Source: Cristatella mucedo
Taxonomy: Eukaryota > Bryozoa > Phylactolaemata > Cristatellidae
DNA length: 64,000 nt
Reading direction: 5' to 3'
NCBI GenBank assembly: GCA_009760855.2
Contig: WPIO01000041.1
Span: forward strand, 621,001-685,000
In this document: positions 1 to 64,000 of the stretch, in pieces
Layout of the letters: every line of letters starts with the position of its first letter
Position numbering within the stretch: position 1 is the first letter of the stretch
Notes under the pieces: generated by a model
What the model was told of the DNA's origin: nothing
The model's database searches: none
The model's input: the letters and a program-made list of their open reading frames with translations, nothing else
Made by a program: the position numbers and the translations under genes

Positions 1-394
1 GTAAGCAAACTGGTTTGCCTCAACTGGTAAGCAAATCTCGATGTCTTTAAATTTGCAAACGTTTATTGCTGTCCAAGTGCGAAAAACAGTAATAATAGCA
101 GTTAAGTGGATTAGAGACTTCGGTGTACTGAAAGGCAGGGCTACTGAAGCGCAGAAACATCGAAATGCGAGCCATCTGCATTAAAGGTAATGCCTAGAAA
201 GTAAAGTTTATCAGTGGATTGCATATTTGTAGCTAAGGACTCAAGACCTAGTGACGCACTTCAGTTTTTAACCCTGAAAAATCCCCGACTTCAGAGTTTG
301 TAACGTCGGTTCCCAATCCTGCGTTACTTAGAATGACAGCTTGTGGCTAAAAAACTGTCTTGCTGATTACCTTAGTATTTCATGAGCTCAAAGC

Positions 395-1250
395 CTGTGT
401 TGCCGAAGCAAATATAGCCACGAAATCTATATTTTCTGTTCCAAAGTTGTCATTTATTAGACGACCAAGTTAGCTTCACCGTAAAGTCTACCAACTTTCA
501 CCTACATGAGATTGCTAAAATTTGGGATTGCCTAACCAGGTATACGTGCTGCTTCAAAATTGGTCCATTCAATTTTAACACCGCGTCTCAACTTCTGCAA
601 CGAACTGCTCTCCGATCTACCGGCATGCACAAATACGCGCTTACTATTGGTGCATAACTTGCACCTGGGCTTGTCAGTCGTGAGCGTCGCATTTGCCACG
701 TCACACAATTTGTAGTCAGCCTGAATTGGCTGCCCATTATGCAGCACATGGACATCAAGGGTTTGTCACTGGCTTTTAGGTCTCTTTATTCTCTTGCTCC
801 AGCCTATCTATCAGATCTAATACCCAACCAGACTAGGCATCGTACCACCTGCTTTTCTGAATCAATAGCTTACGTACAATTGGTAGGAATCTCATACCGT
901 TAACAGACCGTGCCTTTAGCTCGTATGTTCTCAAAGCCTGAAACCAACTCCAGACTGACGTCACGACATCCCCTGGCTTGACGACATTTAAAAAGAAGCT
1001 AAAGACACACCCATTTATCACAGCATTTAGTGGCTTATTGCCATTCTCCTTTGTGCAGCGATATGTGTTGACACTGCTGGTAGTCACTAACCATAGTTGC
1101 ATGCTGACAGTGTACATGTCACCTCTAACCGCGTTATGCTTTTGAACATTGTGGATGCTGCCACTAACAAAATAAATACGCTTCCTTAACAGCAATTGTC
1201 AAGTGCCTAGAAAGCGATTAAGTATTCTTAGGTTGCAATACAAATGTAAG
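395..1250 (+). mobile_element. LINE family A fragment, 3' part of the reverse transcriptase ORF and 3' UTR
   Basis: Degenerate copy with many stops. It aligns by eye with the plus-strand copy at 31.5-32.9 kb, from the block after the active site through CTACATGAGATTGCTAAAAT to the 3' UTR (GCATGCTGACAGTGTACATG) and a decayed tail at 1200-1245. Confidence 0.75.
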
Positions 1251-1889
1251 GTTGAGGACAAAAAGCATACGCCTTGTTAAAGAAATTATTTTAATAAATA
1301 TTTATTAAATTACCAATTATTAAAAAATTAATGGATCGTTATTTAACATGATGCACAAAATCTTTCCTCGGTCTTATATAGTACTACGATTATTATTATT
1401 TTAATAAACGGCTTAAAAACTTAACTTACCTTCGTTCCTGCCTGTGTTCGTCATGTTAAAACGTTTACTAAAGATTTCAAGAAACCACCGTGAGTATCAA
1501 AAGGTATCGGTAGGCATACGGAAGCAAATATCCGTTATTTCTTTAATTTCAGTCTGCTTCCTAGAGCCGTTAGTTCTCTTTACAGTGACAGATTTTCCAG
1601 CATTTCTTATTTCCAAACGTAATTTCCTTACTGAAGAATCTCGTCCTCCAGACAGGGCTGTCTCTTGATCTTTTAGAATACGGTTAATAAAGTTCTAAGA
1701 AGGTTTCGTACATACGGCAACACTACAAACTTATTATTAAGTGCCCCTCTGTTTTTGTTAATTTCCCTCAGATATTTCATGATTCTGCGTACAGACTTAA
1801 CTGAAGTCTGTTTCCATTTGACAATCCGGTGCAAAAGTCGTTTCCAAGCAGGCTTTAGCATCTAGTTGTGGTATTATGCCGTGACAGTT

Positions 1890-3155
1890 CGCACGTCTCG
1901 TCACGCATAAGCACATAAAAGACTAATCACGGAGATTCACTAAATGCTGTTATAAATAGGTGCTATTTTATTTTATTTTATTTTTACTGTGGAGAAGTCA
2001 GGAGATGTCATGACGAAAGTCAGGAGTTATTTCTAGGCTTTAGGAGAACTCGAGCTGTACGCTAGGTCTCCGAAGGATTTGAGATTTGTACGAGGTAAAG
2101 GTAAACAGTTAGATTCCGAAAAGAGGGTAGCCCGATAGTTAGCCTGGTATGGAGTAGATATGATTGGTAGGCTGGAGCTAAAAAATGAAGGTACCTAAAA
2201 GTGACTGACAAAATCTTGAAGTCTATGCGTTGCTTGACTGGTAGCCAGTGCAGGTCGGCAAAACGTGGCGAGGTGTTGCAACTGCGACACTCACAACGGA
2301 AAGCCTTGCTGTAGAGGTTTCCACAAGCTGTTAGGGCCTGATTACACATGCCGGTAAGCCAGCAAGCAGTGAGTTACAGAAGTCAAGGATGGATGTCACC
2401 AATGTATGGACCAACTTAGATGTGGTATCCTTATCTAAACAAGCCCAAATTTTAGCGATGTTACGTAGGTGAAAGTAGGCAGACTTGATTGTAGAGCTGA
2501 TGTGGTTGTCTAACGAAAAGTTACTTTGGAACATGAAACCTAGATTGCGTGCAGATTCAACAGGAGATATACTGGCAGAGCCAATTTTTAGCCTTAGCCT
2601 TTCCAATTTCTGAAGCACACTGGGTTTGCCCATAACTATTAAGTTAGTTTTATTATAATTTAATTTAAGAAAATTCTCTGCCGTCCATGTGGGGATGTCA
2701 TCAATACATGCAGAAAGGGAGTTCAGAGAATTTGACGTGCTAGAGGGCTGGGACGGATCAAAGCAAAATTACACTGAGTGCCATCGGATAGAAGCGAAAG
2801 CCTGGATTGTACTAGGCAAACACGTCGGCAAGAGGGAGAGTATAAACCGTGAAAAGAACCGGGCCTAGCACGGAGCCTCGAGGAACCCCATATTTCAGAG
2901 GGGCCTGGGATGATCTTTTTCCATTCGCATCAATGCGTTGAAGTCTCCCACTGAGATAGGACCTGAACCATTGCAGAGCAGTGCCAATGATGCCAAGGCG
3001 AGATGAGAGGCGCTTAAGAACAACTTGGCGATCGATAGTAATAAAAGCGGCCGAAAGATTGAGCAAAACAATCATAGATATGCTCCTTAAGTCTGCATTC
3101 CTAAGTAGAGCGTTATACACCCGATGCAATGCTGACTCTGTGGAGCGATAAGCTC
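1890..3155 (-). mobile_element. LINE family A fragment, reverse transcriptase pseudogene
   Basis: Minus-strand copy covering the RT palm through the 3' UTR. Recognisable are LNLSAAFITIDRQVVLKRL, YGVPRGSVLGPVLFTVYTLP, and the later EFCNSLLAGLPAC-type block as DFCNSLLAGLPAC. The active-site region near 2760-2800 is destroyed, and the frame changes several times. A (TTTTA)n run lies in the 3' UTR near 1965. Confidence 0.8.
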
Positions 3156-3159
3156 TAAA

Positions 3160-4510
3160 TAATCTCTTTCGGGTGAGAAAACCGACACATTTTTGTCTTT
3201 CGGCTCATATTTAGTCCTAAAGGAAATAAATTAAAAAAATAACCCAAATTCACTCAGATAGTCTGATATAATTTACAAATGGGTATTAAAACGGTTTTAG
3301 AATCGAGTCCCTTGTAAGTGTTTGCTGCTGCACTGTAAATCACTTCATTGAAGAAGCCGCAACTTATTGTATTCGGTCAAGGGTTTGTTATACTGTCCGT
3401 GCAAACGAAGTTCGAAGTAATTTGTATTCCGATGAAAGTACTTCCTTTGCTGCTCGTTTTATTGCTCAAGATGAGCAATAAGAGTCTTGACGACGCCCCC
3501 TGTATTTCGTTTCGGCTTTGTGAAGAAGCTTGAAGAAGCTTTTCAAAACTTATCGCTCGCTATTGGCCAGAGAGCTGTTAAGAACTGCTGGGAAACTGTT
3601 TCGGCCTTTTTGGACGTCTTGTTCAGTTTCGCAGTGATTCAATCACACGTCACGGTTTTCTGTACCTGTTGTTCCACGAAGATATAAACTTTAACCTTTG
3701 CCTCTAAGAGATGTGGCAGAAAACTTGAAGGTACTGGAAAGCTGAGGACTGATCGCATTCACGCACGATAAATTACTCGACCAAATTGAGCTCGCCGTGC
3801 AGTCACGTGGCATCAGCTCCTTCTAAGGGCCAAAATGTGGCTCCCACTTGATTATGTTCTTCGCAACCAGAACTTTGGCTGCTGTTGCCAGTTAACAGTG
3901 TGCCTTAGAGAACCAGTAGTTCCGTAGGCAGAGTAAATGAAGGAACTTTGCGAAACTGCTTCGGATGCCCGTATCGGAAATTATACCACTTTGAATTATC
4001 CAATGACATCCAGCCATATTATTGATAAAACAATTCCATCAGCGACATCATAACACAAGTGTAATTCTCTTTGAGATGCTATAATTGAGCTGTAGGGAGA
4101 CGCTTTTACGTGTTCCCGTTATAAAGCAGCACGGTTTTGAAGTTTCGGGATCAAATTCTATGAGTAGGTGCCACTGACTCTGGTTAATGATGATTCAATT
4201 AGCCTCGAATAGGTCTGCCACATCATTGCAGAGGCCATCGTGCTAAAATTGCCTAAGTTAAAAAATGTGATGAGTCATATCTGATCTCATTGCTATCAGC
4301 ACTTGATTCAACACTATCCACTTCTTGAGCCTAGATATCAGAAGCTCAGCATTTGACATAGTAAAACCAAAATCGCTGAGCTTAGCTAATCGATCGGTCT
4401 TTATAAGAATTCTACAGTTTACATCTCAGCCGCATCTGCGAAATTGGAATAAGAGATCGGCATTAACCTCTACGATGGACGACTAACGTCGAGCTCTCTC
4501 TTTTTTATCT
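3160..4510. other. unassigned DNA
   Basis: No splice-flanked exon, tRNA or repeat recognised; frames are short. Confidence 0.5.
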
Positions 4511-4512
4511 CT

Positions 4513-4690
<178 letters not shown>

Positions 4691-4699
4691 TCTCTATTT

Positions 4700-6010
4700 C
4701 TCTCTCTCCATATGTCTCTCTATGTATCTGTCTGTCTGTCTGCCTCTCTCTCTCTCTCTTTTCTGAGGATAGATAATCCCTCTGCAGATCTGTAGAAAGG
4801 TAAGCTCAGGGCACTGCGGTAAAGGACGGATGAGGGAATTTAGGGAGACAGTTCTTTTTGGTGATTCGGCTCGCCCTGGCCAGCTCGAAGTTTGGAAGGG
4901 TCTTCGAGAAGTCGTAGCAGAAGTAGCACTCGCTTCTGAATTTAGTCTGCCGAATTCTCGCGGAATCGTGCACATTTATAGCCTTCCTTTCTCTTCGGTA
5001 CCCGACTGATAACATGGACTGGCATTATGGAAATAAGAAAAATGTAACCTAATCGTATGCGAGAAATTCCGCTGAGCTAGCAGCAATTCTTTACCTTCAC
5101 TTGACGAGTTCTCTTGCAGGACTCGCTTATGAAATGGGATTCCCAAGACTTGCCTTGATCCCCAACAGGCATGTTAAAGTAAGCTTTGTAGGCCTCCGAC
5201 ATCTTTCGCGAAGAGCTTCTTGCTTTTTCTCGATTAAGTCCCCGCACACATGGCCGAATGTATCTGCTTGATCATGCATATCTCATGATCCCGTCTCATT
5301 AAAATGTAACTATTCGCTATTCTCTTACTCTGCGATAACATTAGTTAAAATGTTCGTTTGAGGTGTGGCAGGAGCTCTGGAAGTTATTAAACACACGGAA
5401 TTGGCATAGGTTGGATGACATTCACCCCCTCCCCGCCGACATTGGCCATACTGCATGAGACCAATAGCCAGCGGCCTGAGAGCAGTAAGTAAAAAATTAG
5501 GAGGAAGGCCGTTAACAATGGAATCGGAGAGGTTGAAAACTTGCAAGTTGCCTCCTGGAGTCAAAAGGAGAACAGCTGGTAAAGCTCGAACAGACCCTTA
5601 ATTTGAGATGAGAAGAACAATGGTGGCTGGACGAAGGACAGAGTTAACAGTCAAATCGCACGCGAGACAATCGGCATGAGTAAAGTGTCTAGGGAACGCT
5701 GTGATCGGCTAGCAGAATCGGTGGCAGCTAATACGGCGTCCTACTATGAACACTGGGCTCATAGCTGGCTATGAGCTAGCATAGCTAGCCTGTGCAGGCT
5801 AGATGGCTTGCTATGCACACACTTCGCTCACAGCAAACATGTCTTTCTTCCGGTAGGTATGCAGTAAAAACACGTCTTTTAGGATTATTATTTAGTAGGT
5901 ATTTGAGGCAGCCAATCCTCTCAAGAGCTGGACATATACTGGCTTCTTAATCAAGGAAACCGCAGGATGCAGCTGCAAAATGGCATAACAACACCACATG
6001 TGTCGTATAC
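4700..6010. other. unassigned DNA
   Basis: Nothing recognised. A small cluster of GCTAGC/GGCTAG self-complementary words lies at 5760-5825. A minus frame of 69 codons at 4806-5015 has protein-like composition but no known match. Confidence 0.4.
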
Positions 6011-6012
6011 CA

Positions 6013-6050
6013 CGGTAAGAAAGAGAGATGGAGAGAGAGAGATAGGAAGG

Positions 6051-6111
<61 letters not shown>

Positions 6112-6146
6112 GAAGGGAGGGAGAGAGAGAGAGGGAGAGAGAGAAA
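6013..6146. repeat. (GA)n microsatellite with interruptions
   Basis: GAGA runs with two GATAGGAAGGGAGG interruptions that repeat each other. Confidence 0.95.
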
Positions 6147-6224
6147 GGCAACGGAAGCAGTAAGGGGTCAGCTGTTCTAGTTTTGTTGCTGCCACCGTAG
6201 GCCGATTTTTGCCACCTTCTGGCC

Positions 6225-6340
6225 TAGTCATTTGATTGTGCTTCTTTTCCAGCAAATGCAAAGTTCCTAGAAAGATATTGAGTCCTCTGAGGGCGCTATA
6301 TCAAATGCATTATTGCTTTTATTGTTATTTTTAATCAGAT
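6225..6340 (+). mobile_element. LINE A terminal UTR and tail, no body
   Basis: About 115 bp: UTR end TTCCAGCAAATGCAAAG, then TTCCTAGAAAGATATTGAGT, then CTGAGGGCGCTATATCAAAT and ATTATTGCTTTTATTG. Confidence 0.65.
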
Positions 6341-6344
6341 TCAA

Positions 6345-9285
6345 GCAATTGTTCTAAGCACGGCAGCCTAGTTCCTAATCGCATCTGCAGAGTAGTCAAT
6401 ACGGACTGTTTCTTGGCTACATGTGAATATGTAACACCGTCTCGATGGCATAGAGCCAGGAAAACTCATTTCCATTACTGCAGAGACTGGTATATATTGC
6501 ACAGTGGACGCCGCATTAGCTGTACGTCCACCAAAGCGCTGCAAATTCTAATAGTGGCATAACAGTTGCTTACGTGCAAGCACGTTCTCAGCACTGCGAC
6601 CTCTGCAAATGAGGGGCCAAACGGCAGAGCCGGAGAATTTAAAAGAAATGCTATCCTAACCACACGATCCAAGTTTGGACGGTACAATTGCAACGTTCTC
6701 TTTATTTTAGATTGAAAGACGAATAATAAAAGACGATATTCAACAGAGGTTACATACTGAGAATAAAGTTCGAACTTGTCCTCAAGCCGACTAGCTGTGC
6801 TTTCTGTGGTCCGAGTATTTTCTTAGTCATCAAGGTTAGTTGCCAAGCTGGACAAAGGGCAAAGGGCGGAGGCCACTCCCAGGTCCGGCCGACCCGCCGA
6901 CCCGCCGATCCTAGTCGAGCTTCGTGTGGTCACTCGACAGCAAAAGAATAACTTGACTGCGATGACTGCAGCTAGAAGTGAGGCTGCCGTTTGAGGCTGC
7001 TGCAATGACGTTACTGGGCAGAGTGCCCGTGAACGTGAGCAATTCCCGAGACACGAGGCCTTTGACTGATCCTAGCGAGTTGGCAGAATCTAAAGGCGTT
7101 CTCGATGCCCACGCTCGAGCAGCGGAAACGCTCGCGAGAGCCGACGAATCCCGTGCACTCGCTTAATGATCAGACGGCGGGCAGCGTTATTTAAAGTCGG
7201 ATAATTGACTTGAGGTCCCACAGCTAGCTGCTACTAGGCAGAACGTCAATAAAAGGTATACGGGGCAGTAATTTCAATCAATGGGAAGTCGACTAGCAGC
7301 ACTTAAATCAATCCTCACAATGTAATTAAGCAATTAATTTTACAGGTTGAGATTAGAGTGCTTGGAAGATACAAGATGGAGAATGCAGATCAGAGCCATT
7401 TCCAGCAGTTGCAGCAGCCTAATAGCCATAGGATTATAAAGCATTGCTGCAGAGCATCTCAGAATGTACCACCCTCGGTGCAGCATAAAAATAACTAGTG
7501 CATTATTTTGCTTCATGCATTGCCTAAGGGGTACAGATAAAATATGCTTACGTAAAGTGCCGATAAATAGATTGATTTTATTTCCTTTCCATCATATTCA
7601 AAATGCCTAGAAAGAGATATCTGGAATCAGATTTAGTTCACCCAGAGCATTGTACAAACATCCGCTTTATAGTTTGCATCAAGGTTTTGTTGATTGATAC
7701 CGAAAGGTCACAAGGTGCCACGGCCGGGGTTGTAGACGAATGCCTCTCAATGTCTCCGGCTGTGCTGCTTTGGACAGGCAATCCCAGCTGCTGCCATCTT
7801 CCAGCTTCGACACGTGAAAAGCCAAGTGGAGGTGAAGTCCGGTGCCTCACAATATAAACTGCAATCCGTAGAATGATAGCTTGTTTTAGCAGCAATGATT
7901 AACTTTTGTTTTAGCTGCAATGACTAACTCCTCGCAGCATCCCGATTCGACGATAATAGAACGACCATGCGATACAGGTAGGCGGGAATTTCGTTCTTCG
8001 CTCTTTAATTTCGGACAGGAGTCTTTTTCGCAATTTCATTCCCCAACACTGGGCGATCAACGGCTCGCTGTAGCTCATTCCACTCGTGGCTTTCGTGAAG
8101 AAAACAGAGCAGCAGGTTGCAGCAGCAGGAATGTGCCCGCCGTAGGGCGCTGGGAGGAAAGCTTCCACATCCACTAAGGTCTCAGGAGATCATTTCCATC
8201 ATGGCTCTACATTCGCCTTCGCTGGTACAGTGCCAGCGGCAAGCCATCATTTCGGCACCCACTCACTGTGTCGGGTCCCAAGTCTTTAAACAGCCCTGGC
8301 AGATCGCCTTTCAAAGCCTTCCGTACCGTAAATCTATAATCAATAATCGATAAATCATAAATAGATATCAAAGCGTCTGGCCGTATATCACCACTTCAAA
8401 GGGCAGCAAAGCGTGCTTGCTAGCTTCAGAAGACGGTACGCAAGCTGCAGCCTGAAAACCGGCAAAAAAGCGTCCTGCGATCAGTGTAGAATGTAGACCG
8501 AGACAGAGAGATAGAAAGAGAGGACGATAGAGGGAGAGAGAGGTACTGTAGTTGGAAAGGTTACAGCTCTCACGTTATACCGCTTAACACGAATCTGCTC
8601 TGGCTTCTAATCAAATTGCTACTAAATTGAATGCGAAATTCTGTATAGCCCATTTAGATGTCTTCGTTCTCTATCTGCAGCACGCGTATCTGAATAGTTT
8701 TCCAATCGGGCACACCGTCGAGCCTTCCGTTTGTCTACTTTAAGTCAAGAGTCTAATGAGCTTAACAAGTCATTGGAGACCACGTATTCAGTTTCCGCAC
8801 AACCAGGTCGCTTAACTCTCTGCGATTGACATAGGCTCATCATCTGATTTTGTACATTCATAAAAAAGCTAAAAAGCCACCTTAGTCGTTGAAAAAATTT
8901 TCAGAATTGGCTGTGCCCTTGTCATTTGTGACTTGTGTGCGTGCATCTTTTGAAACTGAAACTGTTCTGAGCAGGTTATGACTAACCAATTCACACGACT
9001 CCTATTCATCATATATGCAAGGAATAGAAGGATATTTTATCTTATGCGGCCGTATGAGCATTTCTTTCAAGAAATAGTTGTATTCACTCTCTTTTTGCAA
9101 ACTGCATTTAGTTTTCTTAGCACTAACGCCAGAATCTAGCTTTTTTCTGGCAACGGGACGGCCCTGTATCGGAAAACAGTTAAAACACAGCTAAAAACCA
9201 GTCTATCTTTACTTAATTTGCTTTAATAGAATGCTGTGTGCTTACTCTTTGCCTGCTTCCATCATCAGTAATTTAGCTACGCCCC
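6345..9285. other. unassigned DNA
   Basis: Several 60-87-codon frames (for example 7603-7857 and 7920-8177), each matched by an antisense frame; no family recognised. A GA-rich patch at 8500-8545. The sequence near 7605 (AAAATGCCTAGAAAGAGATA) resembles the start of a LINE A tail. Confidence 0.4.
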
Positions 9286-9289
9286 TTTT

Positions 9290-9350
9290 TCAGTGCATCT
9301 GGGAAAATAAGCAGTTTTCTCAAGGCGCTACATAAAGGTATAATTATTAT
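9290..9350 (+). mobile_element. decayed LINE A-like tail
   Basis: AAGGCGCTACATAAAGGTAT and ATTATTATG with a poorly kept upstream arm; possible LINE body remnants before it from about 9170. Confidence 0.35.
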
Positions 9351-9629
9351 GAAAACCTTTCCCGTCATAAAAATGCATGTCAAAAATCAAGGGATATCTA
9401 ATTTCACTTTAGTTTATTTTAGCTTAAATTCAATACTAGAAGCATTAAAAAAACTAGAGAGATTCATGGGAGGACAAAGCAGGGCACAAGAGAAAACTAG
9501 ACAATATTAAATGGATAAGAAAGGGATTGGGTCTGGCATAGTGTCGGGTCGAAGTTTCTTCTCTCTAAGAACCAACTCCTTAGCATTCTCGAGCGGGTCG
9601 ACCTCGCCGTGGACGATGTAGCAGAATCC

Positions 9630-9667
<38 letters not shown>

Positions 9668-10685
9668 CCACGCGTGACCGCCTGGTCCAACCCAGACGGA
9701 TTTTCCGGAACCGGATGTTGCTTAACTCGCAGTGTGAGCGAATCCAGTTTAGCCAGTTATTTGGTTGGGTGATGCATGCCGGTGGTTCAAAGAGTGGCTT
9801 CGGTCGCGCCGTCCTCCATAAAAATGGGTGGACTGAAGGTGATTGACATGTGATTTGCAACCGCTGCTGCCTCACCCGTACTTAAATTCATTTGACGGTT
9901 ACGTTAGCGTGCTGCCTGCTTGTTGACATAGGATCGCTTTTTACATCTTGACGATAGGGTAGATGTGGCATCGTTCACGTGCTCTGCTTTTCACCGCCTG
10001 GAAGCACTGCTAGTGAAGTGTGGAACCGCTCGCTCTGACACTCTAGTATGCTCGCCGATCGGCCGATACAAATTACTTTGCTCTTACTCGCTGGGCTTAG
10101 CACCTGCACACTTAACTTAATTACCGCAGCACTCGCAGTCTGTTCGACGCTTGCCTTGCTTGTCTGGCCAATGAACGAGCAGATCGGGTGCGTCACTTGG
10201 AAACGGTCGGCGAACAACCTTTTGCTGTGATAATTCTGGATGGCTCCATATCTTCCCTTGGAAGCCGTTGTTGCCGACAGGATTTCTTGCTCTGATGCTC
10301 TAGCGACTCGTCTCGGCAATGCTCTAGCGTAGGCGACGATCACGATCTCTTGCTGCCTCCTCGAGCGCTTCCTCTCCAGCCGGCCTTCTCTGCTGCTTCT
10401 GTTGCAGAGTCGGATCTTCTTTTCGGCCTGACATACCTCCAAGGCCACGCCTTGCATCTCATTTCGTCACAGTTGCTTTGGATGGAGCATTGGCTCCCGA
10501 CTGAGCACCGAATGTCGCCTAGAATTATCGCTCCAGGGCGGCCAGCTCTGGAGCAAGCTCTATCCAGCTTGAAGCCGAATCGATCTTCGCGGCACTGTGT
10601 GCTAAATAATAACAATAGTAATTATAAGACACTTGTAGAAAATCTTTCTATGCACTTTATATATGCTATAAGCAAAGCGTGATAA
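9350..10685. other. unassigned DNA upstream of GPATCH4
   Basis: Holds the poly-C tract and overlapping frames at 9975-10682. The missing GPATCH4 first exon could lie here or closer to 11.6 kb, but I could not identify it. Confidence 0.4.
9631..9666. repeat. poly-C tract of 36
   Basis: Pure C run; the minus strand is poly-G and could form a G-quadruplex. Length may be affected by sequencing. Confidence 0.95.
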
Positions 10686-10689
10686 AATT

Positions 10690-11325
10690 ATAAGTGGTAG
10701 CGTGCACAGCGTCAACAAGCATGACACGGTTAGAGCCGAGGTGGTTCGGTCTAGAGGTTAAGGTGCTCGCCCCGACCAAGGTCTGACCGAGGTCGTGGGC
10801 TCGAGCCCCGAGGCATATATGAAGTGCCTGAATAGTGATTAAGTTCTCTTGGGGCGCTATATAAATGAATTATATTTTTAGTATGCACAGTGTTGGCACA
10901 CAGAAGCGGGCAAAGGATGAATCACAAGGACTCTCGACAAGCTCTGTTAAATGGGTGCGATTTTTGCTTCTATTGAAATGTCGTCATGTCTGAGGATGTC
11001 GTGACGTCAGTCGGGAGTGATTTCCAGGCTGTGGAAGCGTACCAACTAAGGCATGGTCTCCGAAGGATTTGAGGTTCGTACTGAGGTATAGCTGACCGAT
11101 TTGAGCATCAAAAGCAGGCAGCACTGTGCCTGGTCTGGAAGGGAATTAGCTCTGGTAGGAAGGCTGGAGACCAGAAGAATGAAGGGACCTAAAATTGAGT
11201 GACACAACCTTGAAGTTGATGCACTGCTAGACTGGAAGAAAGTGCAGGTCGGCGAAACTGGTGTGATGTGGTGCTGCCAAGTTTTGTAACAACTGTAAGC
11301 GGCTGATTGCGCATGCTAGACTGAC
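10690..11325 (-). mobile_element. LINE family A 3' end, interrupted by a SINE
   Basis: Minus-strand 3' UTR pieces on both sides of the SINE at 10734-10875 (GTGGTAGCGTGCACAGCG before it, GTATGCACAGTGTTGGCAC after it), followed by the end of the RT ORF to about 11325. Its end lies about 280 bp upstream of the first recognised GPATCH4 exon. Confidence 0.75.
10734..10875 (+). mobile_element. tRNA-derived SINE, full length
   Basis: The tRNA-like head has an A-box region (GGTCTAGAGGTTAAGG) and a B-box (GGCTCGAGCCC). It is followed by GTGCCTGAATAGTGATTAAG and TTGGGGCGCTATATAAATGA, the tail shared with LINE A. It is inserted in a minus-strand LINE A UTR; a short TTAG-like duplication may flank it. 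Confidence 0.85.
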
Positions 11326-11607
11326 ATCTGGCATCTGTATTTATATCGCACATACACCGGCGTGTATATTTGTACTTGTGCATTGTATGCGAGTGCACCT
11401 GTTTTTGTATGTGCATGCGTGCGTCCCCCGGCGATGTCGTCGTAAAGCATCTACTGCCTGTCGGATGTGGCCGTGCAGCAGCAGCAGCGCGCAACTGCTG
11501 CTGCTGCTGCTGCACGGCATCACTGGCGGCTTTCGCTGCTGGCGCGCACGCTCAGCGCTGGATTCGTCAAGTCCGTGCTCGCTTTTACACTGGCGACGCT
11601 TTCACAG

Positions 11608-11858
11608 GAAAAGGGCTGGGCAAAGACGAGAATGGCATCACTGACGCCATTAAATCGAGCCTGAAGCAGGACACGGCTGGCCTCGGGCACGACTACGGGA
11701 AGGAGTTCACCGACAGCTGGTGGAACCGAGTGTTTGACAAGGCCGCTTCGAATCTCGTCGTAGAATCGTCAGACTCTGGTGTTCACGTGATGTCGAAAGG
11801 AACCGATAATCCCACTCGCCCCAAGAACAAGGCGTCGTCTTACGGCAATTTCGTCAAG
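11608..11858 (+). CDS. GPATCH4: GPATCH4 exon with most of the G-patch domain
   Basis: Acceptor TTCACAG ends at 11607 and donor AAG/GTGCGT begins at 11859. The exon enters in phase 1 (GA completes a Gly codon) and ends in phase 0. It encodes the GLG core, the QDTAGLGHD turn and the aromatic EFTDSWWN stretch, which are typical of GPATCH4 rather than of other G-patch proteins. An open frame extends upstream of the acceptor, but it runs through CTG/CAG repeats and low-complexity Cys/Ala sequence and matches nothing. The splice acceptor is therefore the better left edge, and it coincides with the position where I recall the vertebrate exon border. Confidence 0.92.
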
Positions 11859-14800
11859 GTGCGTGCCCCCCCCTCCCTCTCTCAACCACCCCCTCCTTAA
11901 TGCTTTGCAGTAGGCACAGCTCACAGCTGTACCTAGCTAGCTCACAAAGGTGAGCCCGAGCCACTGGAGAGAGAAAAAGGGTCGGTAGCGCTGTTGTTAT
12001 GATAAAGAGCTCTCTTCGAATTCTGTTTACTCGGGCTTTTCTTCGTCGCTTGTGGCAGTCGCGATGGCCAGGGTGATGCAGCACCCTTGGACCGACCGTG
12101 AGTTGCCAGCCGAAATCGAAGTCATGTCCCCCTCCTTCCCCCCACTGCTGTCCTCCTCTCCCCCCCCCTACTGAGCTCTCATGGAAAACTCAAGTTGCCT
12201 ATTGCAGAGCTCCCTCGGTTGTTTGCTCGCTTTCGAGTTGTTCGCTTTTCTCTGACGTCAAAGCTGCAGAGGCTCCAGAGGCAGCTGAGCTTTCGAGCGC
12301 TCACCGAAGTAGCTTCCCGCTGTGCTTCGGAGCCACGCCCATGTCACACCACCCCTCCCACCGTGCGGCCCGGTGCTGCTCTACTTGCACTACACGGTCG
12401 GGACCGATCGCTCGTCTGGCTGCCGGGTCGTATCGTATCCCGTAGGACCCTAGGCACACCTGTCCTTGGCGCTCGGGCGAGTGTCCAATCGGATGGCGAT
12501 GCCTAAGTCGATGCAGGCTAGTTTCGTCGACTTTGCACAGAGTAGTGAGTTTCCCTACGAAGCTAGGACTCTGCCACTCCCAGGAGCCTGGAGGTGGAGG
12601 AGGAGGAAGGAGGTTGTTTTTCTATGCTCCTTCCTCCTCCTCCCCCGGCCCCGCCCCTCCTCCTACCCCGGCCCCGCCCCTCCTCCTACCCCGCCCCCGG
12701 CCCTCCTCCTACCCCCCCCCCCGCCCCCGGCCCTCCTCCTACCCCGCCCCCGGCCCTCCTCCTACCCCGCCCCCGCCCCCGGCAGCTAGCTGTAGAGGCT
12801 GCCGGGGGTGGGGCAAGCTGCTGCTGGCGTGCTCATTTGAGCTCCGTGGGCGTGGCAGCGTGGATGCATCTATCGAGGGCTCGGCGCTCCGAATCTCCCG
12901 GTGATCGGAGCAGAGCTGCTGCTGACGGCGCTTTCAGCACCCGCTTTCAGCCGCCTCTGCAACCTTGCGCTCGTTGTTAGGGTGCAGTTCTCGATGGCAT
13001 AACCGGCGTTGAAACACCGACAGTGGTTGCCACGGCAGCTGTAGCCACCGATGTGTCGCCCAGAACCAAGGAGCCCGGCACGGCTCGCAGGTAGGCCTCC
13101 TATACGGAACAGGCTCTAATACCCTGCTGCTGCTGCCGCTGCTGCTGCTGGCTCCTCGTGAACTCTGCTGTCCTGTAAGCTGCAGCTGCAAGGAGCTGCT
13201 GCTCCTAGAGCAGGCTTCTCCTGTTTCTGTCTGCCTCGTGCTCGTGTCCTCAAAAAATGTGAATACTTTTCCACATTGTTTCTTGTTTGCATCTTGCACT
13301 CCCTTGCATTAGTAGCTATCTCTTGAACTGACAGCATTTCAATGGACGCTATCAATGCCACACGTCTTTTGCTCTGTCCTTTGTGAGTCTCCATGATGTA
13401 TATATGCATGCTTGTATTGTATTGTATGCTGACACTGTATGTATTGTCACTAATCAATTGACACGTTATCACAGTGTAAGTGGCCGGAAAGAGATTTTGT
13501 TCTCATAAGGACGTTATGCAAATGTTGTTTTTTTTACCTCTTTATCCCTTTCACCCCCTGACTTAATGGCATTTGAAAAAAGCTAAAAAGTTATTTATCA
13601 CAGCATATGTTGGGTCCATGTGATGACTCGTCCTTTGTGTGCTTATGCCTGCTAAGCCGAGCTGGTTTGGTCCAGCGGTGAAGGTGTTCGCCCCGACCAA
13701 GGTCAGGCTGAGTTCGTGGGCTCGAGCCCCCGAGGCATATGCCAAGCGCCTGAATAGAGATTGAGTTCTCTTCTGGTGCTATGCAAATGAATTTCATTTA
13801 TTTAATTATTTATTCGCATGCTGACCCTTTGCATGTCATCTCTAATCATGCTATGCTTGTTGACATTGAGCATGCTACCTTTAGCCATTCGATCATGCTT
13901 CCTTTACAGCATATGTATAGTGCCAGGAGGAGATTAAGTTCTGTGAGGATTATATACCAATGTATTGTTATTGTTATCAATAATATTATCATTATAGCTC
14001 TTTACATTCATAGTTTCACCGACGAAGAACTGATGAGCATCTGTGGTGGTCGAACTGCACACAAGTAAGTGTTGGCCGTTTTTACAGTATGGAAGTGGCC
14101 GGTCGACCTGTTTGTTTATTCATTATATTAGTTAAGTTTATAATATGTATATTTTAGGTTATTTATAGTATAGAGTATATATATATATAATAGTTCATTA
14201 CATTATTCAAGTTATGCTCAAAACATGCCGGTCGGTGTGTTTAATTGCATTTTTATTTGGTGCTGGCATTCGAGTTTGCACATGAATATGTAAGCGACTT
14301 CTAGTGCCTATTGGTTGTATTCCACTGATTCGTGCGAAAAACAATGGGGGGGGGGCTGAAGTGCCGACCATTTGGCAAGAACGCTTCGATGGAGGTTACT
14401 CGGAATGCGCACAGAAATCGTTTTTCAAAGCTCAATGCCATCGTGTCATGTCATCATGTCAATCTCAATGTCGACGGTGCGATAGCTGAGAGCTGCCGTC
14501 GGCTTGCTCTATGCTGGCAAGAGTGGCAGCAGCAACGAATGTGAGGCTGCGTTCGAGTTGGGACGCCGGCGGGCTCACTGCTCCCGCTTCATAAACCTCC
14601 GACGCTCAGGCCGGCCCGTGAGCCGGCTCCGGCTGAGTGTCCGGCCAGGCAGGGAGAGAGGGGGCGAGGTGCAACCAGCAGCGCGTGCCAGGGCTGCTGC
14701 TGCTGCTGCGCGATCGCTTCTGTCGCTTGCCGCCCGCTCTGCTGCTGCTGCTGCCACCTCCGCCGCGGTCTCCTTCTGCTCCTCCAGGGCGGCGCGGCAC

Positions 14801-15277
14801 GGCTTTAAGCTGGACGGCAAGTTGCAGCGCATCGAGGAGCAGGAGCGGCTGCAGCGACAGCGCTCCGCAGCCGAAGCAGCGGACGCGGAGCAAGCGGCTG
14901 CAGCGGACGCGGAGCAAGCGGCTGCTCGCCAGAAGAAAAGGAAGCGGCTGGACGCTGCAGCTTTGCAATCCAGCGAAGACGGCGGCGGCGCCGCCGCGTG
15001 CTCAGCGTCGGGCGTCCTGGACGCCGACTCGGGGCGGCAGGCTCCGGCGAACTACGAGGGGAAGAGCCGGAAAAAGCGGGGCGGACGCTCGACCGAGCCT
15101 CGTTCCGATTCTGCCGCCTGCGCTGGTGCGCCTGCGTCTCTACGTGAGAGCCCTGCTGTGGCAGGAGAGCTTGGCGAAGGGAAGAGAGAGAAAAAGAAGA
15201 AGACGAAAAAATTGAAAAGAGAAGAAAGGAAGGCGACGAAGAAGAAGAGCGTTCGGGGCGAGAGCGACTCGTCGTAG
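11608..15277 (+). CDS. GPATCH4: GPATCH4 orthologue (G-patch domain-containing protein 4), four exons found, first exon missing
   Basis: Nucleolar G-patch protein. In mammals GPATCH4 binds and stimulates the DEAH helicase DHX15 and affects 2'-O-methylation of rRNA and U6 snRNA (family knowledge). I see exons 11608-11858, 12981-13090, 14014-14064 and 14788-15277. Together they give 902 nt (300 codons with the stop), open throughout. Phases match at every junction: 0/0, 2/2, 2/2. Diagnostic blocks in order are KGLGKDENG (G-patch core), the tract EFTDSWWNRVFDKAASNLVVE split around residues 28-48, FTDEELMSICGGRTAHK, then AARHGFKLDGKLQRIEEQE, then a long Lys/Arg-rich tail. This order and the length match the animal GPATCH4 layout. 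The first exon, which should encode the start Met and the N-terminal end of the G-patch up to the Trp before KGLG, was not located in the repeat-rich DNA upstream. No clear AATAAA follows the stop at 15275-15277. Confidence 0.92.
12630..12783. repeat. C-rich minisatellite in a GPATCH4 intron
   Basis: About 23-bp units of the type CCGGCCCCGCCCCTCCTCCTAC, six to seven variants, no G-poor strand break. The minus strand has many G3+ runs. Confidence 0.9.
12981..13090 (+). CDS. GPATCH4: GPATCH4 internal exon, low-complexity linker
   Basis: This exon was inferred because the flanking exons need a phase-0-in, phase-2-out piece. The sequence between TTGTTAG (ends 12980) and GCAG/GTAGGC (donor at 13091) is open for 110 nt in exactly that phase. 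It encodes a Thr/Val/Ala-rich linker of 36 residues plus two bases; the added T from the next exon makes a Ser. Linkers at this place are poorly conserved in the family, so the support comes from phase and splice sites, not from similarity. Confidence 0.65.
13560..13990 (+). mobile_element. LINE family A 3' end inside a GPATCH4 intron, interrupted by a SINE
   Basis: The LINE 3' end (GTGTGCTTATGCCTGCT) breaks at 13653 and resumes at about 13815 (GCATGCTGACCCTTTGCATG). It ends in the tail GTGCCAGGAGGAGATTAAGT and an ATTGTTATTGTTATC run close to the acceptor of the 51-nt GPATCH4 exon. Confidence 0.8.
13655..13812 (+). mobile_element. tRNA-derived SINE, full length, nested in a LINE
   Basis: Head GCCGAGCTGGTTTGGTCCAG, B-box GGCTCGAGCCC, then the shared tail AAGCGCCTGAATAGAGATTG with TTTATTTAATT at the end. 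It lies in the GPATCH4 intron before exon 14014-14064. Confidence 0.88.
14014..14064 (+). CDS. GPATCH4: GPATCH4 51-nt exon with the FTDEEL...GGRTAHK motif
   Basis: The acceptor TTCATAG ends at 14013 and the donor ACACAA/GTAAGT starts at 14065. The exon encodes FTDEELMSICGGRTAHK (the last Lys codon is completed by the next exon). This matches the LTDEMLLQACEGRTAHK motif I recall from vertebrate GPATCH4. It enters and leaves in phase 2. The exon sits directly after a LINE 3' end (to about 13990) that carries a nested SINE, so mobile DNA lies within about 30 bp of the acceptor. Confidence 0.9.
14788..15277 (+). CDS. GPATCH4: GPATCH4 terminal exon, charged tail with nucleolar-type basic runs
   Basis: The acceptor follows a strong pyrimidine tract (CTCCTTCTGCTCCTCCAG, ending 14787). 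The exon starts with G to complete the Lys codon of TAHK, then encodes AARHGFKLDGKLQRIEEQER. Next come an Ala/Glu/Gln repeat-like segment (two copies of ADAEQAA), a basic run QKKRKR and a C-terminal Lys cluster (KREKKKKTKKLKREERK), ending SDSS and TAG at 15275-15277. Basic clusters like these act as nuclear/nucleolar targeting signals in the family. GC content is high and several CTG/GAG runs look expandable. Confidence 0.92.
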
Positions 15278-16189
15278 CTGGCAAGCTTCCCCAGCCCCAC
15301 CCTCACCCACCCAGCCGTTCGAATCGGCTGCATCACCCGCGAGGAGCCGGCTGCAGCAATGGCGCCACGCCGCCATGTGGCCCATCACAGGCCTCCCCGT
15401 GGCTGCTTCGCAATGCCCTTTCCGTGCCCCGCAGCGTTTTCTGCCTGCGGCTGCTGCTGCTGCTGCTGCTGGCTCCACATCGACCTGGGATCCTGGGACC
15501 GGATGCTCGCAGCCCCAGGTGGGAGCCTTCGACTCCCTGCACGGAGTTCACTAGTCGATTCGTGGTGTCACGCTCCGGGCAAGCAGCAGAGCTGTTGAGC
15601 TGCTGCTTGAGAGAAGTGCTGGCAGGTGGTCGCGTGAGGTGCTCGGTGACTGCCGTTTGTGATGCATCTCTCTTCATCCTGGCTGATCTGTTTGCCCTCG
15701 CCCACGTGATGGCAGCAGACCGTGCCCTTGGTCAGCCGACTTGTTAATGTGCAGACAAGTCGCGTCAGAAGCCATGTCAGAATCCATGAAATCGACAAGC
15801 AGTATTTTCCGTTGTCGTAAACGCTCGTGTAAGATATATGGCTCTGTCAATGCACTGAACTCAACCAGCCTACGGCTCCTTATCAAGCTGCTAAAAACAG
15901 GCCTGTCATCTATCTCAGGCGTCACATTGCAGATATCGTCAGCAGTACGATGTGAGATTAGTAAGGCTATTGACCAACATCAGAGCAGCCGCCCATCAAA
16001 TCTGCAGCAGTGTGTGCACTAGCAGACTAAAGCAAGTTACGACAGTCACACGCACCACCGTTTCAATAGCCGGCATAGGAAGTGAGATCGCTTCCTTCAG
16101 CCCATTTTAATTTCAGGATCGGATGCCAAATGCCATGTTTATTATCACTTCCAGGCTCGCCAGTAAAATTGCAAAGTCTGGCATCCCTA

Positions 16190-16497
16190 CTCTTCTGAGC
16201 TGTACTATGAACCAACCTCAAACCCTTTGGAGAGGGTGTGTTTAGTTTGCTTGCTCTGAGAGCCTGGAGCTCCCACTGGACTCCGTTACGACTGACGTTA
16301 CGACATTTCCCGACTTGATTTGATTTAAGCACAAGCTAAAGCACCTGAGGATTTGCCGGATCCCTATGAAACCTTTAACCTGAATGCTGATCCTGAGCAT
16401 GTTATTAACCTTGTGACATGCCGTTACAGCATCGGTTAAGTGCCTAGGATGACAGATTCTCCGAGGGCGCTATAACGATATATTATCATCATTAGTG
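16190..16497 (+). mobile_element. LINE family A 3' fragment downstream of GPATCH4
   Basis: Contains the end of the RT ORF (CCAACCTCAAACCCTTTGGA, then CGACTTGATTTGATTTAAG), the UTR block and a tail GTGCCTAGGATGACAG with GAGGGCGCTATAACG, ending ATTATCATCATTA. Confidence 0.7.
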
Positions 16498-16754
16498 AGT
16501 CGTGTTCACCGATTTCTCATGCTAAGCTTTATCATGGCCTGCTCCTGTGCTCCATTTGCAGCCAACCATCTTTGATATATTCTAGAGAAACTCGGCACCC
16601 AGGCATATTTGTCGTGAATGATTCATTTGACAAGTTGCTTCACTTCTCACCGACATTTCTGACAACGAAATTTAAAAAAGAGACGACTCTTAATTCTCAC
16701 CACATTTGCTGGGTATCTACGAATCGTTCTTTCCGGTGCTGAAGCTAATTATTA

Positions 16755-16758
<4 letters not shown>

Positions 16759-16818
<60 letters not shown>

Positions 16819-16938
16819 TATTATATTAAGCTATGGCTGTTATTGCTAATCTATTGACATTCTTTTGTAGCATATATAAAGTGCCTAGCGGCAGATTTAG
16901 TTCTCTTGCTATGCTCTACAAATATCTTAAGATCGTTG

Positions 16939-16984
<46 letters not shown>

Positions 16985-17010
16985 CAGTATGCAGCATATT
17001 ACATTATATG

Positions 17011-17041
<31 letters not shown>
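16759..17041. repeat. three (AT)n tracts
   Basis: Tracts at 16759-16812, 16948-16982 and 17016-17041; the last is the tail of the SINE at 17045. Confidence 0.95.
16866..16930 (+). mobile_element. LINE A tail-only insertion
   Basis: AGCATATATAAAGTGCCTAG followed by AGATTTAGTTCTCTTGC and a decayed end; no LINE body precedes it. Confidence 0.5.
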
Positions 17042-17044
17042 ATG

Positions 17045-17190
17045 TGTGTGTTTGTATAGGGCCCCATGAGAGCCTAATCTCTACTCAGATGCTTCACATA
17101 TGCTATGGGGCTATAGTCGGCGACCTTGGCCAGATAGACATTGGTCCCCAGGCGAGCACCTCAACCACCAGGCCAAACCAGCATGGCTGT
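17045..17190 (-). mobile_element. tRNA-derived SINE, minus strand
   Basis: Read on the minus strand: GGTTTGGCCTGGTGGTTGAG in the head, the tRNA body, then ATGAAGCATCTGAGTAGAGA and the tail ending against an (AT)n run at 17016-17041. Confidence 0.8.
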
Positions 17191-18204
17191 GTCAACGTAT
17201 TCTTATTGTACTGCAATTACAGGGCCCCATGGTTACTGAAAGTCTTTCAGTTAGTTGTGTTGGCATAGAAATTAGGTTTCCTTAGGGTTCTACACAAACG
17301 ACCTTATCGTATATATCGATAGAGAATAAGGCTACCTGTAAATTGGTATATTTCAGAAAGAACGATTGATATGCTATATCAGCCTGGCTGAGATAATATT
17401 AAAGATTATTCGTGGCTCCTGATTTATAATTGCAGAAACTAAACTCATAGTCGTAATGAACGCATAGTTTACAGTGTATAGGCAGTCATCAAAATAGTTT
17501 TCTTATAGATAAGGCTTTTAACTGGCGAGTTGTGCGCACAACGGCCGGTGTTGTATACGTGTATTCCTCTGGTAGCCGATGACGAATCAGCAGCTCGGCG
17601 ACATAAGTGACAAGTTGCTCACTTATGATTGGCTCCTGATTGCTACCGTGCTCTGCAACCATGGATACCTATCTGACTGTATCCGAGCTGTACCCACAAC
17701 TATTAGCCAGGCTCAGAGGAGCCATGTCAGTCGGCCGCCATTGGCAAGATAATCCTAACAAACCTCACCAGGCATGCCCTGTGTTTGTGGCGAGGGACAT
17801 GCGTTCAGGAGCAGCCATCGCACTTTGATGACTTCGTTGTCAGGTTTTGGGTCATCGCTGTGGATCCTTAGCAGTTTCCGAAGTCTCATTACTTTGGCTT
17901 CATTGATGCTTCGGCCCACCGACTTGGACGGTTATTTATAAAGCATGTGCAGGTCAAGGAATTGAGTGGCGAATGGACTTTTACGCTGCCGTAATTGGAG
18001 GTTCAGAAAAACCCCTTGCTATAGTAAAAAGCCCCGCTAGATCTCTGAGAACTCGGTGGAAGTTATTAAGCAAAATGAAGATCGTTGCTGCGCTGAACAT
18101 TGCTGGGTAGGGCTATCCCAAATAGCTACATGGAGAATATTTACAGTTAATATTAATACATTTGTGTAGTGGTAGCAAAGAACTCGTGCTCTTTCGTGAC
18201 ACTT

Positions 18205-18470
18205 TACATGTGCTGCAAAGGAAGCACGTTCGCATGGTTAGTGGTAGCATGCTCAATGACGACAAGCACAGCATGGTGACGTGGTAAGAGGTGACATGCA
18301 AGTATGGTTAGTGGCAGCATGCACAGTGTCAGCACCCATAAGCTCACAAAGGGCGATCATGCGTATTTTTATAGCAAAGCGCCTAGAAAGAGAAGTCTTC
18401 CGGGGTCGCTTTGAAAATGTATTAAATTTTTATAATAAAAAGACTATTAGTACGGACCCACTAAATGGAT
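18205..18470 (-). mobile_element. LINE family A 3' UTR split by an opposite-strand tail insertion
   Basis: Minus-strand UTR from 18205 to about 18360 (GGCAGCATGCACAGTGTCAG), then a plus-strand tail (18362-18440), then the UTR resumes with GGACCCACTAAATGGATACG near 18456. Confidence 0.65.
18362..18440 (+). mobile_element. nested LINE A tail-only insertion
   Basis: AAAGCGCCTAGAAAGAGAAG with TCCGGGGTCGCTTTG and a TTTTTATAATAAAAAG end, inserted against the strand of the host LINE copy. Confidence 0.6.
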
Positions 18471-20100
18471 ACGGCCCCCCACGTGCGATGCTGGGCGGGC
18501 TCTCATACAGCTATCGCCTCGCAGCAAGAAACACAGAAGTAGCTTCGAGCCGCTTGGACGGTAGGCAGACTCAGGGGGAACGCACCGGCAACCGACCGAC
18601 GTCGCCCATCGGACAGAAACACAGTAGGTCTAGGTGCTAGCCTTCGCGATAACGTCTTGCTCCATTCGACCTCGACGAACCGAGAAAGCGACCTGCACCG
18701 AGGCCACCAGTACGAACAGATGGCAGTCAAATTAGAGACGCTCGAAGAATATCTAAGCGAAAGATTACGACGTGCGCTCGGCTCCTAACCGTCATCCGTA
18801 AGGAATAGATCTACTAAATAATACGAGTAGCAAAAAAAAAAAAGAAAATGCAGCTCCCTAAAAGAATCTGACCAGGCGACTTCCCGCAACCTCGGTGTGA
18901 AGAGGCGAGCACCTGACCCCTCGTCGGTGCCAAACCGACGCTTGCGGGTCAACAAACGCGGTACGACGAGCCGCCGCCTGCGTTCCAGCGCGACGTACGC
19001 CCGGCTGAACTCTCGACCAGTTTGCTCTCTTTTTAATTAATGGAGCTGAGGGTACGGCTGCGGCGCCGTTGTTCTCAGCAGGGCGCTGTTGTCCGCAGCA
19101 AGGCGGCGGGCCTACGGATCTGCATCAGGCGACGCATAAATGCGATACAGAACGGCCAGCGCGGCGCGGCGCTCTCGTCTTGCAGTCTCGCTTGCGCGGC
19201 GCCGCGAGCTCCGAAGCCTCTGCGCCGCCGCTGCGTCGTCGGTGAAGTGCGGGCGCCGCCGCGAGAAGGAGCTTGGAGGCCTGGACCGTAGCGGGCGTAC
19301 CTGGGCCGCGAAGCGCCACAAATAGCGACGAACGGCGACGAAGCCGCCGCTGACGCGCAGCAGGCCTGCGGTGACCGCGCCCTTTACGCAGCAGGCAACT
19401 GGAGAAGGCGAGCGACTAGCGGAGCAGGCCGCCGCGTCCCTTTCGATCTCGGCTCGTCTTTTCGATCGCTTCCCGGCTCGGGTACCTGCGGCGGCGGCGC
19501 GCTGCAACGCGCCCGTCGCGACGAGGAAATGCGAGCCAAAGCCGGGCGAGCGCGCCGCTCCAGTCTATCGTGGTCATCGCTATAGAGCTATAGAGCACAG
19601 TTTCTCGGGCGGGCACCGGCGAAATCGGGGCTACAGTCGACGACGGCAGCTGACAGAGGCTGACACCGAAGCGGACTCGCGCGTGCGCTTTGCATACCGC
19701 TACCGCTACTCGAGCCGTCGAAGCGGATGTGCAAAGCGACGCCGACGCGTGAGGCTTTCGGATCGGCTTACTGGACGGCGGGCAGCGCTCGGGGCGGCTG
19801 AGTTCGACTGAGCGGTTCGAGCGTGGGAACTAAGGCAAAGGGAAATGCGAAACTCGCCAATTGACGGCGGCGGCGGCCAAGCGATTCCCGAGCGAGAAAC
19901 GAAGGCCTTTTGTTTTAGTAATTGAAACGCTCTTCGCGCGCGCAATCAACAGCCTCGCGTCGGCTGCTACTGTGGCGATTGCGGCGTGGCATGGTAGCGC
20001 ATTTTCGCCGCCAAGCGCTCGAGATGTATTTTCTTAGAGGAGCCGGCGTTCGCTGTGAGTGCCGAGAGACCGACTCGACGTCTGTAGCTTGAAAATAAGA
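18470..20100. other. CpG-rich block, possible promoter region, no gene found
   Basis: From about 19030 to 19870 the sequence is rich in CG and carries many overlapping frames in all directions, the pattern of a CpG island. No start codon with a recognisable protein follows. Confidence 0.4.
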
Positions 20101-22070
20101 AGCCGGAGGAGAAGACGACGAGACAGAGGAGAGAAGAGAGAAGAGACAGCAGGGGGGATAAGTACCAGAGACAGGGGGGATAAGTATCTGGTTAAAAACT
20201 ATCCTCCTTGGAAGCTAGAACTTTAGAAAGGGACAAAGGATAAGCTGAGTAAGGGAGCATATTGCATTAAGACCGATACTCGTTCACACGAGCCTTAGCA
20301 GGATCCCCCCCCGACTAGGCCGTTTGAACTTGATTCTAGAATCAAATCCTGCGAGTAGAATTCCCCGAGGAAAGGAAACCCACAAAGAGTAAAGCTGGCT
20401 ATCTTCAAGACCCTTGAGGCAAAGGGTAGTTGACTAGATAAGTTCTCTATAGCTATCATGACTGTTTCTAAAGTCAATCTATTATCTTCTGTCGAAGAAT
20501 CCGTCGAAATAAAAGAGACAGACAGAGAGAGTGGGAGCGATTATATGCGGTAGCTCTCCAAGCGCGGCACTGACACTAACTAGGCTTCAGTCACTTCTTC
20601 CGCCACGTGGTTCAGCCATCACAGCGCTCGCTGCATTTGTGGAACAGCCGAGTTCAATCGCAGGCATGCCTTAGTCTCCGGTATTTGTCAAACTGTCAGT
20701 TCTACGCGCTGCCGCTATGCTCATATCACTAAAGATAGGACGTTCGAGTGGGGCACAAGTGGAGACAATTGGAGACAATTCGCTTCAATGCTGAAATAGC
20801 GGACCCGGCTCGCTCTCTACTGAGAGACAGTTGTACGATTAATCACGTAATGGGTCTGCAGGAAATCTGAGAAAAATGCACGGATAACATCAGCGTAGCA
20901 AATTTGCCGCACTAAGCGATTACCAGAAAATGGAGCGCGTCAGCTTTAAAAGTCACGAATCTTGAGCGAGCCACCAAAAAGAAAAACTTGAGCCAGACTC
21001 CTGTCACACTAGTTTGACGTCTGCAATTGCCAAGCGAGGTGCAAAGCAGGCTGGGAGCCTCACGAGTCCGGCGCTTGGGAATGCACGAGAAGCGACGATC
21101 CAAATCGGCTACTCTTAACTCAGTATTCAGAGAGCACATTTCAGACGATAGATTGCGAAATTGAAAGCCTAAGACCGAATTTCGCTCAAAAACACGTCCG
21201 TCAACGGTCCGACTATTGCCGGCGACAACTAGAACGTACCATTTTGGAAAGACGGTTGAACTTTGACCTCCTCGGCCCAAACAATTATTTAACCGGGCCG
21301 GACGCCTTTTCTACTGATGCGCTGCACGGCTGAAGGGGGATGATGCACTCTACGCCAGCCTAGCGGCCGCACTAGCCGCTCAGCACTGAAAGCTACCGTA
21401 GCCTCAGCCTGCAGAAACACTGCACACTTCAGCAAAGTAATTGAATATTCCGAAGAAGTTCTGAGGCCAGAGCTATAGATGAGCAGAAAAAGATTGCTTA
21501 CTGCAAAGGAAAGTTCCAGTGGCGTAGCGAACAAATAAGGGCAAACCAAAGAAAATATAAATGTGCTGCAGCAATCGAAAAGTTGAGCAATCTAATTATT
21601 TTTCCGCCTTGGTTAATGCCTACGAAGAGGCCCTGTGTGAGCAGACGCTCAGAGAGATTTGGTGCTCACGTGAGGGGGGACTTGCGTCTTTTCGGCTTCG
21701 TTTCTCTATCGTTGCAGTTTTGCAGTTGACGTTTGCTGAGTATGTAAGCAACGAGTTGTCTGAACGCCGATGTTTTATTCTGGGCATCGGCCAGAAGTTA
21801 CCTGAAATTCGTATTCCTACAGGGCTAGCATGGTTGAGTTCTTCGACGCCATTCAAGGAGGTGGGAGAGCAGAAACCGCAGCCTTCTAGTTCTGTCGCGG
21901 TGCTTAATTTAGCACGCACACCGATTTCAAGTCTTCTCGAATAGAAAGATATATTATTCACGCTATCACACCCTACGAGATTTGACAGTTCTCAGCAGAA
22001 GCGCGTCGTGTCGTTCTCAGAAGAAGCACGCCAGCTGATTAGCAATACGAGTAGGTTTATTTGTAATTCT
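20100..22070. other. unassigned DNA
   Basis: Frames of 122 codons (minus, 20912-21280) and 127 codons (plus, 21561-21944) are open, but I recognise no family or convincing splice sites. Confidence 0.35.
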
Positions 22071-22074
22071 CGTA

Positions 22075-22127
22075 GCACATTTGATATAGCGCCCAAAGTG
22101 AACTCCGATCTCTTTCTAGGCACTTTA
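22075..22127 (-). mobile_element. LINE A tail-only insertion, minus strand
   Basis: ATAGCGCCCAAAGTGAACTC then CGATCTCTTTCTAGGCACTT; no LINE body adjoins. Confidence 0.55.
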
Positions 22128-22134
22128 GGCTAGC

Positions 22135-23390
22135 TGGACAAAGAAAGCAGAACACGTGAGCTCATGCACGGCTATTTTCTTGGATAAAGCAACAGCTGCG
22201 GGTAGCAGGCGCGTTTCTAGCTTCGCGCAGAGTTTCACCGAGTCAAAAATCCTCTGAAACGATCAGGTACCAAGTTCTAGAAACCAGATTCGTAGTAACC
22301 GAAGGCATCCGCTAAAAACGATAGGCGGTGGGCTACATCCACAGCTGAACAACCAGAGGTCCAGAAAACAAATAATTGGGCAGCAACTAACTATTTCAGA
22401 TCGCTAGGCAATAGTGAGAGTATGAATGGACCTGAAATGGGTGACAAGTTCTTTCATTCCGTGAGCATCTTGATGGGACGCCATTACAGCTAGGGGAGAT
22501 AATTCGTACGGTGACGAAGGCAGCAACGTCTGTTGACAGGCGGCTTAGCTTACTGGCATTGCGCTATTTGCAACATTCTTATCTATCTATCATTCTTATT
22601 CTTAGCTATCAAGAGAGTATTCATATGCTTTAGGAACAACGATCTAATCGTGAAAATCGCTGGAAGAGGCCACATCGTGTAATAGAACTAGCATGATTTT
22701 AATCACAAAGTTAGAGACGTCGACGAGACTGGAAAAATGCCTGCAAAATATGTAACTAATAATACTGGTTGTTCTGTAGAAATGCGTTACCAGCCCCACG
22801 TGGCAAAGAGATGAAGAAATTTCTCCCACAGTCAACAGGATGTCCCAGATCTTCTTGTGTTCACTTCCTTGTTGGCAGGTCCACTACTAAGTATCTTAGA
22901 TAGCCCGTTCAAGAAAGTCAAACACAAGGAAACCGCATTCCCATTCAGCGAGTTCATCGAGAACTTGGCTAGAATGTTCATAAAAAAATGCCAGGCGATG
23001 CATTCACAGCAAAACGTTCATGTTTTCATGCGGCTACTGGGCTAAATCTATATTATTTATATTTAATCTAACTATTAATTATTAGTTAATTATTATAGTT
23101 ATAGATTTATTCACTTCTTTTGCTCGATCTCTTTGATAGAAAAGAGCAGGCACGACGACATAGGTGAAATTTGATAGCCCCATTTGATTATTTTTAGCGT
23201 AAAATTAAAACTATTGCAGCCTCGGAAACATTATGCACCTGCTAAGAAAGAGATATTAGAGCCTTGGTTGAATTGCACTTCTTCATTAAGGAGAGCAGTG
23301 CTTATTGTGGGTTACCGAGAGGTTGATTGTCAGTTGAACTAAGTAAGAGGTAGAACAAGACAATCCTCATCAGTAGCCTTGTCTACATGT
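22135..23390. other. unassigned DNA
   Basis: A 62-codon frame at 22857-23045 (LLSILDSPFKKVKHKETAF, then FSEFIENLARMFIKKCQA) has exon-like composition. AT-rich simple sequence near 23045-23100; a decayed LINE A tail may lie at 23230-23280. Confidence 0.35.
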
Positions 23391-23394
23391 AAAT

Positions 23395-23540
23395 AAATAA
23401 ATAATTCATTTGTATAGCGACCCAAGAGAGCTCAATCTCTATTCAGGCGCTTCACACATGCCTCGGGGCTCGAGCCCATGACCTCAGCCAAAATTGATTG
23501 AGGTGAGAACCTTAACCGCCCGACCAAATCAGCTCGTAGA
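23395..23540 (-). mobile_element. tRNA-derived SINE, minus strand, full length
   Basis: Begins with the tail (AATAATTCATTTGTATAGCG, then GAGCTCAATCTCTATTCAGG), then the B-box region GGGGCTCGAGCCCATG and the tRNA head ending CCAAATCAGCTCG. AAATAAATAAATAAT precedes it as the tail microsatellite. Confidence 0.87.
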
Positions 23541-24159
23541 CGTGGCATGTGCTTAACAAGCACTACTTGCACTACTGGCCACTTCAAGCAATATGGCCAT
23601 AGACGGAAGTACCAGCCAACAAGAAAGTGGAAGCATCCAGAGAACGTCGTTAAGGAGGCCGGCTTCTAGAGGGCTTGTGCAAATGATGCATTTACAGGGC
23701 TACTTAATTAGTTGCGGTACAAGTGAACCCGCCCCTGAGATTTATTTCTCTTTAATTAATCAAATCCTAAAATGCCTTAATCCTGCGTCATCACATAAGG
23801 CATGAGTGTCTGACCTAGTTGCTGCAATCTATTAACCGCTAGCCAGATCAATCAATTTTTCCCCAGCTAACGATGGACTAATCTTTTTTGTGAACCGGAA
23901 GCCACAGCTATTAGCCGAGTGTCTTATTAGAATGAACTCTCACGGGAGTCAAAAATTGAATCAATGTGTAGACTTGCGCTCCTTGAAACAATGCAAATGC
24001 GGCCTCTTTCAAAAGAAATCAAAGCATTCTTCTTTTGAAAGAAGTAAGATGACTTGCTCGCTCTAGCGACTGTAGAAATATTTGATCACTTGGCCCATAT
24101 TCGTTGGCCTAATTTCTTCATATCCCTTCACTTACTGATGACTAAAATGTCGGGGAACG

Positions 24160-24240
24160 CACGCACCCACGCGCGCACACACACACACGTGCTCGCGCGT
24201 GCGCGCGCGCGCACACACACGCACACATGCACACACGGTT
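24160..24240. repeat. (CA)n/(CG)n microsatellite
   Basis: ACACAC and GCGCGC alternations; potential left-handed DNA. Confidence 0.93.
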
Positions 24241-24671
24241 TCTAGTGTGAGTGTGTCTGTCCTCGTGCGCTTGCTTTCTTGCGTTCCCGCGTACTCGCGC
24301 TCATCCGAGTTTGCACGAGGGAGTTCTTGCTAAGCTTTCAGGCGCAAAACTTTCGTCGACAAGCGAAAAAGAGTAGCGGCGAGTAGAGAAGAACTGGTAA
24401 ATCTGCCGTAAATCCTACGAGGAGTCTCTCTGCGTCTTCGCGTTTTCTCGATCTGACCGCGCGGAGCTCCGACCGCCCGCGAGTGCACCGTCCGGCTACT
24501 CCGTTGAGCGGCCGTTCGCTTCTGCGAGTGAGCTCTTACTCGACGCCGCGCGCGGCAATTCCGGCAAGGAAGAGCAAAGCGCCAGCAGTTTTGGCTGGCC
24601 TACCTTGGCTAGGGCGGGGGCAGTAGGCATCGATCGATCGGGCAGCCGGACGGCGCGAAAGGCTTCGGCTC

Positions 24672-24755
24672 GCTCGAAGCGGCCATTGGTGAGCGGCCAT
24701 TGGTGAGCGGCCATTGATGAGCGGCCATTGATGAGCGGCCATTGATGGATGGCTA
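24672..24755. repeat. 16-bp tandem repeat, about five copies
   Basis: Units GAGCGGCCATTGRTGA; CCATT is the core of a YY1-type site, but no gene was found next to it. Confidence 0.85.
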
Positions 24756-25099
24756 TCGATACGGCACCAGGAGATGGCCTTTTCAGGGCTCCTGTGTGAA
24801 ACTGACACGCACTGCAAAAAATGATCAATGGGCGAATAAAAATTCGGTACTTAGTCATAGTCCATACGAGGCATGAAAAGAGCTCAAGCAGTCCAAACTA
24901 CCGAGCGCTAACGGAAATTCTCTTCCTGCTATCTCACAAGCGAGCAAGCATTGCCATCAGAGACGCTGCTTGCAAAGATCGACAACTTCCCGGTTAAAAT
25001 AGCAGCTGTAGACTACAATGATAATAATATAATGATAATAATATAGTATAATAATAATATAAATAATGTAATGCTAATGACGTTAGATTAATAGAGAAA

Positions 25100-25165
25100 C
25101 GATTGAATGGCGCTCTGAAAGAACTCAATCACCTTGTAGGCATTTAGCATGCAGTTGAATGGAAG
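25100..25165 (-). mobile_element. decayed LINE A tail, minus strand
   Basis: ATGGCGCTCTGAAAGAACTC followed by AATCACCTTGTAGGCATTTA, the same order as other minus-strand tails. Confidence 0.4.
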
Positions 25166-25194
25166 CAACTGTTTTGGTTAGTTAAAGCCTAAAC

Positions 25195-25850
25195 TAATAA
25201 GAATAATAATAATACACTTGATAAAGCGCCCTCAGATGACTCAATATTGTTCTAGGCGCTTTACATTTGCTGCAAAGGAAATGCGATCGAATGATGAGTG
25301 GTAGAATGCTTGATAAACAACATGAATAGTGTGGTTAGGGGTGACATGCACAGTGTTAGCGTTCAAGTGGGGTTAGTGGCAGCATGCATAGTGTCAGCAG
25401 GCATACGAAAATAAAGGACAAGTCACAGGGACACACTTAATGCTCTCATAAATTGGTGCGTTTTTAATTTCTTTTTAAATGTGGTCAAGTCAGAGGATGT
25501 CGTGACGCAAGAGTCGGGAGTGAGTTATAGGCTTATGGAGCATACGAACTAAATGCATGGTCTCTAAAGGATTTTTAGATTTGTAGGAGGTATAGGTAAA
25601 AGGTTAACTTCCGAAAGCGGGTGATACGATGACAGTCCTGAAGGGGTGGGTAACTAAACAAATTTGAATTTTGGCAATGTCATGTCGGTGAAAGTAGGCA
25701 GACTTGATTGTGGAGCTGATGTGTCGTCTAACAAAAGATTACTTTGGAACATGACACCTTGATTTCGTGCAGATTAAACGTGAGATATGCTGACAGAGCC
25801 CATTTTTAAGCGTTAGCCTGTCCAATTTCTGAATCACACTAGTGCTGCAA
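25195..25850 (-). mobile_element. LINE family A 3' fragment with internal deletion
   Basis: Starts with AATAATAATACACTTGATAA and the tail hairpin, then the 3' UTR, the end of the RT ORF to about 25640, and after a deletion the more upstream block AAAGTAGGCAGACTTGATTG to about 25850. Confidence 0.8.
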
Positions 25851-26119
25851 GCATAGACACGCAAGAATGATTCATTTTGAATTCAAATACAATGCACCAG
25901 GAGAAATTCATTCAGATTGAGCAGATTCTGTGAGATGGGAGCGATTTTCAGCTTCAGTCTGTGTCTTTTCGAGTCAGTGTTTTTTGTGGCATGACTGGAT
26001 GCCTTCAAGCATTGAAATTCACTTCATAAATAACGGCTTGGATTCTAAAAGTTTCTAGGATAAAACGAGGGAATCCATAAATGTGGTCTTGGTGACTTAG
26101 TGATTTGGTCCTGAGAAAT

Positions 26120-26375
26120 TGTTAACATCTTGGGAGCCCTCCGCCCGACTTGTCGTCGGGCTGGGTAGCACGACCGAGCAACAAGCCTGGTGGCTCATGC
26201 ACCAAACACTTTATTCCAAACCACGCCGGCCAAGCCACACACTAGACGGCTGCCGGCGTCGAGGGATCTCGCCCTCCCCTCCCCTCCCGTTGTACTCCTT
26301 CGGCAGCCCTTATATTCCAATAATGTGTTGTTTTTTGCACTGCCAGGCCATTAATCGCTCTGAACCCACGTGACA
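26120..26375 (-). mobile_element. probable solo LTR
   Basis: On the minus strand a 256-bp unit runs from TGTCACGTGGGTTCAG to GATGTTAACA. It has a TATA box (GAATATAAGGG, about 26305-26316) and a polyadenylation signal (GGAATAAAG, about 26210-26218), followed by a GC-rich hairpin (GCCCGAC...GTCGGGC). TG...CA ends with this internal order fit an LTR. No internal retrotransposon sequence adjoins, and I see no clear target duplication. Confidence 0.42.
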
Positions 26376-26404
26376 GCTGGCGGCAGTTTGTGGTAGATGG
26401 ATCA

Positions 26405-27935
26405 TTATAATGATAATAATGCACTTGAAAAAGCGCCCTCAGAGAACTTAATCTCTTTCTAGGCGCTTTACATTTGCTGCAAAGGGAAATGCAATTGAAT
26501 GGTGAGTAAAATCATGCTTGACAAACAAACAAAATTAATAACATGGTTAGGGGTGACATGCACAGGGTCAGCATGCAAATGTGGTTAGTGGCAGCATGCA
26601 CAGTGTCAGCACGCATAAGCACATCAAGGACGAATCACAGGGACCCACTAAATGCAGTCATAAATAGGTGTGCTTTTAAATTCTTTTAAAATGTGGTCAG
26701 GTCAGGGGATTTTCTGACGCAGGTTGGGAGAAAGTTCCGGGCTTTGGGAGCATGCGAACTAAATGCACGGTCTCCAAAGGATTTAAGGTTTGTATGAGGT
26801 ATTGGTAGACTGTTGGATTCCAAAATACGGGTGGTACGATGCTTGGCCTGATGGGGTAGTATATCTGAAAGATAGGCTGGAGCCATAGAATGAAGGGACC
26901 TAACAGTGAGTGACAAAACTTTGAAGTCAATCCGTGGCTTGACTGGTAGCCAGTGCAGGTCGGCGAGAAGTGGAGTAATCTAGCAACTGCGACGCTCACG
27001 ACAGACAAGCCTAGCTGCAGAGTTTTGCACCAGCTGCAAACGCCTGATGGAACATTCCGGTAGGCCAGCGAGCAGTGAGTTGCAGAAGTCGAGACGGAAT
27101 GTCACGAATGCGTGGACTAATTTGGACGTAGTATCCTTATTTAAACAAGCCCGAATTTTAGCAATGTTGTGAAGCTGAAAATAGGCAGATTTGACTGTGG
27201 AGCTGATATGGTCGTCTAACGAGAGGTCGCTTTGGAATATGAAACCTAGATTTCGAGCTGATTCAACTGTAGCTATGCTGGCAGAGCCGATTTTGAGCGT
27301 CAGCCTTTCCAATTTGTGAATCAGACTGGGTTTTCCGATAACTAGTAAGTTCGTTTTATCGTCATTTAGTTTTAGAAAATTTGCTGCCATCCATATGCGG
27401 ATGTTATCAATACATGCAGCTAGTGAGTTGAGAGAATTCGAGGTGCTCGAAGGCTGGGAGGGATCAAAGTAAAGGTACAACTGAGTGTCATCTGCATAGA
27501 AGTGAAAGCCTAGGTTGTGCTTGGCAATCACATCAGCAAGAGGGAGAGTATAAACAGTTAAAAGAACCGGACCTAGCACGGAGCCCTGAGGTACGCCATA
27601 TTTCAGATGTACCTCAGATGATCTGTGTCCATTCATGTCAATACTCTTGAGTCTCCCACTGAGATAGGACCTGAACCACTGCAGAGCAGTGTTAGTGATG
27701 CCCAGGCGAGATGAGAGGCGCTCTAGAAGAACTTTGTGATCGATGGTATCAAAAGCTGCCGAAAGATCGAGCTAAACAAGCAGAGACACTCTACCCATGT
27801 CTGCATTCCTAAGTAGGTCGTTGTATACCCTAAGCAATACTGACTCTGTGGAGTGATTAGCTCTAAAGCCAGACTGGAACTTACTAGCAAGGTGTGAGAT
27901 GGATGTCCCCATATATGCAGCCAATGCATGGATTT
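26405..27935 (-). mobile_element. LINE family A copy with readable reverse transcriptase
   Basis: Minus strand from the (ATT)n tail at 26405 to the RT fingers at 27930. The RT domain is open over 26980-27636 with YGVPQGSVLGPVLLTVYTLP and the catalytic FYADDTQLYLYFDPSQPS, then ARNLGFIFQSDLSLDDHI and [21 protein letters not shown] stop precedes LDLSAAFDTIDH near 27773, and a frameshift lies near 27000. It is 5' truncated: no endonuclease domain is present. Confidence 0.88.
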
Positions 27936-28124
27936 GGGCAGGACTACCGAGACATCTGCCGCATCATCGTCTGCCCTCCACCACTTGTGAGCCTGCGGCT
28001 GCGTAGTCAGTCTGAGTCCTCTTAGGGTCTCCGCCCAGTTTTCCTAGGCTGCAGAGTCACGTTTCCTCACACATTCGCAGCATAAGTTCACCCAATCCCC
28101 TGCTGATTGACTCTCCAGCCAACC

Positions 28125-28392
28125 TTCCCTCCATGATGCATTTAGTGGGTCTATGAGATTTTTCCTCTGTGTGCTTATGCATTCTGACACTATGCATGCT
28201 GCAACTAATCATATTTGCATGCTGACCCTGTGCATGTTCACCTCTAAGCATGCTTGTCGTTCGCTCAGCATGCTATCGCTATTCGTTTGATCGTGCTTCA
28301 TTTGCAGCAAATGTAATATGCCTAAGAAGATATTGACTCGTCTGAGGGCTTTATATAACAAACGTATTGTTTTAATTATTATTATTACTACT
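28125..28392 (+). mobile_element. LINE family A 3' UTR and tail
   Basis: UTR blocks GCATGCTGACCCTGTGCATG and GCAGCAAATGTAATATGCCT, then GAAGATATTGACTCGTCTGA and (ATT)n to 28392. Confidence 0.75.
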
Positions 28393-28394
28393 GT

Positions 28395-29080
28395 GCAATA
28401 ACAAAACACGATGCTAGCCAATTCTATCAATAAGATTGAACATCTACATAAAATACAGTAATATTCCGGTCGAGACGCCGGATTTATTTTGTGGTTGACA
28501 ATTAAAAAGCAAAGTAGAAATAAAATAATAATAAAATAAAATAAAAGTAGACACTCGAAAGGGCAGCCGAAGAGTCGGGACTCACTGTCTACCCCTACTA
28601 TTTGAAAATTGCTACCTTCATTATCAATCATCTCTAGCTAAGGTCAAGTCGAAATTAGAAAGCAAGGTAGTGGAATCACAGATCAATAACGGAAGAATTC
28701 AAATGTCACTATCGACCGTCTACTTTAATGCTCACAAGCAAGCAAGCTGTCGAGCGATTTTAGTTATGAGTAAGAAGAGATTTTCTCCAAAGTTTGTATA
28801 GTTGGGATGGAATGACAGTGGAACTCCATTACCGTACTGCCATCGCCCTGTCGGACTTGAATTACTCAACGCTCTTACCCTACCTCACATCTCTATCCAT
28901 CGACCTCGTCCCTAAGTTTGCCTCCATCGTAAACACTACCACCACTATTTCTCAAAGGTTCCCCTTATGACTTGCCTAAGCCTACTTCTGCCCACCATTG
29001 CAGGTGATTGAAATATAGCGATGGCTACCAGTGAGATGTGCTTACCCACTGAGAGCAGCAGCTCTCAGGCCGCTGATTAA
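28395..29080. other. unassigned DNA between LINE fragments
   Basis: Nothing recognised apart from AT-rich simple sequence at 28520-28550. Confidence 0.4.
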
Positions 29081-29084
29081 GAAC

Positions 29085-29800
29085 CCTAACCTAGATCGTG
29101 CGAATTTCAGTAACTTACGTCCCGTCTGCTGTCTGCTATTCTTATTCAATGCACTCAAATAAAAGTGGCGGTGGTCGAGCAACTAAATGATCCGATAAGT
29201 TCAGATAATCCTTCCGACTAGTTCCAAACGGGATTTATCGCTTATTAGTCAACAGAAAATTATCTGCTTTGGGTTTATAATAACCTTCTGAGCAATGCGG
29301 ATGAATTTAAGATGCCAAACCGTGACGTTATCGCCAGGTTAAAGGCAGTACCGTACATGTCTTCTGGCGATAAGTGTTTGCTTCGATAAGGACACCACGG
29401 CAAAGCTGGTCAATGCATTCGTTAATCCTGACAAGACTTCGAAACTCACTAGTCGCAGGTCTTCCGGTCTGTGCAATTAAGATACTTACAGTTGGTGCAA
29501 TATTCTGACGCTATTCTTGTCAGTGGTGAACGTCGCAGTTGGCAATCGTACCAGTTTTCGCTGAGCTGCAGTCGTTCCCCATCAAGCAGTGCATTGACTG
29601 TCAATCCATCACCTTTAGATTCTTTCATTCTCTTACTCGCGCCTACCTGTGTGAAATAGTTTCACTTGAGGCCTTCCGTCACAGGTCACCCAGTCATCTG
29701 GCTCCGGTCGATAACGCGTGTCCCTAATTAACTTCGAGTCTCTCAGGGGGCGAGCCTTCCGTTTACAGGCTCCCAGAGCTTAAAAGTCACTACCGACTGA
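29085..29800 (+). mobile_element. LINE A-like remnant with internal deletion
   Basis: Contains the start of the RT domain (AATTTCAGTAACTTACGTCC, an NFSNLRPVC-like block; TTCCAAACGGGATTTATCG, like FQSGF). The catalytic core is then missing, and the thumb/C-terminal region resumes at 29380 to about 29790. Heavily decayed. Confidence 0.6.
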
Positions 29801-30139
29801 TGTCGTGTCATGACTTCGTGTCATCCATCACCTGAATAGACTGTATTCGGAATGCGAGAAAACTGAAATCCTACCGTTTCCACTCAGCTTTTGCTCAGCA
29901 GTCCGTGAGAATCGGCTTTTTATTCTGCTGTTCGTTGTGAAACCGTGCACGCCGCGACTAAGGACACACGCAGCGACATGCTTTTGTAGAGCACTACCGA
30001 GGACCTGTCGTTTCCCTTTGCACGTAGTTTTCCTGTGCAAGATTAAGTGAGTACTACTAGTCGAAGGTCAGTCTATCCAGGGGCCGTGAGTCTTCAGCGT
30101 CACTGTACAAGCTTGCCTCAGCCTGACGACAATGCGACA

Positions 30140-30600
30140 TTACACGATCGATACCTTGCTTGTGACTAATTTGTGGCTCTTGCTTCTCCTGCAGCGACTT
30201 TTAAAAAAGCCCCCATTGAAATTGGACGCGCGGCGTCGGGTGGCGGCATCGAGGTCGGCCCTGGCGTGGCTCAGCAGGAACTCAAAGGCGGCACGGAGTC
30301 TTGCACAGCGAGGGAGCTCACGTGAGCAGAGTCGGCACTGGCGTTTGTCGATCGCGTCGACGTCGCCACAATTGCCATTAATGCTGATAAGATCTCTTCT
30401 AATTCTCTCAGATCTCGCAGCAGGTAGTATTTTTTCAAAATATTGTCGGAAAGATTCTTCTGGAGAGCCTCTTGACGTTACGTTGGTGTCGCTCACAAAT
30501 CTCCAAGTTTGGCGAGCTCCTCCCTTAGTGAGAGGAGTCATGAATGTAAAATGACGCATGTGGGCAGCTCTTAAAGTATTTAGTATGGATTCTTTGGTCT
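30140..30600 (-). CDS. unassigned open frame, about 150 codons
   Basis: A minus-strand frame stays open from about 30600 to 30140 in DNA of moderate GC. The frame continues upstream only through the neighbouring (CA)n repeat, so the Val/Cys run there is not real. The translation contains HMRHFTFMTPLTKGGAR, SPEESFRQYFEKILPAARSE and CRLCSRELPRCARLRAAFE, which has a protein-like composition. I do not recognise a family. An overlapping plus-strand frame is also open, so a chance origin remains possible. Confidence 0.22.
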
Positions 30601-30629
30601 TTGACCCATTTTTGTTTACAATATAAACA

Positions 30630-30635
30630 CACGCG

Positions 30636-30681
<46 letters not shown>

Positions 30682-30720
30682 CGCACACACGCACACACGC
30701 GCACACGCACACACGCAGTC
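30630..30720. repeat. (CA)n microsatellite
   Basis: CA repeats with ACACGC variants, followed by CTCTCT. Confidence 0.95.
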
Positions 30721-30977
30721 TCTCTCTTTCTCTCTCTCGTGCCCATTTCATTGCCGAGCGAAATTATGGCTTTCATTCAATGCCGACGAATGTCAGCTCT
30801 GACCATCATTGGACCATTTTAAATCTTGCTGTCAACATCTGGCACACAAAATTCTGCTGCAGCCTACAACGACGGCATTCGCCCTAACAAATCTGTGAAC
30901 TTTCTACAGCACAACTGTGGTAAGGCCAAACTGATAGCAACGAGCAAGTCGAGAGTCGTACCCACGTTAGAATCTTT

Positions 30978-31078
30978 GCTCCCCGACCAAGGTCTGGCTG
31001 TGGTCGTGGGCTCATAAGTAAAGCACCTGAATAGAGATTACGTTCTCTTATGGTGCTATACAAATTAATTATATTTTT
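30978..31078 (+). mobile_element. SINE, 3' half
   Basis: Starts inside the tRNA body (CCCCGACCAAGGTCTGGC) and ends with AAGCACCTGAATAGAGATTA and the tail CAAATTAATTATATTTTT. Confidence 0.7.
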
Positions 31079-31259
31079 ATGTTACAGTTTTCATATTCTA
31101 AAACCTCAACATCAAGATCTTTTCATTTAAGATTACATCTGTGACTTTCGCTGGCAGTCAATCTAGAATGCAATTCCAAAACGACTTGCCGTCGTATAAC
31201 CATGTTGCCCCGCCCCGCCCCACCCCCTGCCTACCCCGCCTACCCCCCCCCCCGTAGTT

Positions 31260-31535
31260 AAGTCTGCTTACTTTCACTTGAAAAACATTGCCAAATTTTG
31301 GTCTGGTTAGATAGGAATACGACAGCCAAACTAGTTCACGATTTTTGTGACATGGCGTCTACAGTACCACAACAATCTCTATTTGGGCCTTCGTGTGCAA
31401 ACTGTTGATCGTCTTCCAACTTTGCCAAACTCAGCAGGTCTCTTTCCGGTTTCCGGTCCACGACGTAGCTACCACAGCACACACTTTCTGTCTGAGCTTT
31501 ACTGGCTCCCTGTCAAGAGTGTACTCGAGTTCAAG
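31260..31535 (+). mobile_element. LINE family A fragment, partner of the following copy
   Basis: Carries GTCTGCTTACTTTCACTTG and, after a deletion, the C-terminal ORF block GCTTTACTGGCTCCCTGTCA. It breaks at about 31536, where a new LINE copy begins with an earlier part of the ORF, so two copies lie head to tail. Confidence 0.65.
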
Positions 31536-32875
31536 GCTAGTAAGTTCCAGTCTGGCTTTAGAGCTAATCACTCCACAGATTCAGCATTGCTTTGGGTGTA
31601 CTACGACCTATTTAGGTAGGCAGACATGGGCAGAGTATTTCTTGATCTTTCGGCAGCTTTTGATACTATCGATCACAAAGTTCTTCTAGAGTGCCTCTCA
31701 TCTCGCCTGGGCATCAGTGGCACTGCACTTTAATGGTTTAAGTCCTAACTCAGTGGGAGACTCCGGAGTATTGACGTGAATGGACAAAGATCATTCGAAG
31801 TACCTCTGAAATATGGGGTACCTCAGGGCTCCGTGCTAGGTCCGGTTCTTTTCACGGTTTATACTCTCCCTCTTGCCGACGTGGTTTCCAAGCACAATCC
31901 AGGCTTTCACTTCTATCCGGATGACACTCAGTTGTACCTTTGCTTTGATCCCTCCCAGCCCTCTAGCACGTCAAATTCTCTCAACTCCCGTGCTACATGT
32001 ATTGATGACATCCGCACATGGATGGCAGAAGATTTTCTTAAATTAAATCATCATAATACTAACTTACTAGTTATGGCAAAAGCAAGTGTGATTCAGACAT
32101 TGGAAAGGCTTACACTCAAAATCGGCTCTGCCAGCATATCTCCCGTTGAATCTGCACGAAATCTAGGTGTCATGGTCTAAAGTGACCTTTCGTTAGCCGA
32201 CCACATCAGCCCCACAATCAAGACTGCCTACTTTCAGCTACATAACATTGCTAAAATTCGGGCTTGCCTAGATAAGGATAGCACTTCTCAATTGGTCCAT
32301 GCATTTGTGACATCCCATCTTGGCTTCAGTAACTCACTGCTTGCTGGCCTACCGGCATGTGCAATCAAGCGCTTACAGCCGGTTCAAAACTCTGCAGCTA
32401 GACTTCTGTTGTGAGCTTCGCAGTTGCCCCATCAACCACATCTCGCCGACCTGCACTGGCTACCAGTCAAGCAAGGCATCGACTTTAAGGTTTTGTCACT
32501 CACTTTTAGGTTCTTCAATTCGTTGGCTCCAACCTACCCATCAGATCTACTACCTCACCAGGCCAAGCATCGTACCATCCGCATTTTGGAATCTAACTGT
32601 TAACCTATACCTCGTACAAACCTCAAATCCTTTGGAGACCGTGCATTTAATTCGTATGCTCCCAAAGCCTGGAACTCTCTCCCGACTTGCGTCAGAACAT
32701 TCCCTGACTTGACAACTTTTAAAATGAACTTGAAAACACACCTAGTTATGATAGCATTTAGTGGGTCCCTGTGATTTATTCTTTATGTGCTTATGCGTGC
32801 TGACACTGGTGCATGCTGCCACTAATGACACTTGCACGCTGACCCTGTGTATATCACCTCTAACCACGTTCCTCA
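31536..32875 (+). mobile_element. LINE family A copy, reverse transcriptase pseudogene
   Basis: RT reads from FQSGFRANHSTDSALL through LDLSAAFDTIDHKVLLE, YGVPQGSVLGPVLFTVYTLP and the active site to the C-terminal blocks and 3' UTR. Inactivating changes are seen: TAA for the Gln of ALQWF near 31730, FYPDDTQ instead of FYADDTQ at the catalytic loop near 31914-31934, and TAA in LGVM(V)*SD near 32177. The 3' tail hairpin is absent. Confidence 0.88.
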
Positions 32876-33169
32876 TCCTTGCCTCAGACTCTGCACGAAT
32901 GGTCTGAGCCTGCACAGATGAGCAAACCTGTTCATTAAGGTACAGATTTTTATGCTAGTGCCTCAAGACCGTGTGCGAGTGTAGCATTCGCGAGCACCTG
33001 CACCTCACGCATTCCTGTGTGAGCACGTCCACGCAGCGCATGTGTGCGGTATGGATATCTGCATGCGGGCCGCGAACGCAAGAGATCACTGGCGAGAATA
33101 AATATCGCATTCTGTTAATCTCAAACTATTTATTCAGGTTTCAATCCCTTGACCGGATTTCGCGTTTTG

Positions 33170-33560
33170 TCTCTCTGTCTCCCTTTCTCCCTCTCTCTCT
33201 GTCTCTCTCTGTCTCTCTGTCTCTCTGTCTCTCTGTCTCTCTGTCTCTCTGTCTCTCTGTCTCTCTGTCTCTCTCTCTGTCTCTCCCTCTCTCTGTCTTT
33301 TTCTGTCTCTCTGTCTTTCTGTCTCTCTGTCTCTTTCTCTCTTTCTCTCTCTGTCTCTTTCTGTCTCTCTCTCTCTCTCTCTCTCTCTGTGTCTCTCTCT
33401 GTCTCTCTTCTCTCTCTCTCTCTCTCTCTGTCTCTCTGCCTCTCCTTCTCTCTGTCTCTCCGTCTCTCCCTCTCTTCCTCTCTCTGTCTCTGCCTCTCTC
33501 TATCTTTTTCTGTCTCTCTGTCTTTCTGTCTCTCTGTCTCTTTCTCTCTTTCTCTCTCTG

Positions 33561-33615
<55 letters not shown>

Positions 33616-33640
33616 CTGTCTGTCTCTCTCTATCTCTCTC
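33170..33640. repeat. (CT)n satellite with CTGT variants, about 470 bp
   Basis: CTCTCTGT higher-order units; a block around 33250-33400 recurs around 33480-33560. The very long open frames here are artefacts of composition. Confidence 0.95.
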
Positions 33641-35407
33641 GTTTTCTTTATTCTTATTATTCTTCTTATTTATCCTCTTTCAAGAAAATCATATATCTAG
33701 AATTTTTAGCACTTCTGTACGGATTTATCAATTATACGCACCACGTGTAAACGTTGTTTCAATTTAAAAATGAAGCAATCAACTTTCGACAATAGAACGA
33801 GGGAGTTCGGCCTCGTGACCGTCAGGCTAATGTGAAAAAATAAATACAAAAAAATTCCGTCGCGGTACAAACCTACGAAGAATAATTTTGCATTACTCTA
33901 GGTATCATCAAGTGTGCGTCTATAGCCAAAGAGGTAGGAATTCCGAGTGAGGCAGTTGGTGCTTGTAAAAGTGCAGGAAGAAAAATGGCGAGTAGCATGC
34001 TGCCGCCGGTCCAGTGCGTTACTAGCTTGCCGTCTGAGAGTGGATGTACATGCACTAACTGCCCAACCCATATTGACAGGCCGCGGCGCAAGCCGTTGCC
34101 AACTAAATCACGACCTCTCTGGACAGAGTGCGAGCAGCTGTGCAATGCTTAAGATTCGCACTGGCTGCGTCGATAATGGATGCGCTGCGTACGCGAGCAG
34201 GGACTTCCGGGCCTAATGGCGCGTAAGAGCGGCCATTTAATCCGTCCCTACCGGAGCGCCGCGGCGTGACGACCGTCGGGTAATGGAGCAAGTCAGGTTT
34301 TCATTTGCACTGTTTCGAGTGTCGGTTTCCGCTAGCCTGCACGCACAAGCCAGCGCGCCGGTGCCTCAGCCGTGCCAGCCCTACCGGCCCTGCGGAGGCG
34401 ACAAATAAACCAGCTCCGTTCACCGGGAATGCGTGCTTTCCAGGCGACGTACGATGTCCAATGCGAGAGGGCGGCGGCGAGGTAGCAGGCGGATCACATT
34501 TCGTGAGCTTCCGCGGCGTAGCGGCTCTCGCTTGCTTAGGAAAGCCGGGTGGGGGCGCGGGCATCACTTTTATCTAATTATTTAGCTCTGGAGCACAGCT
34601 CAGCGCGTCCAAAAGCTCCTCCAGACCTCGCGAAATCCCTGGAGAAAATCGAAATCAAAAAGGTCTAGAAAATTACAAAGCTGCGCGCTAGACTGTAACA
34701 TACGATATTAGCAGCCGATTTAAAAAAAGGCCGAACTCCATACAAAGATGGCGGCGTCCTCCTCCACCTTCCCTGCTAGGAGGCGATGTCGTCGTCGGAG
34801 TTTGAACTCGCAACCTCTGAAAGTGAATGAAAGAGTCACTCCCTCATTTTGACCTTAGAAATTAGTCTAGAATTGCGTGCCTAATGGCTGCTAGACCGCA
34901 GCATCCTCTTCGGAACGCTAGACGCACCCGTAGCACACGGCAGCAAACGCGCGGGAGGGGACCAACTAACGTACGCATCTATTTGCGACGAAGTCGTCTT
35001 CCGCCATCGCTGCCGTCGCGTTAGTAACGGGTGCAGATGAACAGTAGCGTGCGGCGTTCCCCTTCGTACTTGAGTGGCAATCTTGAGCTGGCAGGGCTAC
35101 TCTTAGAAACATATTCTACACGCCACCATGACGAGAGGTTTAATGTCGTCGCCCTCTGAAGACAGCTCGTGCGCCTCAGAAAGCTTGAGAAACTTGACAG
35201 CTGTTCTTCCTAGATTATTCATTTGGCTAGCTTCAAATTGTATAAGACTTTGAAAAGCGTTTGACGAGTATTTTACAATTACGATTGGCAGACTATAGAA
35301 ATGACTATCCCGGGTCCTTGAACTTGACGTCGATGTTTTTCGTGAATTCGCTACGATTCGACGCTAGTAACTTAAGCTTTTTCATATCTCATCTATCGTC
35401 GGACGAA

Positions 35408-35495
35408 GACTGTTCAATTGATTCATATTATATAATATATAATATAGAAAGAAGACTGTTCAATTGATTCATATTATATAATATATAATATAGAT
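35408..35495. repeat. 43-bp direct repeat, two copies
   Basis: GAAGACTGTTCAATTGATTC followed by an AT-rich part ending ATATAATATAG, twice in tandem; perfect or nearly so by eye. Confidence 0.85.
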
Positions 35496-35842
35496 TATAT
35501 ATACTATATAATATAATATTGTATACTTTTTGGGTTCAACTGACAAAGCGTTCAGTTGAACACGCGACATAATTAGAGTCGCCATCCAAGGAACGCCAAC
35601 AAGCATGCCCTACGAAGAAGATGCCCTACGTTTCACGCCCCGACAGTGACGCGTAAACGAACACGTATTCACGGTGCCGTCTGATCCGGCTGGGTGAACG
35701 CATAGTCACAAGCCGTCTAGTGACAAGCCGTGTCTGCAAACCGTCACTTCCGGTAGCTTCCTATCGTGCCAGGCGGCTTTGTAAAACTTTTTTTCCACTG
35801 GAGAAGGAGCGAAGCGATCAATTGCCGACAGCGAGCGCACTC

Positions 35843-35923
35843 AGCTCGCTCTCGCTCTCGCTCTCGCTCTCGCTCTCGCTCTCGCTCTCGCTCTCGCTCT
35901 CGCTCTCGCTCTCGCTCTCGCTG
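35843..35923. repeat. (CTCGCT)n hexanucleotide array
   Basis: About 13-14 units of CTCGCT, pure; open in all three frames as Ser-Arg, Leu-Ala-type and Arg-Glu/Arg-Ala repeats. Confidence 0.95.
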
Positions 35924-36029
35924 TCGGCGCCGCGCGTCGGCGCTCGAAGAAAAACTCACAAATGGACACAGAGTGAGTGCCTCTAGACGCCGGTAGATTT
36001 GTACCTTCACTTTCGAGGTCATCAAACGA

Positions 36030-36390
36030 TGGCGTATCGTGACGCGACGTCATTCCTAGTTCCGAGTTCCGGGCTTTGGGTGCATTGAAGCTAACGGCGT
36101 GGTCGACAGTGGGCTTGAGGTTGGTTAGATACGCAGCTGCGCGATTGGAGTCGGACGAGCGGGTTTACTATGTACAGCGCCTAGAAAGAGATTGAATTCT
36201 CTGAGGGCGCTTTATCAAGTGCATTATTATTATTGTTATTACGATGCCTAGCGTGACAGGGAAGCAGCTCGGATAGGCAGGTTTGAGCGTAGAGAGAATG
36301 GAGGGACCTAAAAGGTGGACGGCAGCGCGCGGTGCAGTCGCTCCTGTGCTTCAGTACTGCTGCTGCTGCCGCCGCTGCTTTCTGGAGATC
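36030..36390 (-). mobile_element. LINE family A fragment split by an opposite-strand tail
   Basis: Minus-strand ORF end (TTCCGGGCTTTGGGTGCATT) to about 36175, a plus-strand tail insertion, then the ORF resumes with GGCAGGTTTGAGCG and GAATGGAGGGACCTAAAAG to about 36330. Confidence 0.7.
36176..36242 (+). mobile_element. nested LINE A tail-only insertion (about 67 bp)
   Basis: CAGCGCCTAGAAAGAGATTG, AATTCTCTGAGGGCGCTTTA, then CAAGTGC and ATTATTATTGTTATTA. TACTATG before and TACGATG after it look like a diverged 7-bp target duplication. It is near consensus, so it is younger than the host copy. Confidence 0.75.
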
Positions 36391-36782
36391 AGTTCAGGTC
36401 GGTGAAGAAGTGGGCGCAATGTGGCCGCTGTGACGTCTGCGAAAGGCAAGCCCTGTAGCTGCGAAAAGTGTCCTGTCCACTTTTAAGCGCCCTGTTTTGC
36501 ACAGGCCTTTGGGCCGGACAACCGGCGATTGGTGAGCTAGAGGAAAGAAGGTATCAGGAAGGAAGATTGGTGAGCTAGAGGAGTCAGGAAGGAAGTGCAC
36601 ATTTGCACATTTGCGGATCGGCTCGGCCTGCTGGGTCAGCGTCTTTAAGGCGGCCTGACGTTTTGCAATGCTTCGCATGCAGGCTCGACTGTACGACAGC
36701 CGATGCTGTCGTATGGTGAAAGGTCACTTGCGGAATACGACGCCGAGATTCCGAGCGAACGCGACAGACGATATGATGATAA

Positions 36783-36880
36783 TTAATAACAATAATAATT
36801 CACTTGATAAAGCGCCCTCGGAGAACTCAATCTCTCTCTAGGCGCTTTACACTTGCTGTAAAGTGAAATGCAATTGAAAT
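36783..36880 (-). mobile_element. LINE A tail and short UTR, minus strand
   Basis: AATAACAATAATAATTCACT, then GATAAAGCGCCCTCGGAGAA, then CTCTCTAGGCGCTTTACAC and GTGAAATGCAATTGAA; no RT part adjoins. Confidence 0.7.
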
Positions 36881-37364
36881 TGAGATGCCGATTTGAGATT
36901 GTTTATAGGCTTTGGATTTCCAAATTCTGAGATAATCCGAGTTTCAATTGGTCTAATAACTAATAGACTGGTTGGTATATTCATTCAATTAGAGAGATCG
37001 TGATGCCATTCTCGCCATCAGCGCCAGGTTTGTTTAAGCACTGTGACCAGCACCCGCTAGGAATAGGCGATCAGTCGCCAGACACATCAAGCGCTAATCA
37101 CAGATCTGGTAGAGCCACCTCCACGTAGCGCGAAGACTCTAAATTTTACTGATTAGCTGGACTGAGAAGACATGTCTGCAAAGCCATTTCTGCATAGCCA
37201 AGACTGCATAGCCAAGTCGAGCTTGTTTGCATAGATTTGCTTGGCATATCGTCAAGACTAGCTGAGACCCGCCAAGTGCACGTCTTGTAGCCTGTTTAAT
37301 GACGCTCTTACAGTCGGCGAAAAGTCCTGCAGCAAGGCTTTTCCGTCGTTTAATGATAGCAATG

Positions 37365-37985
37365 ACTGAACATTCATATAGCGGCCACAGAGAGCTGAAT
37401 CTCTTTCTAGGTACTTTACGGACGCTGTGTAGAAAGCATTACCGTATGATTGGTGGTAACATCTGCAAGCAGAGGGCACAGAGTGAGCAGGTACCGGCAC
37501 TTGAAGGAGGAATACGAAGACCCGCCAAGTTCTGTAATAAACAGGCGAGTTTTAGGCTTCGCTTAAGTGTTGTCATGTCAGGGGATGTTTTGACGTGCGT
37601 CGGGAGTGAGTTCCAAGCTTTGAGAGCACACAAACTAGAGCCACGGTCTCCAAAAGTATTGAAGGTTCGTACGAGCATGGCTGAGCGATTCAAGTCAGAA
37701 CATCAGGTCGTACGATTCTTGGCCATGGTGGGGGAGAATAGGTAGGTTGGAGCTAGTGAACGAGGGGATCTAAAAGTAAGTGACAGAACTTTGAAGTCGA
37801 TACGCTGCTTGATTGGGAGCCAGAGTTGGACTGCGATAAGTGGTGTGATGCGGCAAGTGCGACGCTCATGACAGAGAAGCCTAGCTGCAGAGTTTTGCAC
37901 CTAATGCAAGCGCTCGATTGCACACGCCGGTCGACCAGAGAGCAATGAGCACGAACGGCATTAACGAGCATTAACAGCATATTAA
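37365..37985 (-). mobile_element. LINE family A 3' fragment
   Basis: Minus-strand tail (ATATAGCGGCCACAGAGAGC then TCTCTTTCTAGGTACTTTAC), UTR, and C-terminal ORF with DRGSSLCALKAWNSLPTHVK. Frames are broken between 37690 and 37900. Confidence 0.78.
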
Positions 37986-38594
37986 CGTCACGATGATCGT
38001 GTCGTCACTCACCGACTGGCACTTTCTGTCGACCTACACGTCCAGCAGCCGTGTATTGACTTATTAGCTCCGCTACGCAATTGCAATGCTCTGCTTTCTC
38101 TCGCTCTGGTCTCACTTCCGGAAGAGCCGCGTAACGAGGTTTGCACCCCCGAGTACCTCACGCTCAAGTCCGACCCAAGTCGTTTCGCTGCATTCTCTAA
38201 GGGTGCCTGGCCCACTTTTGAGTGGCTCGCTGCAATCTATTCGCGTGCGACCTCTTTTCAGCTCGCCGTCTTTCCTATTTGTGCTGCAATTCAAAAACTC
38301 GGCTGGCCCGGAAGCACCACGGCCGCTAATCGTCGCTGCGTCAGCATCGCGCGCTCGCTCAGCGGGCACGCTCTCCGCAGGCACGTTGCTGCCAATCGCG
38401 AGTCACGTGGATACATATAAGACGCCAGCGGCACGTCGTCCGCCTAGGCATCGGTGCCCATTACGAGTACCGTCCGCGGACGGCGGCCATTTCTCTTTTT
38501 GGCGGGCCCGTCGACGGCTGCTTAGATGGCTGGCGCCGTATACAAAATATCGCATATAATATATATCTGCTTGAGTTTTTCGTGTGTAATTCAT

Positions 38595-38750
38595 GCGCAT
38601 AGCGCCCTGAGAGAGCTCAATCCCTATTCAGGCGCTTCACCTACGCCACCGGGCTGGCTGGAGCCCTCGACCCCGGTCATCGCGTCTATTCACCTTGACC
38701 TCTATCGTTAAAGGCGAGCACCTTACCCACTAGGCCAAACCAGTGTGGTA
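38595..38750 (-). mobile_element. tRNA-derived SINE, minus strand
   Basis: Tail first (ATAGCGCCCTGAGAGAGCTC, then AATCCCTATTCAGGCGCTTC), B-box region GGCTGGAGCCCTCGACC, and the head TAGGCCAAACCAGTGTGG. It sits about 1.2 kb upstream of the prohormone-4 TATA box. Confidence 0.83.
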
Positions 38751-38759
38751 TCTCTTAGC

Positions 38760-39980
38760 TACTGCCACTGCAGGCTTAAAGGCTCGGCAGTCCAGCACCA
38801 CGCGGGAGTGAGCCGGAAGCGGCGGCACAGAAAACGCACATGCATGCTATTGGCCCGCCCATGTCACGTGACCGCATCGCGCCCTCGGGCGCCGTCGTCC
38901 GAACCATAGCGGCTAGCGGCGTTTCTGCGCGAGCGCCGCCGCATGCGAAGTCGCTGCGGCCCTGCAGCCTCCGCGGCATGCGGCGCACACTCCGCTCGCT
39001 ATATTGCCTGCTCGAGGCTGCTCGCTACGTCACGCTATCGACACGCTTTCCTTGCGACGCGGTCTTTGGGCTGACTGCCGGAGCCCAGCTTCCGGCAGCC
39101 CTCGTCGCTCCTCTGCGACTTAAGAGGGCGCTGCGCAGTGCGGGAGGTGCGCGGTGCCACTCTCGGTCGTGCTCGCACCGCTCTCGCGCGCGCGAAACGG
39201 ATTTCGTCGCATTCTGACCGTCGAAGCGCGCTCCCTCTGGCTCTGATGAGCGCGCGCCTCGGGCCGGAAATGAGAGCCCTTCTCCCGAGGGATTGACCGG
39301 CGTCGGCAGCGGCGGACGCCGCTGCCGAGTCGCGCCTCCGCCGTCGGCTGCTGCTGCGGCGGCGACTTGCCCACTGGCTCGAAGGCACCGTTCGTTCAGT
39401 CGGAGGCAAACCCATGGGGATCGCGGGGGCTGGGCCGGCCTTGGTCCGCTAGCGGCCTCAAACTCTGGCCTCCAAGGCCGGCCAGTGGCGGAGTTCCTTT
39501 CTGGAACTGCAGCGCCGCGGCGGCCGTCGTAGCGAGCCGACAGGTGGCGCTCGCCGAAAGCGACACGCACGCTCGAGCCGCAGCTCGGCACGCGGCGATA
39601 AGTCGCTCGCTGTGTCAAGTTTCCGGCAGTGGCGGCGGCGCTCGACCGTGCGTGCTAGAGAGCGGAACGCGCTGCCGCGCACGCCCTGCGCGCACGAGAG
39701 AAAATGCGTCCGACCAGGAAGTGGGCGCGAGCGGTGTCGAATCGCGCGAGTGCTCATGACGTAACCGAAGACCGAGCTCGTCGCCAGCGGCGAGCGGCGG
39801 CGGCGCCGCCGCTCGCCGACCGGGTACGTCTATGGCCGTCATCTTCAGCGGCGCCGCCCTCCGCCCGCGCGGTCTCGAATGCCGTGGCGTGCGTTTTAGC
39901 ATTAAACATTAATTACAAATGCTTCTACAGCGACCGTGTCATTTTATATCGATTAGCTCAAGCTGGAGCTCGGCGCCTCG
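38760..39980. other. CpG-rich upstream region of the prohormone-4-like gene
   Basis: Dense CG dinucleotides and long frames in every direction. It probably contains the promoter-proximal regulatory region; no separate gene is supported. Confidence 0.5.
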
Positions 39981-39981
39981 G

Positions 39982-39989
39982 TATAAATA
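39982..39989 (+). promoter_or_regulatory. TATA box of the prohormone-4-like gene
   Basis: TATAAATA in an otherwise CpG-rich block, 295 bp before the first coding ATG. A start of transcription near 40012-40020 would follow from the usual 25-30 bp spacing. Confidence 0.6.
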
Positions 39990-40067
39990 CCCGCCCACCC
40001 CGACCGCCGGCTAGAGCATTTGCGGAGGCACGCCAGCGGCGAGTCTCGGATCCGCTCAGCCCCTACG

Positions 40068-40276
40068 GTATGTGCGGCCGCCAGCTAGCTAGCTAGCTCG
40101 CGCGCGCGCTGTCGAGCGCGTGCGGCGCCGGCGCGCACCGGTACGCCTCCGCTCGGCTCACCTACCCTCTCGCGGCCAAAACCGAGCCGCGAGCCTCCTC
40201 CGTTGCCTCCGAGCTTCCGGCTTCCGGCTTTCGGCGATGGCCGCACGAGGCGAAAGCGTCACCGCTGGCGTTGCAG
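40068..40276 (+). other. possible 5'-UTR intron of the prohormone-4-like gene
   Basis: A donor-like CCTACG/GTATGTGC at 40068 and an acceptor-like GGCGTTGCAG ending exactly before ATG 40277 would remove 209 nt. This segment contains a strong-context upstream ATG (40237, GCGATGG) that opens a long overlapping out-of-frame ORF, so splicing would help translation. The pyrimidine tract is weak. Confidence 0.35.
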
Positions 40277-40490
40277 ATGTGCGACACTCCCGGCGGCTAC
40301 TCTGGCAGGCCCGTCGCCATCTTCAGTCTGATGCTGCTGACGCTGCAGCTGCTACTGACCGCTGCTCTTGCTGCTCGACTGCCTCTGCCGTCTGCTCACG
40401 GCGCGAGCGGCGGCGGCGGCGGCTACCGCTACGCCGCACTGAAGCGTTTGCTCAGCGAGCTGTCAGCTCAAAAGCGCATGCTGCCGCCAG
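40277..40490 (+). CDS. prohormone-4-like coding exon 1, signal peptide and pro-region
   Basis: The start is ATG 40277 (MCDTPGGYSGRP before the hydrophobic core). A second in-frame ATG at 40331 would give a shorter signal peptide beginning MLLTLQLLL; neither has a strong Kozak context. The donor CCAG/GTAAGA is at 40491. After the likely cleavage (LTAALA/ARLP) comes a Gly-rich stretch and YRYAALKRLLSELSAQKR, giving two Lys-Arg processing sites and a candidate peptide between them. The exon ends in phase 1. Confidence 0.85.
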
Positions 40491-41968
40491 GTAAGATGCC
40501 CCCAACCAGCTGCCGCCGCTCCGCGGATACTTCAGCCGTGGCTGCTGCGGGGGTCAGGCGTCCGGGGGGGGCGGGTTGTCGAGGCTCGCGTGGGAGCGTC
40601 GCAGCGCCTGCAGCTGCCGCCGCCTGCGGGCGGCGATGCGCGACGCCTTCTGAGCAACAGTTTGTACTGGCGCCGAATGTTTAAGTTGGGTAGAGCTGAA
40701 CTTTTGTATTCTGAATTCCGGGCATTGCGTCAGTGAATTAGAAATGGCCGGCGGCTTTTTAATCGCAGCTCGATCGTTGGAGCTTCCTTCTTTGCTCTTC
40801 GGGCTGATATTTGAAGCCTGCGGCGAGTAAATGCCGATTACGCTGCGCTCTCAAAATAGCTTCGGCCGTCGCTGGCTTGTCACGCGACTTCGCATGCTAA
40901 CGAGTCGTGCGACGTCGCTCGCGGCGCGCCGTCGCCAGTGAGAGTCTGCCGATCCGTCGCTTAAATCTTTAACGCGTTTTTAATGATTAACGTGGTCAAA
41001 GCCCATCGCTACTATTGTCAGTACTGCCAGTTCCGCCTATTCACCCGCGCACGTCTTGCACACGTAGCCTGGCGCTCGCCGTCGCGTTTGATAATGTAAC
41101 CATTGAGGCGAAATCGTGACCGAGTGATTCTACGAGTAAAGGAGCTGCAGAGAGTGACAGGATGAGAGCGAGCTAGAGAAAGAGGTAAAAAGAGAGAGAG
41201 AGAGAGAGAGAGGAGAGATAAACTAATCAAGCTAGTAATGAATGCAGGGCTGAAATTTGATGCACAGTGCAAATATAGAGAAACTGCGGCCGCGACTGCG
41301 GAGGGTCGTAAAGTAAAGAGCAGCATTGAGTAGAGAGACGTGGCATTGAGCAAGGGCAAGGCCGAATCGCGGACTGGACACAGTATCGAGTAGTGTACAC
41401 AATGAGCGACAACGGCAGCTGCGAAAGCTGCGAAACGCCACCAGCGTGATTTGCATGATTTGGGAGTTCGTGTCTGTCGTTGCCCGATGCTGCTAACAGA
41501 TTAAATCTGGCGAAGGAGACTTCGCAAGGAGACGCCGAATGCATTTACTCGTCTCGTATCTTTCACACTGTCTCTCGTTTCTCTCTTACTCACTCTGCAC
41601 TCCTTCCATCGTCTCTCTCCTCTCCCAATAAATCTCTTTGTTCTCATACTCGTGCGCACGCTCATTCTCACACGCAAGCACACACGCATGCTAGCACTCA
41701 CACACCTACGCTCCCACACCTACGCTCCTGCACTTACGCACCCACACTTACACACCCACACCTATGCACACACACCTACGCACACACACCTATGCACCCA
41801 CAACCACACACTCATGCAGCCATCCGCCCATAACCACAGTCTCTCTTACCCAGCTCACACATTAGCATTCACATGCCTGACACAGTCTGACGCCCGAGAA
41901 CTCACGCACATGGGCACAGCCATACACACACGCCACGTTCATCCGTCTCCTTGCAAGCTAATTGAATG

Positions 41969-42000
<32 letters not shown>

Positions 42001-44513
42001 CACACACGCACACACACACACATGCACTAACACACACACACACACACACGTAACCGAGTAAAACACATTAAAAAAACATGTAGTATGAGTGTACGTCCAC
42101 CATGTCTCTCTCTCTCTCTCGTCTTCACGAGCCGACGACGGCTTGACGCCGCGCTATAAAGGCTGAAAGAGCGCGAGCGGTTGTGGCAATTCAAGCACTG
42201 ACTTCATGCGACTGACGCGGAAACTCGGCCGCGTAGCTAAAGCTCGCGAAACGGCTCTCGCGACCGCCGCTGATCCGATCTCCGCTTGGCCCCCTACGGC
42301 GACGAGGCACCTGAGATATAATTCACCCTCGCTGCTTTGCGGCGGTCACGTGGCTGCCTCCCACGTCACACCGCTGAATACGGGCTCTGCAGTAGCGCTG
42401 ACGGACATTCGTCCTCACCACAGGCCGCCCGCGCCACCTCTTGCGCCGCCACCGCCGCCGCATCGCTGCCGGGGCACCGAGCGACTCGCGCCCTCGAAGC
42501 GCACCGACAAGCCTGGGCGTGCTGACGTCAGAGCAGCATCTGCCACCAGTGTCTGCAGTTCAGCTCTGATCAGTGTCTGATCGTTCTGGCCGGTGCAGCC
42601 ACTCGCGATTCCTCCGCCGCCGCCGCTCTCACCTCGGCAGCCGCGGCGGCCGCCGCCGCCGCCTCTGTGTTGACCGTCGGCAGCTGGCGAACGCTTTACA
42701 GAATTCAACAATTGCCAGCAAGAGGAGCCGTTTCCGTGCAAGTCAGTCAAGGAGTGCATATCGCTCAAGCTGCTCTGCGACGGCAAGAGTGACTGCAGCG
42801 ACGCCTGGGACGAGGACGACTCCGTGTGCACGGCCTGTGAGCGCCGGCAAACGCGCGCGTTCGCGGCGCGCGCGTTCGCCGGCGCTCTGCTCTCTGCTCG
42901 CCCGGCACCGCCTGAGCGCTGAAGCGCTGGGCGCGCTGCTGGTCCTAACCAAAGGCTGGCTAGAGGCGGCGGCGCTGCGGCGGGACTCTTGCGCGCGCCA
43001 TTCAAGCTCGCAGATGCATCGGCCTCATTTTTATAGAGTTTTACCCGTCAGGCTTCGTATTATAGCACCCGCTCTTTTAGCTCAAGTCGTTTGGCTGCTT
43101 ATTTAGCCCATCTCAAGCAGCCTTGGAGATCGCGACTTCAGTTAGTACATTTACACCAATCTAAAAGAAATTTGAGCCGATAGCAGATATTCTGATAGAG
43201 CTTCACTCAGATATTCTGTTTAGCTCGGCTCTCTACAGAGCAACGTTCTTATGCTGACCCATGAGGCCAAGGCCACGGCCTTTGGCTCCTTCGTACCCCG
43301 CTGAACGGCTCCACCTGTTTCAGCCTCATCGTGCCCTCTGTTCCTGTATGGACAACAAATTAACAATTCCACTCCTCCGATTAACGACCCTTGGCAGCAG
43401 AAGATTTCGCTCTGCATATAGACTAGACTGTGGTACTCGCTTCAGCAATTCTTTCGCAACGACAACTACTCTGCTTCTGCCCACTGTGGCACATTCTTTC
43501 CAGCCGTCTTAAATTGCTACTTCCACGCTACTCACAACCTCAGCTGCTCTCCTAACTCTGCTGCTCTCCTGACTCTGCTTGACCTTGATCCTCGAGCTGT
43601 GCTTCTTTCTCTTGGTTGCGTGAGACGAACAAATTTAGCCACCAAATCGGCAAAAATGGCCAAAATGGCACACAAATTGGCCACCGAATGCATACTGAAA
43701 GCCGCTTCAGCTGCGAGGAGTGCACTGCACCAACCTCTCTTGCGTACTGTGCACGTAGCCTTCGCGGCCTTGTGGAGCTACAGGCGGAGATGCATTGCAA
43801 TTAATACGTTAACGTACGTCGCGGCGATCGACAATAGCGATCTCTACCTACCCACTCATTCTGTCCCTTTCGCGGCCACATTCTTTCGCCATTATCTCCC
43901 TCTGGCTACTAACTTCCTCCTCTTCATTCTCGCTCTCCCTCTTCGTGGCAGTCACGTGGCGGCACTAGGAGTTTCACGCGGGAGGCAAGACACGCGAGGA
44001 GCACTGAAAAATTGAAGTGCATAATCGTAAGTCAGTCAGCCGCCATGACAAATCATAAATCATCGAGCGAATATTCGATGAGTATTTAGCGCGTGGAATT
44101 GAGATCTGATTTTCAGGTAGGGCCCCGTTTCGTATTTTGAGACTGATCGTGGTTATTTCGCTCCTCCCGATATGCGACACACAAGTGGCATCGTCGGCTC
44201 TCCCCGATTCCAATATCCGGCGTATGCCTAGGTCCCTGTCTTTCCCACCTGTACTGTGGGGGGAAATGGGTCATCTGCACTGACACATGTAGGTGAGCCG
44301 GCTCTAGCGGAATACTGCAACGATCGATAGCGTATTTCTTAGCTTAATATTGCAAGTCCATGTTTCCAACGTAGAACGCACTCGTCGACAGCGACAGAGG
44401 GCAGCGTTTCCATAGCACCAATCAAAGCGTATCGCTAAATAGGTGCTTGCACTTGAGATAGTAATAACAATAATAACAATAATGCACTTGATAAAGAGCA
44501 CCCTCAGAGAACT

Positions 44514-44564
<51 letters not shown>

Positions 44565-47500
44565 GGCGCTTTACGTTTGCTGCAAACGGAACGTCGGAAA
44601 CCAGTGGAGTGTGTCATTTTAATGTCATACTAATGCATCGCGATCAGTCGACCACGAGTCCTCGCCCGATTGACTGGGAGCCGAGACCCGAGCCGAGACC
44701 TCTCTCGAACAAGTACTCAAGTCCGCATTGAATCTAGTTCAGCAATATTGCCAAAGACTCGTAATAAAGCAAAAAAGTAAAAGTGAACGTCAAGGCTGAT
44801 TCTGAGGCCTCTTTAATTAGCCGGAAGAAGGGCCATGGCGGCTCTCACTCCAACTCATTGTGAACAATTAAAGTCTGAGCACCTCAGCCTCAGGTCGAGA
44901 CCAGGGGGCAAAAAGGTGTGGCTGATTTAACTGTCCGACTACAGTGGCAAAAGATTCTTTACAACTTCACCACCACTCGACAGATAATAATAATAATATA
45001 ATAATAATAATATTGCACTTGATAAAGCGCCCTCAGAGAACTTAATCTCTTTCTAGGCGCTTTACATTTGCTATAGGCTGGCTCACTGCACGAATAATTA
45101 GTTAATCATTAATTAGTTTATTAATCATTACAGTTAGCAGGAAACTCGTCATCAATATCAATGCTAACATCTTCCTACTCTCGTGCAGCATTGTCAATGC
45201 CTGACTCGTTATTTTCACTGTATGCAGTGACGGACACTGACTTGCAGAGTTTAAGACGTAGGTCTATTTCTTTCAAAAGAATTGAAAAAAGTGCGACTTG
45301 TGCTCGTACAAATACGGTAACAACAAGTTATAGAAAAGCCACAAGCGATCGATTCACCCTGACCCGGATACCATTTAAGGAGCAGCCGTGGCCGTGGGCT
45401 GAAGGCTTGGGCCAAACTTGCAGGCGATCCGTTCGCTCTTTACGAGCGTTCCAGGTGGCGCTCTAATTCGGCGTGGGCGAGCATTGACATGCTCCCTCCT
45501 AGTGGAGCTAGTAATGAGCGCTTCTGACTGCTTTCTGCTGCCTGGCTCTGCTCTCCTGTCATTCACGATAGATTACGATATTTACGACACGATTACGATA
45601 GATTACGATACGATAGAAACGCCAAAGTTTTGGTTGTGCAGTCTCTTCGGAGGATGGAGCGACTTGCAGACGCTCGCAGCAGCGAAGGTGAAGCAGCGAA
45701 GGTGAAGGTGAAGCAGCGAAGGTGAAGGTGAAGCGTGAAAGTGAAGGTGCAGTTCGCAGTGCGCTCTGCGAAGCAGCGAAGGTGAAGGTGAAAAACTCGG
45801 TGAAGCCGACAGGACAGGAGCCGATCGAGCTGGGCGACAGAGCGTGCGTCGAAACCGCAATTCGTGAGAGTTCTCAGAGCGCCGACTGCGAGGGACGACG
45901 CGCCGCGCACCCTCCAGCGGGCGGGCAGGCGCACGCGTCCTCGTCCTCGCGGATAAACGAGGATCGAATCGGAGCCCGACGCCTCGCCCCGCCCCCTCCC
46001 CCGGTGACGCAGGCGCGCGCGAGCGAGCAGGCACGGTGCGCCCGCTCTGCGGGCGAGCAGTGCGGGCAGTGCGGGCCTGTCTTTTCGTCCATCCGCCCGT
46101 CGGGCCTCCGTCGGAGCAAAAGTGCGGCTAATGAGGGGTGGCGGCCATTTTGGAGTGCTCTCCTCCGGCGACGAGTCGCGGTTGTACTAATCACTCCTCC
46201 GATTGCTTGCTCGCTCGCGCACAGTGGCTGGAGGGCAAGGCCTACGAGCGACTCACTCTGATTGTATCCCCAGCAGACGACCGATCATTTCCTCGACCGC
46301 TTCCTTCCTCTGCTAGTCATTGCGTTGGATCCTTGTCTAACGTTAGGGACTGACCACTGCTACGGCTTGCTGGAAATCTAGCTGGCTCCCCGGTTCTTTC
46401 AAGACTGAAACGCTGCGCGATTCCGTTTTGGACGGCCTGACTAAAAAAGCCTTTCAGTGTCTGCAGCTGGTGACGAATGTGGCCGTATGGTTGGTCAACA
46501 AAACGCAGAAGTTCAGCCAAGGCTGCTAGAGCGACCATAGATTCATGAGCGATCAACGGTTACTACAGCTCAAAGTTCTTACTCAGATCTAGAAGGCACG
46601 GCTCTATGGCACCTAGCTTAACGCTACACTAGTTTAAGCGTCCTCGTACTCTCAGGTCCCCAATGGACTATCAACTAGTCGCTCCGTTCCTTCAAAACCA
46701 AACTTAGCTGATTTAACAGCCTCATTTTTATACCGGCAGAAATACCTTTACTACCTATCACCACCTTATCGGCTTTCACACTTGCAGTGGATAATAAAAA
46801 TTTACATAACCAGTTCAGATATCAAAGCTACCTTGCACTAGAAGACCGCGTCAGCTCCAACGGTAAAGTCAAGTCTGCTAACTTTCAGCCGCACAGCATT
46901 GCTAAAATTCCGACTTTTGTAGACTTTTGGATACCGCATCGACATTAGCCCATGCATTTGTAGCATCCCGTCTTTGCTTCTGTAACTCACTACTTGCAGG
47001 TCTATAAGCTTGTGCAATCAATCGGACGCTGACAGCTGGTGCTAAACTCTGCAGCTGGGCATGCCTGTGGCGAGCGCCGCGGTTGCAACGTAGGAAATAA
47101 ATAAAAATGAGCTGATTTAGCAGCCTAGTTCGTATAGCGGCCCGAAGAGCCTCGTCGGCTGTCACCAACGCTCGCAGTTGTCAATCAAGACTGGCCCATT
47201 GCAGCCATTCGCTCTTGACGACGACCTCTTACGGTCGTCGTCAAGAGCGAATGGCCCCGTACCCCGCTGGGCAATCGCAGCGCAGTAAAGATCGCAGGCG
47301 ACGGAGGCTTTTGTTCTCTGTAGATCATAGACTTCCAAGCTCACTTCCACAATACTTACAGAGCGCCGCGTTCTCTCTCCTAGCGCTCGCTGCCTCGCGG
47401 CGAATCTCCCGACGCGCCCGCGGCCTGGCCGTCGTGCGATTACCGCCGGCGGCGCCTACCCAACTCTTGCTTCCGCTTCCGGTCGCCGCCGCCGCAGCCT

Positions 47501-47857
47501 GCTCTCGACGCGCGGCGGTCGGCCGCTCTCTTTATCAGACCAGCGCCTGCCCGTGACGGACTTCGAGGAGCTGCTGGCGAGCGAAGCCCGGTGGATGGTG
47601 CCGGCGTTCTTCGCCGGCGTCGTCAGCAGCGCCGACGACCTGAGGAGGCTCGCCCACTTGCTCGTCGTCAGCCGCACGGCCGACGAGTTCGTCGAGCGAG
47701 CGCAGACCGCCGGCGACAGCGCCAAGAACCTGGTCGGCGCGCTGCTCGCCGTGCGCAACTCCGAGCCCGAGGCTCTGCTGCAGCTCGGCATGCCGGCCGC
47801 GTCGTGGGACAACGTCAAGTACGCCTTCGGCAGTCTGCTCGCCTCCGGCTTCCTGTA

Positions 47858-47858
<1 letters not shown>
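40277..47858 (+). CDS. prohormone-4-like neuropeptide precursor with one LDLa domain, three coding exons
   Basis: Secreted neuropeptide precursor of the insect prohormone-4 (idlsrf-like) type; the receptor and function of the family are little known. Exons 40277-40490, 42702-42836 and 47539-47858 join in phase 1 at both introns (2211 and 4702 nt) and give 669 nt, 222 residues plus TAG. Residues 1-32 are a signal peptide with core VAIFSLMLLTLQLLLTAALA. Residues about 33-71 form a short pro-region with two KR sites. Residues about 75-114 form an LDL-receptor class A domain with six Cys and the acidic DC.D..DED calcium site. The remaining about 106 residues (TDFEELLASEARWMVPAFF to SWDNVKYAFGSLLASGFL) are the conserved C-terminal domain of the family. 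Cys-Lys-Ser-Val plus ECI at the domain start, and VCTA at its end, are diagnostic for prohormone-4 as I know it. The IDLSRF peptide itself is not visible. Confidence 0.88.
41640..42052. repeat. (CA)n-rich satellite in prohormone-4 intron 1
   Basis: Imperfect CAC/ACACCTACGC-type units, then a purer CA run from 41968. Confidence 0.9.
42155..42161 (+). promoter_or_regulatory. possible second TATA box inside prohormone-4 intron 1
   Basis: TATAAAG in a CpG-rich segment 547 bp before the LDLa exon. It could drive an alternative transcript, but no signal-peptide ORF follows; the ATG at 42206 opens an unrelated Pro/Ala-rich frame. Confidence 0.2.
42702..42836 (+). CDS. prohormone-4-like coding exon 2, LDL-receptor class A domain
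   Basis: The acceptor CTTTACAG ends at 42701 and the donor CCT/GTGAGC is at 42837. The exon encodes EFNNC, then PFPCKSVKECISLKLLCDG, then KSDCSDAWDEDDSVCTA. That gives six cysteines in LDLa order, with Asp/Glu at the calcium-binding positions (DG, D in SDC.D, DED). The exon enters and leaves in phase 1, so it is a symmetric module. The CpG-rich intron end before it contains CCG/CGG runs. Confidence 0.9.
43235..43830 (+). mobile_element. LINE family B 3' fragment in prohormone-4 intron 2
   Basis: Matches the C-terminal ORF and 3' end of the copy at 56.5-57.9 kb, read in the plus direction: CACCTGTTTCAGCCTCATCG, TGGACAACAAATTAACAATT, CGAATGCATACTGAAAGCCG, ending GAGCTACAGGCGGAGATGCA. Decayed. 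Confidence 0.72.
44461..44600 (-). mobile_element. LINE A tail with an internal (CT)n expansion
   Basis: AATAACAATAATGCACTTGA, then AGCACCCTCAGAGAACTCAA, then a (CT)n run at 44517-44563 in the place of the normal TCTCTTTC, then TAGGCGCTTTACGTTTGCTG. It lies in prohormone-4 intron 2. Confidence 0.82.
44985..45078 (-). mobile_element. LINE A tail-only insertion, minus strand
   Basis: ATAATAATAATATAATAATA, then TTGCACTTGATAAAGCGCCC, then CAGAGAACTTAATCTCTTTC and TAGGCGCTTTACATTTGCTA; near consensus, with no body. Confidence 0.78.
45665..45795. repeat. minisatellite, GAAGGTGAAG units, in prohormone-4 intron 2
   Basis: GCAGCGAAGGTGAAGGTGAA units, four to five copies with one spacer at 45745-45775. 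Confidence 0.88.
46855..47100 (+). mobile_element. LINE family A internal fragment
   Basis: GTCAAGTCTGCTAACTTTCA, then GCACAGCATTGCTAAAATTC and CATGCATTTGTAGCATCCCG match the RT thumb region of other copies; both ends are truncated. In prohormone-4 intron 2. Confidence 0.65.
47539..47858 (+). CDS. prohormone-4-like terminal exon, conserved C-terminal domain
   Basis: The acceptor CTTTATCAG ends at 47538; AC completes a Tyr codon with the T of the previous exon. Translation starts YQRLPVTDFEELLASEARW, continues with a helical region (DDLRRLAHLLVVSRTADEF) and ends with ALLQLGMPAASWDNVKYAFG and ASGFL, TAG at 47856-47858. In insect prohormone-4 the part after the LDLa domain also ends in a GI/M...DVKFFFEKL..(S/T)GFL-like block, as I recall. 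The exon is extremely GC-rich, and a (CGG)n run begins right after the stop. Confidence 0.88.
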
Positions 47859-47904
<46 letters not shown>

Positions 47905-47969
47905 ACGCGCAGCTGCTCCCCTCCCCTCCCCTCACCCAACCCGCGCCGCCGCCGCCGCCGCCGCCGCGG
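47859..47969. repeat. (CGG)n then (CCG)n after the prohormone-4 stop
   Basis: About 14 GGC units (47861-47903), then a 40-nt C-rich spacer, then about eight CCG units (47944-47968). In RNA these can pair as an all-GC stem. Confidence 0.9.
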
Positions 47970-48880
47970 AATCGCAGAGCGGCGGCGCCGGGCGCTCGCG
48001 CCGCTCTGCGACGTCGACCGACGGTGCCGTACGTCGCTCGCCGTTCGCCGCGCGACCTCGCTCGGCTCGCGGTCGGCCGGACCGGGCCGCCGGGCCGCAT
48101 TCGCCGGTCGCTAGTCGCCGGGCCCACGCGGCAGCGGCCAGCGACGATTCGACAGCAGCGCGAGGCGAAGTGAACGAACGCGCCGCGCTGCCGCCTGCTC
48201 TGCGGCAGCGCGCGTCCCGGCGCGGCAGCGCGCGCGTCCTGGCGCGGATCGCGTCTCCGGAGTGGGCGAGCTGAGCGTTGGAGCGGCCTCGCCGCCGCGA
48301 CCTCTCCTTTCGCGGGCGGCGCTCGGCATCCGTCTGTCTCGGAAGAGATGCTTGTGCGCTTCTGAGTAGCAATAATTAGGAAGCATCGCAATCCGCTAAC
48401 ACTCGCTCTCGGCTGCTGCGAGATTGGCAGTTTTCGTCTATTTACGTTGGCGCTTCGGCGAAGAACGCTGAGCGCCAGGCAGCGCTGGCGGCGGCGGCGA
48501 CACGCAGTCCGCAAGGTCCGGACGACGCCGCGCCTCCCTCGTTCGTTAGCCTCGCGAACAACTCGACTCGACCGGCCGCAGCCTCCACCGTCGCGATGCG
48601 GCGGCTGCGGCCGGTCGCGAGCGAGCGAGGCTCGCTCGCGCGGCGGAAAGCCCGTGCTCGTTTGCACTCCGTGCGCGCGCCCGACGGAGTCGGTGGCGGT
48701 GTGAACTGGGTCGGTCGGCTGACTTGGCTATCGCTCGACAAGCCGTCGCTAGGATGTGCTTGCTGGCCGCGCCGGCGGCGCATTCGGCTTTCTCGCCGCC
48801 GCTGTGCGTAGCGATACTCTCCGTCGTGATCGAGGCGCAAGGCGAAGTGACAATACTGCAAGCAACCAGACGTATAAATA
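47970..48880. other. CpG-rich region after the prohormone-4 stop
   Basis: Probably 3' UTR and/or an independent CpG island; no AATAAA found near the stop. A long antisense frame over this region and the terminal exon is a compositional shadow. Confidence 0.45.
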
Positions 48881-49129
<249 letters not shown>

Positions 49130-49130
<1 letters not shown>

Positions 49131-49235
49131 CGGGCGATGGCGCCTTATGTGTGCTGCAAGGCGCGAGCTCACGACCTATGTCGTCTAGGTCGAACACCTG
49201 ACCCCTGACCCCTGAGCCTAATCCAGTGAAGGCAA
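49130..49235 (-). mobile_element. tRNA-derived element with (AT)n tail, second SINE type
   Basis: The (AT)n run is followed by GCGGGCGATGGCGCCTTATG, then GCGCGAGCTCACGACCTATG (B-box-like on the minus strand) and the A-box side CACCTGACCCCTGACCCCTG. Its tail differs from the LINE A-type SINE. Confidence 0.4.
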
Positions 49236-49383
49236 AGCGCGATAGCATCGAACGAATGGCGGCAAACTGGGCCAAGCTGCTTACGACAGCAGCAGGCCAG
49301 TGGCGCTGAGAGAAGGCGTATTGCTCCGTCTTCTTACTACCTTACTACTTCATCTTCGTCTACTACATCTTCGCTGAAGGCAG

Positions 49384-49517
49384 TGCTGGTAGCCCAGCGA
49401 GAGCCTCCAAAATGAAGGCGTACAGCCTTCTTCAAGGCGAGAGTTCAATGTCAGAGCCTTCAACCCGAGCTCGGCATTCGATTGATCTCCCTAGCCCTCC
49501 TCCCTCTACACGCCCCC
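49384..49517 (+). CDS. candidate orphan internal exon, unknown protein
   Basis: A long pyrimidine-rich tract (49326-49373) precedes AAGGCAG, and CGCCCCC/GTAAGTG gives a good donor at 49518. The 134 nt between are open in one frame (one base, 44 codons, one base). They encode a Ser/Pro/Arg-rich segment containing KMKAYSLLQGESSMSEPS, then HSIDLPSPPPSTRP. I do not recognise it. It lies downstream of the prohormone-4 stop and needs partner exons outside or elsewhere in the window. Confidence 0.25.
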
Positions 49518-50634
49518 GTAAGTGTGCAGCCATTACTTAAGCCTGACCGGCAAGGAAAGCTTCAGCACATCCCCCTCCTCCCAATCAGGAGTACTCTGCC
49601 TCCGGGCCTCACCGACGCTTGCACGCCGAGGGAGTCACTCGGCGAAAGAATGATGTCACCCATCAGATCAATGGGGCCTCGGACCGCTAATGCCGATCGA
49701 GCGAACATATTAGGTTAGTCGCAGGAAATATTGCGCGCTATTTATAGACTTAGTCGTAGTCTCGGCGCCGCGGTATCGAACTACTCACGTCAGCCGCGAG
49801 TTTGCGCTGTGTGAACTCGTGCGATTGCGGAAATATCCGCCTCGTCCCGGAAACCGACCTGCCGGTCGGCCCCTGCCCCTCCCCCGGAAGTCATCTCGAT
49901 GACTTCTGCGGCGATACCGATATTCGCTCCACAGGGCTCAGCTGTGCCGACGTAGATGCAGCCATCTAATCGCCCGGCGAGGTACCAGCGAGAGGAGATA
50001 TTTTTAGAACTAATGTACGTAAGCGACACAAAAATCTCACAACCTGAGCTTGTCATCACTGAAATACGATGCAATATAATATAGTATGCTGATATGATAA
50101 AATAATATATTGCACATAATATACATATATATATATATATATTTGTATGTATAATGACATTGTTATATATGTATATTTGTGTATATTATATATATATAAT
50201 TTATAATATATGATATAATGCAGTACATGATATAGTATACTGATGGAGCTAGCCCCTCGAAGCCCGAAAAGCAAGTCGCAGGTCGCAGGTCGCAGGCCTC
50301 GTTCGATGCGCGCGGGTATTTCGACTTCAGCAGAGCGCGGCAGCAATAGAGAGTGTCCAGTGGCTCCACAAGTTCAAAGTAAAATCGAGCATTTTGAAGC
50401 CCAGAAAGCAAATCGGCTGCCTAGCATTTCAGAAGTCCAGTTGGATTATGGAACGTTTGGTTCCTTATTGACTGAAATTCAGGAACCGGTAGTACTCTCT
50501 TGCACTTTTATAATCTAGCTGGTGTAAGATGGCAACGTTTTAGCGTCGCGTGTGCATCGTAGTGGCTCAGCAACCGCTATGCGGTGCATTTTTTGATTGC
50601 AGTTCCGGCTTGTCCTTGCCAAGTAGTTGGTAGC

Positions 50635-50715
50635 CCAGGATTGGGCAATTCAACGGTGACTCTCTCACGACGACTCAGATCTTGGGTTTGAGTCCTGGAG
50701 CAACAGTTTCTTTCT
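50635..50715 (+). mobile_element. tRNA-like segment, possible SINE head
   Basis: TAGCCCAGGATTGG resembles an A-box region and GGGTTTGAGTCC is one base from a B-box. The arms do not fold into a functional tRNA, so a SINE remnant is more likely than a tRNA gene. Confidence 0.3.
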
Positions 50716-50934
50716 TGCCAACTGCACTTGTGATTTATAGCCGCTAAGGCTCTCTGTAGCTCCGCTGCGGTGGACGATGCGGTTGAATCAGGCGAATTCT
50801 AATCATTTGCTGTTTATTCTTACATTGGATTCTGGGTTTTTAAAAATGGGAGGTAGAAAGAATCTCACTGAATATGCTCTTTTGTAAAGAGCACTTTCAA
50901 AAACAAGTACGCCCTCTGTTTAACCTCAGGCCGA

Positions 50935-51520
50935 GCTGCTGTTTAATGTAATGTATCTCCGCCTATAACTGCCCCGAAGACTAAGTGGGTGTTACACAGA
51001 CGAGTTCTATAGCTCACACTAACCCAATTCACTTCCACTATGCATGCGAGAGCTAACAGCCTTTATCTCGCCTAACAAAGAGAAAATGAGACTCATCACT
51101 GAGTCAGTAGGGCAGTTTATGAACTGAGCTGCGGCAGCAAGTAGCAAGTAAGTGGCAGCTCAGGACGGGTATAAAGGATGTGTGACCGTTGGCTGCAGGT
51201 GAATAGATTTCGTAGCGTCTGAATTGTGGAAGTGATTTCCACAGTCTAGAACTGGCAGAGCAAAAGCTTTTGTCCTAACTGTCTTTGGGCCCATGAATAC
51301 AATAGCTAATTTATTGTCCGTCGAGAACCTAAGGAAACAAGGAGACTGAACTGGTGCGATGGTATAGCTAGATATGAAAGAGCCAACCTGTTGCAGGCCT
51401 TGTGAGTCACCATAAGAAACTTGTTGCCTTTGATCAAAGAGGAACAGTCGCAACCCCTTCATTAAAGGAGACATGTGGCTGAACCAAAGCTATGTTAATT
51501 TGACTATCGGCCATATTTAT
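50935..51520 (-). mobile_element. LINE family B 3' fragment
   Basis: The 3' end GTATCTCCGCCTATAACTGC and the C-terminal ORF block (GAATTGTGGAAGTGATTTCC, AATTTATTGTCCGTCGAGAA) align with the 56.5-57.0 kb copy. Stops and a short deletion are present. Confidence 0.72.
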
Positions 51521-51604
51521 CACCAACTCCAGTGGCCTAATGGGTTTTCCAGTTAACTCAGCCACCGTTGAATTGCATTAATTTAGCCTCGATAGAGCCA
51601 GGTG

Positions 51605-51960
51605 CTAGTTAAATGCTTGCGAGCTACCGTGATAGAGAGTCCTAAGTCTGTTGGCTACCGAATGTGTACCGAAAGCCGCTTAGGCGTTGAGTGTGCTATA
51701 CAAAACTCTCCTTCCTAACACCCACGTAGTCATTATGGCTTTTGGAGCTACAAACTGAGATACATCAATACAAAAAATAATCTTATGCAATGGTCTGGTG
51801 TTATGGCTAGCAGTGGAGACCGTCAATAGGCACGCACGATCAGACCTAATATCCATATTCATAACAGCCGGTGAAACTAAGGCTGAACATGCATGTTCGC
51901 AGCAATCGGCGAATGTAAGGGCCATTCGGGGCTTGATAGGGGCAGCTGGAAGTGTCTACG
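51605..51960 (-). mobile_element. LINE family B remnant
   Basis: GTTGGCTACCGAATGTGTAC, then AAAGCCGCTTAGGCGTTGAG and ACACCCACGTAGTCATTATG match the family B 3' UTR; it continues with a piece like the TGGCTAGCTGTAGAGG region near 57240. A second copy adjacent to the previous one. Confidence 0.55.
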
Positions 51961-52135
51961 TGTAAATAGGTACGTCATTTCCTAAGTACTATGGTCGAAC
52001 AACAATCAGATAACTGTAAACAGGTCTTGGCTCAGTCGGTTATTTTTTTATAAACACCAACAGCGAAATCTGTATCAAATTGGACCTTATTCTTTGTCCA
52101 TACGTCTAGAAATAATCGCTCTACCCAGAGAGATC

Positions 52136-52136
<1 letters not shown>

Positions 52137-52225
<89 letters not shown>
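52137..52225. repeat. (AT)n microsatellite, about 88 bp
   Basis: Pure AT dinucleotides. Confidence 0.96.
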
Positions 52226-52227
<2 letters not shown>

Positions 52228-52229
52228 GA

Positions 52230-53095
52230 ATTCGCTTGATCTTGTTTTTTTGTTTGCAGTTAGCCATGCACTGCTGATATTGTATGATAACCGTGTCAAG
52301 ACTACTTTGAAAAAAAAATCTGAAGGCCTTGCATTTTAGGACTCTGCAGCTATGGAGAAATATCGCAGTGTTGCAAGGAACTACTATAGGGGTGCTGATG
52401 TTGTCATGCTAGTGTAGTGTGTGTGTCAAGCGTGTCACGTGTGCGAGCGCTCACGTGTGTCATGCATTATACTCTAGCATCTACCAAGTCTGCAAATAGG
52501 ATCTAGAGTGCAGTGGGATACCTTTTGTCGCAGCCAAACCTAAAGAATAAAATCTGAAGATAAGAATATAATCAATATAAATAATATAATAAATATAAAA
52601 TAATCAAAAGATAAGAAATCTCTAGAAGATCGTGAACCAACCAAGCTTGTGCCTACCGTGAGAATTGCCGCTCTTTTGATTATATTATTTATCTTTTAAT
52701 ATTCAAGAAATTAAGTAAAGGCTTTGCATTGATAAAAGATTTTGGGGAAATTCATGTAGAACTGGCCACATATTGCAGCTACTCTAGCCGCGATGATGCT
52801 GAATAACTTGAGGGGTGCGGAAAATTACTGAAAGTACGCCGAAACTGTGCCAAATTTACAAATCTAGTGAAACTACAAGAGGTATTCAAGACAGGAAGGC
52901 AGAGTTCCTCGATGCAAGCAAAGTATTGTAAATAAGCTGAAGCTGTGAGAAACAGTACATTTTCTACCGGTGAGACTAACTCAAATTCATTAGAAATGGA
53001 AGACAAAATTGGCTACATGATTTCGAGTTACTCTCGGCCCTTAGTGAGAAATGTTGTTCATTTGATAGTACACTCACAACAATTAACAACAAAAA
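52230..53095. other. unassigned AT-rich DNA
   Basis: No gene seen; ATAATATAATAAATATAAAA-type simple sequence at 52565-52620. Confidence 0.4.
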
Positions 53096-53097
53096 AT

Positions 53098-54535
53098 AAT
53101 AATTATAATGCACTTGTTAAAGCGCCCTCAGAGAACTTAATGTCTCTCTAAGCGCTTTACATTTGCTGCAAAGTGAAATGCAATTGAATGGTAGGTAAAA
53201 TCATGCTTGAAAAACGAGCAAAATGAATGATATGGTTAGGGGTGACATGCACAGGGTCAGCATGAAAATTTGGTTACTGGCAGCATGCACAGTGTCAGCA
53301 TGCATAAGCACATCAAGGACTAATCACAGGGACCCACTAAATGCTGTCCTAAATAGGTGGTTTTTAAGTTCCTTTTAAATGTGGTCAGGTCGGGGGGATG
53401 TTCTGACGCCGGTCGGAAGGAAGTCCCAGGCTTTGGGAGCATACGAACTAAATGCACGGTCTCCAAAGGATTTGCGGTTTGTACGAGGTATTGGTAGACT
53501 GTTGGATTCCGAAAAGTGGGTGGTACGATGCTTGGCCTGGTGGGGTAGTATATCTGAGAGATAGGCTGGAGCCATAGAATGAAGGGACCTAAAAGTGAGC
53601 GACAAAACCTTGAAGTCAATCCGTTTCTTGACTGGTAGCCAGTGCAGGTCGGCGAGAAGTGGTGTGATGTGGCAACTGCGACGCTGACGACAGACAAGTC
53701 TAGCTGCAGAGTTTTGCACCAGCTGCAATCGCCTGATCGCTGACATGCTGGTAGGCCAGTAAGCAGTGAGTTGCAGAAGTCGAGACGGGATGTCACGAAT
53801 GCGTGGACTAATTTGGACGTGGTATCCTTATCTAAACAAGCCCGAATTTTAGCAATGTTATGAAGCTGAAAATAGGCAGATTTGACTGTGGAGCTGGTAT
53901 GGTCGTCTAACGAGAGGTCGCTTTGGAATATCAAACCTAGATTTCGAGCTGATTCAACAGGAGATATGCTGGCAGAGCCAATTTTGAGCGTCAGCCTTTC
54001 CAATTTGTGAATCACACTGGGTTTGCCCATAACTAGTAAGTTAGTTTTATCATCGTTTAGTTTAAGAAAATTTTCTGCCATCCATGTGTGGATGTCATCA
54101 ATGCATGCAGCAAGTGAGTTGAGAGAATTCGAGGTGCTCGAAGGCTGGGAGGGATCAAAGCAAAGGTACGACTGATTGTCATCCGCAAAGAAGTGAAAGC
54201 CTAGATTGTGCTTGGCAATCACATCAGCAAGAGGGAGAGTATAAACCGTGAAAAGAACCGGACCTGGCACTGAGCCCTGAGGTACTCCATATTTCAGAGG
54301 TACTTCAGATGATCTTTGTCCATTCACGTCAATACTCTGGAGTCTCCCACTGAGATAGGACCTGAACCACTGCAGAGCAGTGTTAGTGATGCCCAGGCGA
54401 GATGAGAGGTGCTCTAGAAGAACTTTGTGATCAAAGGTATCAAAAGCTGCCAAAAGATCGAGCAAAACAAACAGAGACACTCTACCCATGTCTGCATTCC
54501 TAAGTAGGTCGTTGTATACCCTAAGCAATGCTGAC
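53098..54535 (-). mobile_element. LINE family A copy, long reverse transcriptase frame
   Basis: Minus strand from the tail at 53098 (AATAATTATAATGCACTTGT) to the RT start at 54530 (MLRVYNDLLRNADMGRVSLF). One frame stays open for 402 codons (53320-54528) with LDLLAAFDTFDHKVLLEHL, YGVPQGSVPGPVLFTVYTLP and the catalytic FFADDNQSYLCF. A frameshift near 53745 puts the native C-terminus ([16 protein letters not shown]) in another frame. No endonuclease part; a 5'-truncated copy. Confidence 0.88.
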
Positions 54536-55250
54536 TCATATGCACAGGGTTAGCATGCAAATGCGGTTATTGGCAGCATGCATAGTGTCAGCGCGCATAA
54601 GCACATGAAGGATGAATCACAGGGACCCACTAAACGCTATCCTAACTAGGTGTGTTTTCAAGTTCATTTTAAAATTGGTCAAGTCAGGGGATGTTCTGAC
54701 GCAAGTCGGGAGGAAGTTCCAGGCTTTGGGAGCATACGAATTAAATGCACGGTCTTCAAAGGATTTGAGGTTTGTACGAGGTATTTGTAGACTGTTGGAT
54801 TCCGAAGAGCGGGTGGTACGATACTTGGCCTGTTGGGGGAGTAGACCTAAGAGATAGGCTGGAGCCAAAGAATGAAGTGACCTAAAAGTCAGCGACAAGA
54901 CCTTGAAGTCGATTCGTTGCTTGACTGGTAGCCACTGCAGGTTGGCGAGAAGTGGTGTGATATTACAATGCGACGCTCACGACAGAAAGCTGAGCTGGAG
55001 AGTTTTGCACCAGCTGCAATCGCCTGATTGCACATGCCGGTAGGCCAGTGAGCAATGAGTTGCAGAAGTCGAGACGGGATGTCACGCATGGACCAACTTG
55101 GACGTGGTATTCTTATCTAAACAAGCCCGAATTTTTGTATTTTTGTGCAGCTGAAATAGGCAGAGTTGACTGTGGAGCTGATGTGGTCGTCTAAAGAGAT
55201 GTCACTTTGGAACATCGTTTACTTTTAGAAAATTTGCTGCCATCCATGTG
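54536..55250 (-). mobile_element. LINE family A copy, adjacent in the same orientation
   Basis: Begins in the UTR (ATGCACAGGGTTAGCATGCA) without its own tail and runs through the C-terminal ORF block (54617-54898; RSSESNSLQIPRTNLKSFED) to the region near 55220. Directly abuts the previous copy. Confidence 0.78.
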
Positions 55251-55284
55251 CGGATGTCATGACGCAGGTCGCGAGTAAGTTAAT

Positions 55285-55635
55285 TTGTAAATGTAATACA
55301 TTTGATAAAGCGCCCTCAGCGAACTCAATCTCTTTCTACGTGCTCTACATTTGCTGCACAGCTAGCACGATAAAATGGTTAGTGGTAGCTTGCTCAAAAA
55401 GCGACAAGAATAACGTCGTAAGGGGAGACATGAACAGTGTCAGCCTGCAAATATGGTTATTGGCAGCGTGCACAGTGTCAGCACGCATAAGCACATAAAG
55501 ATTGAATCACCGGGACCCTCTGAATGCTGTGACAAGTAAATGCGTTTGTAGTTTCTTTTTAAATGTGGTCAAATCAGAAGATGTCACGATGCAGGTCGGG
55601 AGTAAGTTACAGGCTTTGAAAGCATACTAATTGGG
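55285..55635 (-). mobile_element. LINE family A 3' end, third copy of the cluster
   Basis: Tail AATACATTTGATAAAGCGCC, then CAGCGAACTCAATCTCTTTC, UTR blocks GTCAGCCTGCAAATATGGTT, and the first part of the ORF end. Confidence 0.75.
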
Positions 55636-55639
55636 TATA

Positions 55640-56510
55640 TACTTTTGAGTAACATACACAACAGGCCGAGCGTATTCATATGGAAAACCTTTTTTGTTAG
55701 CCCGTGATGGGACTTGAACCCGGAAAACTTTCAGATTAGTAATCCTCATATGTACATCATTGTCGGAAAATATGAAACATAATTCTAAGGATTCTAAACG
55801 TCGGGTTCGTTTCCGTTTTCAGTTAACCAACTGTATTTTCGCCGGTATCTCGCCGACAAACATCCAGTAGTGGTAAACTATGGTAAGCAATGAATTACAA
55901 TGGAGACATCCCATCGTGGCACACGCCTCTCTAACTCAATTCACTTAGCTTAGCCTAAACTCGAACTACGACTTTTTTTAGAGACCGTACGTTCAGTTTC
56001 TACGCTCCGGAAGCCTTAAAATCATCAACCATCGATATCGCAATTCATTACTTGTCGTGATTTAAAAGGAAGATGTGAGCATTTGCTTCATCGGGGTGAA
56101 TATTTTTGAAGCGGTAATTGAATGAAGCTTTTGAAAATAAAGGTGACGATACTTTTCATACTAACCCCTAACGAATGAATCAATACAGCAATACATCAAT
56201 ACAGCAATACATCAAGCGTTTTCAATGCACCGTAGATGAAGCAAATCTCATTCTATGCACTTAAGCATATTCTTCAAAGGAATCCCAAACCAGAATAAAA
56301 AATGCCTCTTGTCTACTAAATTTAAAATGCTGCTTAGAATGAGATTTGGTTCCCTTACGGTGTTACGCAAATGTTTAATAATAAGTATTAACAATATTGC
56401 AGTTACAAGTCACACCCATATTTGCTCAGCTACGTAAGTTTTCACATTGAAAAAAGAGTGGTTTTACCGTATTGTTACTAGAAAACAACGGAATTTTAGT
56501 CGGATATGTA
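55640..56510. other. unassigned DNA
   Basis: GCAATACATCAATACA tandem units near 56185-56215 and an ATGTATGTATC run before the LINE B end; nothing else recognised. Confidence 0.4.
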
Positions 56511-56514
56511 TGTA

Positions 56515-57880
56515 TGTATCTCCGTCAGTAACTCCACAAAGTCATAAAGACCATGTGGGTGTTACGCAGGAGAGTTTTGTATAGCGCACTCACAGCCAAA
56601 GCGGCTTTCGGTACGCATTCGGTAGCCAACAGACTTCGTCTCACGCAACAAAGAGAAAGTGGGAAGCATAGCAGAGTCAGGAGAGCAGTTGAGGTAGTGA
56701 GTAGCATAGAAGTAGCAGTTCAGGACCGCTGAAAAAGATGTGCCATAGTCGGCAGTTGGAGAGTTGATGTCGTTGCGTAAGAATTGTGGAAGCGAGTTCC
56801 ACAGTCTAGGACCTGCAGAGCTAAAGCTTCTGTCGCCAACTGTCTTTAAGCGGAGGAATGGGACAGCTAATTTATTGTCCACACAGGACCTGAGGGCGCG
56901 AACAGGCTGAAACTGATGCAGCAGTTCAGCTAGGTATGAAGGAGCCAAGCCGTGGCGGGCCTTGTGGGTCAGCGTAAGAACTTTGCTCTGTATCCTTTGC
57001 TCAACCTGCAACCATCCCAGCTCTTCCAGCAAAGGTGACACGTGCTCAAACCGCTGGGACTTGAAGACCAGCCCTGCAGCCATATTCATAGTCCGCTGTA
57101 GTGGCATAATAGCTTTCTTAGGTAGCCCAGCCAAAAGGGAATTACAATAATCAAGCCGAGACAGAACTAAAGAGCTAGTTAAATTTTTTACAAGCCACTG
57201 TGGGAGACAGCTCCTAATCTTGGATAGGGATCGGATGTGATGGCTAGCTGTAGAGGCAGTCTTCTGAATGAAGCTTTTTAATTTGAGGCAGCTGTCGAAC
57301 ACGACACCTAGATTACGAGCACGTGGTGAAGGTCGCACAATAGCATCACCTATTAGAACAGCAAAGCCTTTTAATCCTGCCACACGCTTAGGGTGTCCTA
57401 TGAGAAGCAGTTCAGTTTTATCGTCATTTAATTTCAGGAAGTTTTCCGACATCCAGGATCGAATATCGGCAAGGCAAGCATTCAGTTTCTCAGTTGCTGC
57501 AGCAGATTCCGACGGTTTAAATGACAAATACAACTGAGTATCGTCAGCATAGAAGTGATATCCTATTCCATGGGCCTTAATCACTTTTCCCAGAGGTTGC
57601 GTATAAATGGAGAACAGCAAGGGACCAAGTACAGACCCTTGAGGGATTCCACAGGTGACCCTTCTCATGTCTGAGACCTGACCCCCACACGACACGGATT
57701 GAACACGATCAGACAAGTAGGATTTAAACCACGCCAGTGCCTCGTCTGCCAGACCGATCGTTGTTCTCAGTCGTTCAAGCAGAACTTCGTGATCAATGGT
57801 GTCGAAGGCAGCGGACAGATCTAGCAGAGCTAAGGCAGTGACATTCCCGTCGTCGTATAATACTATCAATAGTGGTACAA
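56515..57880 (-). mobile_element. LINE family B copy with intact reverse transcriptase frame
   Basis: Minus-strand RT open from about 57870 to 56562 (about 435 codons) with no stop. Blocks: LLDLSAAFDTIDHEVLLERL, CGIPQGSVLGPLLFSIYTQP, catalytic YADDTQLYLSF, SENFLKLNDDKTELLLIG, ARNLGVVFDSCLKLKSF and LSRLDYCNSLLAGLPKKAI. The 3' end is GTTACTGACGGAGATACATA followed by (ATAC)n. It lacks the endonuclease (5' truncated at about 57875). By RT blocks it is CR1/L2-like; it is the least decayed RT in the window. Confidence 0.9.
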
Positions 57881-58004
57881 CGTTTTTATAGGATCCTGAA
57901 AGAACTAAAAATAACTCAATCCACTCGAGATGTACCGAGAATGAAGCATAACAACTGGCCCAATTTCTGTGTGCATTATGATGTAAATGTGATCTCATCC
58001 GGAT

Positions 58005-59000
58005 TATTCAAATTTCCCGAGGAACGCATAATTGTTTCAGCGTGTTTTTATGTCGTCAGGTCAAGAGACTTCGTGACGTCAATCGCTAGCCAGTTCCGGG
58101 CTTTAAGTGAAAATGAAAATGATGACCGGTCTCTGTATGCTTTGAGGTTGGACGAAAACACGGCTAAATATTTCGAGTCACGGGAGCGCTCGGAACTCTT
58201 CGCCGGCTCGTGACTTGTGCTTTTTACTAGGTTCAGGCCTGAGCAGAACAGGAATGAAGGGAGCAGGTATCGAGTGATATATATAGCTGCGAAGTCTACT
58301 TTATGGGAAGTCAGTGCAGGTTGGCTTGAAGTAGTATCGTATGGCAGCTGTGGCATTCACGGCAGGCAAGCCTGGCTGCCGAGTTGTGTACCACCAGTAA
58401 GCGATCTGCTAAAAAAAAGTTGAAAGGCCAGCAAGTGCTGGCGTCAAAAAATCCACGTCAGATTTCAGAAATGCATGGACCAGCTTGGCTCTGAGGTAGA
58501 CTTGCATAAGAAAGGGCAAATTTTTGCAACGCTAAGCACTTGTGAGTGAAGGTTCATTATGGGCATGGAAACCTCTGGATTGCTCAGAATTTGCAATAAA
58601 CATGTCGGGTGAGTCCATTTTGTGGGTTAGGCTTTCCAGTTTGTACGTGAGAAAATTTCAGCTGATCAAACAGCGTCAGTTGTGTAGCGGCAGAAACCCT
58701 TAGCGGCTAAAAAACCATTTGCAGAGGGCAATAAATGATTGCCTGCTACAGGGCTTAGAACCCCCAACTTGGGCGTGAACTTCGAGCACCTTAAGCCTGG
58801 ACTCAGATCCGATGGGGGCGTTTTCTTGGTATCGCTGGGATACCCTTAGCATCAAAATAGTTTTTTCGTCATTTAATTTAAGAAGTTTGCCTCAATCCAG
58901 GTGTGAATATCAGCATTAAGTGCTGCGAGGTAATTTAGAATTCTATGACTGAAATCGGTAGAGTATCGGCAGAGTACCAGTCAAGTAAAGACTACTGGCT
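58005..59000 (-). mobile_element. LINE family A-like remnant, strongly decayed
   Basis: C-terminal ORF block (58048-58356, with SLKARNWLAIDVTKSLDLTT), then thumb pieces, and near 58860 TTTTTCGTCATTTAATTTAA, the FLKLN/DDKT region, to about 58960. Confidence 0.6.
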
Positions 59001-59214
59001 GATTGCCCTTAGGCTTATGTCGTTACTGAGATAAATTGAGTGAAATATTTAGTTCCCATTCTTCAGTACGCTGCCTCGTCTAATCCGGAACACTATAGCA
59101 ATAGCAAGATATAGTACAACGGCTGGCTATTTTCTTTGGAATACTTCCTACATTTAATGGCCAGGTAATGTAAGCCGTTTTTGCATGCGTCTATTCACTA
59201 TTTAACACATTATC

Positions 59215-60170
59215 TCAACTCCGTGGTTTCCTACATTGGTGACATCCGCATTTGGATGGCAGCAAAACTTTAAAAAATGAAAAAGATAAAGCCAACCTAT
59301 TTGTTACGGGCTAACCTACTGTGACTCGGAAATTGAAAAATCGATCAATTTAAATGGTTTCCGCCACCATTCATATCCTGCAGCATCTGAACGAAACATC
59401 TGGGCGTCCTGTTTCGAAGAGACCTTTCGCCAGATGACCACATGATGATGATGATGACCAGATGACCACAGATGACCACACAGCTCCTCGCTTAAGTCTG
59501 CCCACTTTAGTTTATATAATATTTTAAAAATAATCTCAGGTCTGCTTAGGCGGGAAACCACATTTAAGTTGATGATTGCATTTTTTACATCCCGCGTTGA
59601 CTCACTGTAACTCGCTGCCCGCAGGCCCGCCCCAACCAATGCAAGCACGTACTCACAGCTGGGGCAAAACTCTGGTGACAATGCATGCCTTGTCTTGAGC
59701 ATCGCCGTTGCTACATTGCGTCGCTACTCTTTGACTTTCACTGGCTACCCATCAAGTAGCACATCAAGACGTTCTGTCACTCACTTCTAGGTTCCTTCAT
59801 TGTCTTGCTCCAACCTACCAATCCGAAGTAGTTCCCAGTCAAGCGAAGTGTCATGCACGTGGCTCTTTTAATACAAGCCTCTTACCTGCGCCTCGAACCA
59901 ACCTCTAATTCTTTGGCGAACGTGCCTTTATTTCGTATACCCCCAAAGGTTGGAATTCACTTCGGACTGACGTCACGACACCCGCTGACTTGAGGACATT
60001 TAAAAAGAAGCAAAAAATGCATCTGCTCCTCACAGCATTGGCTGGTGCTTGTGAATTGTCCTTGGATTGCTTGTATGTGCTGACACTGCATGGCTTATCG
60101 CTAAATATTTTCACATGATTCCTTTACAGCATGTATGTATAGTGGCTAGGACGAGATAAAGCTCTCTGAA
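59215..60170 (+). mobile_element. LINE family A-like fragment, cut by the foldback element
   Basis: GGTGACATCCGCATTTGGAT (DIRIWM block), thumb pieces after a (GATGAC)n-like stretch at 59440-59475, the C-terminal ORF end and UTR to 60165 (TAGTGGCTAGGACGAGATAA, GCTCTCTGAA). The tail is interrupted at the foldback element boundary. Confidence 0.68.
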
Positions 60171-61008
60171 CGCTCAGTTTAATTTTAGCCACCAATGTGA
60201 ATTGATACGGATATTTTCCTGAGAAATAATCGAAAGGCTGCCTCTAGCATCTCTGGCAGACGCATTTGGCATATACATAGACTTATGCAGTATCTATGAT
60301 GGTGTCTATGGAAGATATGGAATGATACATGTATACATGTATAAGATACATGTATCTTACGTATACATGTATCTTATAATTGTGTACATGTAACTTAAAG
60401 TTTATTGTAATAAAGTTATTTGTTGTAATATAAAGTTATTTGTTGTCATATAAGTTATTGAATTTATAAATATATATATACTGTAATTAATAATTTAATA
60501 TTGTATAAATGTATCTTACAATTGAATACATGTATTTTGGCCACAGACATAGCCAAAGATATCTTCCATATGATACATGTATAATTGTATACATGTATAA
60601 TTGTATACATGTATAAGATACATGTATACAATTATAAGATACGTGTATACAATTATAAGATACATGTATACAATTATAAGATGCATGTATACAATATTAA
60701 CTTATAAATTACAATATATATATATATATATATATATTCAATAACTTATATTACAATAAATAACTTTATTACAATAAACTGTAAGATACATGTATACAAT
60801 TATAAGATACATGTATACATAAGATACACGTATCTTATACATGTATACATGTATCATTCCATATCTTCCATAGACACCATCATGGGTACTGCATAAGTCT
60901 ATGTATATGCCAAATGCGTCTACCAGAGATGCTAGAGGCAGCCTTTCGATTATTTCTCAGGAAAATATCCGTATCAATTCACATTGGTGGCTAAAACTAA
61001 ACTGAGCG
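60171..61008. mobile_element. foldback element, about 838 bp, nearly full-length inverted repeat
   Basis: The left arm starts CGCTCAGTTTAATTTTAGCC and the right arm ends with its reverse complement (GGCTAAAACTAAACTGAGCG). The outer about 185 bp differ at only a few positions: CACCAATGTGAATTGATACG, GGCTGCCTCTAGCATCTCTG and GGTGTCTATGGAAGATATGG are on both arms. The AT-rich inner part (TATTGTAATAAAGTTATTTG and its partner) is also inverted, so the whole unit can fold back around about 60590. No coding capacity; it looks like a non-autonomous DNA transposon (MITE/foldback). Target duplication unclear. Confidence 0.85.
60560..60705. repeat. short tandem/palindromic array in the foldback centre
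   Basis: Repeated units of ATAAGATACATGTATACAAT in variant form, about six copies, themselves palindromic around TACATGTA. Confidence 0.6.
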
Positions 61009-61009
61009 A

Positions 61010-61980
61010 TTGGCTCAAGGTTCCTGTACTTACGATGTGTATATTACTTAAAACTATCCATAAGGAAGCTATAAATAGTTTTTATGCAATGAACTTATCA
61101 ACAGAATGTCTCAGTGGCTTTTCCATCTATCCATTATAGAGATACACATCAAGTAGTACACTGTTTTATTTTCTTGAAAATTCAAGCGTGACTACATTAT
61201 GATAAACTGAAGCAAATGTTAAAAAGAAATTATTATTTTCTCTTTTAACAACAGACTATTAGCCGTAGCTGTATCTGAAATTTTTTTGGCAAGGAGTAAA
61301 TTCAGATTAATCATTTTCCTATTAAGAAAAGCAAAGTTTGTGTGAATTAATGTCCATTTATTACACGTTTGAGACTAAGCAAAGATACGAAAAACTGTAC
61401 TACCTAAGAACGAATTTAAAGTGAATTTTTTTGTTGCACAGTGTTATAACCTGATCTACTAGCTATTGCCCTGGAGAAGCTGTATTGACACTATGCGTCC
61501 GGTAACACGTGCGTTTCTCGAGTTGAGGTTTGTATCATATCCTTTAAAGAAATTTTGTATTGAGAATATGGCTGTCGTGGGTTTTTTCTTCTGATTAGTT
61601 TAAAACTAATATTAAAGTACTTTTTGAGTTAGCGCTTGAATGTCTTTAAGAGAAATGCTGCATTCATTTACCTGACCATCTGACTGCCTTGTGAGCTTTT
61701 TATTGGCGTAGAAATTTAGCATTTAATTAGCTTCGCAGCCACGTAAGAACGAACGTCAATGCTTGTCCCGACAGTCAAATTTACGGGCGGAACATCACGT
61801 GCCTTGGAATGTAAAATGACGAGGTAATCAGTCACTACGCAGCGGAAAATGAGATTGCCTAAACTATTTGGCAGACTCTCCTTAACCTATGCACCCTTAA
61901 GTGGTGTCTGGATTAAAGATTTTATACTGGACTTTGAACGAGGGAAGACATTTTAGAAATTGTATAGTAAACGTAACTAA
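61010..61980. other. unassigned AT-rich DNA
   Basis: No frame, repeat or RNA gene recognised. Confidence 0.5.
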
Positions 61981-61984
61981 CTTC

Positions 61985-62110
61985 TATGGCGCCAAAAGAG
62001 AATTCAATCTTTATTCAGACGCTTCGAATATGCCACGGGACTCGAGCCCACGGCCTCGGCCATCGAATACATTTACCTGACCTTGGTCATTTCGAAGCAA
62101 CGCTGTGACG
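61985..62110 (-). mobile_element. SINE, 5'-truncated, minus strand
   Basis: Tail ATGGCGCCAAAAGAGAATTC, AATCTTTATTCAGACGCTTC, then GGGACTCGAGCCCACGGCCT; the head is replaced after about 62080. Confidence 0.65.
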
Positions 62111-62369
62111 CTCAATTTTCATAGAGCTGCTGCAACTCAGCCTAGTTGGTCACACTTCTGAATAGAGGCATGCCGTCATATCTTGATATAGAGGGAAGCT
62201 TCATGTTTTGATGGATGCTCTCGTCGGCATAATGATTAGTCTCACGGATTCTGGATTCTGGTCTTTCATTTATATCATGCTGACGGTGAACAAGGCTCGC
62301 AATGATATCACCGTCGCGTCCTGGGATTTTTGCGATGCACGACTGACCCATTATTGAGGCCGTGCTGCT

Positions 62370-63027
<658 letters not shown>

Positions 63028-63029
63028 AA

Positions 63030-64000
63030 AGACGGTTGGAGTTTCCGTGTTTTTGCGAAGTTTTCTTACCTACCCTCCAATGACTTGTATTCGTCCCTCT
63101 TAACTTTCGCCAAGCGAAAGTTCTGTAGCGGCCCCATTAGAACCAGCAGTCTAGCTCTGGGAGATTAATAAAATTAAGTATCTGAAACATTGGCCTAGCG
63201 CCCTGTGAGAGCTACGTCGGTGGGCAGGAGTAACATCGATCGGTTAATTACAGCGTGCGCAATTATTGAGCAGCACTCGCGAGCGAACTGGGTGCAGCGA
63301 GGGCCTTCGCGCCCTTCCTAGCTAGTTGCTCTTTGTTAATGCGGTGGCTAATGCTGCGCTTTTCATCCATCGTCTGGAAAAACTGCAATTCTCCCATCGA
63401 TAGCATCCATTGAGATTTTAATTTGAAATTTTTGAAAAATTTGAATTTGAAATTTTTTTAATTTGAATCAATAGCTAGTTCTGCACTTTGACGCTCAATG
63501 GTCGAGCTTGCGTGACGTACGAGATTTAACAGTGCGTCATTGTCTGCTGTATGAAAACCGCGTTGGCTGCACGGGCATTTTTTAAACACAGCGTCGTCGT
63601 CTGCCGTTAACTGAGTTAACACCGTTTACTGAGTGCGATGAAATCCTTTTCGTGACGAGATCCTGCTATCTCCGCGACCTCCGGTATTGCGCTATCCGCC
63701 GCTTAAGCGACCGAGACTAGTCTCCTTTCGGCGTTCTATGCAGGCCTTATGAAGCCTCGGGTTTCAACTTCCACCCGTGCGCTCGAACTGAATCTCAACG
63801 TGCTTGTGCGAGCGAATACACTTCTATTCGCAAGTTTGGCGCCAAGCTGCAAGCGCTGCGCCTGCAGCTGCTGCGGTCGGCGACCGCGGCCGTAGCTTCC
63901 CCGCACGAATTGCGTAGGTCCTGGCGAGTGTAAGCAACTCCTACTCTCCCCCCTGTCAAGCGGGTCGCCGCAGAGTTCTCGCTAACCGCTGAATTGTGGT
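63030..64000. other. unassigned DNA, GC-rich at the window end
   Basis: A possible exon at 63835-63929 (after TTCGCAAG, donor GAGT/GTAAGC at 63930) encodes FGAKLQALRLQLLRSATAA and more. An A/T-rich run of AATTTGAAATTT units lies at 63418-63465. Confidence 0.3.

What the first reader, a model, noticed from the sequence alone, without database searches (positions are those of the whole stretch)
40277..47858. A complete prohormone-4-type precursor with an LDLa module on its own symmetric exon
Three exons, none recognisable as a full gene from open frames alone, join in phase 1 at both introns. They give signal peptide, dibasic pro-region, a single LDLa domain and a conserved C-terminal domain. 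A neuropeptide precursor carrying a lipoprotein-receptor module is unusual. The LDLa module is phase 1-1, the classic arrangement for exon shuffling.
Basis: partly seen in the sequence, partly recalled or inferred. Interest (0 to 1): 0.8.

Follow-up and report, generated by a model that had tools for sequence, protein, structure and literature searches.

The report
Prohormone-4 gene, an NRAP-1 relative
This is very probably a real three-exon animal gene of the prohormone-4 family, usually filed as a neuropeptide precursor; the conserved part of that family turns out to be the same protein as NRAP-1, a secreted worm protein that acts on NMDA-type glutamate receptors, which suggests a testable job for a gene whose function has been unclear.

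Summary
Exons 40277-40490, 42702-42836 and 47539-47858 join through GT-AG introns, both phase 1, into a 222-residue protein: signal peptide, two KR sites, one six-cysteine LDLa module, cysteine-free C-terminal domain. A profile of 120 arthropod-type prohormone-4 proteins picks exon 2 and exon 3 as its two best ORFs among 2021 in the window and aligns across both splice junctions. So it is a divergent prohormone-4. An LDLa module there is the standard layout, not an oddity (PMC8398477, PMC6891753).

Best reading: the active part is the LDLa plus helical protein, probably a secreted NMDA-receptor modulator. Homology is shown; receptor function is inferred. In the papers I could search, none holding NRAP-1 also holds prohormone-4 or IDLSRF.

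The parts
40277..40490 (+). Exon 1: start codon, signal peptide (hydrophobic core about residues 14-33), short pro-region with KR at residues 56-57 and 66-67; ends in phase 1
   Evidence: First in-frame ATG after stop at 40094; donor CAGGTAAGA is the best of 536 GT sites in 38-50 kb by a recalled consensus.
40424..40471 (+). Candidate N-terminal peptide, residues 50-65 (YRYAALKRLLSELSAQ), before the second KR; tentative counterpart of the IDLSRF peptide (LKRLLSEL against LSRLYGH)
   Evidence: The arthropod HMM alignment of the spliced product begins at residue 55, with weak column support; tentative.
40491..42701 (+). Intron 1, 2211 nt, phase 1, GT-AG
   Evidence: Isoforms of 8 arthropod species differ at the matching place.
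42702..42836 (+). Exon 2, 135 nt, phase 1-1: the single LDLa module (residues 75-110 by Pfam; cysteines 76, 84, 90, 97, 103, 114)
   Evidence: best of 2021 window ORFs for the arthropod, nematode-type and combined profiles.
42837..47538 (+). Intron 2, 4702 nt, phase 1, GT-AG
   Evidence: the family alignment runs without a gap across the junction (CTA-Y-QRLPV against CTA-A-KRPPV).
47539..47858 (+). Exon 3: cysteine-free all-helical C-terminal domain (residues 118-222 = 47541-47855), ending GFL, stop TAG 47856-47858
   Evidence: model pLDDT 86.9; only clear structural match is NRAP-1, 8v14.

Best explanation
The gene encodes a divergent member of one protostome family that goes under two names: prohormone-4 (IDLSRF-like peptide) in neuropeptide papers and NRAP-1 in nematode synapse work. 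The precursor enters the secretory path by its signal peptide and is probably cut at the KR before the LDLa module. It releases one or two short peptides and a protein of about 155 residues: an LDLa module (probably calcium-binding) joined to a small helical domain. The most likely active product is that protein. By analogy with NRAP-1 it would be secreted from neurons and act on NMDA-type glutamate receptors. Shown here: gene structure at sequence level, family membership, identity of the two families. Supported by a model: shared fold of the C-terminal domain. Inferred: splicing, secretion, cleavage, calcium binding, receptor action.
Confidence: 0.6

Rival explanations
1. A plain neuropeptide precursor: the short peptide(s) cut at KR are the signal, acting through an unknown receptor, and LDLa plus helical domain only help folding, sorting or packaging.
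For: Two KR sites. IDLSRF-type peptides detected by mass spectrometry in ants and two peptides in oyster. Isoforms of 8 arthropod species differ in the region before LDLa and not after it.
Against: The region before LDLa is the least conserved part (31.6% in random arthropod-type pairs, signal peptide included) and LDLa and the C-terminal domain the most (81.8% and 87.5%). In the window the IDLSRF motif is hardly recognisable. A member is a named NMDA receptor auxiliary protein whose deposited chain includes the KR and the residues before it.
Confidence: 0.25
2. A lineage-specific 'prohormone-4-like' paralogue, as in cone snails (longer stretch before LDLa, different mature peptide), with a function of its own; the true prohormone-4 lies elsewhere in this genome.
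For: Strong divergence of exon 3, no clear IDLSRF motif, a long stretch before LDLa; such a second class is described for Conus (PMC6891753, passages).
Against: No second copy shows in the window: apart from exons 2 and 3 the best ORF has E 0.83 with the arthropod profile. The rest of the genome could not be searched.
Confidence: 0.12
3. Chance assembly: an LDLa exon of another gene joined on paper to unrelated open frames.
For: GC-rich DNA gives many long open frames (89 of 120 aa or more); donor 2 and acceptor 1 are not strong; nematode-type profiles alone miss exon 3.
Against: Exon 3 is the best of 2021 ORFs for the arthropod C-terminal profile, and 0 of 5000 shuffles score as well; the alignment is gapless across junction 2; the end GFL matches the family end (GFLD in 111 of 120).
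Confidence: 0.03

Closest known systems
Prohormone-4 / IDLSRF-like peptide (arthropods, molluscs)
   Same: Signal peptide, short KR-bounded pro-region, one LDLa, long cysteine-free C-terminal domain ending GF[LM]; break 3-4 residues before the first LDLa cysteine in arthropod isoforms, 4 in the window, apparently phase 1 in both
   Different: IDLSRF core reads LKRL here, which adds an internal KR; exon 3 domain about 31% identical and shorter near its start; no final D
NRAP-1, NMDA receptor auxiliary protein (PDB 8v14)
   Different: C-terminal domain only 16% identical in the structural alignment; receptor action not tested; longer, glycine-rich pro-region
Annelid extracellular haemoglobin linkers and LDL-receptor family (other LDLa proteins)
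   Same: The LDLa module (E 3.6e-5 and weaker)
   Different: In these matches the alignment is to the LDLa module and its flanks; far fewer bits than NRAP-1 (26.9 against 45.4)

Membership tests
Prohormone-4 / IDLSRF-like precursor | N-terminal signal peptide | tested here: met
   Hydropathy maximum 2.45 over 15 residues from residue 13; no dedicated predictor was run
Prohormone-4 / IDLSRF-like precursor | One LDLa module with six cysteines | tested here: met
   Pfam E 2.2e-5; cysteines listed
Prohormone-4 / IDLSRF-like precursor | Long cysteine-free C-terminal part homologous to the family | tested here: met
   arthropod profile: rank 1 of 2021 ORFs, 0 of 5000 shuffles as good; nematode-type profile alone not significant (25 of 5000)
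Prohormone-4 / IDLSRF-like precursor | Short IDLSRF-type peptide before a dibasic site | tested here: inconclusive
   KR at 66-67 present; LKRLLSEL aligns to LSRLYGH only weakly; no cassette found in intron 1 by one narrow motif, and the single LSLSRL match of the region lies in a CT repeat at 42108
Prohormone-4 / IDLSRF-like precursor | Released peptide detected in tissue | not testable with these tools
   Needs mass spectrometry
NRAP-1 | Sequence relation over LDLa and beyond it | tested here: met
   Best PDB match, E 7.8e-11, residues 75-130; beyond residue 132 not aligned by single sequence or the two-row profile
NRAP-1 | Same C-terminal fold | tested here: met
NRAP-1 | Secretion from presynaptic neurons | not testable with these tools
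   Only the signal peptide can be seen
NRAP-1 | Binds and gates NMDA receptors | not testable with these tools
   Needs electrophysiology
NRAP-1 | Genome encodes NMDA receptor subunits | not tested
   The genome search gave no answer in 8 tries, all asking for LDLa; receptor genes were never asked for
Exon-shuffled LDLa module | Module on its own phase 1-1 exon | tested here: met

The most novel reading that the evidence does not exclude
Prohormone-4 is misfiled. Across arthropods, nematodes and the animal of this window it is one NRAP-1 family of secreted NMDA-receptor auxiliary proteins, whose active part is the LDLa plus helical protein; the IDLSRF-type peptide is a variable, alternatively spliced pro-piece. 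Behavioural links of bee prohormone-4 would then run through glutamate synapses and not through a peptide receptor.
Probability: 0.5. Interest if true: 0.75.

Novelty: new member of a known kind. Interest (0 to 1): 0.5.

Why it matters
Prohormone-4 has been catalogued as a neuropeptide or prohormone gene in bees and oyster, ants, lobster, crayfish, cone snails, planarians and a tapeworm. A 2016 review says its molecular target remains to be determined (PMC5100318, passages). If it is the NRAP-1 family, there is a concrete target (NMDA-type glutamate receptors), a solved structure to model on (8v14), and a direct assay. It would also mean that a secreted auxiliary protein of NMDA receptors is not a nematode oddity but a protostome trait.

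Tried and rejected
A search with the spliced product alone in the large protein set found nothing at E 1e-3 among 6508 candidates. Exon 3 alone against PDB sequences gave only a repeat protein at 0.17, and against Pfam only a match at 0.24 under that family's cut-off. The single-sequence model of exon 3 gave no useful match. A hidden IDLSRF- or PYLLS-like cassette in intron 1 was sought with one narrow motif and phase 1-1 ends of 30-400 nt: 0 candidates. Rfam (at gathering scores) and tRNA scans of the window were empty. The species was not identified. No mollusc, annelid or flatworm sequence could be fetched: of 401 hits the best 120 are listed, 77 with an organism name, all arthropods, and 43 without; so where the window protein falls inside the family is open. 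Recent exon shuffling was set aside because the break before LDLa appears to be shared with arthropods.

The NRAP-1 paper asked for, PMC8819664, is not held. Its title was seen only in a reference list (PMC12303390); what NRAP-1 does beyond that title, and that 8v14 is the C. elegans protein, is recalled. 'Not in print' rests on (39 papers hold at least one of NRAP-1, prohormone-4, IDLSRF, prohormone 4; the two that hold NRAP-1, PMC12303390 and PMC11693564, hold none of the others; 4 papers hold prohormone-4 and NMDA; I read passages of one, PMC5100318, and did not open PMC5450551, PMC8525892 or PMC10892987). Subscription papers were out of reach, and UniRef's name already puts nematode members under Prohormone-4, so someone may have stated the link. 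PMC4825013 concerns a different 'secreted peptide prohormone 4'; passages of PMC6250713, PMC11196405 and PMC8935821 only list the gene.

Full report
What was checked. The ATG at 40277 is the first in its frame after a stop at 40094, and the most hydrophobic 15 residues start at residue 13. KR pairs sit at residues 56-57 and 66-67. Exon 2 holds one LDLa module (Pfam PF00057, E 2.2e-5, 25 bits against a cut-off of 24.1). After it there is no cysteine.

Is it more than chance? I built profiles from fetched relatives that do not contain the window: 120 arthropod-type proteins (77 with an organism name, all arthropods, most called prohormone-4 or IDLSRF-like peptide by a source; 43 without) and 36 nematode-type proteins (some unnamed). 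Against all 2021 stop-to-stop ORFs of 20 aa or more in the window, the arthropod profile puts the exon 2 ORF first (E 1.9e-15) and the exon 3 ORF second (E 0.038); the third has E 0.83. The spliced product scores 72.9 bits and is aligned from residue 55 to its last residue. With LDLa removed, the arthropod C-terminal profile puts exon 3 first (15.0 bits, E 0.0027), and none of 5000 shuffles reaches exon 3's 16.8 bits (best shuffle 13.8). The combined profile also puts exon 3 first, but at E 0.42 and 10.1 bits against a best shuffle of 10.0. The nematode-type C-terminal profile (34 proteins) does not list it, and 25 of 5000 shuffles score as well. Junction 2 is crossed without a gap: CTA-Y-QRLPV in the window, CTA-A-KRPPV in the family.

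What it is. Prohormone-4. The published typical organisation is signal peptide, short peptides, LDLa with six cysteines, long cysteine-free C-terminal part (oyster, PMC8398477, passages; Conus, PMC6891753, passages). The mollusc survey places the family at the stem of protostomes (PMC6425005, passages). So the LDLa module is expected, not unusual. The window's member is divergent: 52.3% mean identity to arthropod-type proteins inside LDLa and 30.9% after it; 50.3% and 21.9% to nematode-type ones (on an alignment that drops window insertions). The short peptide is hard to recognise; LKRLLSELSAQKR stands where relatives have LSRLYGH...KR, which is tentative.

The NRAP-1 link. The product's best match among solved structures is 8v14_A, NMDA receptor auxiliary protein, E 7.8e-11; the next, a haemoglobin linker, has 3.6e-5. 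A profile search with the NRAP-1 stretch added returned 44 proteins; those with an organism name are nematodes, and many are named Prohormone-4 by UniRef. One of them, P0004, is identical to the 8v14 chain over 167 residues. The termite IDLSRF-like precursor P0051 matches the same chain over its residues 40-202 at E 1.9e-42, and arthropod and nematode-type C-terminal domains match at probability 99.9, E 1.5e-34, without LDLa. NRAP-1 and prohormone-4 are therefore one family. That part I regard as shown.

How it most likely works. The part under strongest constraint is LDLa plus the C-terminal domain: random arthropod-type pairs average 81.8% and 87.5% identity there, against 31.6% before LDLa; nematode-type pairs 84.5%, 66.5% and 33.4%. 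A lobster C-terminal fragment was reported 89% identical to an aphid protein (PMC4018349, passages). In 9 of 9 species whose isoforms I compared, the 156 residues from LDLa to the end are identical between isoforms. A short peptide that only needs a carrier would not explain this. The crayfish precursor was itself read as able to release a 178-aa product after one KR (PMC5141488, passages). With NRAP-1 in the family, the simplest account is a secreted protein that acts on NMDA-type glutamate receptors. [quoted passage not shown] That NRAP-1 is presynaptically released and modifies synaptic strength is taken from the title of its paper, seen in a reference list; more detail is recalled. Against the reading stand the mass-spectrometry finds of short peptides and the window's divergence in a stretch (ETASFLxSLLASHGPNYLEKLFG) that arthropod and nematode members largely share.

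The symmetric exon. Nine species with more than one isoform among the fetched proteins were compared. In eight of them the isoforms part company just after the KR that precedes LDLa; in the ninth, Rhynchophorus, they differ only at the start of the protein. In those eight species (19 proteins) the residue at the break is G, A, V or D, all with codons that begin with G; residues of that kind, E included, make up 35% of these proteins. That is what a phase 1 break after a G gives, and the window's exon 1 also ends in that phase on a G. The break lies 3 or 4 residues before the first LDLa cysteine in the five short isoforms measured and 4 before it in the window. I infer that the intron before LDLa is old and shared. 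No such evidence was available for the second junction, and no genomic sequence of a relative was seen.

Standing. A new, divergent member of a known family, correctly spotted from raw sequence. The wider point, that prohormone-4 and NRAP-1 are one family and that prohormone-4 may be an NMDA-receptor auxiliary protein, was not met in the papers that I could search by those names; three of the four papers were not opened, and the NRAP-1 paper asked for is not held.

Noticed in passing
P0109, P0112, P0114, P0117, P0123, P0135, P0157 (relatives): 7 of 120 listed arthropod-type proteins (five from decapods, one from a mantis shrimp, one unnamed) carry a YLLYLL or YLLSLL stretch before LDLa, resembling the oyster PYLLS peptide that PMC8398477 says occurs only in lophotrochozoan precursors.
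   Followed up: partly
window 11325-11900 + (and perhaps 14486-15277 +): G-patch domain exon (Pfam E 3.5e-7), followed downstream by a lysine-rich open frame without a Pfam match; looks like a GPATCH4-type gene (name recalled).
   Followed up: partly
window 2812-3204 -, 26980-27771 -, 31749-32180 +, 53320-54549 -, 56562-58007 -: Pieces of LINE-type retrotransposons with reverse transcriptase domains (the first lies just under Pfam's cut-off).
   Followed up: no
window 33170-33640, 62375-63025, 4516-4688, 48924-49129: Long CT and TA simple repeats; the two CT arrays produce long low-complexity open frames.
   Followed up: no
window 35405-35494: A perfect 46-base unit in about two tandem copies.
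   Followed up: no
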